Shown here: one piece after another, positions 1-64,000 of the stretch
Position numbering within the stretch: the first letter of the stretch is position 1
Layout: each line of letters begins with the position of its first letter
Assembly: GCA_028753945.1 (NCBI GenBank)
Contig: JAPNXP010000017.1
Location: 1,364,001-1,428,000 of the forward strand
From: Hexactinellida sp. DTS-2022
Lineage: Eukaryota > Porifera > Hexactinellida
DNA: 64,000 nt
Reading direction: 5' to 3'
Position numbers and translations under genes: made by a program
The notes under the pieces: model-generated
What the model was told of the DNA's origin: nothing
Databases searched by the model: none
Seen by the model: the letters and a program-made list of their open reading frames with translations, nothing else

Positions 1-65
1 GTTAGAATAATAAAATTAAAATATCTATAAATAGAATATGAATTACTAATTTACTAGCAACTGAC

Positions 66-373
66 CACTGAGATCGGAAGGTACCAAGAACTTCTTCTTG
101 TCAATATCTGGAATGGAAGACTTGGGGACCTTCTCTACAATTACCTACAAACAAGAGCATACTGATAAGGCGAATCCTTGCATACTTTCTAATAAACGTA
201 GATTGCTAAGATAACTCACAGGAATTCTGTCGTTATACTTCATCAGAATTTTTGCGGACTCCTTGCATCTAGCTTCTATAAAGAAAATATTATAATACAC
301 GGAACAACGAATTATATAATACAAGCTACTAACCGAATGTATATGTCTCTTTGAATTCCCATTTCATAGTCAT
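66..373 (-). CDS. ATG8/GABARAP-family ubiquitin-like autophagy protein, 5' exons (partial)
   Basis: Three small minus-strand exons join in phase: 334-373, 220-275 and 66-144. The start is either ATG 371-373 or the in-frame ATG 365-367. The encoded N-terminus reads [18 protein letters not shown], then [12 protein letters not shown], then [13 protein letters not shown], which is the hallmark start of ATG8 proteins (GABARAP: FEKRR.., YPDRVPVIVEK, DLDKKKYLVPSDL). ATG8 proteins are conjugated to phosphatidylethanolamine on autophagosome membranes and bind LIR-containing cargo receptors. The hydrophobic-pocket residues of the IPVIVEK strand and the KKKFLVPSD strand are present. The third exon ends at a non-ideal donor (GTCAGT at 60-65). 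The C-terminal half with the conjugation glycine must lie left of the window. If the donor is not used, the frame stops after a few codons, so truncation is possible. The family call is firm; GABARAP versus LC3 is not settled. Confidence 0.85.
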
Positions 374-1295
374 TTTGGATGTATTGACAATAAGTTAGTT
401 AGTATGATCTGAAATATAAACTGAAGTCTGTGTAAGATTGAAAACAGTATATGTATTTACTGTGAGGTTAGCTAAGCCTATAGAATAAATGGTTGGTATT
501 AGGTAACCTTTTATATTGCTTGGAAATGTGACGCTAGGCTAAATATAGGTTGCATAGCCATTGGTTTATATAATTATAAAAAATATTTACGTAAAGAATA
601 TCATTTGTCATTAGAAAAAGCATATTATTAATGTAATTATGTAATATCAAAAAATTGTTGCCGATAATAGAGTAATGTAACTTGTGATTTATCGTTCGAA
701 ATGATTGAACGAATATTCGTTTGGAATAATATTATAATGAAATGGATATTCGTTGAATATTTTAGGGCAACAACATGTCTTTAATTTTATTGCTTAGTCA
801 TCAAAACGAACGAATATTAGAATATTCGTTCGTTACATTTCGAATATTCGTTGCAGCCCTAATTTCAAATTCTACAGCTACGCCACTGCAGATTTTACAT
901 GTTTAATTTGTGTCCAGATTGCACAGTTTCTAAATTTTATCTGAGATTTGACTACTAAATTGTAGACAAGTGACAAGTGCAATTTGTAATAATTGGAATA
1001 GATCGCACTTGTACTGCAGGCTGCATAGCAATTTATTAAATAACAAAAAGCCTCACATCCCAAGCCTCCAATTAGGGTTTATAAACAATTCTAGCTCATT
1101 CTTAACCAAAATAAGCTCTGATTCCTGTAAAGAATAAGAATATAGAAAGGGAAGTAATAAGATTTCATTAATTAACTCAAAGAAGAGATAAAAAGTGATG
1201 TATTTAAATACAAGCATATACAGTTAGTATATAAATATATACAGAGTTATGAGGAATATAAGAATTTGAAGAGACGCTATACCAGTATACCTACA
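374..1295. other. Intergenic spacer between the ATG8-like gene and PI4KB
   Basis: AT-rich sequence between the start of the ATG8-like gene and the stop of PI4KB, so it holds the promoter of the first and the 3' end of the second. It contains a CGAATATTCG-type repeat element around 688-861, annotated separately. I see no coding sequence elsewhere in it. Confidence 0.6.
688..861. mobile_element. CGAATATTCG-type non-autonomous element (hAT-like MITE)
   Basis: Dense CGAATATTCG/CGAACGAATATT motifs lie in opposite orientations at both ends, and the right end finishes in TTGCAGCCCTAA. The same motif set and a CAGCCCTA/TAGGGCTG end occur at 48416-48769, and a shorter relative is at 40600-40790. The left boundary here is unclear. 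Confidence 0.5.
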
Positions 1296-4272
1296 TTACA
1301 AAATCCCACTGGTGTAGTACTGATAGCTGTCGTATAACTTGGTAGTCCAAGAAGTGATAGACCTGTCTACCATGCTCTCTACGAGGTACGTAAGGTTGTC
1401 CTCTGTCACGCCCATGTGGAACCTGTCCCTTAAGCACCGAACCGTAGCGGACCCGCCGGAGAAACAGGGCAGCTGACATCCGGTCTGCAGAATCTCTATC
1501 AGCAGCACGATTCCCTCCATGTGTTTGCGCGCGGCCAGGAACCCCTTCAGCATCAGCTGTTTAAAGTACGCGAAACTCTCCCCACTGGCGCCCCCCATCA
1601 CCTCCACGTACTCGCTGTTCAGCTTGAAGGGGGACCGCTCGAACCCCAGGTTGCTGCCCGGGCTTATCGACAGCATGAATCCGAAGTCTATGTGGATGAG
1701 GTGTCCCGAGGAGTCGAGGAGGATGTTCCCGTTGTGTCTGTCCTTCAGCTGCACGAAGTACGAGAAGAGACAGTAGCCCGCGCAGCTCCTGGCGAACTCC
1801 CTCTGCGCCTGGAGGAACAGCGGCGACTGCTCGGGCCCGAACTGGTCCTGGAAGTAGTCCCGCAGGCTGCCGGAGGTCTGCGACTTTATCTGGTGCAGCG
1901 AGAGTGCGTCCTGTATCGGCTCTATAAGCCCAGCCGTGTTGGATACCACCACCACCGAGTAGGGGTACACCCAGAGGGGCAGCTCCTCCGCGCGCCACAC
2001 CGCCAGGAACTGCCCCAGCAGCTGCACGGCCAGCAGCTCCTGGCGGAAGTCGTCGTCCGTCTTAACGATAACGCCTACGAGCCTCCAGGCGGGCAGGTGC
2101 GAGTAGGGGGAGCTCCCGCGCACGCGCGCCTCCTTCTGCTGCAGCCGCTCGCGCATGGTGACGGCCGAGCGGTCCGAGCACTGCGCGGAGAAGGGCGTCT
2201 TCGCCGCGGAGGACTCCTTGAAGAGACGCCGGCGGATGTCGGACGGCTGGAAGAATATCTCCCCCGTGCAGGGGGAGGGGCTGGCCGCGCCGGGGATGGT
2301 CTGGTAGGAGGGGTTGCGACGCATGCTCGCGGGAATCGGGTCTCGGGAGGGCGGGGAGGTAGACAGGTCTGATTTGTGGCTGGGAGAAGATCTGGCAGAG
2401 TTGGAGAAGGGGGAGGGGAGGGGGGAGTAGAAGGTGCTCTCGACCTCTGACACCTCCAGGAAGAGGAGGTAGGGGGCCTTGTTGCGGGAGTTGAGCAGCA
2501 CTGCCTCTCCTCCTGGGATCCGCAGCACCTGTAGCAATAGAAAGGTATTGATAAGGGAGGGAATTAAGTGGCAATGTTATTACTAATACAATTCTCTTAA
2601 AATTAATATAATTACCTAGTAGACTCTAGTCATAATTAAGTCGGTTATTTCGAATACAAGCTTATAACGAAGTCGTATACGTATATTCCTAGGGCCTAAA
2701 CGGGTAAAGTAGATGATTCTACTCCGCTTATATCAAAGTAAACGAATGGTTCCTTGGATTTCGTTATAACGGGAGTTTTTTGGTTATAGCAAATCACCAT
2801 AACAAGTATTAACAACTACAGTAGAACCTCGTTAGAACGAACACGGATAATACGAAATTCCGATTAATACGAACACTATTTTAGTTCCCTTCAAAGACTT
2901 CAATATAAATGATACTGGTTAATACTAAATTCAGATAATGCGAACGCATTTTGACGTCCCTGGTGTTCGTACTACGAGGTTCTACAGTAAATAGGATAAC
3001 GGAACGTCTACTGGCTACAAATTAACTGGATAGGATGTTACCTGGTGAGTCTTGACTCCCTTGAAGTCCAGAGGGACGCAGACCCTGGCCGGGAGGTTGA
3101 GGCTGATCTGCGTGAGTCCCACGTGCAGCTGCTGGGCCCTGGCTTCCTTCCCGCTGACGGAGACCATCCTCTGGGAGAGACCGCAGAGCGAGAAGAGAAA
3201 CGCGTTCTGCGCCGCCAGGTGGTGCGCCTGGCAGGGACACCGGGGCTGGTCGGGCAGGGGACAGTCCCGCGGGTAGAGGCAGCGACAGCCGTTGTCGAAC
3301 GCGAGGCCGAACTTGAGGTCAGCTGACTGACTGCGCTTGTGGTGCGAGGAGTGGTGCGTGGGCGGGAGTCTGAAGTCAAGCGGAGAGGCTCTCCCGCCCA
3401 TCTCGCTGTACTGCTTCACAGATAGCACAGCCTGCGTAGGGACAGGGTAATACAGTTGATAGCAAACAGCATATGTTATGTTATACTAATGCAGTCAGGT
3501 CTGCTTATTGGAATTTTTTTTCGTATTTTCAATATTAACCCAATTTTTAACAACTTGAATAAGGTTGTACAGTAGAATCCGCTTAATCGGGAATAAATGT
3601 CTACTCCCAAGGCGTTCTGATTAAGCGGCTTCCACTGTATTAAGTTGAGTTCGATTAGTATGAACTATATTATCTCTCAATAATAAGTCTCTCTATTTGT
3701 TTACTGTACTACCGCACCTGTTGCTGTGCGTCACTGGCTACGACTCCGTTTGAGCTCCTGTGTATCTGCTCGGAGAGAATGAGGAACATGAAGCGGGTGC
3801 CCCTGGCCTGCAGCTTAGTGGGGATCCACGAGTCCCTTGTGAAAGCGTTGAGCAGCCAGGCTAGCTTCAGCGAGAAGACGATGCTCCGACAGCAGCTGTG
3901 CGAGAAGAAGGCCTCCAGCGGAGCCGACAACTCGTGCACCTGGAGATACAAGTTAACCAGCTGCGGGAGATAGAAGTCCAGCTGTTTGTCTGGGAAGTTG
4001 TAGAGGCGGGAGCAGAGGTAGGTCTGCACGGGGGGGCTCTTGCTGTTGAAGAGATACCCGAGAGCTATAGACATGTCGAAGAAAGCGGATTCGAACAACC
4101 GAAGGAGCCACGAATTCTTGAATTTTTCGTCCTCTGTGTCATCAAAATTGTTGGTGCAGAGAGATGTGTTGACGCGGGAGGAAAGCTTGAGCTCATTAGG
4201 GGTTCCCGAGTCGCTATGGAAAGTGAGGTCTGGAGAACTGACCGACATGCCAATTCGAACAGAGTCCATCAT
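1296..4272 (-). CDS. PI4KB: Phosphatidylinositol 4-kinase beta
   Basis: Three coding exons join in phase 0: 3718-4272, 3042-3431 and 1296-2528, giving 725 aa. The family makes PI4P at the Golgi and trans-Golgi network from phosphatidylinositol and ATP. The first exon holds the lipid-kinase-unique (helical) region, including NSWLLRLFESAFFDMSIALG and DFYLPQLVNLYL. The second has the LPARVCVPLDF segment. The third has the kinase: the VIVKTDDDFRQELL lysine near residue 470, catalytic loop KDRHNGN near 578 and activation-loop DFG near 597, then the FKL, LPCF and ERFHM-type motifs up to a C-terminus YYTSGIL. The acidic and Ser-rich N-terminus is shorter than in vertebrates (about 800 aa). ATG ATG at 4267-4272 is chosen because no acceptor or longer in-frame start was seen upstream. 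Exons 2 and 3 are strikingly GC-rich for this region. Confidence 0.95.
2817..2989. mobile_element. TIR MITE with CAGTAGAACCTCG end (pogo/Tc1-like)
   Basis: Lies in the last PI4KB intron. The left end TA-CAGTAGAACCTCGTTAGA mirrors the right end TACTACGAGGTTCTACAG-TA. The interior has GAACGAACAC and ACGAACAC motifs found in sister copies at 46330-46506, 40056-40222 and 55617-55732. It is about 170 bp and has no coding capacity. Confidence 0.7.
3568..3639. mobile_element. 72-bp TIR MITE with CAGTAGAATCCGCTTAAT end
   Basis: Sits in the first PI4KB intron. The left end TACAGTAGAATCCGCTTAATC is nearly the reverse complement of the right end GATTAAGCGGCTTCCACTGTA, with TA at both borders. It is closely related in its GCTTAAT core to the element at 44338-44443. 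Confidence 0.7.
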
Positions 4273-5028
4273 ATTACGTAAACTATAAATACGTAGTACT
4301 GTACAGAATTCTTAGTTATTTATGAATACCAAATAATTATATAGTTTTTCATAGCATAATTGGATTATATAGTGCATTACAGATAGTGGAATCCCGAAGT
4401 TGTAAATTCCTATAAATGCTCCTCTTAAGGAGTAAAGAACACAATGAATAGCTATTAGAATGAATACTAAAATGGCAATAGGTTATTCGACTTATCTCAT
4501 ATTCTAATAATTATAACAAGGATGACTAAATCCAACATTGTTGGTATAATATGATATCATAAGCAAAATTTTATCCAAATTAATAAATAAACATAACAAA
4601 ACAACAATAATAATAATAATAAAACAATACAATTTCTTTAACAAATGCAGTCTCAACTAGGATGAAATCTGAGCATAACGATTACAATATTATTTACAGT
4701 TGAAAAAAACATATTATTATTTATTCTGAGTAGCAAAACCATTAGTGCATGCAATATTCCGCATAAAATATATCATCTAAATTCTTAAAATGGAGCGTTT
4801 GGGAAGTGATGTAAACATTCTGCTTAGAAACCTACAATAAATAAGCCAAAATATTATATTGTAACAATTGATTGTATACAGTGGACACCGGTTATAAGAA
4901 TATTGTATGTTCTTATAACCAATACTCTTATAATACAAATAAATAGAGCCTTTCCCAGAATATGTTCTTATAACCGGTATCCACAGCATATACTGCTTTT
5001 ACACCCTAACTGAATGAACTCACAAAGT
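4273..5028. other. Intergenic spacer upstream of PI4KB
   Basis: AT-rich, with runs of AATAATAATA around 4590-4625. It carries one TIR element (4877-4987). It should contain the PI4KB promoter and the 3' end of the next minus-strand gene. No open frame of note. Confidence 0.6.
4877..4987. mobile_element. TIR MITE with CAGTGGACACCGGTTATAAG end
   Basis: The left end CAGTGGACACCGGTTATAAG and the reverse complement of the right end, CTGTGGATACCGGTTATAAG, differ at only two positions. Internal TTCTTATAACC repeats make most of the element self-complementary. A sister copy is at 45040-45217. Confidence 0.75.
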
Positions 5029-8000
5029 CTATAGAAAACTGAAATCATAAGATGCCCCCATATCGATGTCTCCCGTGAGGTCCTCCTCCATGCCAGGCAC
5101 CGCCTCCTCCTCCTTTCCGCCCGACTGGTACATCTGTCCCCCGGTGCGCTGTGCGAACTGGAAAGACAAGTCCGGGTCCGAATGTACGACACTAAAGTCG
5201 TAGCTGCAGTCGGGGTTCTCTCCAAACGCACTGTCCACTTCCCAGAAATGAGGCAGCATGTGCCAGAAATCTACAATCTGCTCCTTCCATTCGTTCGTGT
5301 TGGTTCTGCGCTGTTCCAGTCTTTCTGCTAGCTCGCGGTTTATATCGATAATACAGCTACAAAGTAATATGATAAGATAACACAGACATCCGAATAAGAA
5401 CTCCAGAAAAATTATAGAATGGAACAATACTAGGTATATTAGTAATAATTTATTACTATTCTGAACAAATAGTTCATCGGTACGAAATACTTTTCATTTA
5501 GAACACATTGTTTCTATAATTAGGGAATTGCATAAGGAGCGAATAATATTGGGCACGGGTCAAAAATCACATTTGGAAACCGTTCAATTTTTTCAATCAA
5601 CTTGGAACATCCTTTCTTGATTAATACAAGCCAATTTTACATAATGACAAAATTAATTTCTTTTTAATCAATAATTATTACCAAACTATTATATCCGTTA
5701 TTTACAATAATATGCACATTTTGATTTTACTCGTACTCGTGCATAAGACGAGACCTGTTGGCTTGATTAAATTACCAAAGGATCGTAAAATAATTATTAT
5801 CCTATTTTCTGGATCTTTAATACCCTAGGAAGCGATATTACCACTTAGGGAATTAGAGTAATATTATATTAGCTAATATTACTATTTATTAACTGAGTAT
5901 TTGAGGGAAAAATACAGTAGATATAGCAGATTTGGATAACAAAAAAACACAAACATAAATCAGACTTGTATAGAACATCCTAAAAGTTTATTAAATTTCT
6001 AATTTTCTAAAAATCACCTTCATAGAAAGACCCATGATCTACAATCGGGCCAGGCCAACATAGACTACAAACTAAAACATGCAATATGATGCAGCGAGAA
6101 TAAGTAAATATAGTAGGCCCTAAATATATAATTATATAAAGGATTCCCTAGTTATAAGAAGTGAGCAAATTATATCAGTTACATGGCAGAGTTAAAATCA
6201 AAGTTACCAAAAGAGGATCCTAGGAACTACATCGAGGTTGAAACTCTGGACAATCGCAATTGCAAGATATTCGTAAATGATTTCTCGGTGACGACTATCG
6301 CTAAGATTAAAACAGTTCTTGAATGGGAGTTTGATTGCCAGATAGAACACATAAGACTGTTGTTCCATGGATTCAAACTGCAGCAAGATGACAAGACGCT
6401 CTCACTCTGCAACATCCCGATTAATTCTAAGCTACAAATGACACTTGCAATCCCAGGGGGCGGCATGGCCAACACGAGCAAGATCCTTTTCGCAGATATA
6501 ACACGCTATGACAAGAATTCAGATTCTGTGGAAGGAATAAAGAGAAGGCAAATCGTTAGGGTGGGCCCCCGGTACCACGTGGTTATTTCAGGCCTCAACT
6601 TCCTTGGCTACTGCAATAGAAGCGAGTGCCAAGCTCAAGGCAATATCGTGGTTATCCAGATCGGCATACCGCAGCAATGCGTGGACTTCAGCTACCAACT
6701 GGAACAGCTAACTTGTCCCGCTTGCAAATTATCGATTTCTCGAGAGAACTGTATAGGGATGGGACTGCACAAGTGTAAAGCGAATATTGAATTCAAAACA
6801 GAGAGCAGACAGGGGAAGTACACGCTAAAAGCTGGAGACGAGTTTGTTCAGTTCGTATCGACCGAAGAGGGAGACAACATAGAGTATCGTTATATCCGCA
6901 TAACAGTCAAAGCCCTAGAGTATCAACTTTAAATACTTAATTAAATAATATCCTTTTGTATTATTAATTTATATAATTATTTTCAAATTATTTTCAAATT
7001 CCTCCATAATACGATAACGTACCTCTGTAGGGAGCCCACGAGTGCTACGTAATGAGCATTCTGTATGGTCTCTGGGAACAGTTTGATTACTATGTCATCC
7101 TTGTCGTAGAACTGAAATTCCAATAAAGTCGCCCTGACAAATGTCTAAAATATGATAATAATTAACTTTAATGGAGGTTAGTTGTGTAAGGTTGGAAAAT
7201 ATTGGTTTTATACCCCATTAAAAACTGCCTCTAACTGAAGTGTTTAGAGCAAAAGATTTCCCAGAGAGATAATCTCTGACCCCCTAATGGGGGAGGGTTG
7301 CCATAATTTCAGAATCATGTATAACCTCCTGGGGTGAGCATTCGTTCTACTGAATGAATGAGTGGTCTTACCATTGACCAACAAAAGCAATAATAATATT
7401 GATTGCCCCAAAGTCGTGTTGGCAGGTTCAGTTAAAAACAGGTGACTACTTATAAACCAGTTAGGTCTGCTAATGTATTCTGTTATAAAGTGACCTAACC
7501 CGCCTGACACTATTCAATTCCTATTGACCTTCGTTATCAACATAGAAAAACAGTAGCCAGTCAGAGGCGTAGCCAGGGTGCGGCACTTGGGGCACAGGCC
7601 GCACCCTAAATATTTTGTGCCCACAAAAATGCCCATTAGTATAATACTATAGTGCGGAAATGCCGCAACCATAATCTACAAGTGCCGCACCTTCATGCAG
7701 GCCTAGCTACGCCTCTGTAGCCAGTAGGTAAATATAGTAATAATATTGATTCTAATCGAGATTAATAAATTATACCTGAGGAGATTGTATGAATGTCTGT
7801 TCGCAGTGCTGCAGAGTAGTCAGTAGCTGTTCCAGCTCCTTCTTTGTCTTATCTTTGCTCCTCAAATTATCTACATACAATAAGAAGAAACTTAGATAAG
7901 AAAAATAATAAAGCTCGAGTTATAAACCCCCATTGCTGACTCTGATAACAAACGATACAACTGAGCATTTATAATATACATTAAGTGTCGATAAGATCAA

Positions 8001-10699
8001 AAAAGGAACAAATGTATTAAATCTTCTGTTTCTTCCGACCTCCTCTCTGACTCTGAGGCTTGGAGACTCTAGCTGTGCTTTGGAACGGAGAGCCGTCTAC
8101 ACTCTCACTCACATCTCGTGTTCGCTTCCGTGTCTTTACCCCCGAGTGCACGCGCCCCGGCATGCTCCTCCTGACTCTGGCATAGCCCCTGCGCTGTGGA
8201 GAGGTGACGGGCGTCCGGGTGCCCCCCGAGCTGGTGGGACTCAGCTGGGAGAGGTCGATGAGGTCCTTGGTGTCTTCTCCGCTCCTGTACTCGTCACTGA
8301 AGTCTCCGGTGTACTCTGCAGAGACATCTGTGATACTCTCGAGCTCCTTCTTTATCAGACGAAACTCCAGTTTTTCACAATCAATTTCTGGTCTCGATTC
8401 AATCTGGCTTAAGTATATCTTCTTTGCGTTCTTAACCATGCTAGTCGCGTACCTCTGCATCGCCCTCGGTTCTTCCTTCACAACAAATTCCTCCAAAGCA
8501 AGCGAGAGTGTCTCAGAGCCTAGGAAATGCAGATCGTCGTTTACAGCGATTTCTCTGAATAATTCTATGATGCTATCCTCAGCAACGTAGGGGTCCTCAA
8601 ACTCAGTTAGCATCGAGTCCTCAGATGGATTCTCTTTCATGTATTTAGATCGCTTTTTCTGTTTCTTAGAAAACAACAACACCTCTCCGGGGTTAGCAAC
8701 CTTATAAGAATATTTCGCAAGGAAATCCCGCTTAACATTGTTCTGGTTGTAGGGTTTGGAGAGCGAAACTCGGATTCGGAGCAGTGGCTCTTTGTCACTT
8801 TTCGGGAATAACGACTTCACTTTATCCAGTAGATTATCCATTTTAGCTGAGATATACTGGCTTATCATATCATCATCGTAATCTGACACCCTGTCGTCAA
8901 GGAACATATCTTCTATTATAAAGGGGCGAACTGACAGGAGCACTCGAGGGTCGATTTTGAACTCTTTCTGTTTCACATATAGAATACCTACATTCTTCTC
9001 GCCAGCCTCTCCCTCACCGAGACTAGTAGCAACAGTAGAACCGGGTTGAGTTACATAAATAGGTTTATCGGCCCCTGATACATTGATTGGGATAATCTGG
9101 TTATCGTGTTCGTGTCCCCAAAACACAAGTTCCATGAATGTAGGAATAAACTCCGACTTTATGTAGCTCTTATCTCCGTGTTTGACTCTATTCTGGTGGA
9201 TAATAAACAGGTTGAAAGTGTCTTCTTGGGTTTTCAAGAAGTGAACATTATTCTGCGAGAATGTTCTATACAATCTCTCATTGCGCACAGCCCCCAGTCC
9301 GAACAAAGCAAGCAGGCTGGTTCCCTTCCTTATGACTAGCGGCTCCACTTCTATCTTGTCAACCTGGTCAGACTTTCCAAAGTAGTTAATCAGTCCAGCC
9401 TCGGAGAGTAAGTCCAGGACGGAAATGTTTCCTGGTCCAGTGGGGTCGTCATGGTTACCGTGAATAGTGAATATGGGAAGAGATATGTTGAGGTTCGGAT
9501 TCTCATAATTAAAAGGCTCGGGATCCGTGTCGGTCCCAACGTGACGGTACAATTGAGTTTTGCGAGACCCGAAGCAATACTTCCGCATTAGCGACATGCA
9601 TCTGTGGAGAGTTGGCCTACTGGGCTTATTTTCATGAAACAAGTCTCCCCCGAGTAACACGAAGTCGACCTGTTCCTGTGTCCCGAGCATGAGCACTTCT
9701 TCGAAGGCTTCAAAGGAATCATTCCCGCGAATGGGGTCGTCCTCAGCGTAGCCCAGATGGACATCCGTCGCTAGGAGAATCTTAAAAGTGTCCGAATCCA
9801 GTTGCGAGTCTTCAGCACAAATCTCTTCATATTTCTCTCGCCATCCGGCCATAATAGTGTGGTATTATATATAATCAATAAATAATAGCAAGCTAAAATA
9901 GATGTTATAATTTGAAATACAACTAAAATAGGATTATAGGTATATTATAGTGTATAGTTGTGATATGTTATTATAAGTATATGTGGGTATTACGGTTGTG
10001 TGCTATCTTCTGGCCTATCTTGTATTACAGAGTAAGTAGCATAGGTAGTCACCATTGTAACCCACGGACCCCTCGCTCTGAGGCGAGGTTAGGATTGCTC
10101 TAAAGCGGTTGGGGATACAGCCCATTGCTGCGGAAAGGGATTACCAGCTTTCAGAATAGAAGTACATATGCAGTATTTAAAATATACACAAATAGTAAAC
10201 CAGAGTTTAGTTACGGTATAGAGTGGGTCACACGGGACACAAGCTGAACACAAAACATTCATACGCCTTGATTGAATCTACTATAATCTCAAAACGAAAT
10301 ACAGATTACTTAACAAACTAACCTGCTAGCTCTTTCCCTATATTAGATATCTGGGAAGAGAGATCTTTGGGGAGGGGAGTCTTAACACAGTAAGGCAGCT
10401 TGCAATACTCGTAACTTCTGAAATTGAACTTAATTAGGAAGAACTTCATACACGAATACAAGAAATCGACTCTTATTTCATGAGCCAATATGTTAGTCTG
10501 TTGATCAGAAAATCTATTGAAATACACGAAATAAGTAGGGATGGTAGAATTGTTGTTAACAACAAAAATTGCTTTTGCTGTTAACAGCCTGGAAATAAGG
10601 TAAATTAGTTAAAATGTGATGAGGATAAGTATACCAAAAGGGGATTTCTAAGACACTTAAGACGGATCTCAAACAATTGATACAAACAAAAGGAATCAT
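5029..10699 (-). CDS. Unrecognised five-exon gene, 291-aa protein, hosting two nested genes
   Basis: I infer exons 10635-10699, 10323-10588, 7776-7870, 7023-7144 and 5029-5356. All have GT..AG introns and matching phases (TG|G, G|AT, phase 0, AG|C). The predicted protein starts MIPFVCINCLRSVLS and runs through a hydrophobic/aromatic segment with NNNSTIPTYFVYFNRF and HEIRVDFLYSCMKF. It then has a charged, probably coiled-coil stretch (residues about 105-140, KDKTKKELEQLL), a WKEQIVDFWHMLPHFW segment and a very acidic tail ending DMGASYDFSFL. I do not recognise the family. Intron 2 (7871-10322) contains MRE11 on the same strand; intron 4 (5357-7022) contains the ubiquitin-like gene on the opposite strand. 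The ATG is only 41 bp from the RNF213-like stop codon. The weakest join is across the MRE11-containing intron: exons a-b and c-e could belong to two genes. Confidence 0.55.
6183..6932 (+). CDS. Ubiquitin-like domain protein with C-terminal cysteine/histidine domain
   Basis: Single-exon 249-aa gene on the strand opposite its host gene. Residues about 17-93 form a ubiquitin-like fold: strands YIEVETL and CKIFVND, a helix with IAKIKTVLEWEF, IRLLFHGFKLQQDDKTL (compare ubiquitin QRLIFAGKQLEDGRTL) and LQMTLAIPGG. A GGG stretch at 92-94 follows, where ubiquitin ends in GG. Residues about 97-249 form a second domain with C144, C149, C178, C181, C190, H196 and C198 in a CX4C...CPAC...C..HxC pattern, consistent with zinc binding. 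As I recall, similar ubiquitin-like plus Cys-rich proteins occur in multicopy families of some invertebrates and fungi; their function is not established. It could be processed after the glycines like ubiquitin-ribosomal fusions, or act as an intact ubiquitin mimic. No poly-A tail or flanking repeats mark it as a recent retrocopy. Confidence 0.85.
   Translation: MAELKSKLPKEDPRNYIEVETLDNRNCKIFVNDFSVTTIAKIKTVLEWEFDCQIEHIRLLFHGFKLQQDDKTLSLCNIPINSKLQMTLAIPGGGMANTSKILFADITRYDKNSDSVEGIKRRQIVRVGPRYHVVISGLNFLGYCNRSECQAQGNIVVIQIGIPQQCVDFSYQLEQLTCPACKLSISRENCIGMGLHKCKANIEFKTESRQGKYTLKAGDEFVQFVSTEEGDNIEYRYIRITVKALEYQL
7562..7717. mobile_element. hAT-type MITE with 8-bp target duplication
   Basis: A 156-bp element in the third intron of the 5029-10699 gene. 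Its ends CAGAGGCGTAGCCAGG and CCTAGCTACGCCTCTG are inverted repeats. It is flanked on both sides by the direct repeat TAGCCAGT (7554-7561 and 7718-7725). The interior contains repeated GTGCGGCA/TGCCGCAC motifs. Ends and 8-bp duplication fit hAT-superfamily non-autonomous elements. Confidence 0.9.
8017..9852 (-). CDS. MRE11: Double-strand break repair nuclease MRE11
   Basis: An intronless 611-aa frame. MRE11 is the Mn-dependent exonuclease/endonuclease of the MRE11-RAD50-NBS1 complex, which processes DNA ends and activates ATM. All phosphoesterase motifs are visible: ATDVHLGY (D30, H32), GGDLFHENKPS (D70), HGNHDDP (N133, H134), IIHQNR (H219) and WGHEHDN (H247, H249). The capping and DNA-binding region follows (IRVSLSKPYNQNNVKRDFLAKY), then a short basic tail with RGGRKKQKI. 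The vertebrate protein is about 700 aa, so this tail is reduced and the GAR motif is minimal. The gene lies entirely within an intron of the neighbouring minus-strand gene, in the same orientation. Animal MRE11 genes usually have introns, so an old retroposed replacement or complete intron loss is possible. Confidence 0.96.
   Translation of the reverse strand: MAGWREKYEEICAEDSQLDSDTFKILLATDVHLGYAEDDPIRGNDSFEAFEEVLMLGTQEQVDFVLLGGDLFHENKPSRPTLHRCMSLMRKYCFGSRKTQLYRHVGTDTDPEPFNYENPNLNISLPIFTIHGNHDDPTGPGNISVLDLLSEAGLINYFGKSDQVDKIEVEPLVIRKGTSLLALFGLGAVRNERLYRTFSQNNVHFLKTQEDTFNLFIIHQNRVKHGDKSYIKSEFIPTFMELVFWGHEHDNQIIPINVSGADKPIYVTQPGSTVATSLGEGEAGEKNVGILYVKQKEFKIDPRVLLSVRPFIIEDMFLDDRVSDYDDDMISQYISAKMDNLLDKVKSLFPKSDKEPLLRIRVSLSKPYNQNNVKRDFLAKYSYKVANPGEVLLFSKKQKKRSKYMKENPSEDSMLTEFEDPYVAEDSIIELFREIAVNDDLHFLGSETLSLALEEFVVKEEPRAMQRYATSMVKNAKKIYLSQIESRPEIDCEKLEFRLIKKELESITDVSAEYTGDFSDEYRSGEDTKDLIDLSQLSPTSSGGTRTPVTSPQRRGYARVRRSMPGRVHSGVKTRKRTRDVSESVDGSPFQSTARVSKPQSQRGGRKKQKI
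9853..10322. other. Putative MRE11 promoter region inside the host intron
   Basis: The stretch between the MRE11 ATG and the upstream exon of the host gene. It contains a short GC-rich patch (about 10055-10135) with a CCTCGCTCTGAGGCGAGG hairpin, but no coding sequence. It must carry whatever promoter drives MRE11 if the nested arrangement is right. Confidence 0.4.
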
Positions 10700-10740
10700 T
10701 AATAATTATATTTCCTATAAATAATTACGATAATGAAATC

Positions 10741-13700
10741 TTACTCTGTAAATCCAGCGTTTTTCAATGCGGATATGTCAGGATCGTTAGCTGGGGATTG
10801 CTTCTCCAAGAATTCCTCGATAGACATGTGCAGTAATTCATCCTCTTTACCTTTCATTAGTATAGAGCCCTACAATAGTATAAGTTTGGTATATACAGCC
10901 TCTAGTTATAAAATGGTAGCCAAAGGACATCTGCAATATGTAGAGTATAATACCTGCGCTAATCGCTGTAACGTCTGTCTGAGCGCATTGAGCAGTCTAC
11001 AGAAGTCTACGTACTCGAGTGTATGGAAGTGGTACTCAAGGTTCTGTACAATGGGATCAGGGAGCCCAGTTAGGTATCTAGCAGATTTGTCAGACAGATA
11101 GCTCTCCATCTGAGTTAGGAATTGTTGCAAATTCAGAGGGCTAAAGTAAAATTAATATAATTTAAATCTATACATGTCACACAAGGAAATTAATAAAATA
11201 ACATTTTCAGATTGCTTGTATCGGTAACTCACTCTGGTAGATTGGAGACTACAATTTCTTTGAACTTGAACACTCTGTGTATGAGATTAGTTTGTGTGTT
11301 GAATTTTGGCTTAGATGCAATGTATTTCCAGAATATGTCCTGTTCCAACGCGTGCAGGTCGTAGGGACAGGTGTCCACGCTCTGAAAGGGAGTGTAGGTG
11401 GTGCGACTCCTGATCAACTCGTAGATTTCAAGCGAGTTTTCGTCAATCTCCTTCATTGAAGTCCTATGCAGGCAATAATAATTAATACAGTAACCAGATA
11501 AACATATTATTAACAATTTAACATATACGCATAACATATTATAAACGCGGCATCTCTTGAAAGCTATAAGAACATTGAAAAAAGAAATGCAATAAAGTAC
11601 CAGTAGAGGTTGGCCTCATTAGGGGTGAGGTCAGAAACAAAAGCATTCCTAGTGCTCTCCTCGGTTGGTGTGATAGTAGAGGTTTCCAATTCATAGCAAG
11701 AGAGCCAGGGTAGCAACTTCTTGGTCTCAGCTACTGTCTGAAGAAATTCATTCTGTGTGGTGATCTAGGAATTATAGTAAAATTTCTAAAAAATTCTGAT
11801 ATGGCTTATTCATCTAAATTTTAAGTAATCTATTTTATAGCTAACATTTCATGCATAAAATACGCAGTCAGTTCATTCACTGGAGTACTATATATAGTAT
11901 ATATTACCCACTTAAAATATGATTATACAGCTTACCAGATCCTGGATGACCAAGTAGAGGGCATCTTCGCCTATTTCCGGTTCTTCAGTGACACTGAGCA
12001 GACGTATGAACTTCGTGTTTCTCTCAAGAGGCATGAACTTGTCCTCTCTCCTGATAGCAGCACACGGGCCAAACCCAATCAGGCCGCGACACACCTTGAC
12101 ATAGACTCTGTAGAAGTATAGCACTCTCTCATACAGCTCCTTTATCTCTACATGTAAGAGAAGTTTGCATTTTTTGTTGATATCAGTGATAACTTCGTCA
12201 ATAGTCTTCTCTTCGGCTTCCTTACGCGTTATAAAGTAGTTGAGGTTTGTATGGAAGAGATGATAAAATTTTAATAAATTCGGAATTAGAATGGAGCTGA
12301 TACGAAACCGTTTTCTCTCGCTTATAAATCTGTGAAGAATCGCGAAATTATTTACAGTAGAATCCAATTTTATATCAACTGGACGACAAGATTCAATCGT
12401 ATGTTGGAGATGAAGGAATGTTATTTTAGTAGGATACCATTTCTTGAAAGAAATAACGTTGGTAGAGAAGTCTGATATAACTGCCTGGTGTGGGGGGCGT
12501 GGCTCCTTAGTGCGTTTCAAGTTCTTATCATAGACCTGTGTGTGGATAGCGAATTCATACTTCTCCACCTCTTCAGTAGATTTAAATACCATTGGAGATA
12601 ACGGGGAGTTAGGCACTAGAGCTAATAAGTAAAAGTCATAGAAGCAGTTGGTGAGGAATTCTCCCAGCTCTTCCTGCGTCAGGTCCCATTGCAGCTGCAT
12701 GTGCAGCCATATGGTGCGCAGCTGGCTGAGGCAGTACAGCCCTGCCTGCTTCCACTCAGAGAATATGTGTCCACTTAGGCTATCCATGGCCGTGGGTTGT
12801 GTAACGAGACTCACAGTGAAGGCTCCGAAATTCATTAAAGTCATAAGGTAGAACGAATGCAGTGTGAAACTCTTTCGGTCAAAACTGTAGTAATCCGGGC
12901 GGCCATAGCTCCCGTCCTCGTTCAGTTCGCAGCCACAGTCGTACTTGAGAGCTGCGCTGATCGGTTTGGGATAGAGATTGGACACTATGTAGGAATCCGT
13001 CAAGCTTTGGGGGTTCAAGAATAAAGTAGACAGGTGAGATGTGTTGTCTGGAAGGCCGATGAAAATCGCGATTAGATTACAGAGGATACTCCGTAACACG
13101 ATAGCATCATGCTCCTTCTGATTGAGAGAAAAGAAATCGAATATAAAGCATTTCTTATCTCCAGTTCGTTGCTTCATTTTTACTTCATTTCCTTTAAACT
13201 CGTAGATAGGTGCGTCTGGATTGAGTGATTCTACAGTTTCAGAAGTCCTAATCATACAATCAGTGTGAAGGAAACACAAAATGATATTTTTCTTTCCCTC
13301 AGATAAACCTAATTGAGCGAATTTGTTAGATTGAATAGCACGGAACAACTCTTCACAATAAATACCCTTCAGATAGAACTCTTGATATATACCCAGCCAG
13401 AAGTACATACGGAGATTGCATATTCCGTTTTTGTCATTTGCGACTTTGTTATTGTCATGTGCGACCTTGTTAACCAATTGAGACAGTTCTTCTATAATCT
13501 TCTCTTGCTCAGCTGTCTCAGTAGCATACGCAATGTTACGCAATACTTCATAGCAATCTTTGTAGGATTTGTATTTCTTATCTCTGATGTTCATGAATGG
13601 AAATTGCGGGATTGTTTGTTTCTCAATTTTCTTCAATTGACTAATACATTTGTGTACCCATGGAAGTTCATCTTTGGAATAGTTAAGAATATTTAAGTAC

Positions 13701-16700
13701 CCTTCGAACGCTTCCATGGAGGTAAACTTGTTAGAAATTAGGTAAAGCATGGACCAACTGTGCCCACCTAAATGACCACCACCAAAATGGTGATCGTCAA
13801 TGTGTAAATGGATTTCTTTAATGCACTCAGGATGTTGCTCAATTAACTGAAGAACTGTATTGGAAGGGTTTGATATAAAATGTTCCGAGTAAGACTGTAG
13901 GATAACTTGAAACATTGCTTGCTTTTCAATTCGGGCGATAACCTTATAACAAGCATCCTTGTCGATGGATAGATTTGTGTCTAAAAACTTATGAAATATC
14001 TTAAATATAGTGAGGAGATTCTTGTCTCCATGCAACTGTGTGAGTCTGTCCAGAGATACCTGGTAGTACAGGTGTGCTAACGGCTGCTTCATAATTGGGT
14101 GTATTTCAGCTGAGCACTTAATGAAAGACCTAGGGGCCGCGTAGTAGAACGGAATGTACTCTGTAGGTTCACATCCTTGGTAGTGTGTAAAGAGTTCGAG
14201 AGCAATAAGTTGTTTCACCCCCCGATTGAATTGTGTTATGTTTATTGATGTGTCTTGAGTCTTATCCTCTCCCTCACTTAATAAGAATTTTGTGATCAAA
14301 TACTGGTAGAATCTAAAAGTTAGAAGATCCGGCTCGATTATTCGTTCTTCTTTCACTTCTCTCACTTCTCTCACAGGTGATTTAACCACTGCTTGTCTAG
14401 CACCAGGTCCAGACCAATTGTACTGCCTATTGGCACTGCGGAGAATCCAAGAGATTATATCATCATCAATATGATCGTTTAGTTCTATGTGGTGATGTAG
14501 GATTCCCTCTGCAAATTGAACTTTGAACTCACTTCTGATCTTAGCATCTTCAATTGTATTACAGGCATCTTCTACTTTCTCCAAACCTTTATGGAAAATC
14601 ATTTTTAAGTCATAGGCACCTTTCAGCTGCAGCTTTATAAAGATAGCTAAATCAAAAGCATTTATTAAGAACTCGTCGTTGATATGATAGTATTTTGCTA
14701 TTAAAAAGAGCGAATGTATGTGAGCGAATTTGAGTTTCTGTTGTTTGGTGAGAGTGCATTCAAGCACGTCTGAGTGAGCTGATCCAGAAAACTGAATTAT
14801 TAGGTTAATGTACACCCTGACCCACCTCTTGAAGTTGTCTATGTTGGCAGAGTTGGGGCGAGTTTGTAAAATCTTACTAATATTCTTGTAGAGTGTGTTA
14901 ATGAAATAACTGAAAATGGAAAGAGCTGATACTTGCATGATACTTTGCATGCCTTCTTCCAGGGTGTCCAAACCCGAATCATCGAGGGTTTCTAGAGAAG
15001 AGAATATGTAGAGCAGCTTACTGAAGTCAGGAGGGTTTGAGAAAGAAGAGATATGTAACTTTAGCAGAGCATTGGAAGTATCTTTCGGATCAAAGTCGTT
15101 GCCCCAGAAACGAACTAAGTTTAGAAAACTAGTATTATTCTCTTGTTTCTCAAATAAATCTGTCGAAGAGATTGAGATATTGTCGTAGGCAAAGTCTTCC
15201 ATGTAATCCAGCCACACTTCCTTACCTACATGATCCAGGATAAAATGAATGAGTGGGTATTGGAGGATATTCTTAATCAGATGATCTGAGAGTAGTTTAG
15301 TAAGGTCTTCTTGATTGTGCTTGTTTGTACCTTGACTAGATTTCGATAATTGCGTAACAGTTATGTTTTTATTGACTTCCTGGATACTTGACTGAATAGC
15401 ATTATCGAAACTCCGCGCAACGAAACTGGAGAAAGGGAATTTAGGAATGTGAACAGCGTTCATCACCTGAGCGTCTAAAATGTGTGATATATTCTTAACC
15501 TCCTCCATAGTAGGAAGATTAAGATGTTTGAGTATTCCTAAAAACAAGTCCTTGGTTTCTTTCCTGCAAAACGCTTGTTGCACTTGGGGTTGCCTGACAT
15601 ACTCGTAGGATAAAATATCTATCTCATGCTGCTCAAATAGAACTTCCAAATTCAAATCTTCATTCATTTTATAGACCATCAAAGTTAGGAAAGAAGTAAA
15701 CAGATTCCAAAAGCTAGTCACTACTAAATCAGTGAGACTTAGATTAGAAAGATTTTGAAAGATAGAGTTAGCGTAATTGTGAATTTGTTCACGAATAAAA
15801 TCAGATTTCCAATAGGAAATGAACATTTCACAGAGTATCGGCCCAATATCTGTCTTAAAGAGTTGTTCCAATAGATTAGCACGCTGATAGAGATCAATAT
15901 GATTTGAATTGAACACACACTGGAGTTTAGTACCAAACTTAATTCGAGATAAAATGTCAATAGTGAGTGTAGGTAGCTTGTTCTTTAGGGCTTCGAGCAT
16001 TGGTTTCTTGATTCGTTCTAGTTCATCCTTGTAAGAGAGGAGAGTTAAAGAAAGCCAGTTTTGAATGTTGAGGGGATTGTTCTCTTTTTGTTTCTGGAGG
16101 TTATCCAAGTAGCAGTGGTCCCATCCGTGCAAGAAATGAGCAGGGTACCGGTAAAATGAGCCGGTTCGCGTTTTGTGCAGTGTCCGGTTGAATATGGTTG
16201 GTGGGTAGTGCAGTAGGATAACAATAAGTTTATTGAGCGTGAAATTAGGTCCCACCTTAGCATTGGCAACACTCTCCTCTTCGTCAATCATAATCCTAAC
16301 AAAGTTAATTCTCTGCTGCGTTACATGCTGCATATCTGCAACAAATATTAACACACGCTTAGTCGCGTCTTGGAAGTAGTCGCGTAGAATCGTCATGAAC
16401 TGTTCCTGAGTTCTTATAGCAGAGAGCTTGAACAGACAAGTATCGAGTGTCGTGTGTATGACAGGTGTCAAGCTCTTCTCTCGGATGTCGCCCTGGCTAG
16501 AAGACTGCATATGCTTATTAGCAGGGAAACAGTCCGGCAGTGATAAAATGAAGGAAGTTGTTCTTGTGTAACAGAGAAGTTTCGTAGGGCGTGTCAATTC
16601 ATTTTCTTTTGATTCGTCTTGTAATGTTATGTACCTAGAAATTAACTTCTTGAATTCGAAATGGTTTTGATGAACTAGGTAGGTTTTCTTATAAGTTTCA

Positions 16701-19700
16701 CTGATTTGGTCGTATTTGACAATGAGAGCCTCAGGCAGTGCAAGTTGCAACAGACGTGTGCAGAGATATCGGACCAGGAAGTGCACAATCATACCTATGA
16801 CCAGCCTCTGGCCGGGGAGGATGCTTATAGGCAACAAATACAAGCTCTCGTCTTGAGCTTGTTCGTCAGACATGGGGGCGTTCTCCTTCATTAGATGGTC
16901 TATAGCGCCGGGTATAAACTGGTATATGTCCTCGGGATTAGCGCGAATCGTCTTTCCAAGATTCTCAACCTCAATATCCTGTTTCATGGGATCGATATAG
17001 ATAGCAGTTTGTAAAATGTCTTTAGCTATCTGATCCCTCTCTTCAGCTGGCAAGTAGATGAAGTTGAATCCTGCTAGCAACTTAAGTTGTATTAACAGAA
17101 TGTCCAGGTAGTCGTGAGCAGGAGGGTATTCCATTGTCTCTTGGTCTTCGTCATCATCATCAGCTGGTTCTATATCGATAGGATCGGGCTCATGCGCTTT
17201 CTTTAGTCTCTCTCTAAGTGCTTCGTCGTAATTGAATCCAGGCTTTGGAAGCATGTCAATCAACAGCGACTCGAAACTGTCATATATATTACCATAGAAA
17301 GTTTCTTGTTTGACTACATTGATGAATTCTTTCACCTAAACAATTGAATACACGATTACTATATGCTATTGAAATGTAGTTTATTCAGATTTTTTAAATA
17401 AAGTTTCTTGTACTACACATAAATATTAACGAATTTACTTATCCACCGATCATCGGACATAAAAAACAATCGGTAGAAAGTAGCGAGGTTTTTTAATACA
17501 AACGCCGATGATCGGTGGATAAGTAAACTCAATATTTACCTACCTTGGTAATAGTAGAAGTAACCAAAATTTCCATACAAGGAGGAAGAGCACCCAATGA
17601 AGCCTCAAGCATATCTCTCTGAGAAACTTGGAACTTTTCAAATCTATTCAGAAAGGGCTGAGGAGCATAATCAAGAAATGATTTCTGGATATGCACAATG
17701 CACTGGAAATTAGGATCAACTCTACAAGGCTTAGTATGGGATCCAATAGCGATATTTGCATAATAACGCCGGCCCTTGTCATCCTCCACTTGCTTGTAGT
17801 TTTGATTGAAAAGGTCATAGAAATTTTCATAAATTTCATCTGCTTGTGAGAGTATAACAGTCTTTCCTTCAGCAGCAGCATGTTTTATAGCCGAAATAAG
17901 AATCACTTTCTGTAGCTCTCCATCCCCTGGGAAATCACTGCCTATAAACATTCGTGTGTCATGTATGTCCAGTATGTTGTAATGGTAGAGCAGTCTGGTG
18001 AGAGAATCGTCTTCACTGGGGTCTATTATCATTTTGTAGCGCACCTCTACCAACTCTTCTTCCTCTTCTCCGCCTCTGTTCTTACGGGTTACAGGCCTGA
18101 TACTAGTGTCCTGGAGACTTTCTTTCAGAACTTCGATGATATTTCGTGAATGCTTTGAGAAAACTTCCTTGGTGATGAACATATTAGCTATTTCAGCGAA
18201 CTCAACATTATTCTTTCCGTTAAAATTTCTCTCAATCGCTTTCAATACAAGTTCTTCTTTGTTGAAACCAGTTTTGTTCAAATTATCTCTATTCCGTCTC
18301 AAATAACCTATCATGTGAATGAAGTCGCGAAGACCATAAAATTTGGAGAATCTCAGCTCTTTCATCAAATTTTCGTAAGGTAGACATAGTTTGCTTATGA
18401 AGAGTTGTCGCGAGGCATTAATTGCTTCTGTATTCGTCGTAGATTTCATAAAGCAGCTGGTAGCCAGTACGTACAAGTCGTCTTGCTGTTGAGGACGGAA
18501 CAGATTAATAGCTCTGTTACTCTTTGCAGCGTCGAGAATGTGATTGGAAATTGCAACAAATGAAACTTTGGGGCGGTCGAGGTAATAATGTAAGACTTTC
18601 ATAGATTCATGGCTCTCCTCTGGAAGTCCTGCTTCGTCCATAAAGACAACAGAGAATACTTTCAGATTAGCCTCGTCGTGCGTATCCTGTCTCTTTATTG
18701 CGATCTTAAACACGTTTTCAATCTCATTGGATGTTGACCGTCGGGAACACTGGTAATAGTGAGGTTCTAATGCAGGAAATTTCTTATTACGGAAATATTC
18801 TTTTGGAGATTCACCTCCTTTGACATTACTGATTGTCAAATTAAACGATAACGTTTTAGAGGTGCCGGGAGCTCCGACTATAATGAGTGGAATCTTAGAC
18901 ATCGTACAGATGAGAGTTGCGAATAGATTCTCCTTAAGAGCATTCGTTTTAGCAATTCCTGGTGGAATCTTAACCTTATCAATAAACTCATCAACGTATT
19001 TATTAAGAGTTGTTACGAATGTTAAGCCAAAGAGCTTATCAATTTCGTTTCTAAATTGGGTACGAAAGGTATCATCTAATCGAAAGTAGTATACAAGACC
19101 AATGGCTACGATAACGGAATTCTGAATGTTCCTCGGAGTGACACTTTGGTCATTTATAGAATCTAAGAACTCAGTAATCTTGAATACACGCTGGATGTCA
19201 CGCTGACTGACACAACTTTTGGCGCGAATAGTCGCATCAACCGAATCGAAACCAACTTTCTCTAATTGACTCTCTGCAAATTTCCTAACTAATTGCTGGG
19301 AGGTACCAATTTGTGCACTGAGAAACGATAATTCAATTACATTCACGTTATCTGTTAAAGCAGAAACAGCAAATTTCTGCTTAATATATTCTTGTTCCTG
19401 GTATTTATCTAGAGCACCATAATCCCATAGGATACGAGACAGCGTGGGATGAAGTTTCCTTACATAGTACCAACCCAAAACCCAGTCCTCAATTTTGGTG
19501 TCCTGCTGTAATGTTGCTGTCACTGATCGATGCGGGTTACAAGCAGCCACAATAAAAACATTATCCGGTAACTCCTCTCCATCAATATAACCATCAATGA
19601 CAATTTCTTTGAAAAGCCCGAGGCAATGTGAAGTATTTATTTCGTCAAGGAATACAGTGAGTATTGGTACCTGATATGTGTTATCTTGAAGCGTGTCTGA

Positions 19701-22700
19701 TCCTAAGAGTCGTTTGGCAAGCTGCTTTGCCCTGTTAACTATTTCATTAAATCTGCATTTGATTTCAGCTGGGGTAAGAGCAGAGTGGACGTTAATCTTA
19801 ACGAAAGTATCCGCAGATTTTGCTGATAGAATCTCAGATAAGAATTTAGAAGTATTTTCGGGAGATGGGTATTTGATTGCGTTTATGGCTATTGTTTCGC
19901 TAATATTAAATAAATTGAATGCGGATGACCTGCAGAAAGTTTCGAGTGGTTTCATAAATTCTCGGTGTAACATTTCGCAGGACTTTAAGATACAATCCTG
20001 TGTTGGTATAGAGCGTTTAGATATAGCCATATTAAGAGCGAACAGACTTTCGTAGGAATTGATTTCAGATTGATTCTGGGAGTTAAATATCTGATCAATT
20101 TGTTTCGTGATGATATCCACGATTGAATCTAATGTCCTATAGTATGCCTTGTGTATGGTTTTATTCCAGAGCTTGGATAGAAACTCTAACAACTTCGTTT
20201 TTCCCACTCCAGTCTCCCCAACGATAACCACAGGATATCTACACATCCGTCTCTCGTGAATGTTAAGCATTTTGAGAAGAAAATCAACAGTCAGTACGTA
20301 CTCTTCATCAGCTATAAGTTTAGATATTATTTCTATACTATCGATACTCAGAGCATGTGCTAGAAGTTCTTCCAGCTTTTTCCTTGTACCTAAATCTGTG
20401 TGGGTAGGTATGTTGATACCAAGTGTATTAAAATCAGACCTCACATCCTGGTTCAACTTCTCAGGATGTAATGATAGAAATTTGATTGTGTGGCCGCCGC
20501 CACTGGTATTATAAATCAATTGCTGATGCTCACTCATTTCCCAATTCTCTTTGTAGGAAGGATCGCAAAACTGATTAACTTCAAAAATCATAATTTTCAT
20601 TAGAGTTGAGCCCAAATGTTTCGTATTAGTTATCATTTTTTTCTCAAATTCAATATCAAAGGTAATTCCCGTGCCAGTGTTAAAAGTGAAGTATGGTAAG
20701 TGTTCTAGCACCTCACAGCGCCGCAACATGTAACGAACGAACAACTTTTGTAGAATCTTACGAACCTTGACATGTGGTTGCATATATCTATCCAAGAGAT
20801 TATGACATTTATCATCGTCAAAGTCTACTTCTGTGGAGAAAGATACCTTAATCCTCCTCCTTTCGTCATAGAGACGGTTGATTCCAATACCCTTCTTGTC
20901 AATAAATACAGAGTAAGCATGCAAGTACTTGCAGATAAGTTGAACATCTTTATCAATAAAGTATGGCAAGTCACCACCTATCAAATGAGGTGTACCCATA
21001 ATGCTAAAAATAGGAATCTCTTCTTGAAAGTCTTTCAAATTGTTCAGCGGATCATCTTCATCTGGACGGGAGGGTACTTCGATATATAGCCCCCAGTTCA
21101 TGCCGGCAGGAACACGGAAAATGAGTGGGGAACTACTATCAGAAACATAGTTGAGTACAAGAAGGTCAAAGAAAAACCAATTTACTCTTCTAATCAGTTC
21201 CATGTACTCTAAGTAATCCTTTCCATCCTTGTCATAATTCTTATGACAGGTAATAGTAAAGTTAAAGTAAATACAAATATCGATTTCCATTGGTATGAAA
21301 TTCATCTTTTCGATAATAGCAGGTACACTGAATGCTTCGTTGATTGAAATGACAATGTTGAAACATGGTTTTCCTATCTTATCACGAATGTAGTGTGTCT
21401 TTCCGTCGCCTTCAAGACCATAAACTAATTCGATTACACCGAATACATTCTTGTCTGGCATGGAATATAGTTCTTCAAATTGAGTGTGTATATCAACTTT
21501 AACCCCAGGCAATTCGTGAAGGAGCGATTGAGCAGTCTCTATATAGTGAACCGACGCAATGAGCCTCGCTTCTCTCTGGGACTCTGCTATATGTTTCATT
21601 GTATATTCCTGTAAAAGGTTAGGCATCTTATTGACCTCAATTAAAACATAAATCGGTTTTAAGAATATGGTAGTGCGATCAAGAAACAGAGACAATTCTT
21701 CAAATGTTGTGTCACTATTACAGTGAAATAATTGGAAGCTCTCTATTGGAAAATCCATTTTGTAAATCCATTGAATAAGAACCAGTACTTCGGATTGTGT
21801 GCAGCCGTGCAGACGATGGATACTCTGTGTTTGATGGTAAATCACAGATGGAGTATTGCGTTTGCTACTTTTTCTCCTTTCCTCATTAGTGATAAGTAGC
21901 TTTGGTGTGAGGTCTTGGTTAGTTGTTATTTCATCGATAACTATAGACATTATTTTAGCTGGAGACAAAACAGACGTGTCCGCTTCCAAGTTCCTTTTTA
22001 TTCGAGGAAAAATTTCCATTAATTGTGCATCGATTATACGAATAGTAGAATAGTCATTTTTAAATAGGAAGCTCAGCTGGTTGGCTGCTCGCGACCAATC
22101 TTTAGCTTCCATTAGTGACACAATTGTGATGATGCGTTGTATCGGGAAGAAAAGGAGGTATTGTACATTTTGTTGTATCTTCAAATAATTATCTTTCCAA
22201 TCGGTTAATTCTAATTCATAATTTCTGAGATATCCACCCAACATTTCTTTACATTGCTTATAAGTGATAGAAATGGGCTTGTCCTGGTAATTGGGGTGGC
22301 CCAATAACGTGAGCTCTTTTAGGATTTCGAACATTTTCCTGATCATATCATGGAAATACTGAAAGTTAGATATATTAGCAACTCGCTTCTCATCAAGTTT
22401 AGTAGTTTCTAAGAATCCTAATTTCCTAACAAATTCATCAATTTTTTCTGTGTTCATGCGCTCTTCGATTCTATTAGGAAGGGATTCTAAAGGGTTGAGT
22501 CCATCCTGTGAGTTCTGCCGAATGGGAGACTCCGGAAGTTGGATAATACTGTCCCTCTTGTTGGAATGCTGCATTGCTGAAGTCTTAGTAGAAGCATAAT
22601 ATCTGAGGAAAAGTGAAGCATGATGAATCTTAGTAATCGGTTGTGAACTGTTAGATAAACTAGGCATTGCACCCAATTCCAGCTTTTGATCTGCTTTACC

Positions 22701-25700
22701 GAGTAGAATCTCGTAGGTACCTGTCTCTAGGATATCTTGTAGTTGTTGCGACACATTCTCAGTGGTTTCGCCCTCAGCTAGTATAAACCAACGACGGATC
22801 AGTGTAATGTTATTATTGACCGTTTTCAGCTGTGAATATCCAGTCTCAGAGCCGATCATCATAAGAGAGTAGTATTTCAGGAAATCTCTCAGTGTCTGCT
22901 CCTTGTTAAACAGGGGTATCATATAGTTGTAAGCAATAGATAGATGTGTTAGTACTGTGTCGTCATAGTCTTCATCCTGTCTCTCTGATGTTATTAAGTT
23001 GACTTGGATATCAAAGCTATCTCGATTATCGAACAGATTCTTGTCAAGGAGGAACTTATAGAACTCAGCACTGTCGGAAAGAATAGGAAATAGCTGGTAC
23101 CGCTGCAGGGGCATGTCATTAGTTATGTCGTTGATCTTTTCTAACAGTATTGTTGCTTCAGTAATTGTTATTTTATCACGATTATCTGAGTCTGAGAGTT
23201 TTTTATAGATAAGATCTAACTCCTCAAATTCGGGTGATTTAGTGCAACTATCCAACCTGTACTGTTTACAGATTTCAGTAATGTTGTAGAGGTATTGGTA
23301 TATTTTGAGTAGTTGGAAAAGATTAATAACACCTAAATCCCCTTTTATTTGAGATGCAAGTGGAGGGAACATCTTGATATCTGTGTGAATGCGAGCGAAA
23401 TCCAAATTGTGGAGTGAGAGGTTTTTGTTAATTTTGTCTATTTCAGCATACGTGCTGATTCCTGCACATATCCTATCAAGTGACTTATAACAGTCAATAG
23501 TGCATTCAACAAACTGTTCCATAGAAATATATTGTAAGTCGCTCCCTTCTTCTCTTCTTCGAATTTCTTGCATTTTATCTGCCATACACTTTCTAAGGCA
23601 GGCATCAAATAGTACATTTTCTCTAATCCTGAAGTGAGCTAGAAATTGGTGGACAGAATATAAAGATCCTTCAGAGATGGGATATGAGAACATTTTAAAA
23701 CTATCAACAAGATTAGCACACCGTAATCTGAATTCTCTAATTTTAATTGTGTCTTTGGCTTCCAAAACAGGAATTAATACATGTTTTTCATTTTTGTTTT
23801 TTGTTAAAACCTGCTCGTAACATAGATTAAACAATGCATCTATTTCTCCTCTAATTCCATCTGGCACTTCTGTTTGGTGGTCGTTCAAGAAGTTCAACAG
23901 GAAAGCAGACTTAATTTCCATTTCGTCAACCTCAAGTTCGAGGATCAGAGTTTTCTTCATCTCCTGAGCAATGACATCGAATGTGTATATCTTAGTATGT
24001 ATCTCTTCACCACTTAATATAGCCAATCCACTACTCTTAAACAGATCATTTAAATTCGTAAGATTTTTCAGAATAGCGAAATATTCAATGAGACTGCATT
24101 CATCATTTAAAATGTCATTATAATGTCCAGATATAATATTATAACTACTCTTACAATACTGAATAAAACTCAATATATTCTTGTCTTCCCAGGCATAATC
24201 TTGAAATCCAGGAATGTTTCCACAGTATTTAGCGAATACGAACATTAATGTAGTGATCATGTAGGGGAAATTTAGCCAAACAAGTTTCTCAAACTTTATC
24301 CCCTTTGTAATGGAAGCAAGAATTCTCCAAAGATAGTAATGCTCATAGGAAGTTTTCATCTGTTCAAATGTAATATAATTCTTCTGATGAGAAAGTGTTT
24401 GTAATGAGATAATCAGTTCTTTACAGCTCCCCTCTTTATTAGGATGAGATAGCAGAGATTGTTCAGGTACAATAGCTCTACACAGAGAATCCATTATTAT
24501 GACTTGCAACATAGAAGGAAGTCTCTGTTTTGGGATATAATTAAGAATATCCACGAGTTTCTTATGTATAATTGGTCTCAGCTCATACGCACATTTAGAT
24601 TCAATAGAACGCATGAAGTTAGATATCAGTTTCTCTTCTTTATCAGTTGATTTGTACTCTAAACCGTAGGCAGGTAAATCAAACTCCAAACAATTACAAA
24701 TAAATGCAAACCCTTTGTTACGCTGTAAATATTGGTTGAATATCTTGTCAAATGTTTGGAAAATTGACTTTGGAGGGTCCTTGATTTTGAAAATAATGAT
24801 CAGTAGATCATGCCATATAGTGTCTTTGAGAGAAATACTTTGACCAGGTTGGTATTTAGTGAAATAATCAAAAAGAGCGATCTTCGATAGGACGGCAACT
24901 GGAAACCTAATAAGAATTTCATGAAATGTTTCAATGTCTATTTTATGAAAATGTTTTGTTATCAGAAGTACTACTTCCTTCTTGTGTTCTTTAATCCATG
25001 GTTTGACAAGAGCTTCTGGAGCAGTGGGTATTTTGATGATGTCATAGAAACATCTCAGAACAATAGCGAAATCTTTAGGAATGTGCATAACATTTAAATA
25101 GTAATTAATCATGCACAAGAGTAATATCCTAAAAATTTCAAACCAGTATTTCTTACAAACTTCTGACTGAGATGACTTTTCTTCACAATCTCGTGTCGCA
25201 GTACAAATCAGTGTAGCTAGTTTAGACAAAGTGAGACACATCATTTCTACACATGCCTTGGGATTATTGTCAATAAGGGTATTTAAATAGCCTTTGTCAG
25301 ACTTGGTATACAGAGAAATAAATTGTGAATAGTAGTTAAGGAAATCAGCTATTTCTAACGTGTTATATTGGGATTTCAAAATAAAATCAAGTACTATGCC
25401 AAAGTTTTGGAAAGTATAAATCTTAGTACATGAAGACATCCAATTGACAATGTGACTCAGCAAGAATCTCTGATGAAAAGAGAGGCCCAACTTGATACCA
25501 AACTGAATTCCAGATTCCCAGATAGTATTAAGGTTGGATGAGTCATAGATGGATAGCTGATCATAGTCTATATGGTTAATGAGATGCTCACTCCACTTGC
25601 TTTGTCCTGGTATCTTAAAGCTCTGTTTACAAAGCATCAGAATATTGTACCATAAGAGCTTATTCTCCAAGTCTTGTTGCTTATAGATAGGCTTAATGTA

Positions 25701-28700
25701 ATTGAATTTGATACCTGATTTCGAAGATTGAGTATATTGAATAGAAAAAAGATCAATTAATTCATTCTTTGGATTACCTAACTTTCTAAATCTGAACACT
25801 TTATCTTGAACTAATTCTTCAAATCTCCTAATGGAGTAAGCAATTGATTCGGGATAGAGTTTCAAAAATTTCGCTAATATATACTCAATAGCATCAGAAG
25901 CTTGATTATCTTTAGAACTGTCATAGAGTTGCGATATTTCCAAAAAGATGACCAGATAAATAGGCCAGTCTACCTGAATGTGAGATTCAAAGATCACTTT
26001 TGACTTCAAATATTTGACAATTTTGTTCAATGAACTCTAGAAAGACGATAAACTTGTAACTTGACCTAAGTAGAGTTCCATATTCAATATTCGGGAATAA
26101 ACTTAATACGTATCAGGTTTTACCAGTATACCTGTGTGGTGAGGTACATCTGTAAATGTCTGGTTAAAGTTAAACAAATATACTACTACATGCAGGCTGC
26201 AGCGCCGTAGCTATGTGTCCTGGGGCCCCTCCCCGGACCCCTTCAGGGGGCCCCTACATAGGAATGAATAAGTAATATAATTTTGTTATATGAATTTATG
26301 GGGCCCCCTAAATTCGGGCCCCCCCCCGGCCGGGGGGTTCGGGGGACCCTTCCTACGGCCCTGACTACATGTCAATAAATTACGTCAGCTATATCACGTT
26401 TATTTCTCCATATATTTTATCTTGAAAATGGAGTGGTCTTAAACTCTTAATGATTCAAAACTCACCGTACAACTTCGAAAGTGGAAACTATGCTGCTTGT
26501 AAAATTAAAACATGAAACTACTACGAAGTAAGAACACGTGAATAATAAAGAGAGCCAATTAAGAACCAAGGGCATTTTGATCGTTGTAGTAACTAGCTAA
26601 TGAATATAACAACAACATAAATAACATCATTAGTTACTCACTTTGATAGTGTCCTTCTTTTCATGAACATGTGCATCCATTCTTTGATAAATAAAGTCAA
26701 TAACCAGAGTAATAGTCTGAGGGTGTTTGCATAATATCAACGGAAGAAGCTCATCCTCTTGCTCCTTATTAAAAAGAAGATTATCTAATATGTCATGAAT
26801 AATTGATTCTCGTATTTTAGATTTCCCTTGACCAAGGTGTGCTTCAAAACCTATAGAAAAAAATTTAATCGATGGATTAATATAATATTTATTTTACTAG
26901 GACACCTGTGGCATGGCCGAATCATGGGTCTCTGGGATCATAGGCTGGGTAAAATTAGGGGCCCCCTCCCCCCTTCAATCAAAATATGGATCACAAAATA
27001 ACTAGTATATTTAATTGTATGATCACGATCCCTTCGGTCTCAAGTTAACTGGCGCTAAGCAGATTATATCGGGCCCCCAGAATCGACGGGCCCCTAGGCT
27101 GCAGCCTACTTAGCCTATTGGGTGATCCGGCCCTGACCTGTGGTACAGCAAATATAATTTTACTCCACTGGTTACTAGAGGCTAGCAAGACAACTTTTCA
27201 AACTTCGTGTTTTATTCCTAGGATAAAGCACCCACCAATCCTTTGGAGGCTGTGCGAGGTCCTTTTTATACTCATACCAATGTAAATTTTGAAACAAGTA
27301 TTTGTTATAATTCTTAAGAGTGCATCGAGGTTTTAACGTCTAGATCTCTAGAATATCAACACAATTATCATTCCAATATAAGGAGGTTTACCAAGAGTAT
27401 TCAAAGAGCGGACCACTCTCTTAGTCCACGTTCCCAAATAGTTAACCTGGGACCTGTATCCACTGATGGACTATTAGTGAGGAATTCCTACCTAATTATG
27501 AGTTATTCCAAAACATTCAATGGTACCCTCCCTAACCATCTCCGATTTACTTGAAACATTTCACATTGCTAGTCTTTGATAACCTGAAAGTTACAGTTCA
27601 ATCAATTGATTTTTACTGAGCAATTTAATTTTGAATTTTCTTAACCCGCTGATAACCACTTGTGACCCACATGCCCATATATGGGCATAAAGTGGTTTAG
27701 TTCCATTTCCGTGACCCATCGGTGGTAAACGTCGTGTTAAGAAAGAGTCCGTAAATTACAGTAACAGAAAACGGGAGCAGAAGGGTGACTTTCGTAAGAA
27801 TAGCTTGATAATATGGACAATGGATGAGATCAAGTACAATGAAAAGTGCATCTTTATATCGATGATTGGTAATGCAAAGTATTACGTATATAACTATATG
27901 GGAACATGGTAGTAAGGTGTATCTAAATTGTGTTATTATATCATTATTTGACAATATATCATACTATTTCGGGGAATTATCATGTATTTAAAATAGCCTG
28001 TTTTAACACACTAGTTTAATACGTTATGATTGTTAATTAGATAGCAAGTCACCGAGAAATACGTATAACTAATAATGGTGGTTAATATTCCATCAAATGA
28101 TTGCTTCAAAATCAAATAATTGCTGCACCTCAGTTCTAGCGAATATGGATATAATGCTACATTTGTATGTCTATATTGTGTATTGCTAATGACCAAAATC
28201 TATTCTGTGGGTCCCTAGACCGTTTCCAAATTTAAATCAATAAAATAATTTCAACAGTTCTGATATTACCTGTGTTAAAGCTATACTCAGTTGACGCTGA
28301 CACCTTACGCGTAGGCTCTTGTAGTATTGGCGATGTTGTTTGTTCCTGACAAATAGAGCACTCCACTTCTTGTGGGTTGAGTAGCAACAGCTCTTTCAGC
28401 TCAGCAACATCTGTAGCCTTATCCTGCAGGAATAGGATAGGAGGGTAGTGCCCCGTCCTTAGATCTTCGGGCGATATCTGCAGTTCCTGTTCTGTCACTT
28501 CTCTACACACACACAACACGGCTACCACGAGACTGTCACTGGAGAGTGCAGCCAGAGAGTTCAACAGAGGAGCCTTAGTGCAGTCCAGCAGTACCATCTT
28601 CTCCGTGTCGCTGAGCTCCTCTGCATCATCCATGTCTATCAGGGTAACCCATTCAGGGGCGTTGAATTTATTCTCAAGAGAATGGAAGTTTACGCGAATA

Positions 28701-29062
28701 ACTGACGAGCTAGAAGTCAGTTTCACCAGAAGAGCTGTAAAATAAAGGAATAAGGAAATGTTACACAAACTTGATATACTATAACTATATGATCTTAAAT
28801 TGATTATGTGATCACACCTGGATTAAATTGATTAAGTGATCACACCTGGAGAGTAGCAGGTGTTCACACTGGTTTGAATATCTAGTTAGTTATAAATATG
28901 GAAAATAATATATTTCTAAAAAGGAATGCTTCTCTCAGATAAAATATCTTGGTTTATTAATAAATTAAATAACTAAAATTTCTCATTAAAAAATCTATTA
29001 TTTCAAATGAACTCACCTTGGCTGTAATAATTAATAGTATCTGGAAATGCGAGAGAAGCCAT
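10741..29062 (-). CDS. RNF213-like (mysterin) giant AAA+ protein without a visible RING finger
   Basis: Nine exons join in phase: 29017-29062, 28270-28734, 26642-26850, 17544-26036 (8493 bp), 11936-17335 (5400 bp), 11601-11764, 11233-11463, 10954-11140 and 10741-10869, giving 5107 aa (human RNF213 is about 5200). RNF213 is a dynein-like AAA+ ATPase and ubiquitin ligase that coats lipid droplets and intracellular pathogens and is mutated in moyamoya disease. Three P-loops are visible: GLEGDGKT near residue 1780, GETGVGKT near 2180 with Walker B VFLDEIN near 2370, and GAPGTSKT near 2630 with VFMDEAGLPEES near 2710, followed by the RNF213-typical VSFVAISNHILDAAKSNRAI. The C-terminal region has the expected ITTQNEFLQ segment. 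I find no C3HC4 RING near residue 4000 where it sits in vertebrates, and no RZ zinc finger. The only RING-like fragment is a lone CSIC near residue 148. Loss of ligase activity is therefore possible. The first three exons are less certain than the rest. Confidence 0.88.
17434..17527. repeat. Intronic palindromic element with 23-bp perfect inverted ends
   Basis: Inside the fourth intron of the RNF213-like gene (17336-17543). 17434-17456 (TTTACTTATCCACCGATCAT then CGG) is the exact reverse complement of 17505-17527. The inner part also repeats ATCGG, so nearly half of this 208-bp intron can fold back. It is probably a tiny MITE remnant. Confidence 0.8.
26193..26363. mobile_element. hAT-type MITE, GC-rich, 8-bp target duplication ACTACATG
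   Basis: A 171-bp insertion in intron 3 of the RNF213-like gene, flanked by ACTACATG at 26185-26192 and 26364-26371. The right end CTACGGCCCTG is complementary to the left end CAGG..GCCGTAG, which carries a 7-bp insertion (CTGCAGC). The interior is rich in GGGGCCCC runs, unlike the AT-rich surroundings. Confidence 0.85.
26912..27135. mobile_element. hAT-type MITE, 8-bp target duplication ACCTGTGG
   Basis: A 224-bp insertion in intron 2 of the RNF213-like gene, flanked by ACCTGTGG (26904-26911 and 27136-27143). Left end CATGGCCGAATCATGGG pairs with right end GGTGATCCGGCCCTG. The interior has GGGGCCCC-type stretches like those of 26193-26363, so the two may be related subfamilies. Confidence 0.85.
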
Positions 29063-29203
29063 GTTAGAGATTTCTATGACAAAACCCCAAAGCTAATCAC
29101 TAAAAACAAAATTATATTCTAAATAATTACGTGTATTAATAATTATGAGACGGGAGGGCTTCTAAAAGCGGCCCGGTCAAACAGGGAATGTTGAATGGGC
29201 AAA

Positions 29204-29327
29204 CTAGCCCTCGGCTGGCTTGGGGTAAAAGGTATAAATAGAAAAACCCCACTTTCACTTTCACTTTCAATTGAAATTCAATTAACTTTCAGTTTCAATT
29301 TTACATTCTTAGACAGACGAGGGCTAG
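29204..29327. mobile_element. 124-bp inverted-repeat element carrying IRF/ISRE-like sites
   Basis: Bounded by CTAGCCCTCG (29204-29213) and its reverse complement CGAGGGCTAG (29318-29327). It shares CTTGGGGTAAAAGGTATAAA then TAGAAAA, and a downstream TTAACTTTCAGTTTCA block, with a second copy at 44512-44602. It lies in the spacer between the start of the RNF213-like gene and the end of TIMM10, within 300 bp of the RNF213-like ATG. Confidence 0.6.
29250..29299 (-). promoter_or_regulatory. Candidate ISRE/IRF-binding cluster upstream of the RNF213-like gene
   Basis: On the minus strand, the direction of the RNF213-like gene, the sequence reads ATTGAAACTGAAAGT (29285-29299) and then GAAAGTGAAAGTGAAAGTG (29250-29268). 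Both match the GAAANNGAAA consensus bound by interferon regulatory factors. A TATTTATA sequence follows about 12 bp downstream (near 29233-29240). The ATG is 188 bp beyond the cluster. Vertebrate RNF213 is interferon-inducible, so the match is suggestive. Binding and function are inferred only. Confidence 0.45.
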
Positions 29328-29916
29328 ATTGGTTCATCAGAATCTCCTTACCGAGAGTTGCTTATTGGAAACAAGTTATTTTTACCACAAACAAAACCTG
29401 ATACACAAGGCTAAATTTAATAGGAACTGCTAAATTTTAAGTTTTCTAAACTTAACTTCATTTAAAGACATTCGAAGCTACTGGGGTAGAGTAAGCAACG
29501 TTAATTTCTATATTTCAGCAAAAGATCAGACGTATTAGTTGTAGAACGCATTCTTAGTATATCATAAAGCAAATTTGTTTCGATTAAAATCAAAACCTAC
29601 AAGCCTAACTGAATGTAACGGACACCTTTAATTAACGTTAAAGATATGAGTCATATGACATAATATTAAATTGCAGTTCCTAATGGTATGAATGTTCCTC
29701 CTAATTTGTTCAGATTCAGTGGTTAGAGGTAGTTACGGTATAATCGATAACCTTCTAGTTTATTTTATAATATTAAACTTCCAAAATCAAAAAGAAACAA
29801 CTGAATGTAGTAATAAAAGTGGGATGGACAAGTGATAACGTGATATGACTGCTCCTAAAGAACAGCAGAGCTGTGCAATTGTGACGTCACATGACATTAT
29901 GAATGGTGAGTTTGTT

Positions 29917-30303
29917 CTAGGAGGGCTTGACACCTGCTTCTTGTTGCTGGAGTTCTACTAACTTCTTGCCGACCTCCTCGTGGATCTCCATGTACTTAGC
30001 GACGCATCTGTCTATACACACTGTCTCGCCCTTTGTGAGGTCACTGTCGTGGAACTTCATTGGGATACACTTCTTTAAACAAGTGTTTGTTAGCCTAGAA
30101 TTAGATACATTATGCATACACATCCTTGGAAAATGTATAATGCTTTGACATGAGATAATTATTAATTAACTTTCTAACAAACTAATAATTCAATAAGAAA
30201 CCAATGAGAATAATACATAATGTCTGCATAAATACCTGTCATAGAGATCAGTCATCATTTCCATCTCGACAGATGCAAATTGCTGAGCTTGTTTAGGATC
30301 CAT
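29917..30303 (-). CDS. TIMM10: Mitochondrial import chaperone Tim10
   Basis: Two exons, 30236-30303 and 29917-30094, join with phase AG|G to give 81 aa. Tim10 forms the hexameric Tim9-Tim10 chaperone of the intermembrane space that escorts hydrophobic carriers to TIM22. The twin CX3C signature is complete: C28-LKK-C32 and C49-IDR-C53, spaced by 16 residues, with the GETVCIDRCVAKYMEIHE block typical of Tim10 rather than Tim9. There is no cleavable presequence, as expected for a MIA40/oxidative-folding substrate. Length and N-terminus (MDPKQAQQFASVEMEMMTDLY) fit the family. The start ATG at 30301-30303 is the only in-frame one upstream. Confidence 0.97.
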
Positions 30304-30700
30304 CAACAACAAACTAATTCATTTAAGTAGACGAGACAATGAAGTCGGTAATAATTATTGAGAGATCCGGGAGGAATATTCAAGGTATGATGATATTTGT
30401 TATAACTTATTAGTGTTCACAGTGGTTTAAAATGGGAGTTGGTATATGAAATGTATTAATTCTCTCAAGATTTAAGAATTAAAGAGCCCTTCGATCTCGG
30501 TCACTTCGCGACGGATAGCTCAACCGCTACGCTGTCTCGCTTTTTTCAATAAACAATGAATATTCACATCAAAGGTTTAACAAAATTTAATTCTTAAGGT
30601 TGCTCTGTATTGATATTTAGGCATATATGGTGAATCTCAGAATTGCATAATTTACTACTAGGAATACTCTAGATGATGTAGAGATTGACTTCTATGATTT
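30304..30700. other. Spacer upstream of TIMM10
   Basis: Contains the presumed TIMM10 promoter and a short tRNA-like/SINE-like fragment (30483-30545). Otherwise AT-rich with no coding signal. Confidence 0.5.
30483..30545 (-). mobile_element. tRNA-like SINE fragment
   Basis: Read on the minus strand it gives AGCGTAGCGGTTGAGCTATC, close to a tRNA A-box, then GTCGCGAAGTGACC (a short stem-loop), then GAGATCGAAGGGCTC, similar to a B-box. The block CCGTCGC..AAGCGAC..GAGACCGAAGGGCTC recurs at 47935-48045 and 60005-60085 on the plus strand. No intact cloverleaf is apparent, so a SINE head is more likely than a tRNA gene. Confidence 0.4.
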
Positions 30701-30701
30701 T

Positions 30702-30890
30702 TACTGTGCCGACTATACTATAGTATAGTGGCCCAGTATTGGTCTTAGTGCTTTGGTTTGTTTGTTACTGTGCCGACTATACTATAGTATAGTGGCCCAG
30801 TATTGGTCTTAGTGCCTTGGATGTTTTTTACTGTGCCGACTATACTATAGTATAGTGGCCCAGTATTGGTCTTAGTGCTTTGGTTTGTTT
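30702..30890. repeat. Three ~63-bp tandem repeats with an 18-bp perfect palindrome
   Basis: Three direct copies of a module containing ACTATACTATAGTATAGT (perfectly self-complementary) followed by GGCCCAGTATTGGTCTTAGT begin near 30702, 30765 and 30828. Two further copies are at 34161-34290. They always sit next to the start of a 1.4-kb array unit. Confidence 0.85.
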
Positions 30891-32192
30891 TTTTTTTTTT
30901 TTTTCTCCGTGTCGCCTCCCCAGGCTAAACCATAAGTGCTAGAGCTCTGAGATTTTCAGGATAGGTGTCTGGTTGTTGATTAATGTGCACTTCGTGGCCT
31001 GATTTTTCAATTTCGACTTGGGAAAATTTTTAACGGGACTTTTAGCTTTTTTTGTCCCACAAGAAAATAAATGCAATAACAAGAAAAATTTGTCGAATCA
31101 TTAGTATCAGAAAAGTATTTTGAAACTGATAGCTCTTCACGATTTTACTAATCCGTCCTCATTTTCCTGAGAATTAGGCTCAAAGTTGCCACAATTCACC
31201 CTTAACTTTCTAAAATCGTAAATTCATTAATATTCAATTATGCAATTATTTCGTGGTTTCGATGAAGATCTACTATTTATGAATAATTCAATTGATTCAG
31301 TGTTATTTCGATTCAAGTTATTGTTGATATTATAATCACAATAAAGAATTCTAGTATATATGAATAATAAATTTACATTCAATAGCTATTACTATACAAA
31401 TCAATTTCTGATATCATAGTTACAATAATTTATTCTATTTATATGAATAATTCAATTTGATTCAATAGTATATAAATCGATTTCTAGTACAATAGTTGTA
31501 TTAAAGTTTTCTCCTATATGAAAATTCAATTTCACTCAACAGTTATTCAATTTCAGAACGATTTCTGATTTTCAAACAATGGATTAATGAGATGGAATAT
31601 CTATTTGTATAAATATTTGTCTATTTGTGTGCTTGGTGCCCGAAATGTATTAGAGTGTAGGGGGGGGGGTTATAAAGCATTTACGTATAATGGAAATATA
31701 AACTTAATCCCATATGTCATTCAAAGTAAGCGAGTATGTTGATTTAAATTTTAAAACGATGACTGATATACAAACAATGGATTAATGAAATGGAATATCT
31801 ATTAAATGACTATTCGTCTGTGTGCGTGTTTGGTGGTCGAATTGTATTAGAGTGATAGGGGGTTATAATAGGAATATAAACTAGATCCCTTTTGTCATTC
31901 TAAGTAAACAAGTATGCTGATTTCCAATTTTAAACAGTATATTAATATTCAATGGATTAAAGCAAATTAAATTAAATTGGAAATTTGTTTACTTAACTTA
32001 ACTCAACTCAACTCACATTGCTAAAATAATTAACTATTTATATCATTTATTATCTATACATAATGAATGAATGACATTAAACCCAAGATGGTTCAAGATA
32101 GAAATAATTTAAAATCAACAATGGTTCCTTTGTCCCGTACAACTTGTTAAATGAGACTAAACACTATGAGGCGTTCATGACATGGCGAAAAA

Positions 32193-32304
32193 AATCCAAA
32201 ATTGCAGCTGTGCCGACAGCGTGTTCCTTTGGAGGCACTATCAATAAACCACCACCAAAATATAGTGCCACAAAAGGAACATGCGTCGGCACAGCTGCAA
32301 TTTT

Positions 32305-32309
<5 letters not shown>
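32193..32309. repeat. Array hairpin 1 (near-perfect ~50-bp stem)
   Basis: The left arm AATCCAAAATTGCAGCTGTG.. through GGAGGCACTAT pairs with the right arm ATAGTGCCACAAAAGGAAC.. through CAGCTGCAATTTTGGATT. The two arms differ at only a few positions. The loop is about 20 nt and CCACCACC-rich. A long T-run (about 30 T) follows directly. Confidence 0.9.
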
Positions 32310-32339
<30 letters not shown>

Positions 32340-33300
32340 CTCCGTGTCGCCTCCCCAGGCTAAACCATAAGTGCTAGAGCTATGAGATTTTCAGGATAGG
32401 TGTCTGGTTGTTGATTAATGTGCACTTCGTGGCCTGATTTTTCAATTTCGACTTGGAAAATCTTTTAACGGGACTTTTAGCTTTTTTTGTCCCACAAGAA
32501 AATAAATGCAATAACAAGAAATTTTTTTGAATCATTAGTATCAGAAAAGTATTTTGCAACTGATAGCTCTTCACGATCTTTTTAATCCGTCCTCATTTTC
32601 CTGAGAATTAGGCTCAAAGTTGCCACAATTGACCCTTAACTTTCTAAAATCGTAAATTCATTAATATTCAATTATGCAATTATTTCGTGGTTTCGATGAA
32701 TAACTACTATTTAATATTTATGAATAATTCAATTGATTCAGTGTTATTTCGATTCAAGTTATTGTTGATATTATAATCACAATAAAGAATTCTAGTATAT
32801 ATGAATAATTAATTTACATTCAATAGCTATTACTATACAAATCAATTTCTGATATCATAGTTACAATAAGTATTATGTTGCAAATGAATAATTCAATTTG
32901 ATTCAATAGCTGCTACTATATAAATCGATTTCTAATACATAGTTGTATTAAAGTTTTCTCCTATATGAAAATTCAATTTAACTCAACAGTTATTCAATTT
33001 CAGAACGATTTCTGATATTCAAACATTGGATTAATGAGATGGGATTTCTATTTGTTTAAATATTTGTCTATGTGTGTGCTTGGTGCCCGAAATGTATTAG
33101 AGTGTAAGGGGGGGTTTATAACGCATTTATAATGGGAATATAAACTTAATCCCTTTTGTCATTCTAAGTGAACAAGTATGCTGATTTCAATTTCAAAACG
33201 ATAACTGATATATAAACAATGGATTATTGAGATGGAATTCTAGTTTATGACTATTCGTTTGTGTGCTTGTTTGGTGCCCGAATTGTATTAGAGTGATAGG

Positions 33301-33613
33301 CAGGGTTGCCGTGGGTATGGGAATTCCCATGGGGATCCCCATACCCATGGGAATGGGAATGGGAATCAGATTTTCCCCTGTGGGAATCCCCATAGGAATC
33401 CCCATGGGATATTCGAATATGGTTTCATTAGGTCATCCTTAATTAATATAGGCTTTACTATTGATACAAATCTGCTTTAGTAATTAAATTCGTTTTTATG
33501 TATATATTATACTCCCCTATTCAGTTTGAATAACCCATGAGGATTCCTTATGGGGATTCCCACAGGATTCCTATGGGAATGGGAACGGAAATTTTATCTC
33601 CAAGGCAACAGTG
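33301..33613. mobile_element. hAT-type MITE in array unit 2, 8-bp target duplication GTGATAGG
   Basis: The 313-bp insertion is flanked by GTGATAGG at 33293-33300 and 33614-33621. The other units show the uninterrupted site GTGATAGGGGG, which confirms the insertion. Ends are CAGGGTTGCC (left) and GGCAACAGTG (right). The left part is a run of GGGAAT/ATTCCC/CCCATGGGG palindromic motifs, which also recur at the right end. Confidence 0.92.
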
Positions 33614-33745
33614 GTGATAGGGGGGTCTTCTAATGGAAATATAAACTTAAACTCAAGATGGTTTAAGATAGAAAGAAGCATGAAATTTATCAAACGTTCC
33701 TTTGTCCCGTAACAAATTGATAAATGGGTGTAAACACCATGTGAC

Positions 33746-34012
33746 CAGGGGCGGATCCAGGGGGCCTGGGCCCACCCTTCAAAAATGAAATTGACTGAAA
33801 TTTAGCTGAAAATGACAAAATAATTAAGAAACTTCAGCCTCAAGTTTGAATTATGGCTCATTATAAACAAATTAGCGTTTAAAATGACTTCTGAGTGTAT
33901 ATAACCCAAAGAAAATCTGGGGGGTTACCCCCCATACCCCCTTATAAGTTGCTCACTACGCTCGCATTATTTCTTGAGCCCCCCCTTTTCAACATGTCTG
34001 GATCTGCCACTG
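33746..34012. mobile_element. hAT-like MITE in array unit 2, ends CAGGGGCGGATCCAG
   Basis: A 267-bp insertion with left end CAGGGGCGGATCCAG and right end CTGGATCTGCCACTG. It is flanked by GTGAC on both sides (33741-33745 and 34013-34017); the duplication may originally have been longer. Related units have no such sequence at this point. Confidence 0.8.
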
Positions 34013-34038
34013 GTGACGTTCAAGACATGGCGAAAAAA

Positions 34039-34154
34039 ATCCAAAATTGCAGCTGTGCGACAGAATGTTCCATTGGAGGCACTATCAATAGACCACCACC
34101 AAAATATAGTGCCACCAAAGGAACATACGTCGGCACAGGCTGCAATTTTGGATT
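34039..34154. repeat. Array hairpin 2
   Basis: Same hairpin as at 32193-32309 but with several arm changes (for example GTGCGACAGAATG on the left and CGTCGGCACAGGCTG on the right), which leave a less perfect stem. The loop keeps ACCACCACCAAAATATAG. Confidence 0.85.
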
Positions 34155-34160
34155 TTTTTT

Positions 34161-34290
34161 TTACTGTGCCGACTATACTATAGTATAGTGGCCCAGTATT
34201 GGTCTTAGTGCCTTGGATGTTTTTTTACTGTGCCGACTATACTATAGTATAGTGGCCCAGTATTGGTCTTAGTGCTTTGGTTTGTTTGTT
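34161..34290. repeat. Two more copies of the 63-bp palindromic module
   Basis: Two direct copies of the ACTATACTATAGTATAGT module, starting near 34161 and 34226. They lie between hairpin 2 and the start of unit 3, the same relative position as the three copies before unit 1. Confidence 0.85.
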
Positions 34291-35593
34291 TTTTTTTTTC
34301 TCCGTGTCGCCTCCCCAGGCTAAACCATAAGTGCTAGAGCTCTGAGATTTTCAGAATAGGTGTCTGGTTGTTGATTAATGTGCACTTCGTGGCCTGATTT
34401 TTCAATTTCGACTTGTGAAATTTTTTAACGGGACTTTTAGCTTTTTTTGTCCCACAAGAAAATAAATGCAATAACAAGAAAATTTTTAGAATCATTAGTA
34501 TCAGAAAAGTATTTTGCAACTGATAGCTCTTCACGATCTTTTTAATCCGTCCTCATTTTCCTGAGAATTAGGCTCAAAGTTGCCACAATTGACCCTTAAC
34601 TTTCTAAAATCGTAAATTCATTAATATTCAATTATGCAATTATTTCGTGGTTTCGATGAATAACTACTATTTAATATTTATGAATAATTCAATTAGATTC
34701 AGTGTTATTTCGATTCAAGTTATTGTTGATATTATAATCACAATAAAGAATTCTAGTATATATGAATAACTAATTTACATTCAATAGCTATTACTATACA
34801 AATCTATTTCTGATATCATAGTTACAATAATTTATTCTATTTATATGAATAATTCAATTTGATTCATTAGTATATAAATCGATTTCTAATACAATAGTTG
34901 TATTAAAGTTTTCTCCTATATGAAAATTCAATTTCACTCAACAGTTATTCAATTTCAGAACGATTTCTGATATTCAAACAATGGATTAATGAGATGGGAT
35001 ATCTATTTGTATAAATATTTGTCTATTTGTGTGCTTGGTGCCCGAAATGTATTAGAGTGTAAGGGGGGGGGGGGTTTATAAAGCATTTACGTATAATGGA
35101 AATATAAACTTAATCCCATATGTCATTCAAAGTAAGCGAGTATGCTGATTTCAATTTTAAAACGATGACTGATATACAAACAATGGATTAATGAAATGGA
35201 ATATCTATTAAATGACTATTCGTCTGTGTGCGTGTTTGGTGGTCGAATTGTATTAGAGTGATAGGGGGTTATAATAGGAATATAAACTAGATCCCTTTTG
35301 TCATTCTAAGTAAACAAGTATGCTGATTTCCAATTTTAAACAGTATATTAATATTCAATGGATTAAAGCAAATTAAATTAAATTGGAAATTTGTTTACTT
35401 AACTCAACTCAACTCACATTGCTGAAATAATTAACTATTTATATCATTTATTATCTATACATAATGAATGAATGGCATTAAACCCAAGATGGTTCAAGAT
35501 AGAAATAATTTAAAATCAACAATGGTTCCTTTGTCCCGTACAACTTGTTAAATGAGACTAAACACTATGAGGTGTTCATGACATGGCGAAAAA

Positions 35594-35710
35594 AATCCAA
35601 AATTGCAGCTGTGCCACAAGCGTGTTCCTTTGGAGGCACTATCAATAAACCACCACCAAAATATAGTGCCACAAAAGGAACATGCGTCGGCACAGCTGCA
35701 ATTTTGGATT
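35594..35710. repeat. Array hairpin 3
   Basis: Same arms and loop as hairpin 1, ending unit 3. The left arm has a small change (CCACAAGCGTGTTCC). It is followed by a short T-run and the start of unit 4. Confidence 0.88.
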
Positions 35711-37015
35711 TTTTTTGTTTTCTCCGTGTCGCCTCCCCAGGCTAAACCATAAGTGCTAGAGCTCTGAGATTTTCAGAATAGGTGTCTGGTTGTTGATTAA
35801 TGTGCACTTCGTGGCCTGATTTTTCAATTTCGACTTGAGAAAATTTTTAACGGGACTTTTAGCTTTTTTTGTCCCACAAGAAAATAAATGCAATAACAAG
35901 AAAAATTTTAGAATCATTAGTATCAGAAAAGTATTTTGCAACTGATAGCTCTTCACGATCTTTTTAATCCGTCCTCATTTTCCTGAGAATTAGGCTCAAA
36001 GTTGCCACAATTCACCCTTAACTTTCTAAAATCGTAAATTCATTAATATTCAATTATGCAATTATTTCGTGGTTTCGATGAATAACTACTATTTAATATT
36101 TATGAATAATTCAATTAGATTCAGTGTTATTTCGATTCAAGTTATTGTTGATATTATAATCACAATAAAGAATTCTAGTATATATGAATAACTAATTTAC
36201 ATTCAATAGCTATTACTATACAAATCTATTTCTGATATCAAAGTTACAATAAGTTATTATATTGTAAATGAATAATTCAATTTGATTGCTACTATATAAA
36301 TCGATTTCTAATACTAGTTGTATTGAAGTTTTCTCCTATATGAAAATTCATTTTCACTCAACAATTATTCAATTTCAGAACGATTTCTGATATTCAAACA
36401 ATGGATTAATGAGATGGAATATCTATTTGTATAAATATTTTTCTATGTGTGTGCTTGGTGCCCGAAATTTATCAGAGTGTAAGGGGGGGTTTATAACGCA
36501 TTTATAATGGAAATATAAACTTAATCCCATATGTCATTCAAAGTAAGCGAGTATGCTGATTTCAATTTTAAAAAGATGACTGATATACAAACAATGGATT
36601 AATGAAATTGAATATCTATTAAATGAGTATTCGACTGTGTGCGTGTTTGGTGCCCGAATTGTATTAGAGTGATAGGGGGTTATAATGGGAATATAAACTT
36701 AATCCCTTTTGTATTCGAAGTAAACAAGTATGCTGATTTCCAATTTTTAACAGTGTATTAATATTCAATGGATTAAAGCAAATTAAATTAAATTGGGAAT
36801 TTATTTACTTAACTCAACTCACAGTGGATAACATTGCTAAAATAATTAACTAAATAATATAATTTATTATCAATACATAATGAATGAATAGCATTAAACT
36901 CAAGATGGTTCTAGATAGAAATACACTTCAAATTCAACAATAGTTCCTTTGTCCCGTAACAACTTGTTAAATGAGTCTCAAACACCATGAGGCGTTCATG
37001 ACATGGCGAAAAAAA

Positions 37016-37132
37016 AATCCAAAATTGCAGCTGTGCGACAGAATGTTCCATTGGAGGCACTATCAATAGACCACCACCAAAATATAGTGCCACCAAAGGA
37101 ACATGCGTCGGCACAGGCTGCAATTTTGGATT
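37016..37132. repeat. Array hairpin 4
   Basis: Resembles hairpin 2 (GTGCGACAGAATGTTCC and CACAGGCTGCAATT arms), ending unit 4. Hairpins 2 and 4 therefore share changes that hairpins 1, 3 and 5 mostly lack, suggesting alternate unit types. Confidence 0.88.
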
Positions 37133-38215
37133 TAATTTTTCTCCGTGTCGCCTCCCCAGGCTAAACCATAAGTGCTAGAGCTCTGAGATTTTCAGAATAG
37201 GTGTCTGGTTGTTGATTAATGTGCACTTCGTGGCCTGATTTTTCAATTTCGACTTGAGAAAATTTTTAACGGGACTTTTAGCTTTTTTTGTCCCACAAGA
37301 AAATAAATGCATTAACAAGAAATTTTTTAGAATCATTAGTATCAGAAAAGTATTTTGCAACTGATAGCTCTTCACGATCTTTTTAATCCGTCCTCATTTT
37401 CCTGAGAATTAGGCTCAAAGTTGCCACAATTCACCCTTAACTTTCTAAAATCGTAAATTCATTAATATTCAATTATGCAATTATTTCGTGGTTTCGATGA
37501 ATAACTATATTTATGAATAATTCAATTGATTCAGTGTTATTTCGATGCAAGTTATTGTTGATATTATAATCACAATAAAGAATTCTAGTATATATGAATA
37601 ACTAATTTACATTCAATAGCTATTACTATACAAATCTATTTCTGATATCATAGTTACAATAATTTATTCTATTTATATGAATAATTCAATTTGATTCATT
37701 AGTATATAAATCGATTTCTAATACAATAGTTGTATTAAAGTTTTCTCCTATATGAAAATTCAATTTCACTCAACAGTTATTCAATTTCAGAACGATTTCT
37801 GATATTCAAACAATGGATTAATGAGATGGGATATCTATTTGTATAAATATTTGTCTATTTGTGTGCTTGGTGCCCGAAATGTATTAGAGTGTAAGGGGGG
37901 GGGGGGTTTATAAAGCATTTACGTATAATGGAAATATAAACTTAATCCCATATGTCATTCAAAGTAAGCGAGTATGCTGATTTCAATTTTAAAACGATGA
38001 CTGATATACAAACAATGGATTAATGAAATGGAATATCTATTAAATGACTATTCGTCTGTGTGCGTGTTTGGTGGTCGAATTGTATTAGAGTGATAGGGGG
38101 TTATAATAGGAATATAAACTTAATCCCTTTTGTCATTCTAAGTAAACAAGTATGCTTCCCGTACAACTTGTTAAATGAGACTAAACACTATGAGGTGTTC
38201 ATGACATGGCGAAAA

Positions 38216-38333
38216 AATCCAAAATTGCAGCTGTGCCACAAGCGTGTTCCTTTGGAGGCACTATCAATAAACCACCACCAAAATATAGTGCCACAAAAGG
38301 AACATGCGTCGGCACAGGGTGCAATTTTGGATT
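38216..38333. repeat. Array hairpin 5
   Basis: Last hairpin, ending the shortened unit 5. It resembles hairpins 1 and 3 on its left arm, while its right arm has CACAGGGTGCAATT. Array similarity ends just downstream. Confidence 0.86.
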
Positions 38334-38340
38334 TTTTTTT

Positions 38341-38945
38341 CTTAATTTTCAATAAATGATGGTGTTTTTTAATAAAATATGACGCAATCTCCCAAATATG
38401 GAAATTTTTCAAAATTGTTGAATCTTTTTGAAATTTTCAACATATTATTAGAAGACTATTTCTTCGCAGTAATAGTCTTTATTTTAATTATTTTGCAGAA
38501 GAAACGATCCTAATACGTCATTTCTAAATTCGAATTTTTTTCCAAAAAGACACTTTGGGCATAAAAATCTAAAAAATTTAATTTTTATCCTAGGAAGTCA
38601 AACTTTTTTTTAAAATGCTCAGTATATGTAGGCGCATGTTTTCAATCGCGGTTGTAAGGGCATTATAATACAAAAAAATTGAATTAGTAAACTTTTAATG
38701 CAAAAAAGTGGGATTTTTTTGACCAATTTCACAAAAATGACAATAACATAGAGTAGATTAAAGAAAAAGCACATTTAGGTCTGATTGAAAACATTGAGTA
38801 TTGACTCAGGTATAATTTATAATTGACATGTTTCGGGCTAAAAACTAAAATAAAAATTTTATGTAATTCTTTGGCTAGTATGGATTAGGCCTATATTGAC
38901 ATTGTCTAGTTCATAACTAAGGATATATACATAGTAGAACTCTAA
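38341..38945. other. AT-rich sequence between array and FN3 remnant
   Basis: Very AT-rich with many short T-runs. I see no open frame, repeat unit or RNA gene in it. Confidence 0.5.
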
Positions 38946-39389
38946 TATTTTCAGGGATATCTTAGATATATTAGTACTATCCAAAAACGCAATAAAAACA
39001 TTAGGTCGTCGGGTGTCAAAATATCAGTACAGAGCACCCTTAATCACCAATTCACCATACATACTTGTTTCCCTAAAATACCAGTTGAAAGCTACCCTCT
39101 AAGTCTATTTCACCCAGTTTCTAAGGATGAAAGGAACGGGATTATATATTATCTACCAAACGATACCTATCAAGCATCTAAGATAAATACCGATCTGCAT
39201 CCTATTAAAATTAACAGTAGTACTAGGACAAACTACACATTCGCAGACTTCTATCCTAGTGTGACGTACAACTTCAGTCTTCATCAGTCAACAATCGTTG
39301 GAAACGGTCCGAGATCATACGCCACCATCACAATGCCGGAAACTAACCCAACCGCTGCTCCAAGGGAAGCACTAATTACTAACATATAA
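38946..39389 (+). pseudogene. Fibronectin type III domain fragment
   Basis: An open frame from about 38946 (AG acceptor-like TTTTCAG just upstream near 38954) to TAA at 39387-39389. The second half reads as an FN3 repeat: DERNGIIYYLPND, NYTFADFYPSVTYNFSLH and VGNGPRSYATITMPE, matching the usual Y.F.V.A.N..G.GP.S pattern near the end of such domains. There is no start codon, no credible donor after it, and the domain's usual tryptophan is not evident. It is probably an orphan exon or relic of a cell-surface receptor or adhesion gene on the plus strand, facing the NAA25 gene. It could still be a functional exon of a gene whose other exons I failed to see. Confidence 0.55.
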
Positions 39390-39513
39390 ACTGGTTTTCA
39401 TGTACGTTGACTTAAATTAAAGCTCAAAAGTCCTTCATCTGATAACTAATATGACAAAACGTCCCTCTCTTTCCAGCAATGGCATTTCCACTTAAATTGG
39501 AAGCAAGCAGGCA

Positions 39514-39651
39514 TGGAATCAGTCCCACACTAAGAAGCTACCTGGAGATGTCATTGCAAACGGGAGAATCTCTGGAGACGGTAATGACAATCTAAGCATT
39601 GTTTCCGACAAAGATCAGTATATGGAGGAACCTGATTATTATAATGTGTAA
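39514..39651 (+). pseudogene. Receptor-tail-like remnant following the FN3 fragment
   Basis: A 45-codon plus-strand frame beginning WNQSHTKKLPGDVIANGR and ending DKDQYMEEPDYYNV then stop. Clustered tyrosines near the terminus (YMEE, DYYNV) resemble phosphotyrosine docking tails of animal receptors. It lies about 125 bp after the FN3 fragment in the same direction, but no transmembrane exon is visible between them. Assigning it to the same relic gene is inference. Confidence 0.35.
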
Positions 39652-39723
39652 TCTGAAAGTACTTTACCAGTAATGTAAGTAATAGTATCTCCTTAGATGT
39701 AGTGTTGTATAAACTGTAATTTA

Positions 39724-39805
39724 TATATGTCGCAGGCGAAATTGAGTTTCAGGCGAAAATGAGACTCAATCTCGCCTGAAAGTCAATTTCGCCTACAACA
39801 TATAC
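39724..39805. repeat. Near-perfect ~80-bp palindrome
   Basis: The left arm TGTCGCAGGCGAAATTGAGT.. and the right arm ..TCAATTTCGCCTACAACATA pair over about 36 bp with almost no loop. Each arm contains an inner repeat of CAGGCGAAA/TTTCGCCTG. It is likely a small fold-back element. Confidence 0.8.
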
Positions 39806-40055
39806 ATTTAAATATTTTGATTGTTTGTTTGGAGAGGTAATTTTTATTTGTGTTTTTGTTACTATATTAAAAAAAGAACTATTACTAGTTTTATATTTAT
39901 ACGTTAAAACCATAGATGAGCCAATTCAAAGTATAGTCGAAACCGGTTTTAAATAACCAATTCTTTACATGGAAATAAGTAAGCAAAATCCGATAGCTAG
40001 AATAAACCGATTGAAAATAAAACCAAATTGAAATTTCTTACACATTTAGAATAAA

Positions 40056-40222
40056 TGCAGTAGAACTTCATTAATACGAACACCAACGGACGGTAAAACT
40101 TGTTCGTATTAACCGGAGTAATACCCATTGAATAGCCATTGCAAGGAGCTGATTTGTGGAACTTTTTGTTCATCTAATCCGGAAATTCGTATTAACCGTG
40201 TTCATACTAACCAGGTTTTACT
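40056..40222. mobile_element. TIR MITE with CAGTAGAACTTCATTAATACG end
   Basis: Lies just beyond the 3' end of NAA25. The left end CAGTAGAACTTCATTAATACG pairs with the right CATACTAACCAGGTTTTACTG. Internal ACGAACACC and TTCGTATTAACC repeats are shared with the 2817-2989 family. Confidence 0.6.
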
Positions 40223-40450
40223 GGAAGTTAGTTAGAAAAAATAACGATTAGTTAGAAAAAACCGGTTTTGACTGTAATAAATTTCCGAAAGAGAATATTT
40301 GATAAACCGCTTTTGTTTAAACAATATCACAATTAATTCTAGAGCCAAATACAAATTGTATTCACTAATATTTAATCTAATACAATATACTATTCACGCT
40401 GATACTTGTATACCGAATTGTTAATAATAGCACTAATAAAAACAAACAAG

Positions 40451-43400
40451 TTATATCTGTTCCAGCAGTTTAATTCTGTTGTCAATTGTAAAACCAATCT
40501 TTTCAAGCGAAGATGTATAGCTGGAGGTCAGTTCTTGGAGAGAGCCTCTTCGCACTTCATAAGTCAGCTGTTGGAAAATGTAATATTGCATTGGAATACT
40601 TAGATATTGGTTTCCCAAACCTTTTTCCAACGAACGAATATTGAAATATATCCGTTCCTTTTGATAATAAAGTATTAAATAAAATTCAATATTCAAAATA
40701 CAGGCGAAAATAGTTTTTTAATTCAAAAATCATGTTGTTATTCAAAAGTAGCAACGAATACTCGTTTCGAAACGAATATTAATTGGAAACTAATGAAGTT
40801 AAACATCAACATTGGCGAAGCAGGTTTTTATTTGAAAAGGTGTTGGCCAATATATAAGTAATCCCAATTGCAATTGCATCTCTACAATGTCTGAATATGA
40901 AAATTGTGTAATAGAAGTTCTGTGAGTATAAGGAATAAATTTTAATGCAAACTGCTTTTCACTGAACAACATAGTACGTATACAGTTTAAGAACTGGAAA
41001 ATAAGCTATTTTATTGAGAGTTATTAGAGTAAAACTCACCGAACTACATTTGGGCTCAGTATTAGGTTGAATCTTGAGAAGATCTGTAAGAACGTAATCT
41101 AAATCAATTTCGTTGAAATAATTCAACGAATTAGAAACATAGCCTTGTAATTCCTTGCAAACAGGAATAAGTGTTGATTTAATGAATGTATTGATGACAG
41201 TCACAGCCTCTGATAAATCCTGAAAATATAAAATATATAACAGACAGACAGACAGAGTAGACTCTCGTTAATACGAACAGGGATAAGGCGAAATATCGAT
41301 AAAGGAGTACAAAGTTTATTTTCCATAGCTTATACAAATGCATGCAAGTGACTCTGATTAATACAAGTTTCCAGATAAACGAACAAATTCAGACGGCCTC
41401 TGGTGTTCGTGTATTAACGAGAGTCTACTGTATATAATGTTGTGTGCTTACTGGTAATTTCTGAGTTTGTTTAGTCTTCTTTGTCTTCTTAGCTTTAGGA
41501 GAGAGTAACGTATGGAGACACAGGATACATATATTGACTATACTGATGGTCTAGAGCAAACATGTACTAATATTATGGTTATTCCATAAAATCACCATGC
41601 ATACAGGCTACAGCTTAATAATATTCAGGATCTGTCATTAAAAAACTTACAAAGACAAGTGTAGTTATTTTTTCGACTGAGAGGAAAATTCTCTCCCACT
41701 TTCCAAGTACAAATTCTTCGCTAGTGATCTCCTTCAATATTTCTATTCAAATTAAATGTATTGAGACATAAATATAATAAGATAGATTAAGTTATACCTG
41801 TTAGAGGAACAGCCAGGGTTTCTAATGATTTCAGATCAATTTCTACCTTCCTGGATTCTAGAATAAATACATTTGTGCAATTAAAGTATTATTTGTAACT
41901 TTGTATACGAACAACAAAGTTAAAGTAGCTGTATTTATAATTAATGTGTAAATAGTATATACGTGCTAGAAAACACCGTACTACGCACCAGAAATAGACT
42001 TAATGACAGCCTGTGTCAGCTTAAAAGAACTCCTCAGAATGGTTGCGCTCTGTTTCGGAGGGATTAGTAGCTCCAGCATTGGGAGGGGAGGAGACCTCAG
42101 TTTAGCCTAACATGCAGGGGAATATAAATATAAACATTCAAGTATACATTAATATGGCAATAATTTCCAACTTATAGGCAGACTTGGTTATAACGTACCC
42201 CTCGGGAATGGAAAATAAGTACGTACTAACCGAGTTTACCCTACATAGAAATACATACTGCTTTATAAACTTGCTAAAAAAATTAGTACTTAGTAAGGCG
42301 AATTACTTACTAACCCATGTACATTATAACGAAGTTCTAATACGTATACGTATATAGAAAATGCATTTCCCATTAATTTTAATTGCCAATTGTGTTATCA
42401 GTGCAATTGCTATCAAAACACATGCTACGGTTGGTATGAGGAGCTAGGTCTCACCAATGAGAACGCAGTATTAGATTGTGCGGAAAGAGAGTACAAGGGA
42501 TGCGCCACAGCTGCTGCTATCTCTTCGTCAAACTTCTCAATTCCCTTTTCAAATAGAGACACGAATTCCTGCCACTTTATAGAGCCTTCGTTACCCGCTC
42601 CTCCCACTGTGTCAGCTAACACGCTACCTTCCAACTCGCAGTGCAGCAAACTCAGCTCCACTGCACTGCCGATGCACGTTATGAGAGCAGCGCGCGCTCG
42701 TAGCCAAATGCACTAAATACAGTGTTAATGGACAGGAATATATAGTCTATAAAATCATTAATTTGTCTAAATACAGTGAACTCCCGTTATAACGAAGTCG
42801 GATATAACGAAATAACCGCTTATAACGAAATGGAGATTTTCACCCAGAATACTAAATCTATTAATTATTATCCGTTTTCGGATATAACGAGAGTTGACTG
42901 TACTTTTATTGTTACGAAATTTTCTAAAAGAATTGAAATTGTTTGGCGAAATAATTAATCCAATAGTTTAGTGGTCAAAATAATTGAATTGAGTTGGTAA
43001 GAAAGGTTACTTTCCTTCTATAAACTATAAATAGAACTTACCTCAGCACTAAACGTGTCCTTTACATCACAGTCATTAAAACTCCTATTGAGTGGATAAG
43101 ATATTATAAGTAGCCTCTAGTAGGAATTACTTATTACTAGAGACAAACATATTTTCTAATGTTATTTTCGGGCACAGGCAAGGTCATTTTCACCGTTGCG
43201 AAGCCGGTTTTTATGATTGGTTGAAATATAAATAACCCCTCATTAGCAATATATTAATATTACGCATATTATATTGAAATAAATTATGTTCTTTGGGACC
43301 TTGTATTTCTATTAAATCGATTGATATTATATGACCCCAATATAATAATACAAATTACAGTACAAGTTATACTGTGGTACCTGTAAGAAGGCGAGTAGTC

Positions 43401-46400
43401 ATCTATAACGCTGAAGTCTCTGTTGTCTCGGTACGTCTCAGAGTCAATATCTGAAGTCGAGAATAGGAACGTGATTAATTAGGTTAGCAACAATAAATAC
43501 TGTAATAGCACTAGCTATATAATAACATAATTAAAGATCGATATTGAGAGCAAAAATAGTTACATCACTTCATTACATTGCCTAGCAAATATTACTCTAG
43601 ACTCTAGTCTAGAGGCTACAATAATATCCTATAGGTTATTAGGCAGCATTTATCATAGACATGGTTTTTTAAGCAATATATCAGAATGTAAAATTGAGAT
43701 TCTAATCTAATGCGATTACACATAAAACTACAAATCCTTTTACCTTTAAAAACACTGATTTATAAAAATAATCTCGCACTGTCCTATTACATTTTAATTT
43801 ACATTATTATTGTTTTGAAATAATGCTAATAAACTAATAAATTAGCCTATAAACACACGCATTAAGCAATATTAAACAAACTAACCTCTAATAACATCAT
43901 ACCAAGATTCAAAACTTGGCAAATTACTCTTCAGTTCGGTTAGTTTAGGACTAGAAAATAGTTAAAATCAATTAACAATTCCTATTAGAGTGTAGTAGTA
44001 TAACAAATTTATAAGATTTACTTTGAAAATCCATCTACCCAGGAGAAGAGGAGAGAACTCAAATCGATACTTTTCTTGTAATAAGATTCTGAGAGACGAT
44101 TCTTAAAAAGCGCCATTTCTAACACCTAGGAGTTAGGCAAGTAGGAATCTTATAGCAATTGTATAATCGGAGGTGTACCTTCTCGAAATTCCCATTCTTG
44201 TAAGCAGTTTCAATGTATTCACTCGTCTAAGGAATAAATAGAACACAGTTCGGATAATCACACAATAGGTTACAGATTACAATAATGTTGCATTAACTTG
44301 ACTATAAGCGGTCGTACTTCAATATAATTTTCTCAAATACAGTCGACTCCGCTTAATAGAGCCACCGGTTAATAGATTTCTCCGCTTAATTGGGTCAAAG
44401 CAACCTGGTCCCGAGGTGACTCTAATAAGCGGAGTCGACTGTATTCGTTTTCAGAATACAGTTCCAATGTTAATTAATTGATTAATTAACTTAAAACCCC
44501 TAATCCACACCCTTGGGGTAAAAGGTATAAATAGAAAATCGCATTTTTTAACTTTCATTTTCCATTCAAAGTGAATTAACTTTCAGTTTCACTTCAACAT
44601 TCCTGGGCAACGAAGGGATTTATTAAACATGGGAATGAGAGAATAATATCCTAGGATCTAATTAGTACAATGGACCACGGATACACATGGCAATGGATTA
44701 TCTGAGCACTTACATCTCGTCTGTTGCTTCTATGCAGAGCCAGGCAGTTACTGGCTACCACGCGGAATGCAGCAGGGAGCCCCAGAGTGAGAGCAGAACG
44801 CTCGATCAAATAACTAAACAATAGAAACGTGATGTCTCTCATTCGTTATTATACTAAATAATATACGTAGTAATAAAAATAACAATATTCCCAGTGATTT
44901 TAGAGTACAAATGGAATGTATACCATAAGCTCTCAGCCTGTAAATGTTTAATCTCCAACTCCTGGTATTGATCAGTACAAACTTCTATTCCTCCTAAAAA
45001 GCAAATATGAAAGAGGTAATACAAATAATTAAAAGTTAGTACAGTAAATGTCGGATATAAGCACACCGGTTATAAGAACATATCGGGTATAAGAACACTA
45101 TGTTGGAAAACGGTTGCCATACACCCTATATATTTTATGTGGGTTATAAGAACATGTCGGTTATACGCACATCAAGTGCAGTTCCCGACGATGTGCGTAT
45201 AACCGGCATCCACTGTATAAGGAACTCACCTAGAAAAGCTTGTATCTTTAGTATCAGCAGTCTGACCAGATAATTCTTGTCGCTGATTTTGAGCACAGCT
45301 GAGGCTGTTGCCAGAGCTTCTAACAAATAACATTTGTCACCTAGAGAGAGATACTGTAAATACTACATATTAGTTGTTAACAAGCGGACTATGGATACCT
45401 GTGGTATTGTAGTTATCGATTAAGATGTGAATAGCAATATTGGCGTATGGATCGCTGTGTTGGAATTCTGTCTCATTTAGCGAAGTGCCTAGAGAAACAA
45501 GGATAATTCAATTAACAGCATGGATTGTAAATACAAACTCTGCATACTTGTTATAAGGAAACTAATATGTAGTTGTATTTAGTATGTGATGTTCTTTGAT
45601 GAAACAAACAAACAAACAAACAAACAGACAAACAACAAACAAACAAACAAACAAACAAATAAACAAGCATCGAGCTTCAATAGAATCGGTATTATTGTCT
45701 CAGATAAGCATACTGACCTAGAGCTAATCCTTGGTAGTGTTTGCCCATTAGCTCTGAGACGAGATGTCCCTTCTCCTCTACAGATAGCTTGTCATGAGAC
45801 CCGGAGTATCTAGCTAAGTACAGCAGGTTGATATCTCTCTGCAGATGCTTGATCTACCTTGGGAGAGATAAATCAATTAATCAGTTTCTTCAAATTAACA
45901 TGTACGGATAAATAAGTACTAGTATATTAAAGGAGCGCTTAATGCTCTCAAGTGAGAGAGATATTAATTAAAACCAGCCCATAAGAGTCTCCTTATAATG
46001 TTAACCTTCCCAATCAATTGGCTTAACCCGTAATGATAATACAATTATATGTGTCAATTGTCAAATGATATTAAGTAGCAGTGAAAGTTATAAATTTCCT
46101 GCGAGGAGCTTTATCCATGGTATTATTACACTTGCACTAGTGGAACAACTCATTACAATACATTGGATGAATGATCAGTCTGCTACCTGTTTCTGCTCAT
46201 CAGTTCCAGCCTCTCCGACAACTGCCGCAGAATCAGCCACGAGCTTCTCAACACAGCTGTTCAACTGAAATACACATTTTGTCATAAATATTATATAACA
46301 CTATATTGTAGATCACTACTATACAATAGCCAGTAGAACCTCGTTATTAGTAAGAACAGGGTAATATGAAATCTGGTTAATATGAACACTATTTCAGTTT

Positions 46401-49400
46401 CTTCAAAGCCTTTTCAATATAATTGACATTCGTTTTATACGAATTCCGGATAAGGCGAACGCATTTGATGGTCCCCTGGTGTTCGTACTAACTAGGTTAT
46501 ACTGTACAATGGTAATGTGACCCGAGGATTGAATATTAGAATTAGAAATCAAAAAGCGAGTGAATGTGACTTCAAACTTTTACGCTCTTAGACGCAAAAT
46601 AATCAAAACATACCTCAATTTTCTCAGAATCTACCAATCTGTCAAAAAATAATGTTATGTCATCAAACCAACATTTTTTAGAGCCAAATAACTCAAAATA
46701 TTCCTTCAAAAAGACCAACAAATCTATAAGAAAGCATTAGTTTAATTTATTTATTTACTAATACAAGGTATAAGGATGTATAATATACTCAAAACACCTG
46801 TTTTTCTGTGAGTAGTAATCTCATTCTCTCTCAGCTGTAAAATTAATTCCATTCTCGCCAGGAACGGACCTCTCAAATAGTTTCCTTTCTTTACAAGTTG
46901 CAGCTGACACTTCTCGTCAATATAATCCATGGTACTTTCAATATATGACAGAGCGGTTCCTACACTGAACAAATCTGTTCTAAAGAAGCGTAAATAAGTT
47001 CATAATTCAACTTAATATTCATTTTTTAAAATAATCCAAACAAATTCTTGCATAGTCGTGGGTTAGTTATACCTAATAGATAATTTAGCATTTTCAAAAG
47101 ATTTTCCTTTTATTATGTTTTTATGTACCGTGGCCGCGTGGCTGAATACATTGCCTTCGAATTTTCGCCATTTTAATTTTGTCTTAATTTCGTACGGTTT
47201 TCAGCATTAGATCACCTTTCTAGTTCCCTTTGTTAAACAGGGAACTTGAGGGAAGTATTCCGGGTTAAAAGTAGTTTTAAAATTTTAGTCGTTTTAAAAT
47301 TTCGTCAACTAAAATTTTCGTCACCAAAAAATAAGGAAATAAAGACGACGAAAATGTAAACAAATGTTGCAGTCTAAGTGCAATTTTAGTTCAAGTACAA
47401 CTTAGTGTGAATAGAATTTAACTTCTACAAATGGGTAGCTAAAATTAGCTCGAGGTTATTATGTATTTAATAAGACAATGAATGGAATTTCGTAACTTCC
47501 GACCTATACTGAAAAGAAATAAAGTAAATTTATTCATCTATGATCTAGGTTCTTCTAATGATGAGATGTATTATGTTAAATATTGAGATGTATAATATTT
47601 GTTACTACAATCAATTAAATGAAATATTTTGCAACCCTGGATTTACCTCTGCATAATAATGGTTTAATGATAAGACCGCGAAGCGGTCTTATTCTCACCT
47701 TTTAACTATCATAATGCAGAGATTCAATCCAGAATTAATAAATTACTTTGCAATACAATTTACTGAAATATTTAATTGCGTATAATAACTTACATAACAT
47801 AATTTCCCACAGATTACAGTAACTAATCACAACCCAAAATGAATTTAGGCGAGTTGTTAAGTAATAGTGTGTAATTCAGTAGCCACAGTTGAACTCATTA
47901 TTAATGTTATTGCATTTGGGGAGGGAAAGGCCACGAAGCGGCCGTTAATTGTATCGCGTAGTGCCTAACACGAACGAACAAAAGTCGCTTCGCGACTTTT
48001 GTGAGAGAGTGATCCGTCGCGCGAAGCGACCGAGACCGAAGGGCTCGTCTTCCAAAAAATCAGATTTATGATCCATAAGTTAGGAAAGTAGATACAAGGT
48101 GATAAGTAATTGCAATTTTGTACTGCTGTTACGAAGTGTAAATTGTTAGAACTATGTAAAGTTAATTTAATTTGTAAAGAATTATTTTTATTTGAAAAGC
48201 TATTACGATTGAAACCGAACTAATGTAGAGCAAAATAAGTTTGAAAAGAATTTGTTGGATAATCAATCAACACATCCTCAAAATTATAACAGTGATTACA
48301 ATACAATTTGCCAGCATATTTCTAATTCAGGACGCAAACCGTCATAATAGTTTCAATTTAATATTTCATAATAAAAGAAGCTCGTAATCAAGTAAAACAG
48401 GTACAATAATTATTAAGGCTGAAACGAATATTCGAAATATAACGAACGAACGAATATTCGAATATTCGTTCGTTTGGATGACTAAGCATTAAATCAATTT
48501 CTAGAGACAAAATACATTGGAAAATAGGTTTTTAATAATGTTACAAGTATTATAATAATTACAAAGTATATTATACACAAGTTAATTAATAATCAGCTAG
48601 TTTAAGTGGGAATTTATATTTATGATATTCTAAGCTATACAAAAGTGTTGTTGTTGTCCAAAATTAGTCAACGAATATCCGTTTCAATCAAATATTCGTC
48701 CAAACGAACGAATATTCATTCAATAATTTCGAACGAATATTCGAATATTCGGTATATTGTTTCAGCCCTATATTAATTATAACCATGTGAATTACGTAAA
48801 CGTAATAATTATATGGTGCTATTTGTCAAATAGCATTTTATTATTATAAATAATTTAAATACCGTATGTACTCGAATTGTAGCCCCCTTTCGCTCGATAA
48901 GCCCTCCCAAAGTAGCAAATAAAAATTTGTTACCGCTACCCGGAGTAAACATCTTAATTTAATATAAGTCTCAATAAGATTATCAACCGATTATAATAAA
49001 TAAATTGTATAAAGTGCAATATTCTCGAAAATTCATAATTTTTTTTGGTTCTACTAGTCGAGTAAGTACGGTAATTTATATTAAATGTTATATTTATTTA
49101 TTAGAAAATTATTTCTCATCCCCCAAGCGAGCGTTTATGTTAATAATTATGTTCCTCAAATACCAAATTCGCATATGAGCAAAATGTGCAAAATGCGATT
49201 TGCTACAACGCGAATCTACAGCGAGAATAGTTGGAGCGATTCTCTATGGCTTACCTCTTGCCAGCAGCCCCCTGCTCGTCCGACGCGAGAGGCGCCCTCC
49301 TCTGCAGACGGAGAGAACAGCTGATCAGTCCCTTGAAAGCTGTCCAGTCATCTTGACTAAAGTCATATAACATTATCAAAGAGCTTTGTTATATGTAAAC

Positions 49401-52400
49401 TGTATATAAAGCCCATACAAACTAAACTAAAAATTTGCAGAACGTCTATAAATTTTGTAGACAAAAAGTAATACTTTTAAGACAAGAAAACCTAGTCTAT
49501 AAATAGACTGTCTACATATAAATTATTTCCTTATGAAATATTTTAAAGTGAGTTTATATCTTCCCTTGCAGATATAATAACGGTACATAATAACCTCGTA
49601 TCGCATCTTAGCTTGTAGCTGTGTAGCGCTTCCCCCCACCTCTCCAGCTCTGTGAGACACTCCAGCTCCAAATAGAAGCGCTCGTCCTCATCTCCGATCC
49701 GGAGTTCTAACATGGTGCACACAATGGTAGTATGGAATGTTTAATCATTCTTAGCAAATTACAGCATATTAATTGAACCAAATTATCAAAACTTATTACA
49801 GTCACGGTCTGCTTATTGTGAACAATTTTTAGTTCACTTATTATGAAGAACTTTCATTATAAACAAGCCTTATGGTCAAAATTAACAATTTACATAGGGC
49901 TTGTATTTAGTTGAGTTCGCTTATCATAAAGTCTCTATTATGACCACAATTTTTAGTCCGTTTAATGTTCATAATATAATAACTGACTGTAGTTATTCGT
50001 TATACCTGATTCTGAGTCCAGCCTTGTGTAAGATAGAATTTCTTCATATTGCTTGTTCAGTTTCAAAATATTCAAATACAACTTTAGTTCTAAAATGTTA
50101 CAATAATGTAATTGTAATGTGCAAATGCATTCTTAAAATTATAGAAGAAAAACATAACCAGTTCGCTAGGCAATAAACGAATAAAGGAGAACGATTTTAA
50201 TTATTTATTAATGAAGATACATTTACTGTAGAAAAACATGATATCGAATTGTTATAAGTATATTTAATTAATTCCCTTTGTTTAATCTAAACAGTGGAAA
50301 TATCAGAATTCAAGAATTATGATTGTTGTAAATTTTGCTATTACAATCTGTCTTTTCCAATTAAATACAAATAATATCTTAATTAGTATAATTATACTAC
50401 AATAACAGAGACATGTGACAAGTAGGTATCGAAAATAAACAATAATCAGATTACCATTAACACTATTGAACTTGTTTTTGTATCTCTGTGCCATTCTCTC
50501 CGCGAGAGGAATGAGAACTGACTTTGTCTGTTCGTCTTGGCTAGCATGAATCTATGGCAGACAAGAATATGACAATTATTAGGTCATCGGAACTGTTAGA
50601 CTATAGATACAGTATGGTTCCGCAAACTAGGTTTTTCAGGCCGCATGCGGGCTGAAACAACCTTAAGTGTGGCCTGATAGCCCAATGGAAATTTGTATCA
50701 TGTGTGGCCTCACTGGCCTGAGAGACATTTCTAATTTTCATCTGGCCTGTACACATATACACACTGATTATTACCTTTTTACTAGAGTCCTTTAAGCACT
50801 TTTTGCTTAGAAATTAGTATAGTTCTAGTATTACAACAACATAATAGTTTTGTTATAAATTTCGAAAAATTTCTCAATATTGTTTGCGGCCTGAGGAAAT
50901 TTTGTTAAGATTATGTGGCCTGAGATACAGTAAGGGGTACTTAGTATCAATCAATCAAAAGTAGATTCAATATACAGTGGTGCTCGTGTAATAGCAAGTA
51001 AGCAAGTAAGTAATTACTTATATATTGGCCAACACCTGTTTTTAATGGAATTTCAGGCACTGGCAAGGTCATTTATAAACCATCAAAAATCTAACCAACC
51101 TTTGAAAAAATGTTGCCCGATATATAGGCATAATAATATATCTACGTAAAGAGCGCTGAATGAATAATTATCTGAAGTTTGCGTAAATACAAGAGAGATT
51201 ATTCCATTAAAAATGCAAACATATTATCGAATCAATGAGTTAGTTTGATGATCTACTCTAAACACTAATGGACACATAAGGAATGTACAGAGATAAAGAT
51301 GCCTTAAAGTTAAAACTTTACACGTCCGAAACCTTGGTACAGTAATTATTTCCATAATTTAATAACTATACAGCACACACAATAAACAGGCAGCCTTGGT
51401 AGTTCAATAAATAGAATAGATTAAATGGATCTACTACGTATGAATTGGAATTTAAATTTAATTGCATTATCAATGTATCATAGATAATTAGAACACTTGT
51501 ATATTGGGCAATACCTTTTCAATATAAAAATCCGGCTTCGCAAAAGTGAAATTTTGATGATAAAAATTTCGCCTGAATATTATTACATTAGAAAAGGCCG
51601 ATATAAGTAGTAATTCCTTATAATTTCCTGAAAATTATGCTAATAAAATAATACAATTTAATCGCTTCAAGCATCACACAGTGAGTGAATAAATGATTGT
51701 GTTAATTATACGGTTCATAATTTCATATAATACTTGTTAACTAATAAACCAGTAGATGATGTTTTGTGGGTTCGCCCACACTTATATGTTAAATGAGGCA
51801 TGTAAGTAATTAAAGTGTCATAAGCAAGGCTGATTTCAAAAGGATTAAACTCTGTAATTATCTATTCTCCCCAATAAATATCCTTGCAGAGAATATTCAC
51901 ATGATATACACGTAAAGTATATCTATAGAACATTTTATGAATTCATTTCCACTCGCGTGGTAGTATTGCGAGAGCAATTCAAGGGCAATAGAAAGAGGAA
52001 TATTATATGAAAATAAAAAGCATTATCATTCAACAACTGCATTGTACTAAGAGAGCCATATAGATACGAATATCACATTCAGTGGAGCAATAATACTGAA
52101 ATGTTAATTCTGATGAATTCTATATTCGTAATGGAATTATTATACCACATAAGCGTGTAATCCTATGGAGTCATAGCTGTGTAAATAGACAGTAATTTTG
52201 TTGAAATCGATTGAGGAATTTGAGATAAAGGCGACATAATTCAAAAATTAGAATTCATGTTAGTATAGCAGCGTTTCCCTAGATTTTATCTAAAATGGAT
52301 ATAAGGTACAGTTTCTATCACAACTTTCCAGTTATTTTCTTGAAGAAAAACATATTTAAACTTCTTGGATTTTCCAGGTATTGGATATTACATAACTATT

Positions 52401-53739
52401 GCTAATAGCTAATGAAAAAGATCGAAATCTTTGGAATTTAATTACGTAATATACATTCTAATTTTAATTATAACATACTTGTAAAATGAAGAATTCTTAG
52501 AAATCATATAAACAAGTACGTATTTGCGATGTTTGTGAGCTCGTATATTGAATATTCCGTAATTAATTAACCCCCCTCTAGATATGACAGTATACTAATT
52601 TATCAGTTAACCAGTACATACATACCTGCATAACAATACTCATAACTGCCCAGAAGTAGTACGAGTTACTGGTAGGAAATAGCTTATGTAGCTCAAGAGC
52701 AATCTAAATAGACAACAATAAGTACATAGAATACTACAACAAAGTACAAATGCCAGCAATTGGAATCAGCTGTTACCTGCTTTTGCTTTTGAAACTCGTC
52801 ATTAGAGACGTACGCCATAAACAGGCGTGTCATTAGCTCCTCATTCTTCGGCTGCTTCTTGAGAGCAGCAGTGTACATCAAAGGAATCTGTGAAACTAAT
52901 CAAGAAGCAGAAATAAACTAATAATGTCTATCAACAAGACTTCATTAGATGATTTGGCTACTGTGCTACACCTGCACTCGTAGGATAAAGGGAATTGAAA
53001 CACAACACAAAGCATGCAACAGTACATATACTAATTACTGTTTGTTACATTTTCTAGTGTCCCTATAGCAGTAAGCCATAGACTGCAGTGTATAGAGATC
53101 TGTAGGAACATTCTCCTTCATCTTCTCAAGGATCTCCAAACACATCTCTCGCTTGTTCATTCTGTTCAATGCAAGAGCTTTCAGGGCCTACAACACACAG
53201 ATTAGTGTATTATACAGCCATTTGTAAATACGCTCCTAATCCTAATACGCCTAAATCATAAATTAATGTTACGGTATAGGAGAGGATTCCAAATTCTCGC
53301 GCTCCTAAATTCAAATTTTCCAAAAATCAGGCTCCAAAAAGGAGCGTCTCGCGCTCCTGGATAATTCCTTGACGCAGATTATATTTCAAGTTAGTTAAAA
53401 TAGTTATTGTGTAGCAATAGCATACCAGAGCTGCAGGTATCTGTCCGTGTTTCTTAACAATTCTGTCGATTTGCTGAACAGCTCCTTTGTAGTTAGCTGA
53501 GTCAATCAGCTCTACATAATATATTAATAATAATACGTACATGGGATTATTTACATATCGGTCAACACTATTTTCAAGAAAAAAGGTGAATTTTGATGTT
53601 ACAAATGTCCATGCTAGTATCTGAAAATTACATTAGAAAAGATGTTGGCCAATATACAATAAGAATTCCATTATTACACACCATAGACTGGCTTCAAACG
53701 TCTCTCCTGTATCTCATTCTGTGACTTGTTTTCTGCCAT
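40451..53739 (-). CDS. NAA25: NatB N-terminal acetyltransferase auxiliary subunit NAA25
   Basis: I resolve 28 in-phase exons, giving 973 aa (human 972): 53682-53739, 53426-53511, 53049-53187, 52777-52895, 52626-52703, 50455-50551, 49595-49706, 49255-49356, 46798-46979, 46614-46723, 46187-46264, 45718-45853, 45399-45488, 45230-45340, 44924-44993, 44714-44813, 44179-44226, 44022-44125, 43886-43950, 43381-43450, 43042-43084, 42455-42712, 41989-42106, 41798-41857, 41651-41742, 41452-41550, 41040-41219 and 40451-40567. NAA25 is the TPR-like scaffold that anchors NAA20 to the ribosome for acetylation of Met-Asp/Glu/Asn starts. Family landmarks are RRLKPVY at the start, LMTRLFMAYVSNDEFQK, YYFWAVMSIVMQ, PLAERMAQ, YLRGPFLARMELI, AIHILIDNY, TSEYIETAYKNGNFEK and TYRDNRDFSV. 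A segment of about 35 residues between exons 7 and 8 seems missing relative to human, so one small exon may have escaped me. Confidence 0.95.
40600..40790. mobile_element. CGAACGAATATT element in the last NAA25 intron
   Basis: Contains CCAACGAACGAATATTG and, in reverse, ACGAATACTCGTTTCG/CGAATATTAATTGG. It is related in motif to the elements at 688-861 and 48416-48769 but more decayed. Ends are uncertain. Confidence 0.4.
41255..41432. mobile_element. TIR MITE with AGTAGACTCTCGTTAATACGA end
   Basis: In an NAA25 intron. AGTAGACTCTCGTTAATACG on the left matches the reverse complement of TATTAACGAGAGTCTACTG on the right. A short (CAGA)n run precedes the left end. Confidence 0.7.
42773..42902. mobile_element. 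TIR MITE with CAGTGAACTCCCGTTATAACGA end
   Basis: In an NAA25 intron. TACAGTGAACTCCCGTTATA pairs with the right end ATAACGAGAGTTGACTGTA. The GTTATAACG core is shared with the outer element at 58672-60676. Confidence 0.75.
44338..44443. mobile_element. 106-bp TIR MITE with CAGTCGACTCCGCTTAATAG end
   Basis: In an NAA25 intron. TACAGTCGACTCCGCTTAAT and ATAAGCGGAGTCGACTGTA are almost exact inverted repeats with TA at both borders. It is the best preserved of its type in the window. Confidence 0.85.
44512..44602. mobile_element. Second copy of the ISRE-bearing element
   Basis: Shares CTTGGGGTAAAAGGTATAAA then TAGAAAA and TTAACTTTCAGTTTCA with 29204-29327. On the minus strand it reads GAAGTGAAACTGAAAGT, again matching GAAANNGAAA. 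It lies in an NAA25 intron. Terminal inverted repeats are decayed here. Confidence 0.55.
45040..45217. mobile_element. TIR MITE, sister of 4877-4987
   Basis: Left end TACAGTAAATGTCGGATATA, right end ATAACCGGCATCCACTGTA. Interior copies of GGTTATAAGAACAT and GTGCGTATAACCGG make it largely self-complementary. In an NAA25 intron. Confidence 0.7.
45602..45664 (+). repeat. (AAAC)n microsatellite
   Basis: About fifteen AAAC repeats with two interruptions in an NAA25 intron. The open frame it creates is an artefact of the repeat. Confidence 0.95.
46330..46506. mobile_element. TIR MITE with CAGTAGAACCTCG end, sister of 2817-2989
   Basis: Left end CAGTAGAACCTCGTTATTAG; right end GTACTAACTAGGTTATACTGTA. 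The interior order (GAACAC, CAAAGCC, GCGAACGCATTT, GGTGTTCGTAC) matches the 2817-2989 copy closely, so both are copies of one subfamily. Confidence 0.75.
47100..48415. other. NAA25 intron segment with hairpin-rich patches
   Basis: Part of the large intron 46980-49254. It contains a tRNA-like start GTGGCCGCGTGGCTGAATAC near 47130 followed by CCTTCGAATTTTC, a GACCGCGAAGCGGTC hairpin near 47672, and the SINE-like block at 47935-48045. No coding exon is seen, although NAA25 residues may be missing just upstream of this intron. Confidence 0.4.
47935..48045 (+). mobile_element. tRNA-like SINE fragment, second copy
   Basis: Has GGCCACGAAGCGGCC, AAAGTCGCTTCGCGACTTTT (perfect hairpin) and GATCCGTCGCGCGAAGCGAC followed by GAGACCGAAGGGCTCG. 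The last part is shared with 30483-30545 (reverse) and 60005-60085. The paired arms vary between copies but remain complementary. Confidence 0.45.
48416..48769. mobile_element. hAT-like MITE with AGGGCTGAAAC ends, ~354 bp
   Basis: Left end AAGGCTGAAACGAATATTCG; right end CGAATATTCGGTATATTGTT then TCAGCCCTA. Multiple CGAACGAATATTCG motifs lie in both orientations at the termini. In the large NAA25 intron. Confidence 0.65.
49797..49991. mobile_element. TIR MITE with CAGTCACGGTCTGCTTATTG end
   Basis: TACAGTCACGGTCTGCTTAT on the left pairs loosely with TAATAACTGACTGTA on the right. Interior repeats alternate TTATTATGAA, TTATTGTGAA and TTATCATAAAG. In the NAA25 intron before exon 7. Confidence 0.55.
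51021..51126. mobile_element. MITE with TATATTGGCCAACACC end
   Basis: Left end TATATTGGCCAACACC; right end TGTTGCCCGATATA, its approximate reverse complement. Sister copies are at 51500-51606 and 53554-53656, and decayed ones near 40830 and 43150. Confidence 0.65.
51500..51606. mobile_element. MITE with TATATTGGGCAATACC end
   Basis: Left end TATATTGGGCAATACCTTTTC; right end GAAAAGGCCGATATA. The interior CCGGCTTCGC.AAAGTG.AAATTTTGATG is shared in part with 53554-53656. Confidence 0.6.
53554..53656. mobile_element. MITE with ATATCGGTCAACAC end
   Basis: In the first NAA25 intron. Left ATATCGGTCAACACTATTTTC pairs with right GAAAAGATGTTGGCCAATATA. GTGAATTTTGATG and TTACATTAGAAAAG are shared with 51500-51606. 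Confidence 0.7.
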
Positions 53740-54626
53740 GGCAACAGGTTAGCAATACTAATATGCAGTTAGTATATTTGTAAATGTAATTTATTTGAGA
53801 AAGCTTGTCAGTTTGTAGTAATTAAATACCAATGTTTATTAAGAAACAAAATCAATTAATTTGTTAATCGCAGTGAAGCTGTCAAACAGCATTGCATGCA
53901 ATACGTACAACAATAAATCTCATTACGTAAATTTAAATTAATTAGAAACACTGATAAGTGTAAACTTGCCAGTAGGAATTGGGAACAAAAGATCTATTCT
54001 ATTAGGATGGCTACGAAATAATCAGAATCAATAATTATACGCTTGCAATACGTAATTATCATAAAATAGATCTATTTAAATTATGGAGGATAACTAGAAA
54101 GGAATTCGCCGTAAGATTTTCAATTCGATCATAAGCAAACACTGCAAGTGCAACAATGAAATAAATTCAAATAATTATATTTATGAATATCGTATAACTG
54201 CTAGAAAACAGAGGATGTCCACTATCCATCAAAAAGGAACAATGCAACTGTATACCATTACTCTGATAAACCAAATAATGCAAAATATCGTCGAAAGCAC
54301 AGGTTGATTTCACTCGTCTTGTTTATCTCATATAAACTATAATTATTCAATAAGTTAATTATAACAGCTGTGAGTTGGCTGTTATTCAAAAAGAATTTAA
54401 GCTCTTTGCAATTTCCGAAAAGTAATTTCCTAAAGTAATACAACACAGATTGGTGAATAAAATTAGTTCACATAAACTACAGGTAAATTGGGCTAAGAGG
54501 GTAGGTGATTAGAACTAAAATTTCACTAACAAAAGTCGGCAGTAATTAATCTAAACCTAATTTTCTCAGAAAAGATATCTTCATTGTGTGGTCATTAAGT
54601 GTCAAAAACCGCGATATATCACAGCC
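53740..54626. other. Intergenic spacer between NAA25 and importin-4
   Basis: AT-rich; must hold the NAA25 promoter and the importin-4 3' end. A small open frame at 54258-54446 on the minus strand has no features suggesting a gene. No transposon ends recognised. Confidence 0.55.
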
Positions 54627-57600
54627 TCAGACTGTAGCAGCTGCTTGCTGCAGTAGCCCCAGCTGATCGGGAGACAGGCCAGCTGCGGCTAGTTGCACCT
54701 CGTTAGCGAAGTTCTGATTGAGGTGCTGCACTGAGAATATGACGAGAGCTCTCTCTTCAGTGGTCAGTTTAGACTTAGCAGACAAGTCTACTGCGAACAC
54801 CGAAAGCAGAGCGGGCAGGTTAGCTAATACAGCGGGACTAGCGGTCTGTACTAGCGTAGAAATACACTCGTATAGGGTCTTGTTCTCCTGGAAATCCTTC
54901 TTGAGCGGGAGGTTAGAAATGAGGACAGGCAGGGTCTGCTCCAGGGGTACACTCTCAGGGGAGGCGAGTATCATTCTAGCCACGGCAGCCATCACGTTGT
55001 CGACTACCCGAGGCTCCTGCTGCGGTGTGAGCAGCGTAGACACGGTCTGCAGGATAGCGGGGTAGTGGGCTGTGACGTCAGGGACCGCGTGGAACGCGTA
55101 CAGACCCAGGCCGAACACACTGTTGCTGCGCACCTCGTCGTCAGGATCCTTGGTGTACTCCAGGAAAACAGTCAGAATGTTTGGGAACTGAGAAGAGAAG
55201 TTCTGCAGAGACTCCACGCACTCAGCCAGCACTCCCACCATCACAGACCTGTCGGAGACAGAGGCGCCCGCGTGAAACTTTGAGAATAAGTACGGACTGA
55301 ATAGTTTGAAATGTTCCACGAAAGCGTCTGGCCCTAGGGCCTTGCCCAGGGCTGGAATCAGGTTAGCGGCGGTTTCTAGCACAGTCGCATCCACCTCTGC
55401 CATCTCCACGCCCTCAGGGTCGAACTCGTCATCCTCGTCGCCTGTCTCCTGACAGACCGCTTTTCTCTCCAGCACATCGCGAATGCACTGCGTTATCAGG
55501 TGCAGGTTGTGGCCGTTAGCCACCGTTGGCCTTCCTACGAACTTTAGCATCTCTTCCAGCGACTAAATTAATACACAGCATAACTCGGTTATAATCTAGT
55601 TGGGTAGTACGTAGTGCAGTAGAACCTTGTTATGACGTTAGTACGATTTTGTACTCAAAAGGCTTTGAAGGGGACTAACCGGAATTTCGTATTAATCATG
55701 TTCGTACATGATTAATACGACTGTATTTGTTAACAAAGCTTTTAACGCAGTATGTATTACTTTCTACGGTAACTAGGTTAGCAAGTACACTCCATAATAA
55801 GTAGCACTTATTCCCATTCCCGAGGGGGTACGTTATAACCGAGTTCTACTGTATACTTAACCTGCAGTACTGCTATTAAAGTTATCCTAGCTAAGCACCT
55901 GCATAGCTGCCAGCACGACTGTGTACACGGAGTCAGTTCGAATCATGCTGGTGACGAGAGGCACGCAGCTGTCAGCTATCTTCCTCAGCGCTTTGTCGCA
56001 GTCCCCCACTTGATGCTCCCGCATAACCTCGCTCAGGCTGCGCGCCATTTTGGAGAGAGTCGTGACAGAGGCCTTGCGAACCCCCTCTCCGGGGTGATCG
56101 CTCATCTTGGTCATCTCGTTAAAACTCATTTCGAAATAAGGAAGGAATTCCCTGCCAGTGTGCTCTGCAATCTAAACGAATAAAGCAATACATAAAATAA
56201 TTAATCTCGTTTGTTTCTCTTAAAAGTGGTAAATAATGAAACTTGTCTACATGTCTACCAAAGTGCTAGGCAATTAATGATAGGAAGTGCTAAAGCAATC
56301 TGTAATAACAGTTTAGATATAAACAGAGTGTGCTATGATGTGGAGGATATTGTAATTGTACTTTGTACCCTTAGGAGTATCAAGTATCAACCAGTTGCAA
56401 ATTGAAAGTTTAGCTCCATTTGTGTTTAAGAAAGTAAGAATCAACTCAGCTAGGATATACGCAGATAAGCAGATTGTACACCCTAGAATAGTAGCTGTGG
56501 CGCTAGGTTTATCATTCAAATAAATATATTGATTTCAAACTGGAAGTTAATTTAAGCAAATTTGCCTTGGGGAGCAATTAATTAGTAATGCAAACCTACA
56601 CAAATGCAAATAACAAAAAAGGTATTATTGTAACTAGCTGCATGTCCGCGCACCTGATAGTAACGGAGAAGTTCATTAAAGCTCGTAAATTGAACGAAAC
56701 TTTTCTATACATATGTAACGAAAAATTAACGAAAATTCCATACCTCCCTACATCATGCTTTTTGCCATTTTGTAATAAAAAGGACGGGCTGCACATTGGT
56801 AATACTTACCCCCTTTAATTAAAAGCATTACTTATGTTCAGAGGTCATATACACCGGTTGATTATATTACGGGAAATAAACATTATTTATTTAGGTGGCC
56901 GCTAGTGACCCAAGTAACAGTAATTCTATTGTTTAATGTTAGGGTTGTGTCCCCTAAGCGGTCTATTTATATCAGTGGACCCCAGCCATAGGTATATTTA
57001 AGGACAAAGTAAATAAATTGGAAAATACTAATCCAGTCAGCGCTAGCCTGGTATATTTATGCTAATTTGAACTAACAATGTTCTAGATAACGACGTGTAT
57101 AATAGTAAACCGACTCCAAAATAGAAAATTAAACTCGCTAAGGAACTGTACAACTCCGTGGACTCCTGACTTTGTGCTGTGGATAAGTTATTGTATTGAT
57201 TGGTAATTATTGGATTTCAAATAGATGCAATAGAATGTTTGAAATGTATGGCTAGACAGACGGAACACAAATAAGTGATTGGATAATTGAATCTCTCAAC
57301 CAATTAAAATAAGTGAGGCATTCTATAATGCACACTTAAGAATTGATAGAGACACTAAAATCCTTTAAACTAATTGTATGCTAACTGTTGTTACAACCCT
57401 CGAATTTAATTGCTAAAAGTTATTCTGGGCAAAAAAAACCCATCGCGATGTAATATACGTACAAGATTACGAAGGTACGATATTAAACAAAGCAGGGGTC
57501 AATTAAGGTGCTGTAATATACAGTCGACTTGTTTAAGACCACCATACACGATGCAACAAAGTTGCATCGTGTATGTTAAATTTTCCATGCAACAATGTTT

Positions 57601-60600
57601 GCACGAAAATGATTGTTGCATGCAACTTGTCGCACGAAAACTGTGTTGCATGCAACATATTGCTTGCAACATTGTTGCACTGTGTATGTTACCTTGTTGC
57701 ATGCAACTTTATTGCGTGCAACATGCAACAGTTGCATGCAACAATGTTGCATCGTGTATGGTGGGCTTTAGAACGAACACGAATATGGCGAAAATCGGTT
57801 AAGGAGAACAATATTAATTTCCTTAGCCAATACAAATTCAGGTGACTCTCGTTAATACGAACAAATTTGGACTTGTGGTATCAACGAATTAATTAACGAG
57901 ATATACTATAGATTGACGTCATTAATAGATCAATTATTGAAGAAGTGAAGGATAAGATTGTACTAAAAATATTGTAGCTGTAAAAAAAATCACTCCGTAA
58001 TATTAAATTTGTCTGTTAATCGCAATTACAACTCGGGATCAGCTTTTAGAAAAATTGGACAGACAAATTTGATGCATCACATAAAAAGTGCTGACGCAAT
58101 TACTAGTTGAGAAGTGTGAAATCTAACAAATCGTAGTTACACGTGGTTATTTTCTAATATTAGAATCACATCGAAACCATTACTGGACAATACGCCACAA
58201 TAATAGTATTCTCGAATGCCCTATTCGCCGTATTTGTGATATCTATTATTAATAATTAAAATTTAGAAACGAACCTTAAATTGAATAATTTCTGTGATTT
58301 GTGAAGTAGCCTAGATACACCCTTGTAGAATTGTTATGCCTAGATATACTCTTGTACAATTGGTATGTCTAGTTAGCTAGTAGATACTTCCGTGTATCAT
58401 TGGTATGCCTAGATACACCATTATACTATGGTATGTCTTATAAGCGCCATTTCCATTTTTCGTAGTCGAAAGGTAGTGATCTAATTAGATCACGGTTTGG
58501 GATATAATTTTAGAAATTTTACCTTATTCTGATTCAAAAGTTTGCATCTATGGTTTGTAACTATTAGAGGTGTATCTAGGATTTTTTTGTAGGCACTTTA
58601 TTATTGAGGTAAAATTTGTACGGCACCGGTGTTAGCCATATTATATAATAGATAATCCGTATACAGTCAACTTCCGTTATAACGAAGTGCTGAGTTCGAT
58701 CATAAAATAGTTTATTATAAACTGATTTCGTTGTAACCGGAGTTCATTAGAAACGGATTTCGTTATAACCGGAGTTCGTTATAAGCAGAATTCGTTATAA
58801 CCGGAGTTCGTTATAACCGGAATAAATATATTGCTTAGGGCAATATGGGATATATTATTATATACCTTGTATAATAAATGACTTCGTTATAAGCGGAATT
58901 TTGTTATATCCATTTAGTTGTAAACGAAGTTTAAATAATGTACAGTAAAACCTCCAAAAGTGAACTCCTTCAATAAATGAACAACTCCAAAATATGAACA
59001 CTTTTCTCGGCCCCAAATTTTCCCCAATGTTTTACAGCAGTGTTGAATTTTTCAGAATTTTTTTCGTCGCTATTCAGAGCCTAGTCTATCAATTTGGGCG
59101 GAAAATAGTAATCTCTGTTATAAATAGAAATTTTATTTGAAAACTATCATTATATTAAATGTACGTAATTTGTTAATTAGGGTTATCCACCTTTTTGAAC
59201 AATAAAACATTTATATTATTAAAACTCGATTTTTGGTTGTTTGTTTGTCCAGATTGTATTTAAGTGATGGGGGAATAGATACCGCATTTAAATATGACAT
59301 AGAAACTAACTTCCAAATGTTATAATATATAACTAAGCGGTTATAATTATCGGTCTAACAAATTTTATTAAAAGTCTATCAAAATTCGCTATACCTCTAA
59401 CAAAATTTGTGAAATGTCTAACAGATTTTCCATTACCAAAATTACTAAAAAGTCTAACAAAATTTCTAAAAAGTCTTAACAAAATTACTGAAAAGTCTAA
59501 CAAAATCATTGAAAAGACTAACAAAATCACTGAAAAGTCTAACAAAATTACTGAAAAGTATGACAAAATTACTGAAAATAATTTTCATTAATTGTAGGAT
59601 TAGGTTAATTAGAGCAGTTAACTGTATCAGTAATTTTGTACTTTTCATTAATTTTGTTAGACACTTTCACTAATTTTATTAGACTTCTCATTGATTTTGA
59701 TAAACTTTCTAGTAATTTTGGTAAAGGCAAATCTGTTAGACATTTCACAAATTTTGTTAGAGGTATAACGAATTTTGCTAGACTTTTAACTAAATTTGTT
59801 AGACCGATAATTAAGTACAGTATGCTAATAACGAATTTCACATTTACAAATTTCAAATATGAATATTTATTGTTGTTTACACAAATAGGTAAACAAATTA
59901 ATGAAAATTCAAAATCAACCTATAAGTATAGATTTCAACCGATATTATAATTAATGGGTAAACAAGTTAAAATTATCGAAAATGTTAGAAAGGGTGAGAA
60001 ATAAGGCCGCATAGCGTCCGTTAACTTGAGATGCGTTTCACAGATCCGTCGCAAAGCGACTTAGACCGAAGGGCTCGTTTAGTATATACTACAACATAAA
60101 CCTACCAAAATATGTGATACACTAAGGGAATTTTTTGCCAACTATAGAAATTTGGCATCGAAGCGCGAAGTTGCAAAAGGTTGCCGAACACTGTTTTACA
60201 GTGTTTACCCTCCAACTTCTGAACACCTCTGAAAGGTGAAATGTGAACACCAAATCTGGTCCCAGTTGTCCAAATCGTATAGAATATAACCTCTGAAAAG
60301 TGAACAAGGGGGTTATTTGATCTGCTTGATATCAGTGATGTGCTCCGTTACTCAGTAACGGTAACGGAACACATCACTACTTGAGATTGACTTTCTGGAG
60401 GCTAACTGGCAGCTACGTTTTAACACTAGTGTGAGTGCACATATAATTCATGATGTAGCTATATGTGATAATTTATAAGTTACTATTGGAGGTAGAATCT
60501 GGACAGGATACTCTATGATAAATCATGAAAAGTGAACATTTTTACTGGTCCCCAGGGTGTTCACTTTCTGAAGGTTTTACTGTAATAAGATATAAGGATT

Positions 60601-63600
60601 TGCGGACCATTGAACGACTTCGTTATAAGCAGGTACTTCGTTATATCCAACTTGGTTATAACGGGAGTTGACTGTAATTCAATGATGCGGCATTATTTGA
60701 AGGAGGTAAATTCATCCAGGAATTTTCGGGCCATGAAATCTGGCCAGCACCAGGCACCAAATTAAGTGCCAACCCGGCACCTAAATGGAATCACACTGCA
60801 ATAACTTTTTCACCTAAACCAATGCCTGGCTGGCACCTAGATAATTATCCCCTGGTGTCTAATACACTCTCTATATATCAGTTAAGTCGCACGGCCTACC
60901 TCCCCCAGAGCGTTGCAGGTATCTTCCAGCTCCTCCAGATATGAGTTGAGCATGCCCAGGTTAAGCTCCCCGTCTGTCCCAGCGTCGCTATCTCCGTTGA
61001 TATCATCAATCACCTCAAGTTCGTCAAAGTCCTCAAAGGTGAAAGTAGTCCCGTCATACTCACCGATATTCGCGAGAGCCGCGAAGTTGTCAGCTGACGA
61101 GAGACAGCTGATCATGTGCGTCACTATCTCCTGGAGTTTGGGAGCTATGCTCTCCCCGATAACAACGCTAACAGCCGCGAACAGCCCGAATACGGAGCGA
61201 CGCAGATCCGGGTCGCTGACCTCCTTCAGGAGATTCAGGCCCAGTTGCAGACACTCCTCGGACAGCTGGATGAAGTTGTCACGTCCCACAGTTCTCGCCA
61301 GCACCGCGAGGGTGTCGATAGTCTGCGCGTGAATAAGCGCGTTCTCCTCTGTCGGGGGGGCTGACAGGACGGCTCGGAAGAACTCCATTATCTAGCCACA
61401 GGTTATAATTACAATATAGCCGAATAGCGACTTTCGATACACTAATACAGTAAAGCCTCCAAAATATGAACACTTTTTCTCAGTCCAAAAATTTCCAATT
61501 GCTTTAGACACACGTTATGCTAAATAATTAAAAGTGAACACCTCTCAAAAGTCAACATTTTGGCTGATCCCCAGAATGTTCACTTTCTGAAGGTTTTACT
61601 GTATAGCGATTCCCAACATTTTCAACTGTGTACCCCTATAGTAAATATTAGACATTCTGTGGACCCCCTCCCATTGACAGTAATACAAATTTTGAGAACT
61701 TGTGGACCCAGATTGGGAATCACTGCACTAATAAAACCCATTCCTCGTATAGATCGTCATGTATCGATTGTCAGTATTCTTGTTGTAACTATTCAAATGC
61801 TAATTGCACTTACATACTACAGATATTCACTATTGTTATGCAAATCGGATGAGATTACACTGCGGCGGAATAAGAGAGCATACCTTTTGGAAGTACGGTA
61901 GTATCTTTTCCTTGGCAGCATTTGCCGTGGCTCCTATGCAGCTGATGACCAGCTCCTTGAGACTGTCCGTCTCTGCAGAGCTGAGCAGCATGATCAGGGT
62001 GTCCATAAGGGTCGGTAGGAATGTGTCCACCTGCTGCTCGCAGTACTCAGCCAGAGCGGGGTCCATGTCCTCCGAGTCTCCGAGGTTCTCCACGGTGTTC
62101 TCCAGCGCGTAGAAAGTGCGCATCACCCAGGACTTCTCCTCCCGCTCCCGCGCCTTCGTCAGGTTCAGGTACTGCAGCAGAATAGGCAGCACCTAGCAGC
62201 GTACAGGGAATAGTGAATAGTAACTATAGGAGTCTCGTAATACGAACACCAGGGGATCATTGAAATTTGTTCTTGTTGTGCGGAAATTCGTATTAACTGG
62301 AGTCACTTATATGCATTTGCATAAGTAGGAAAATTAATTAATTACTCCTGCTAATATGTCGCCTTTCCGTATTCGTATTAACTTAAATGAGTGTCTACTG
62401 TAGATGCATATACCTGTCCATATGTATGCTAGGTAACAGTCTGATTTAAATCGGTCAGGTTTAAACCGTACTAACTGTATTAGCTGCAACAAAGTTGTTC
62501 AGCTAGTACCCTACTCACAGCTGTTACGATCACTACTCTACCGTACGCACCTCTCCGCTGTACTTGGACACGTCCGGCTGTAGGTTCAGGGAGAACTGTC
62601 CCAGCGCGAAAAGCGCGGCTTTCTGCACCACCAGCTGCTGGTCCGCCAGCCCCTGACACACGCACCTCAGCGCGGGCGCCAAATAGTTGTTCCGTACGTA
62701 GTCGGAGCAGCCCTCGCTTATAACGCCTATGGCCGTGAGTCCGGCCTTGCGCTGCCAGGGGTCCTCGGACGCCAGCAGCGGCTCTATGATGGCCAGAGAA
62801 GGGGCGAATATCTTCTCCGGGGGGAGGTACAGCGCCAGGGAGTCCAGGACCTGACCGGCCACGGTGCTGGGGTGCTGCGTCTCCTCGCCGGCGATTTCCT
62901 CCTCCTCCTTTGTGAGCGGAGAGGAGATTAGGGGGAAGAGGACCGACAGCACGTCCGGGACCAGGTTAAGCTTTAGGAGCGCCTTCTTCCGCGTGGAGAC
63001 CAGCCAGGAGATTAGACTCAGCGCCCGCGTGCGAGTGGCGTTCTCGAGAGTCTCATTGCTGGCAATCTGCAGTGGGGATAAGTACTCTTATAAATACAGT
63101 TATTTTAGTCGGCAATAAATATGTTCATAATAGAGACCCTGTAATAAGCAAACTCAAGTTGTTAAATTTGTACCATTAGGGCTTGTTCATAGTAAAGTCT
63201 CATATTAATTAAGCAAAGACCAATTGCCCACAACAAGCATACACTGTACCGTACGTTATAATAAGGTTAGAATAGCACATCACCTGCAGTGTGAACCTTA
63301 GGAAGGCGGGTATATGCGAGGAGAGGACATTCAGCTCGCAGTCGAGAATCTCTTCGAACACCTCCATCCCCTCCAGCGCCTCCGTCTCGGCCTCCTCCGC
63401 CAGCAGCTGCTCCACCGCCTGCACCAGAGCGGGGAACAGCGCCTTCAGGGTGGGGGCGTGTTCCTCCTTCAGGATGGGGACCAGATAGGTGAGACACTTG
63501 AGCACGTTTGTTCTCACCTCCTGCGCCGGGTCCGCTAGGAGGGTGTGGCAGAGCGCGAGCAGACTGGCGTGGTGCGTCTCCATCTCGGATCCGGCCTCGG

Positions 63601-63961
63601 AAATAACCACGCCGAGGATGGACATGCCCAGTTCCCGCTGTCTCGGCTCCTGGCTCATGCACCATTCCTATACAGTGTATGATAGTGATATTATCAGTGT
63701 TATCATAGTTCCATAACTACTCAGTATTCCGAACAGCTAATCACATTGTGTGTATCATATCGGCTTTCTTTTTACATAACTTGTATTACGTATGTATTAG
63801 CGAGGTGTTAATGAAGGTTTGTCATCCTAATAATTACGTAATGACATTGGATTGATTAGTACATTATAATATTAATAATATATTAATAATTATCGCTTAC
63901 TATAGCTATAATCCATCTACTTACATAGTCGTATGGGCTGTTGAATAGCGAGGGGTAATTA
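54627..63961 (-). CDS. IPO4: Importin-4 (N-terminus off the right edge)
   Basis: Seven in-phase exons: 63925-63961, 63284-63667, 62551-63066, 61884-62192, 60900-61391, 55899-56171 and 54627-55562, giving about 982 aa of an expected 1080. Importin-4 is a karyopherin-beta of HEAT repeats that carries histones H3/H4 with ASF1 and some ribosomal proteins into the nucleus. Conserved blocks include RQRELGMSILGVVIS, LPPEKIFAPSLAIIEPLL, WQRKAGLTAIGVISEG, KAALFALGQFS, FYALENTVENLG, PDLRRSVFGLFAAVS and DDEVRSNSVFGLGLYA. Acidic loops occur at EEEIAGEE, FEDFDELEVIDDINGD and DEDDEFDPEGVE. The first exon in view (36 coding bases, NYPSLFNSPYDY) is short and tentative. The 4.7-kb intron 56172-60899 is packed with transposons. 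Exons are GC-rich against an AT-rich background. Roughly the first 100 residues, including the RanGTP-binding N-terminal repeats, lie beyond the window. Confidence 0.95.
55617..55732. mobile_element. TIR MITE with CAGTAGAACCTTG end
   Basis: In the last importin-4 intron. Left CAGTAGAACCTTGTTATGAC, right TGATTAATACGACTGTA. A truncated relative (GTTATAACCGAGTTCTACTGTA end) lies next to it near 55790-55855. Confidence 0.55.
56172..57538. other. Importin-4 intron, left part
   Basis: AT-rich sequence with several short open frames in both directions (for example 56211-56405 and 56588-56818) that show no conserved motif. Nothing functional recognised. Confidence 0.5.
57539..57764. mobile_element. 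TGCATGCAA-rich inverted-repeat element, 226 bp
   Basis: Ends CCACCATACACGATGCAACA and TGTTGCATCGTGTATGGTGG are exact inverted repeats apart from the innermost base or so. The interior is a patchwork of GTTGCATGCAAC palindromes in both orientations. Flanks GTTTAAGA and GCTTTAGA may be a decayed 8-bp duplication. Short open frames across it are repeat artefacts. Confidence 0.8.
57765..58671. other. Importin-4 intron, middle part
   Basis: Begins with a decayed CGTTAATACGAAC-type MITE (to about 57910). A patch near 58310-58440 has about four imperfect repeats of CCTAGATAC..TTGTA.AATTGGTATG. No gene recognised. Confidence 0.45.
59344..59817. repeat. Fold-back block built of ~20-bp tandem repeats
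   Basis: The left arm runs from TATCGGTCTAACAAATTTTA through many AAAAGTCTAACAAAATTACTG-like copies. The right arm, ending TTTGTTAGACCGATAA, is its reverse complement over roughly 180-240 bp with scattered mismatches. About 60 bp separates the arms. Each arm is itself an imperfect tandem array. Confidence 0.9.
60005..60085 (+). mobile_element. tRNA-like SINE fragment, third copy
   Basis: GGCCGCATAGCGTCCGTTAA followed by CAGATCCGTCGCAAAGCGAC and TTAGACCGAAGGGCTCG. The second half matches 30483-30545 (reverse) and 47935-48045. Sits inside the nested element. Confidence 0.4.
60334..60384. repeat. Short perfect hairpin AGTGATGTGCTCCGTTAC
   Basis: AGTGATGTG(C)TCCGTTAC and GTAACGGA(A)CACATCACT pair with a 9-nt spacer. 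Probably a minimal MITE. Confidence 0.75.
61446..61603. mobile_element. 158-bp TIR MITE with CAGTAAAGCCTCC end
   Basis: Left TACAGTAAAGCCTCCAAAAT, right TTCTGAAGGTTTTACTGTA. Same ends as 58941-60584 and a similar CCCCAGAATGTTCACTTTC subterminal sequence. In an importin-4 intron. Confidence 0.8.
62229..62402. mobile_element. Decayed TIR MITE with AGTCTCGTAATACGAACACC end
   Basis: In an importin-4 intron. Left GGAGTCTCGTAATACGAACA, right TTAAATGAGTGTCTACTGTA, with internal GTATTAACTGGAGTCAC. Related to 41255-41432. Confidence 0.5.
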
Positions 63962-64000
63962 CTGTATCAACAAATTGTCATAAATAATTAAAGTTCTTAC

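Follow-up and report, generated by a model that had tools for sequence, protein, structure and literature searches.

Gene content and gene model

The whole stretch of DNA analysed here (64,000 nucleotides, hereafter the window) covers positions 1364001-1428000 of contig C9 in a genome of 112.4 Mb in 18 contigs. Genome searches gave 16 homeodomain matches, the best one to the Antp homeodomain standing at 46%, and no match for Wnt, where the controls gave none either; this would suit an early-branching animal. Splicing of the window gives an RNF213-like gene on the minus strand with 13 exons running from 29062 to 5029 (window coordinates), which join into one open frame of 5376 aa with GT-AG borders at every intron. 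An earlier note on this DNA had described a protein of 5107 aa from a gene ending at 10741. Exons 1 to 9 add up to 15,320 nt and thus to about 5107 aa, in full agreement with that length; the gene end was placed too early because that model stopped after exon 9, and the frame goes on through four further exons to a stop codon.

Exon 1 (29017..29062) carries the ATG and has a GT donor in phase 1. Exon 2 (28270..28734) encodes part of the N-terminal region and exon 3 (26642..26850) has no Pfam match. The bulk of the protein comes from two very large exons, visible in an ORF check as long minus-strand frames at 26036-17532 and 17335-11915. Exon 4 (17544..26036; 8493 nt, an open frame of 2835 aa, here P0002) encodes the N-terminal arm and the AAA core up to and beyond AAA4, and matches RNF213 entries of the PDB with an E value of 2.4e-65. 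Exon 5 (11936..17335; its frame is P0001) is open throughout, has the 5400 bp previously reported, and occupies the position of the hinge and the E3 module. It is followed by exon 6 (11601..11764), exon 7 (11233..11463), exon 8 (10954..11140), whose counterpart in a paralogous gene on the same contig is split by one extra intron, and exon 9 (10745..10869), the last of the earlier model. The four newly added exons all have counterparts in the paralogue: exon 10 (10323..10588) with 43% identity over 61 aa, exons 11 (7776..7870) and 12 (7023..7144) in the same phase, and exon 13 (5029..5356), which holds the stop codon, with a tblastn E value of 0.02.

Two other genes lie within introns of this one. 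Intron 10 contains a single-exon MRE11 gene (8017-9852, same strand), the only MRE11 match of the genome; the matching intron of the paralogue measures just 214 bp. Intron 12 contains, in antisense (6183-6932, plus strand), a gene whose 249-aa product has a ubiquitin domain at its N-terminus (E 1e-7) and, recognised by eye, Cys pairs in its C-terminal region; its relatives are clustered on contigs C12 and C15. Upstream of the RNF213-like gene are a small two-exon gene (29920-30300, minus strand), which may be Tim10-like, and a tandem repeat (30693-30893) of about three copies of 63-64 bp, each with the short palindrome CTATACTATAGTATAG. Exons of a PI4KB-type lipid kinase (1299-4311, minus strand) occupy one end of the window, and HEAT repeats that are partly importin-5-like (54630-63667, minus strand) the other.

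The AAA+ core

The three P-loops and two Walker B motifs noted earlier were all found, each on the minus strand within exon 4. The first P-loop, GLEGDGKT (21396..21419; residues 1780-1787), holds the AAA2 position by order, not by alignment. GETGVGKT (20196..20219; residues 2180-2187) and VFLDEIN (19635..19655; residues 2368-2374) form the Walker A and B motifs of AAA3; GAPGTSKT (18852..18875; residues 2628-2635) and VVFMDEAG (18627..18650; residues 2703-2710) are those of AAA4. The protein has the dynein-like AAA core of RNF213, with Walker A and B at AAA3 and AAA4, and, from motif order only, the P-loop at AAA2. The top PDB matches of the AAA3-AAA4 part are nine distinct RNF213 sequences (E 2e-65 to 9e-64). 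Across the AAA region 219 of 795 positions (28%) are identical to human RNF213; at nine other RNF213 loci of the same genome the corresponding identity amounts to 43-57%. Judged by its sequence, the window gene is an RNF213-type paralogue.

Missing RING and RZ fingers

No RING or RZ match was obtained by hmmscan (Pfam, E<=10) in P0001 or P0002, and hence none in the 11936-17335 exon. The remainder of 5029-29300, scanned in three frames of the gene strand with stops written as X, was equally devoid of both, at E<=5 for 26851-28300 and 26037-26700 and at E<=10 for 5029-12100, 17300-17700, 28250-29300 and 26642-26900; the HMMER filters discard most matches above E 0.1. The stretch in which the earlier note had looked for the RING (residues 3900-4050; 14399..14851, minus strand) has, as stated there, very few cysteines, namely 3931 and 3996, and a CPNGHP-like RZ motif was likewise not found. 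The entire 5376 aa contain a single CxxC (CSIC, residues 141-144, in exon 2) against 1.7 expected by chance. In the C-terminal half there is none in 2305 aa of the window protein and none in 2202 aa of the paralogue, whereas a human RNF213 stretch of 1855 aa has five. The C-terminal 2305 aa retain 39 Cys, with a maximum of six per 60 aa (five in the C-terminal half of the paralogue, ten in the human stretch). A genome search with zf-RING_2 gave at least 142 matches (150 of 368 candidates scored), and none of those on C9 falls within the window gene or its paralogue. From the Pfam scans and the CxxC count, the window protein lacks the E3-RING of RNF213; from the same evidence and a genome-wide RZ search, it also lacks the zinc ligands and catalytic cysteine of the RZ finger.

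Two candidate remnants were considered and rejected. The CSICQEQ of exon 2 could pass for the start of a RING, but neither exon 2 nor intron 2 has a Pfam match, and a single CxxC is fewer than chance would give. In exon 5, KYDCGCELNEDGSYGRP can be aligned by eye with the human RZ stretch WYTCPNGHPCSVGECGRP, the catalytic Cys being replaced by Tyr; profile tests lend this relic no support: when its columns were shuffled 60 times, at least 15 shuffles reached 19.8 or more (best 28.5), above its own score of 17.9.

RZ and RING fingers elsewhere in the genome

The genome-wide RZ search returned 13 matches at E<=0.001, of which twelve lie at seven RNF213 loci and one on contig C4, with none on C9; these matches serve as a positive control for the search. 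The C4 finger (C4:304730-304867) is the strongest RZ of the genome and sits in a 2081-aa frame outside the RNF213 AAA matches, possibly a ZNFX1-like gene. We count at least 12 AAA-bearing loci of RNF213 type (17 of 23 candidates scored), and an RZ match is present at seven of the 12 listed. Its surroundings resemble human RNF213 at six of them (C11, C7:1.56, C1:11.14, C7:1.41, C3 and C7:3.21 Mb); the seventh is C7:2.04 Mb. RZ and AAA matches are about 115 kb apart at C3 and about 41 kb apart at C7:1.52 Mb and are assumed to belong to the same gene. At C7:3.21 Mb the finger is spread over two exons and has four zinc ligands and the GEC cysteine. The five loci with no RZ match are the window gene, its paralogue, C13, C1:6.93 Mb and C1:12.18 Mb, the last three judged from incomplete gene models.

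The RING is scarcer. A human RNF213 RING query gave 16 genome matches at E<=0.1, none in RNF213 loci, although this query would not have detected a RING interrupted by an intron; nor was a Pfam RING found in the scanned stretches of C7:3.21 Mb, C13, C1:6.93 Mb and C11. Half RINGs can be seen by eye on C13 (CLVC...CRTC) and, outside its scanned stretch, on C11, which has the other half (CRHANYCADC...CPVC). From these searches of its relatives, an RZ with no recognisable RING appears to be common in this genome.

The comparison with other RNF213 homologues of the species that the earlier note had proposed thus turned up RZ fingers at seven loci together with a second RING-less and RZ-less copy on C9 itself, so that the window gene is not the sole finger-less copy. 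These two are the only known genes of the set modelled to their end that have neither finger. Also, the missing RING cannot be the telling feature it was taken for, since the human RING matches no RNF213 locus here and RING-deleted mouse RNF213 is active in vitro, the RING being dispensable according to the available part of PMC7311170. By analogy with the mouse enzyme, it is the absence of the RZ rather than of the RING that predicts loss of catalysis, because the RZ bears the nucleophile Cys4462. The zinc ligands of that finger are Cys4451, His4455, Cys4471 and Cys4474, and zinc-ligand mutation abolishes autoubiquitination (PMC12075652, available part).

The paralogue and the C-terminal half

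The paralogue (C9:1751462-1764095) lies some 360 kb from the window gene and matches it from residue ~782, where the model of the paralogue starts, to the end. Identity is 39% over P0002 546-2521 and 58% over P0002 2624-2832. The paralogue has the full set of three P-loops and two Walker B motifs (that of AAA3 reading VFIDEIN), sensor-like motifs accompany the Walker motifs in both genes, and it shares the lack of RING and RZ. The same finger-less state in so diverged a copy argues against a recent accident in one of them. The counterparts of exons 5-13 end in the same phases (0,2,2,0,2,1,0,2), with one GC donor in addition to the extra intron in exon 8. As the splice sites of the paralogue were picked with the window gene as guide, this agreement of phases owes something to that choice, which does not apply to the open frame across its ten exons.

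The C-terminal halves of the two genes share 615 identities over 2047 aligned positions (30%), and the paralogue is the sole match of this half genome-wide. Exon 5 has no RNF213 match by phmmer, a profile of exon 5 and its paralogue finds nothing at E<=10, and a profile of the pair matches none of five RNF213 loci of the genome. Against human RNF213, hhalign of the pair follows a single collinear path over 1458 columns, with 23% identity (E 0.15). Its part from RZ to CTD has an E value of 0.25, with 3 of 20 shuffles scoring higher, and a CTD alignment with human and mouse together reaches 0.072. Profiles of the hinge and of the back of the E3 rank the paralogue first (E 0.01 and 0.55) in a set of 202 sequences that includes 200 shuffles, whereas the window protein is eighth for the hinge and not among the matches listed for the E3 back; a profile of the RZ flanks stays at noise level. 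The AlphaFold comparison proposed earlier yielded two models of exon 5 segments, whose pLDDT of 36.3 and 34.3 is too low for use. From its position and size, the C-terminal half is probably homologous to the RNF213 E3 module. Since it has no significant RNF213 match, loss of the RZ cannot be separated from an RZ that was never present.

Phylogeny and a partial duplicate

A tree of 12 AAA rows (human, the window gene, the paralogue and nine other loci, one locus being left out) groups the window gene and the paralogue with support 100/100, at a distance of about 6.5 changes per site from all other rows. The pair attaches between human and the nine other loci, which without human are supported at 80/79. 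The tree is unrooted and carries program warnings of long branches for human and the paralogue, so that an old origin and fast change are inseparable. Outside relatives for rooting were sought among 168 stretches of prokaryote genomes and 126 of viral contigs that matched the patterns, and none was confirmed.

On such a tree the two genes could represent an ancient, separate AAA+ subfamily that left the RNF213 line before the split of sponges and vertebrates and at no time possessed an RZ. The length of their joint branch, its place between human and the nine loci, and a C-terminal half that matches only the paralogue and whose pair profile hits none of five RNF213 loci would agree with this. 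Against it stand the missing root, the 80/79 support for the nine loci, the two long branches and the failure to confirm any outside relative, and we regard it as rather unlikely. The suggestion that the gene records a state before ligase activity is unsupported: seven RNF213 loci with an RZ match coexist with it, and the tree cannot be rooted.

A recent partial copy of exons 2-4 lies at C9:1163001-1182500 (loci L030, L025, L014 and L031). Identity is 97% over 156 aa in exon 2, 91% over 75 aa in exon 3 and 83% in the aligned pieces of exon 4. Beyond about codon 900 of exon 4 it diverges, and the stretch with which its frame goes on matches the stalk a second time at 25% identity, as a mosaic. 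These 900 codons, a section of exon 4 compared with a single recent copy, give a dN/dS of 0.42 between the window gene and the partial duplicate (0.27, 0.50 and 0.41 in three parts).

A putative ligase-dead RNF213

In mouse RNF213, ATP binding at AAA3/AAA4 switches on the E3, and the E2 is docked by the CTD, not by the RING (PMC12075652, available part). Against this background, a ligase-dead RNF213 paralogue would be the simplest reading of the window gene. We favour, with moderate confidence, the view that it is one of two divergent RNF213 paralogues that kept the nucleotide switch with no classical E3 chemistry and most likely serve as scaffold, decoy or regulatory partner under the control of ATP. 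AAA2, AAA3 and AAA4 would each bind ATP, and AAA3/AAA4 would hydrolyse it, as the observed motifs suggest; hinge, E3 scaffold and CTD would come next, in the order known from RNF213, to judge from position and size. Having neither RING nor RZ, the protein would lack both a recognisable zinc site and the catalytic cysteine of the RZ, so that transthiolation from E2~ubiquitin in the manner of RNF213 would be blocked and the ATP switch would drive binding or conformational change only. Such a pseudo-ligase might then work beside those RNF213 proteins of the animal that do carry an RZ, as their scaffold, decoy or partner; the role as partner or decoy is a guess. What survives of the original proposal, an RNF213 paralogue working only as an AAA+ machine, is its RNF213 type (E 2e-65), its AAA motifs and its want of a ligase finger; the weight given to the RING, the origin before ligase activity and the uniqueness fall away.

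It is unlikely that the protein still transfers ubiquitin through an unrecognised C-terminal cysteine or surface, with the E2 on the CTD and neither RING nor RZ. The 39 remaining Cys, the last exons that correspond between the two genes, and the docking of the E2 by the CTD would leave room for this. However, the known nucleophile sits in the RZ and zinc-ligand mutants have no autoubiquitination (PMC12075652, available part), the cysteines of neither gene form a dense cluster comparable to the human one, and the CTD aligns with human and mouse only at E 0.072. Slow decay towards a pseudogene, with constraint relaxed after duplication and the E3 part going first, is very unlikely: the copies are less alike in the C-terminal half (30%) than in the AAA rows (56%) and the partial duplicate retains exon 4 only up to about codon 900, but 5376 codons are free of stops and frameshifts, two diverged copies have C-terminal exons of the same phase, dN/dS for part of exon 4 is below 1, and the RZ-bearing C7:3.21 Mb is itself nearer to human in the AAA part (49-57%) than in most pieces of its C-terminal part (26-36%).

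More tentatively, the two genes could stand for a subfamily of RNF213-type giants that are gated by ATP and perform no ubiquitin chemistry, and that either diverged earlier than the sponge-vertebrate ancestor or became regulators of RZ-bearing ligases in the same cell. RZ-less RNF213 paralogues are not described among the literature matches listed, a weak indication drawn from titles and abstract starts of open-licence papers. In humans, RNF213 is a protein of immunity and of moyamoya disease, a ligase switched on by ATP binding (PMC12075652, available part), and dominant-negative human alleles are reported (PMC8831215, available part). Relatives with ATPase motifs and no catalytic finger would reveal what the switch moves or binds besides ubiquitin transfer, and could tell whether ligase-dead copies affect active ones.

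Comparison with known systems

Vertebrate RNF213 (mysterin), a giant AAA+ E3 ligase, shares with the window protein the AAA3-AAA4 core, the three P-loops, the overall length and the order of parts. It differs in possessing both RING and RZ, and the AAA region of the window protein is only 28% identical to the human one. The RNF213 deltaRING mutant likewise misses the RING and indicates that the scaffold tolerates its absence; in contrast to the window protein it keeps the RZ and is active, only 3941-3999 having been replaced (PMC7311170, available part). Within the sponge, the paralogue at C7:3.21 Mb is also of RNF213 type with no RING found in the scanned region, but it retains an intron-split RZ with Cys, His, GEC cysteine and a CxxC pair; where its general-base His lies is not clear. 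MDM4, an unrelated protein that serves as an analogy only, offers a parallel to the proposed role, as an E3-inactive paralogue of a ligase that is retained beside the active one (PMC12096895, available part).
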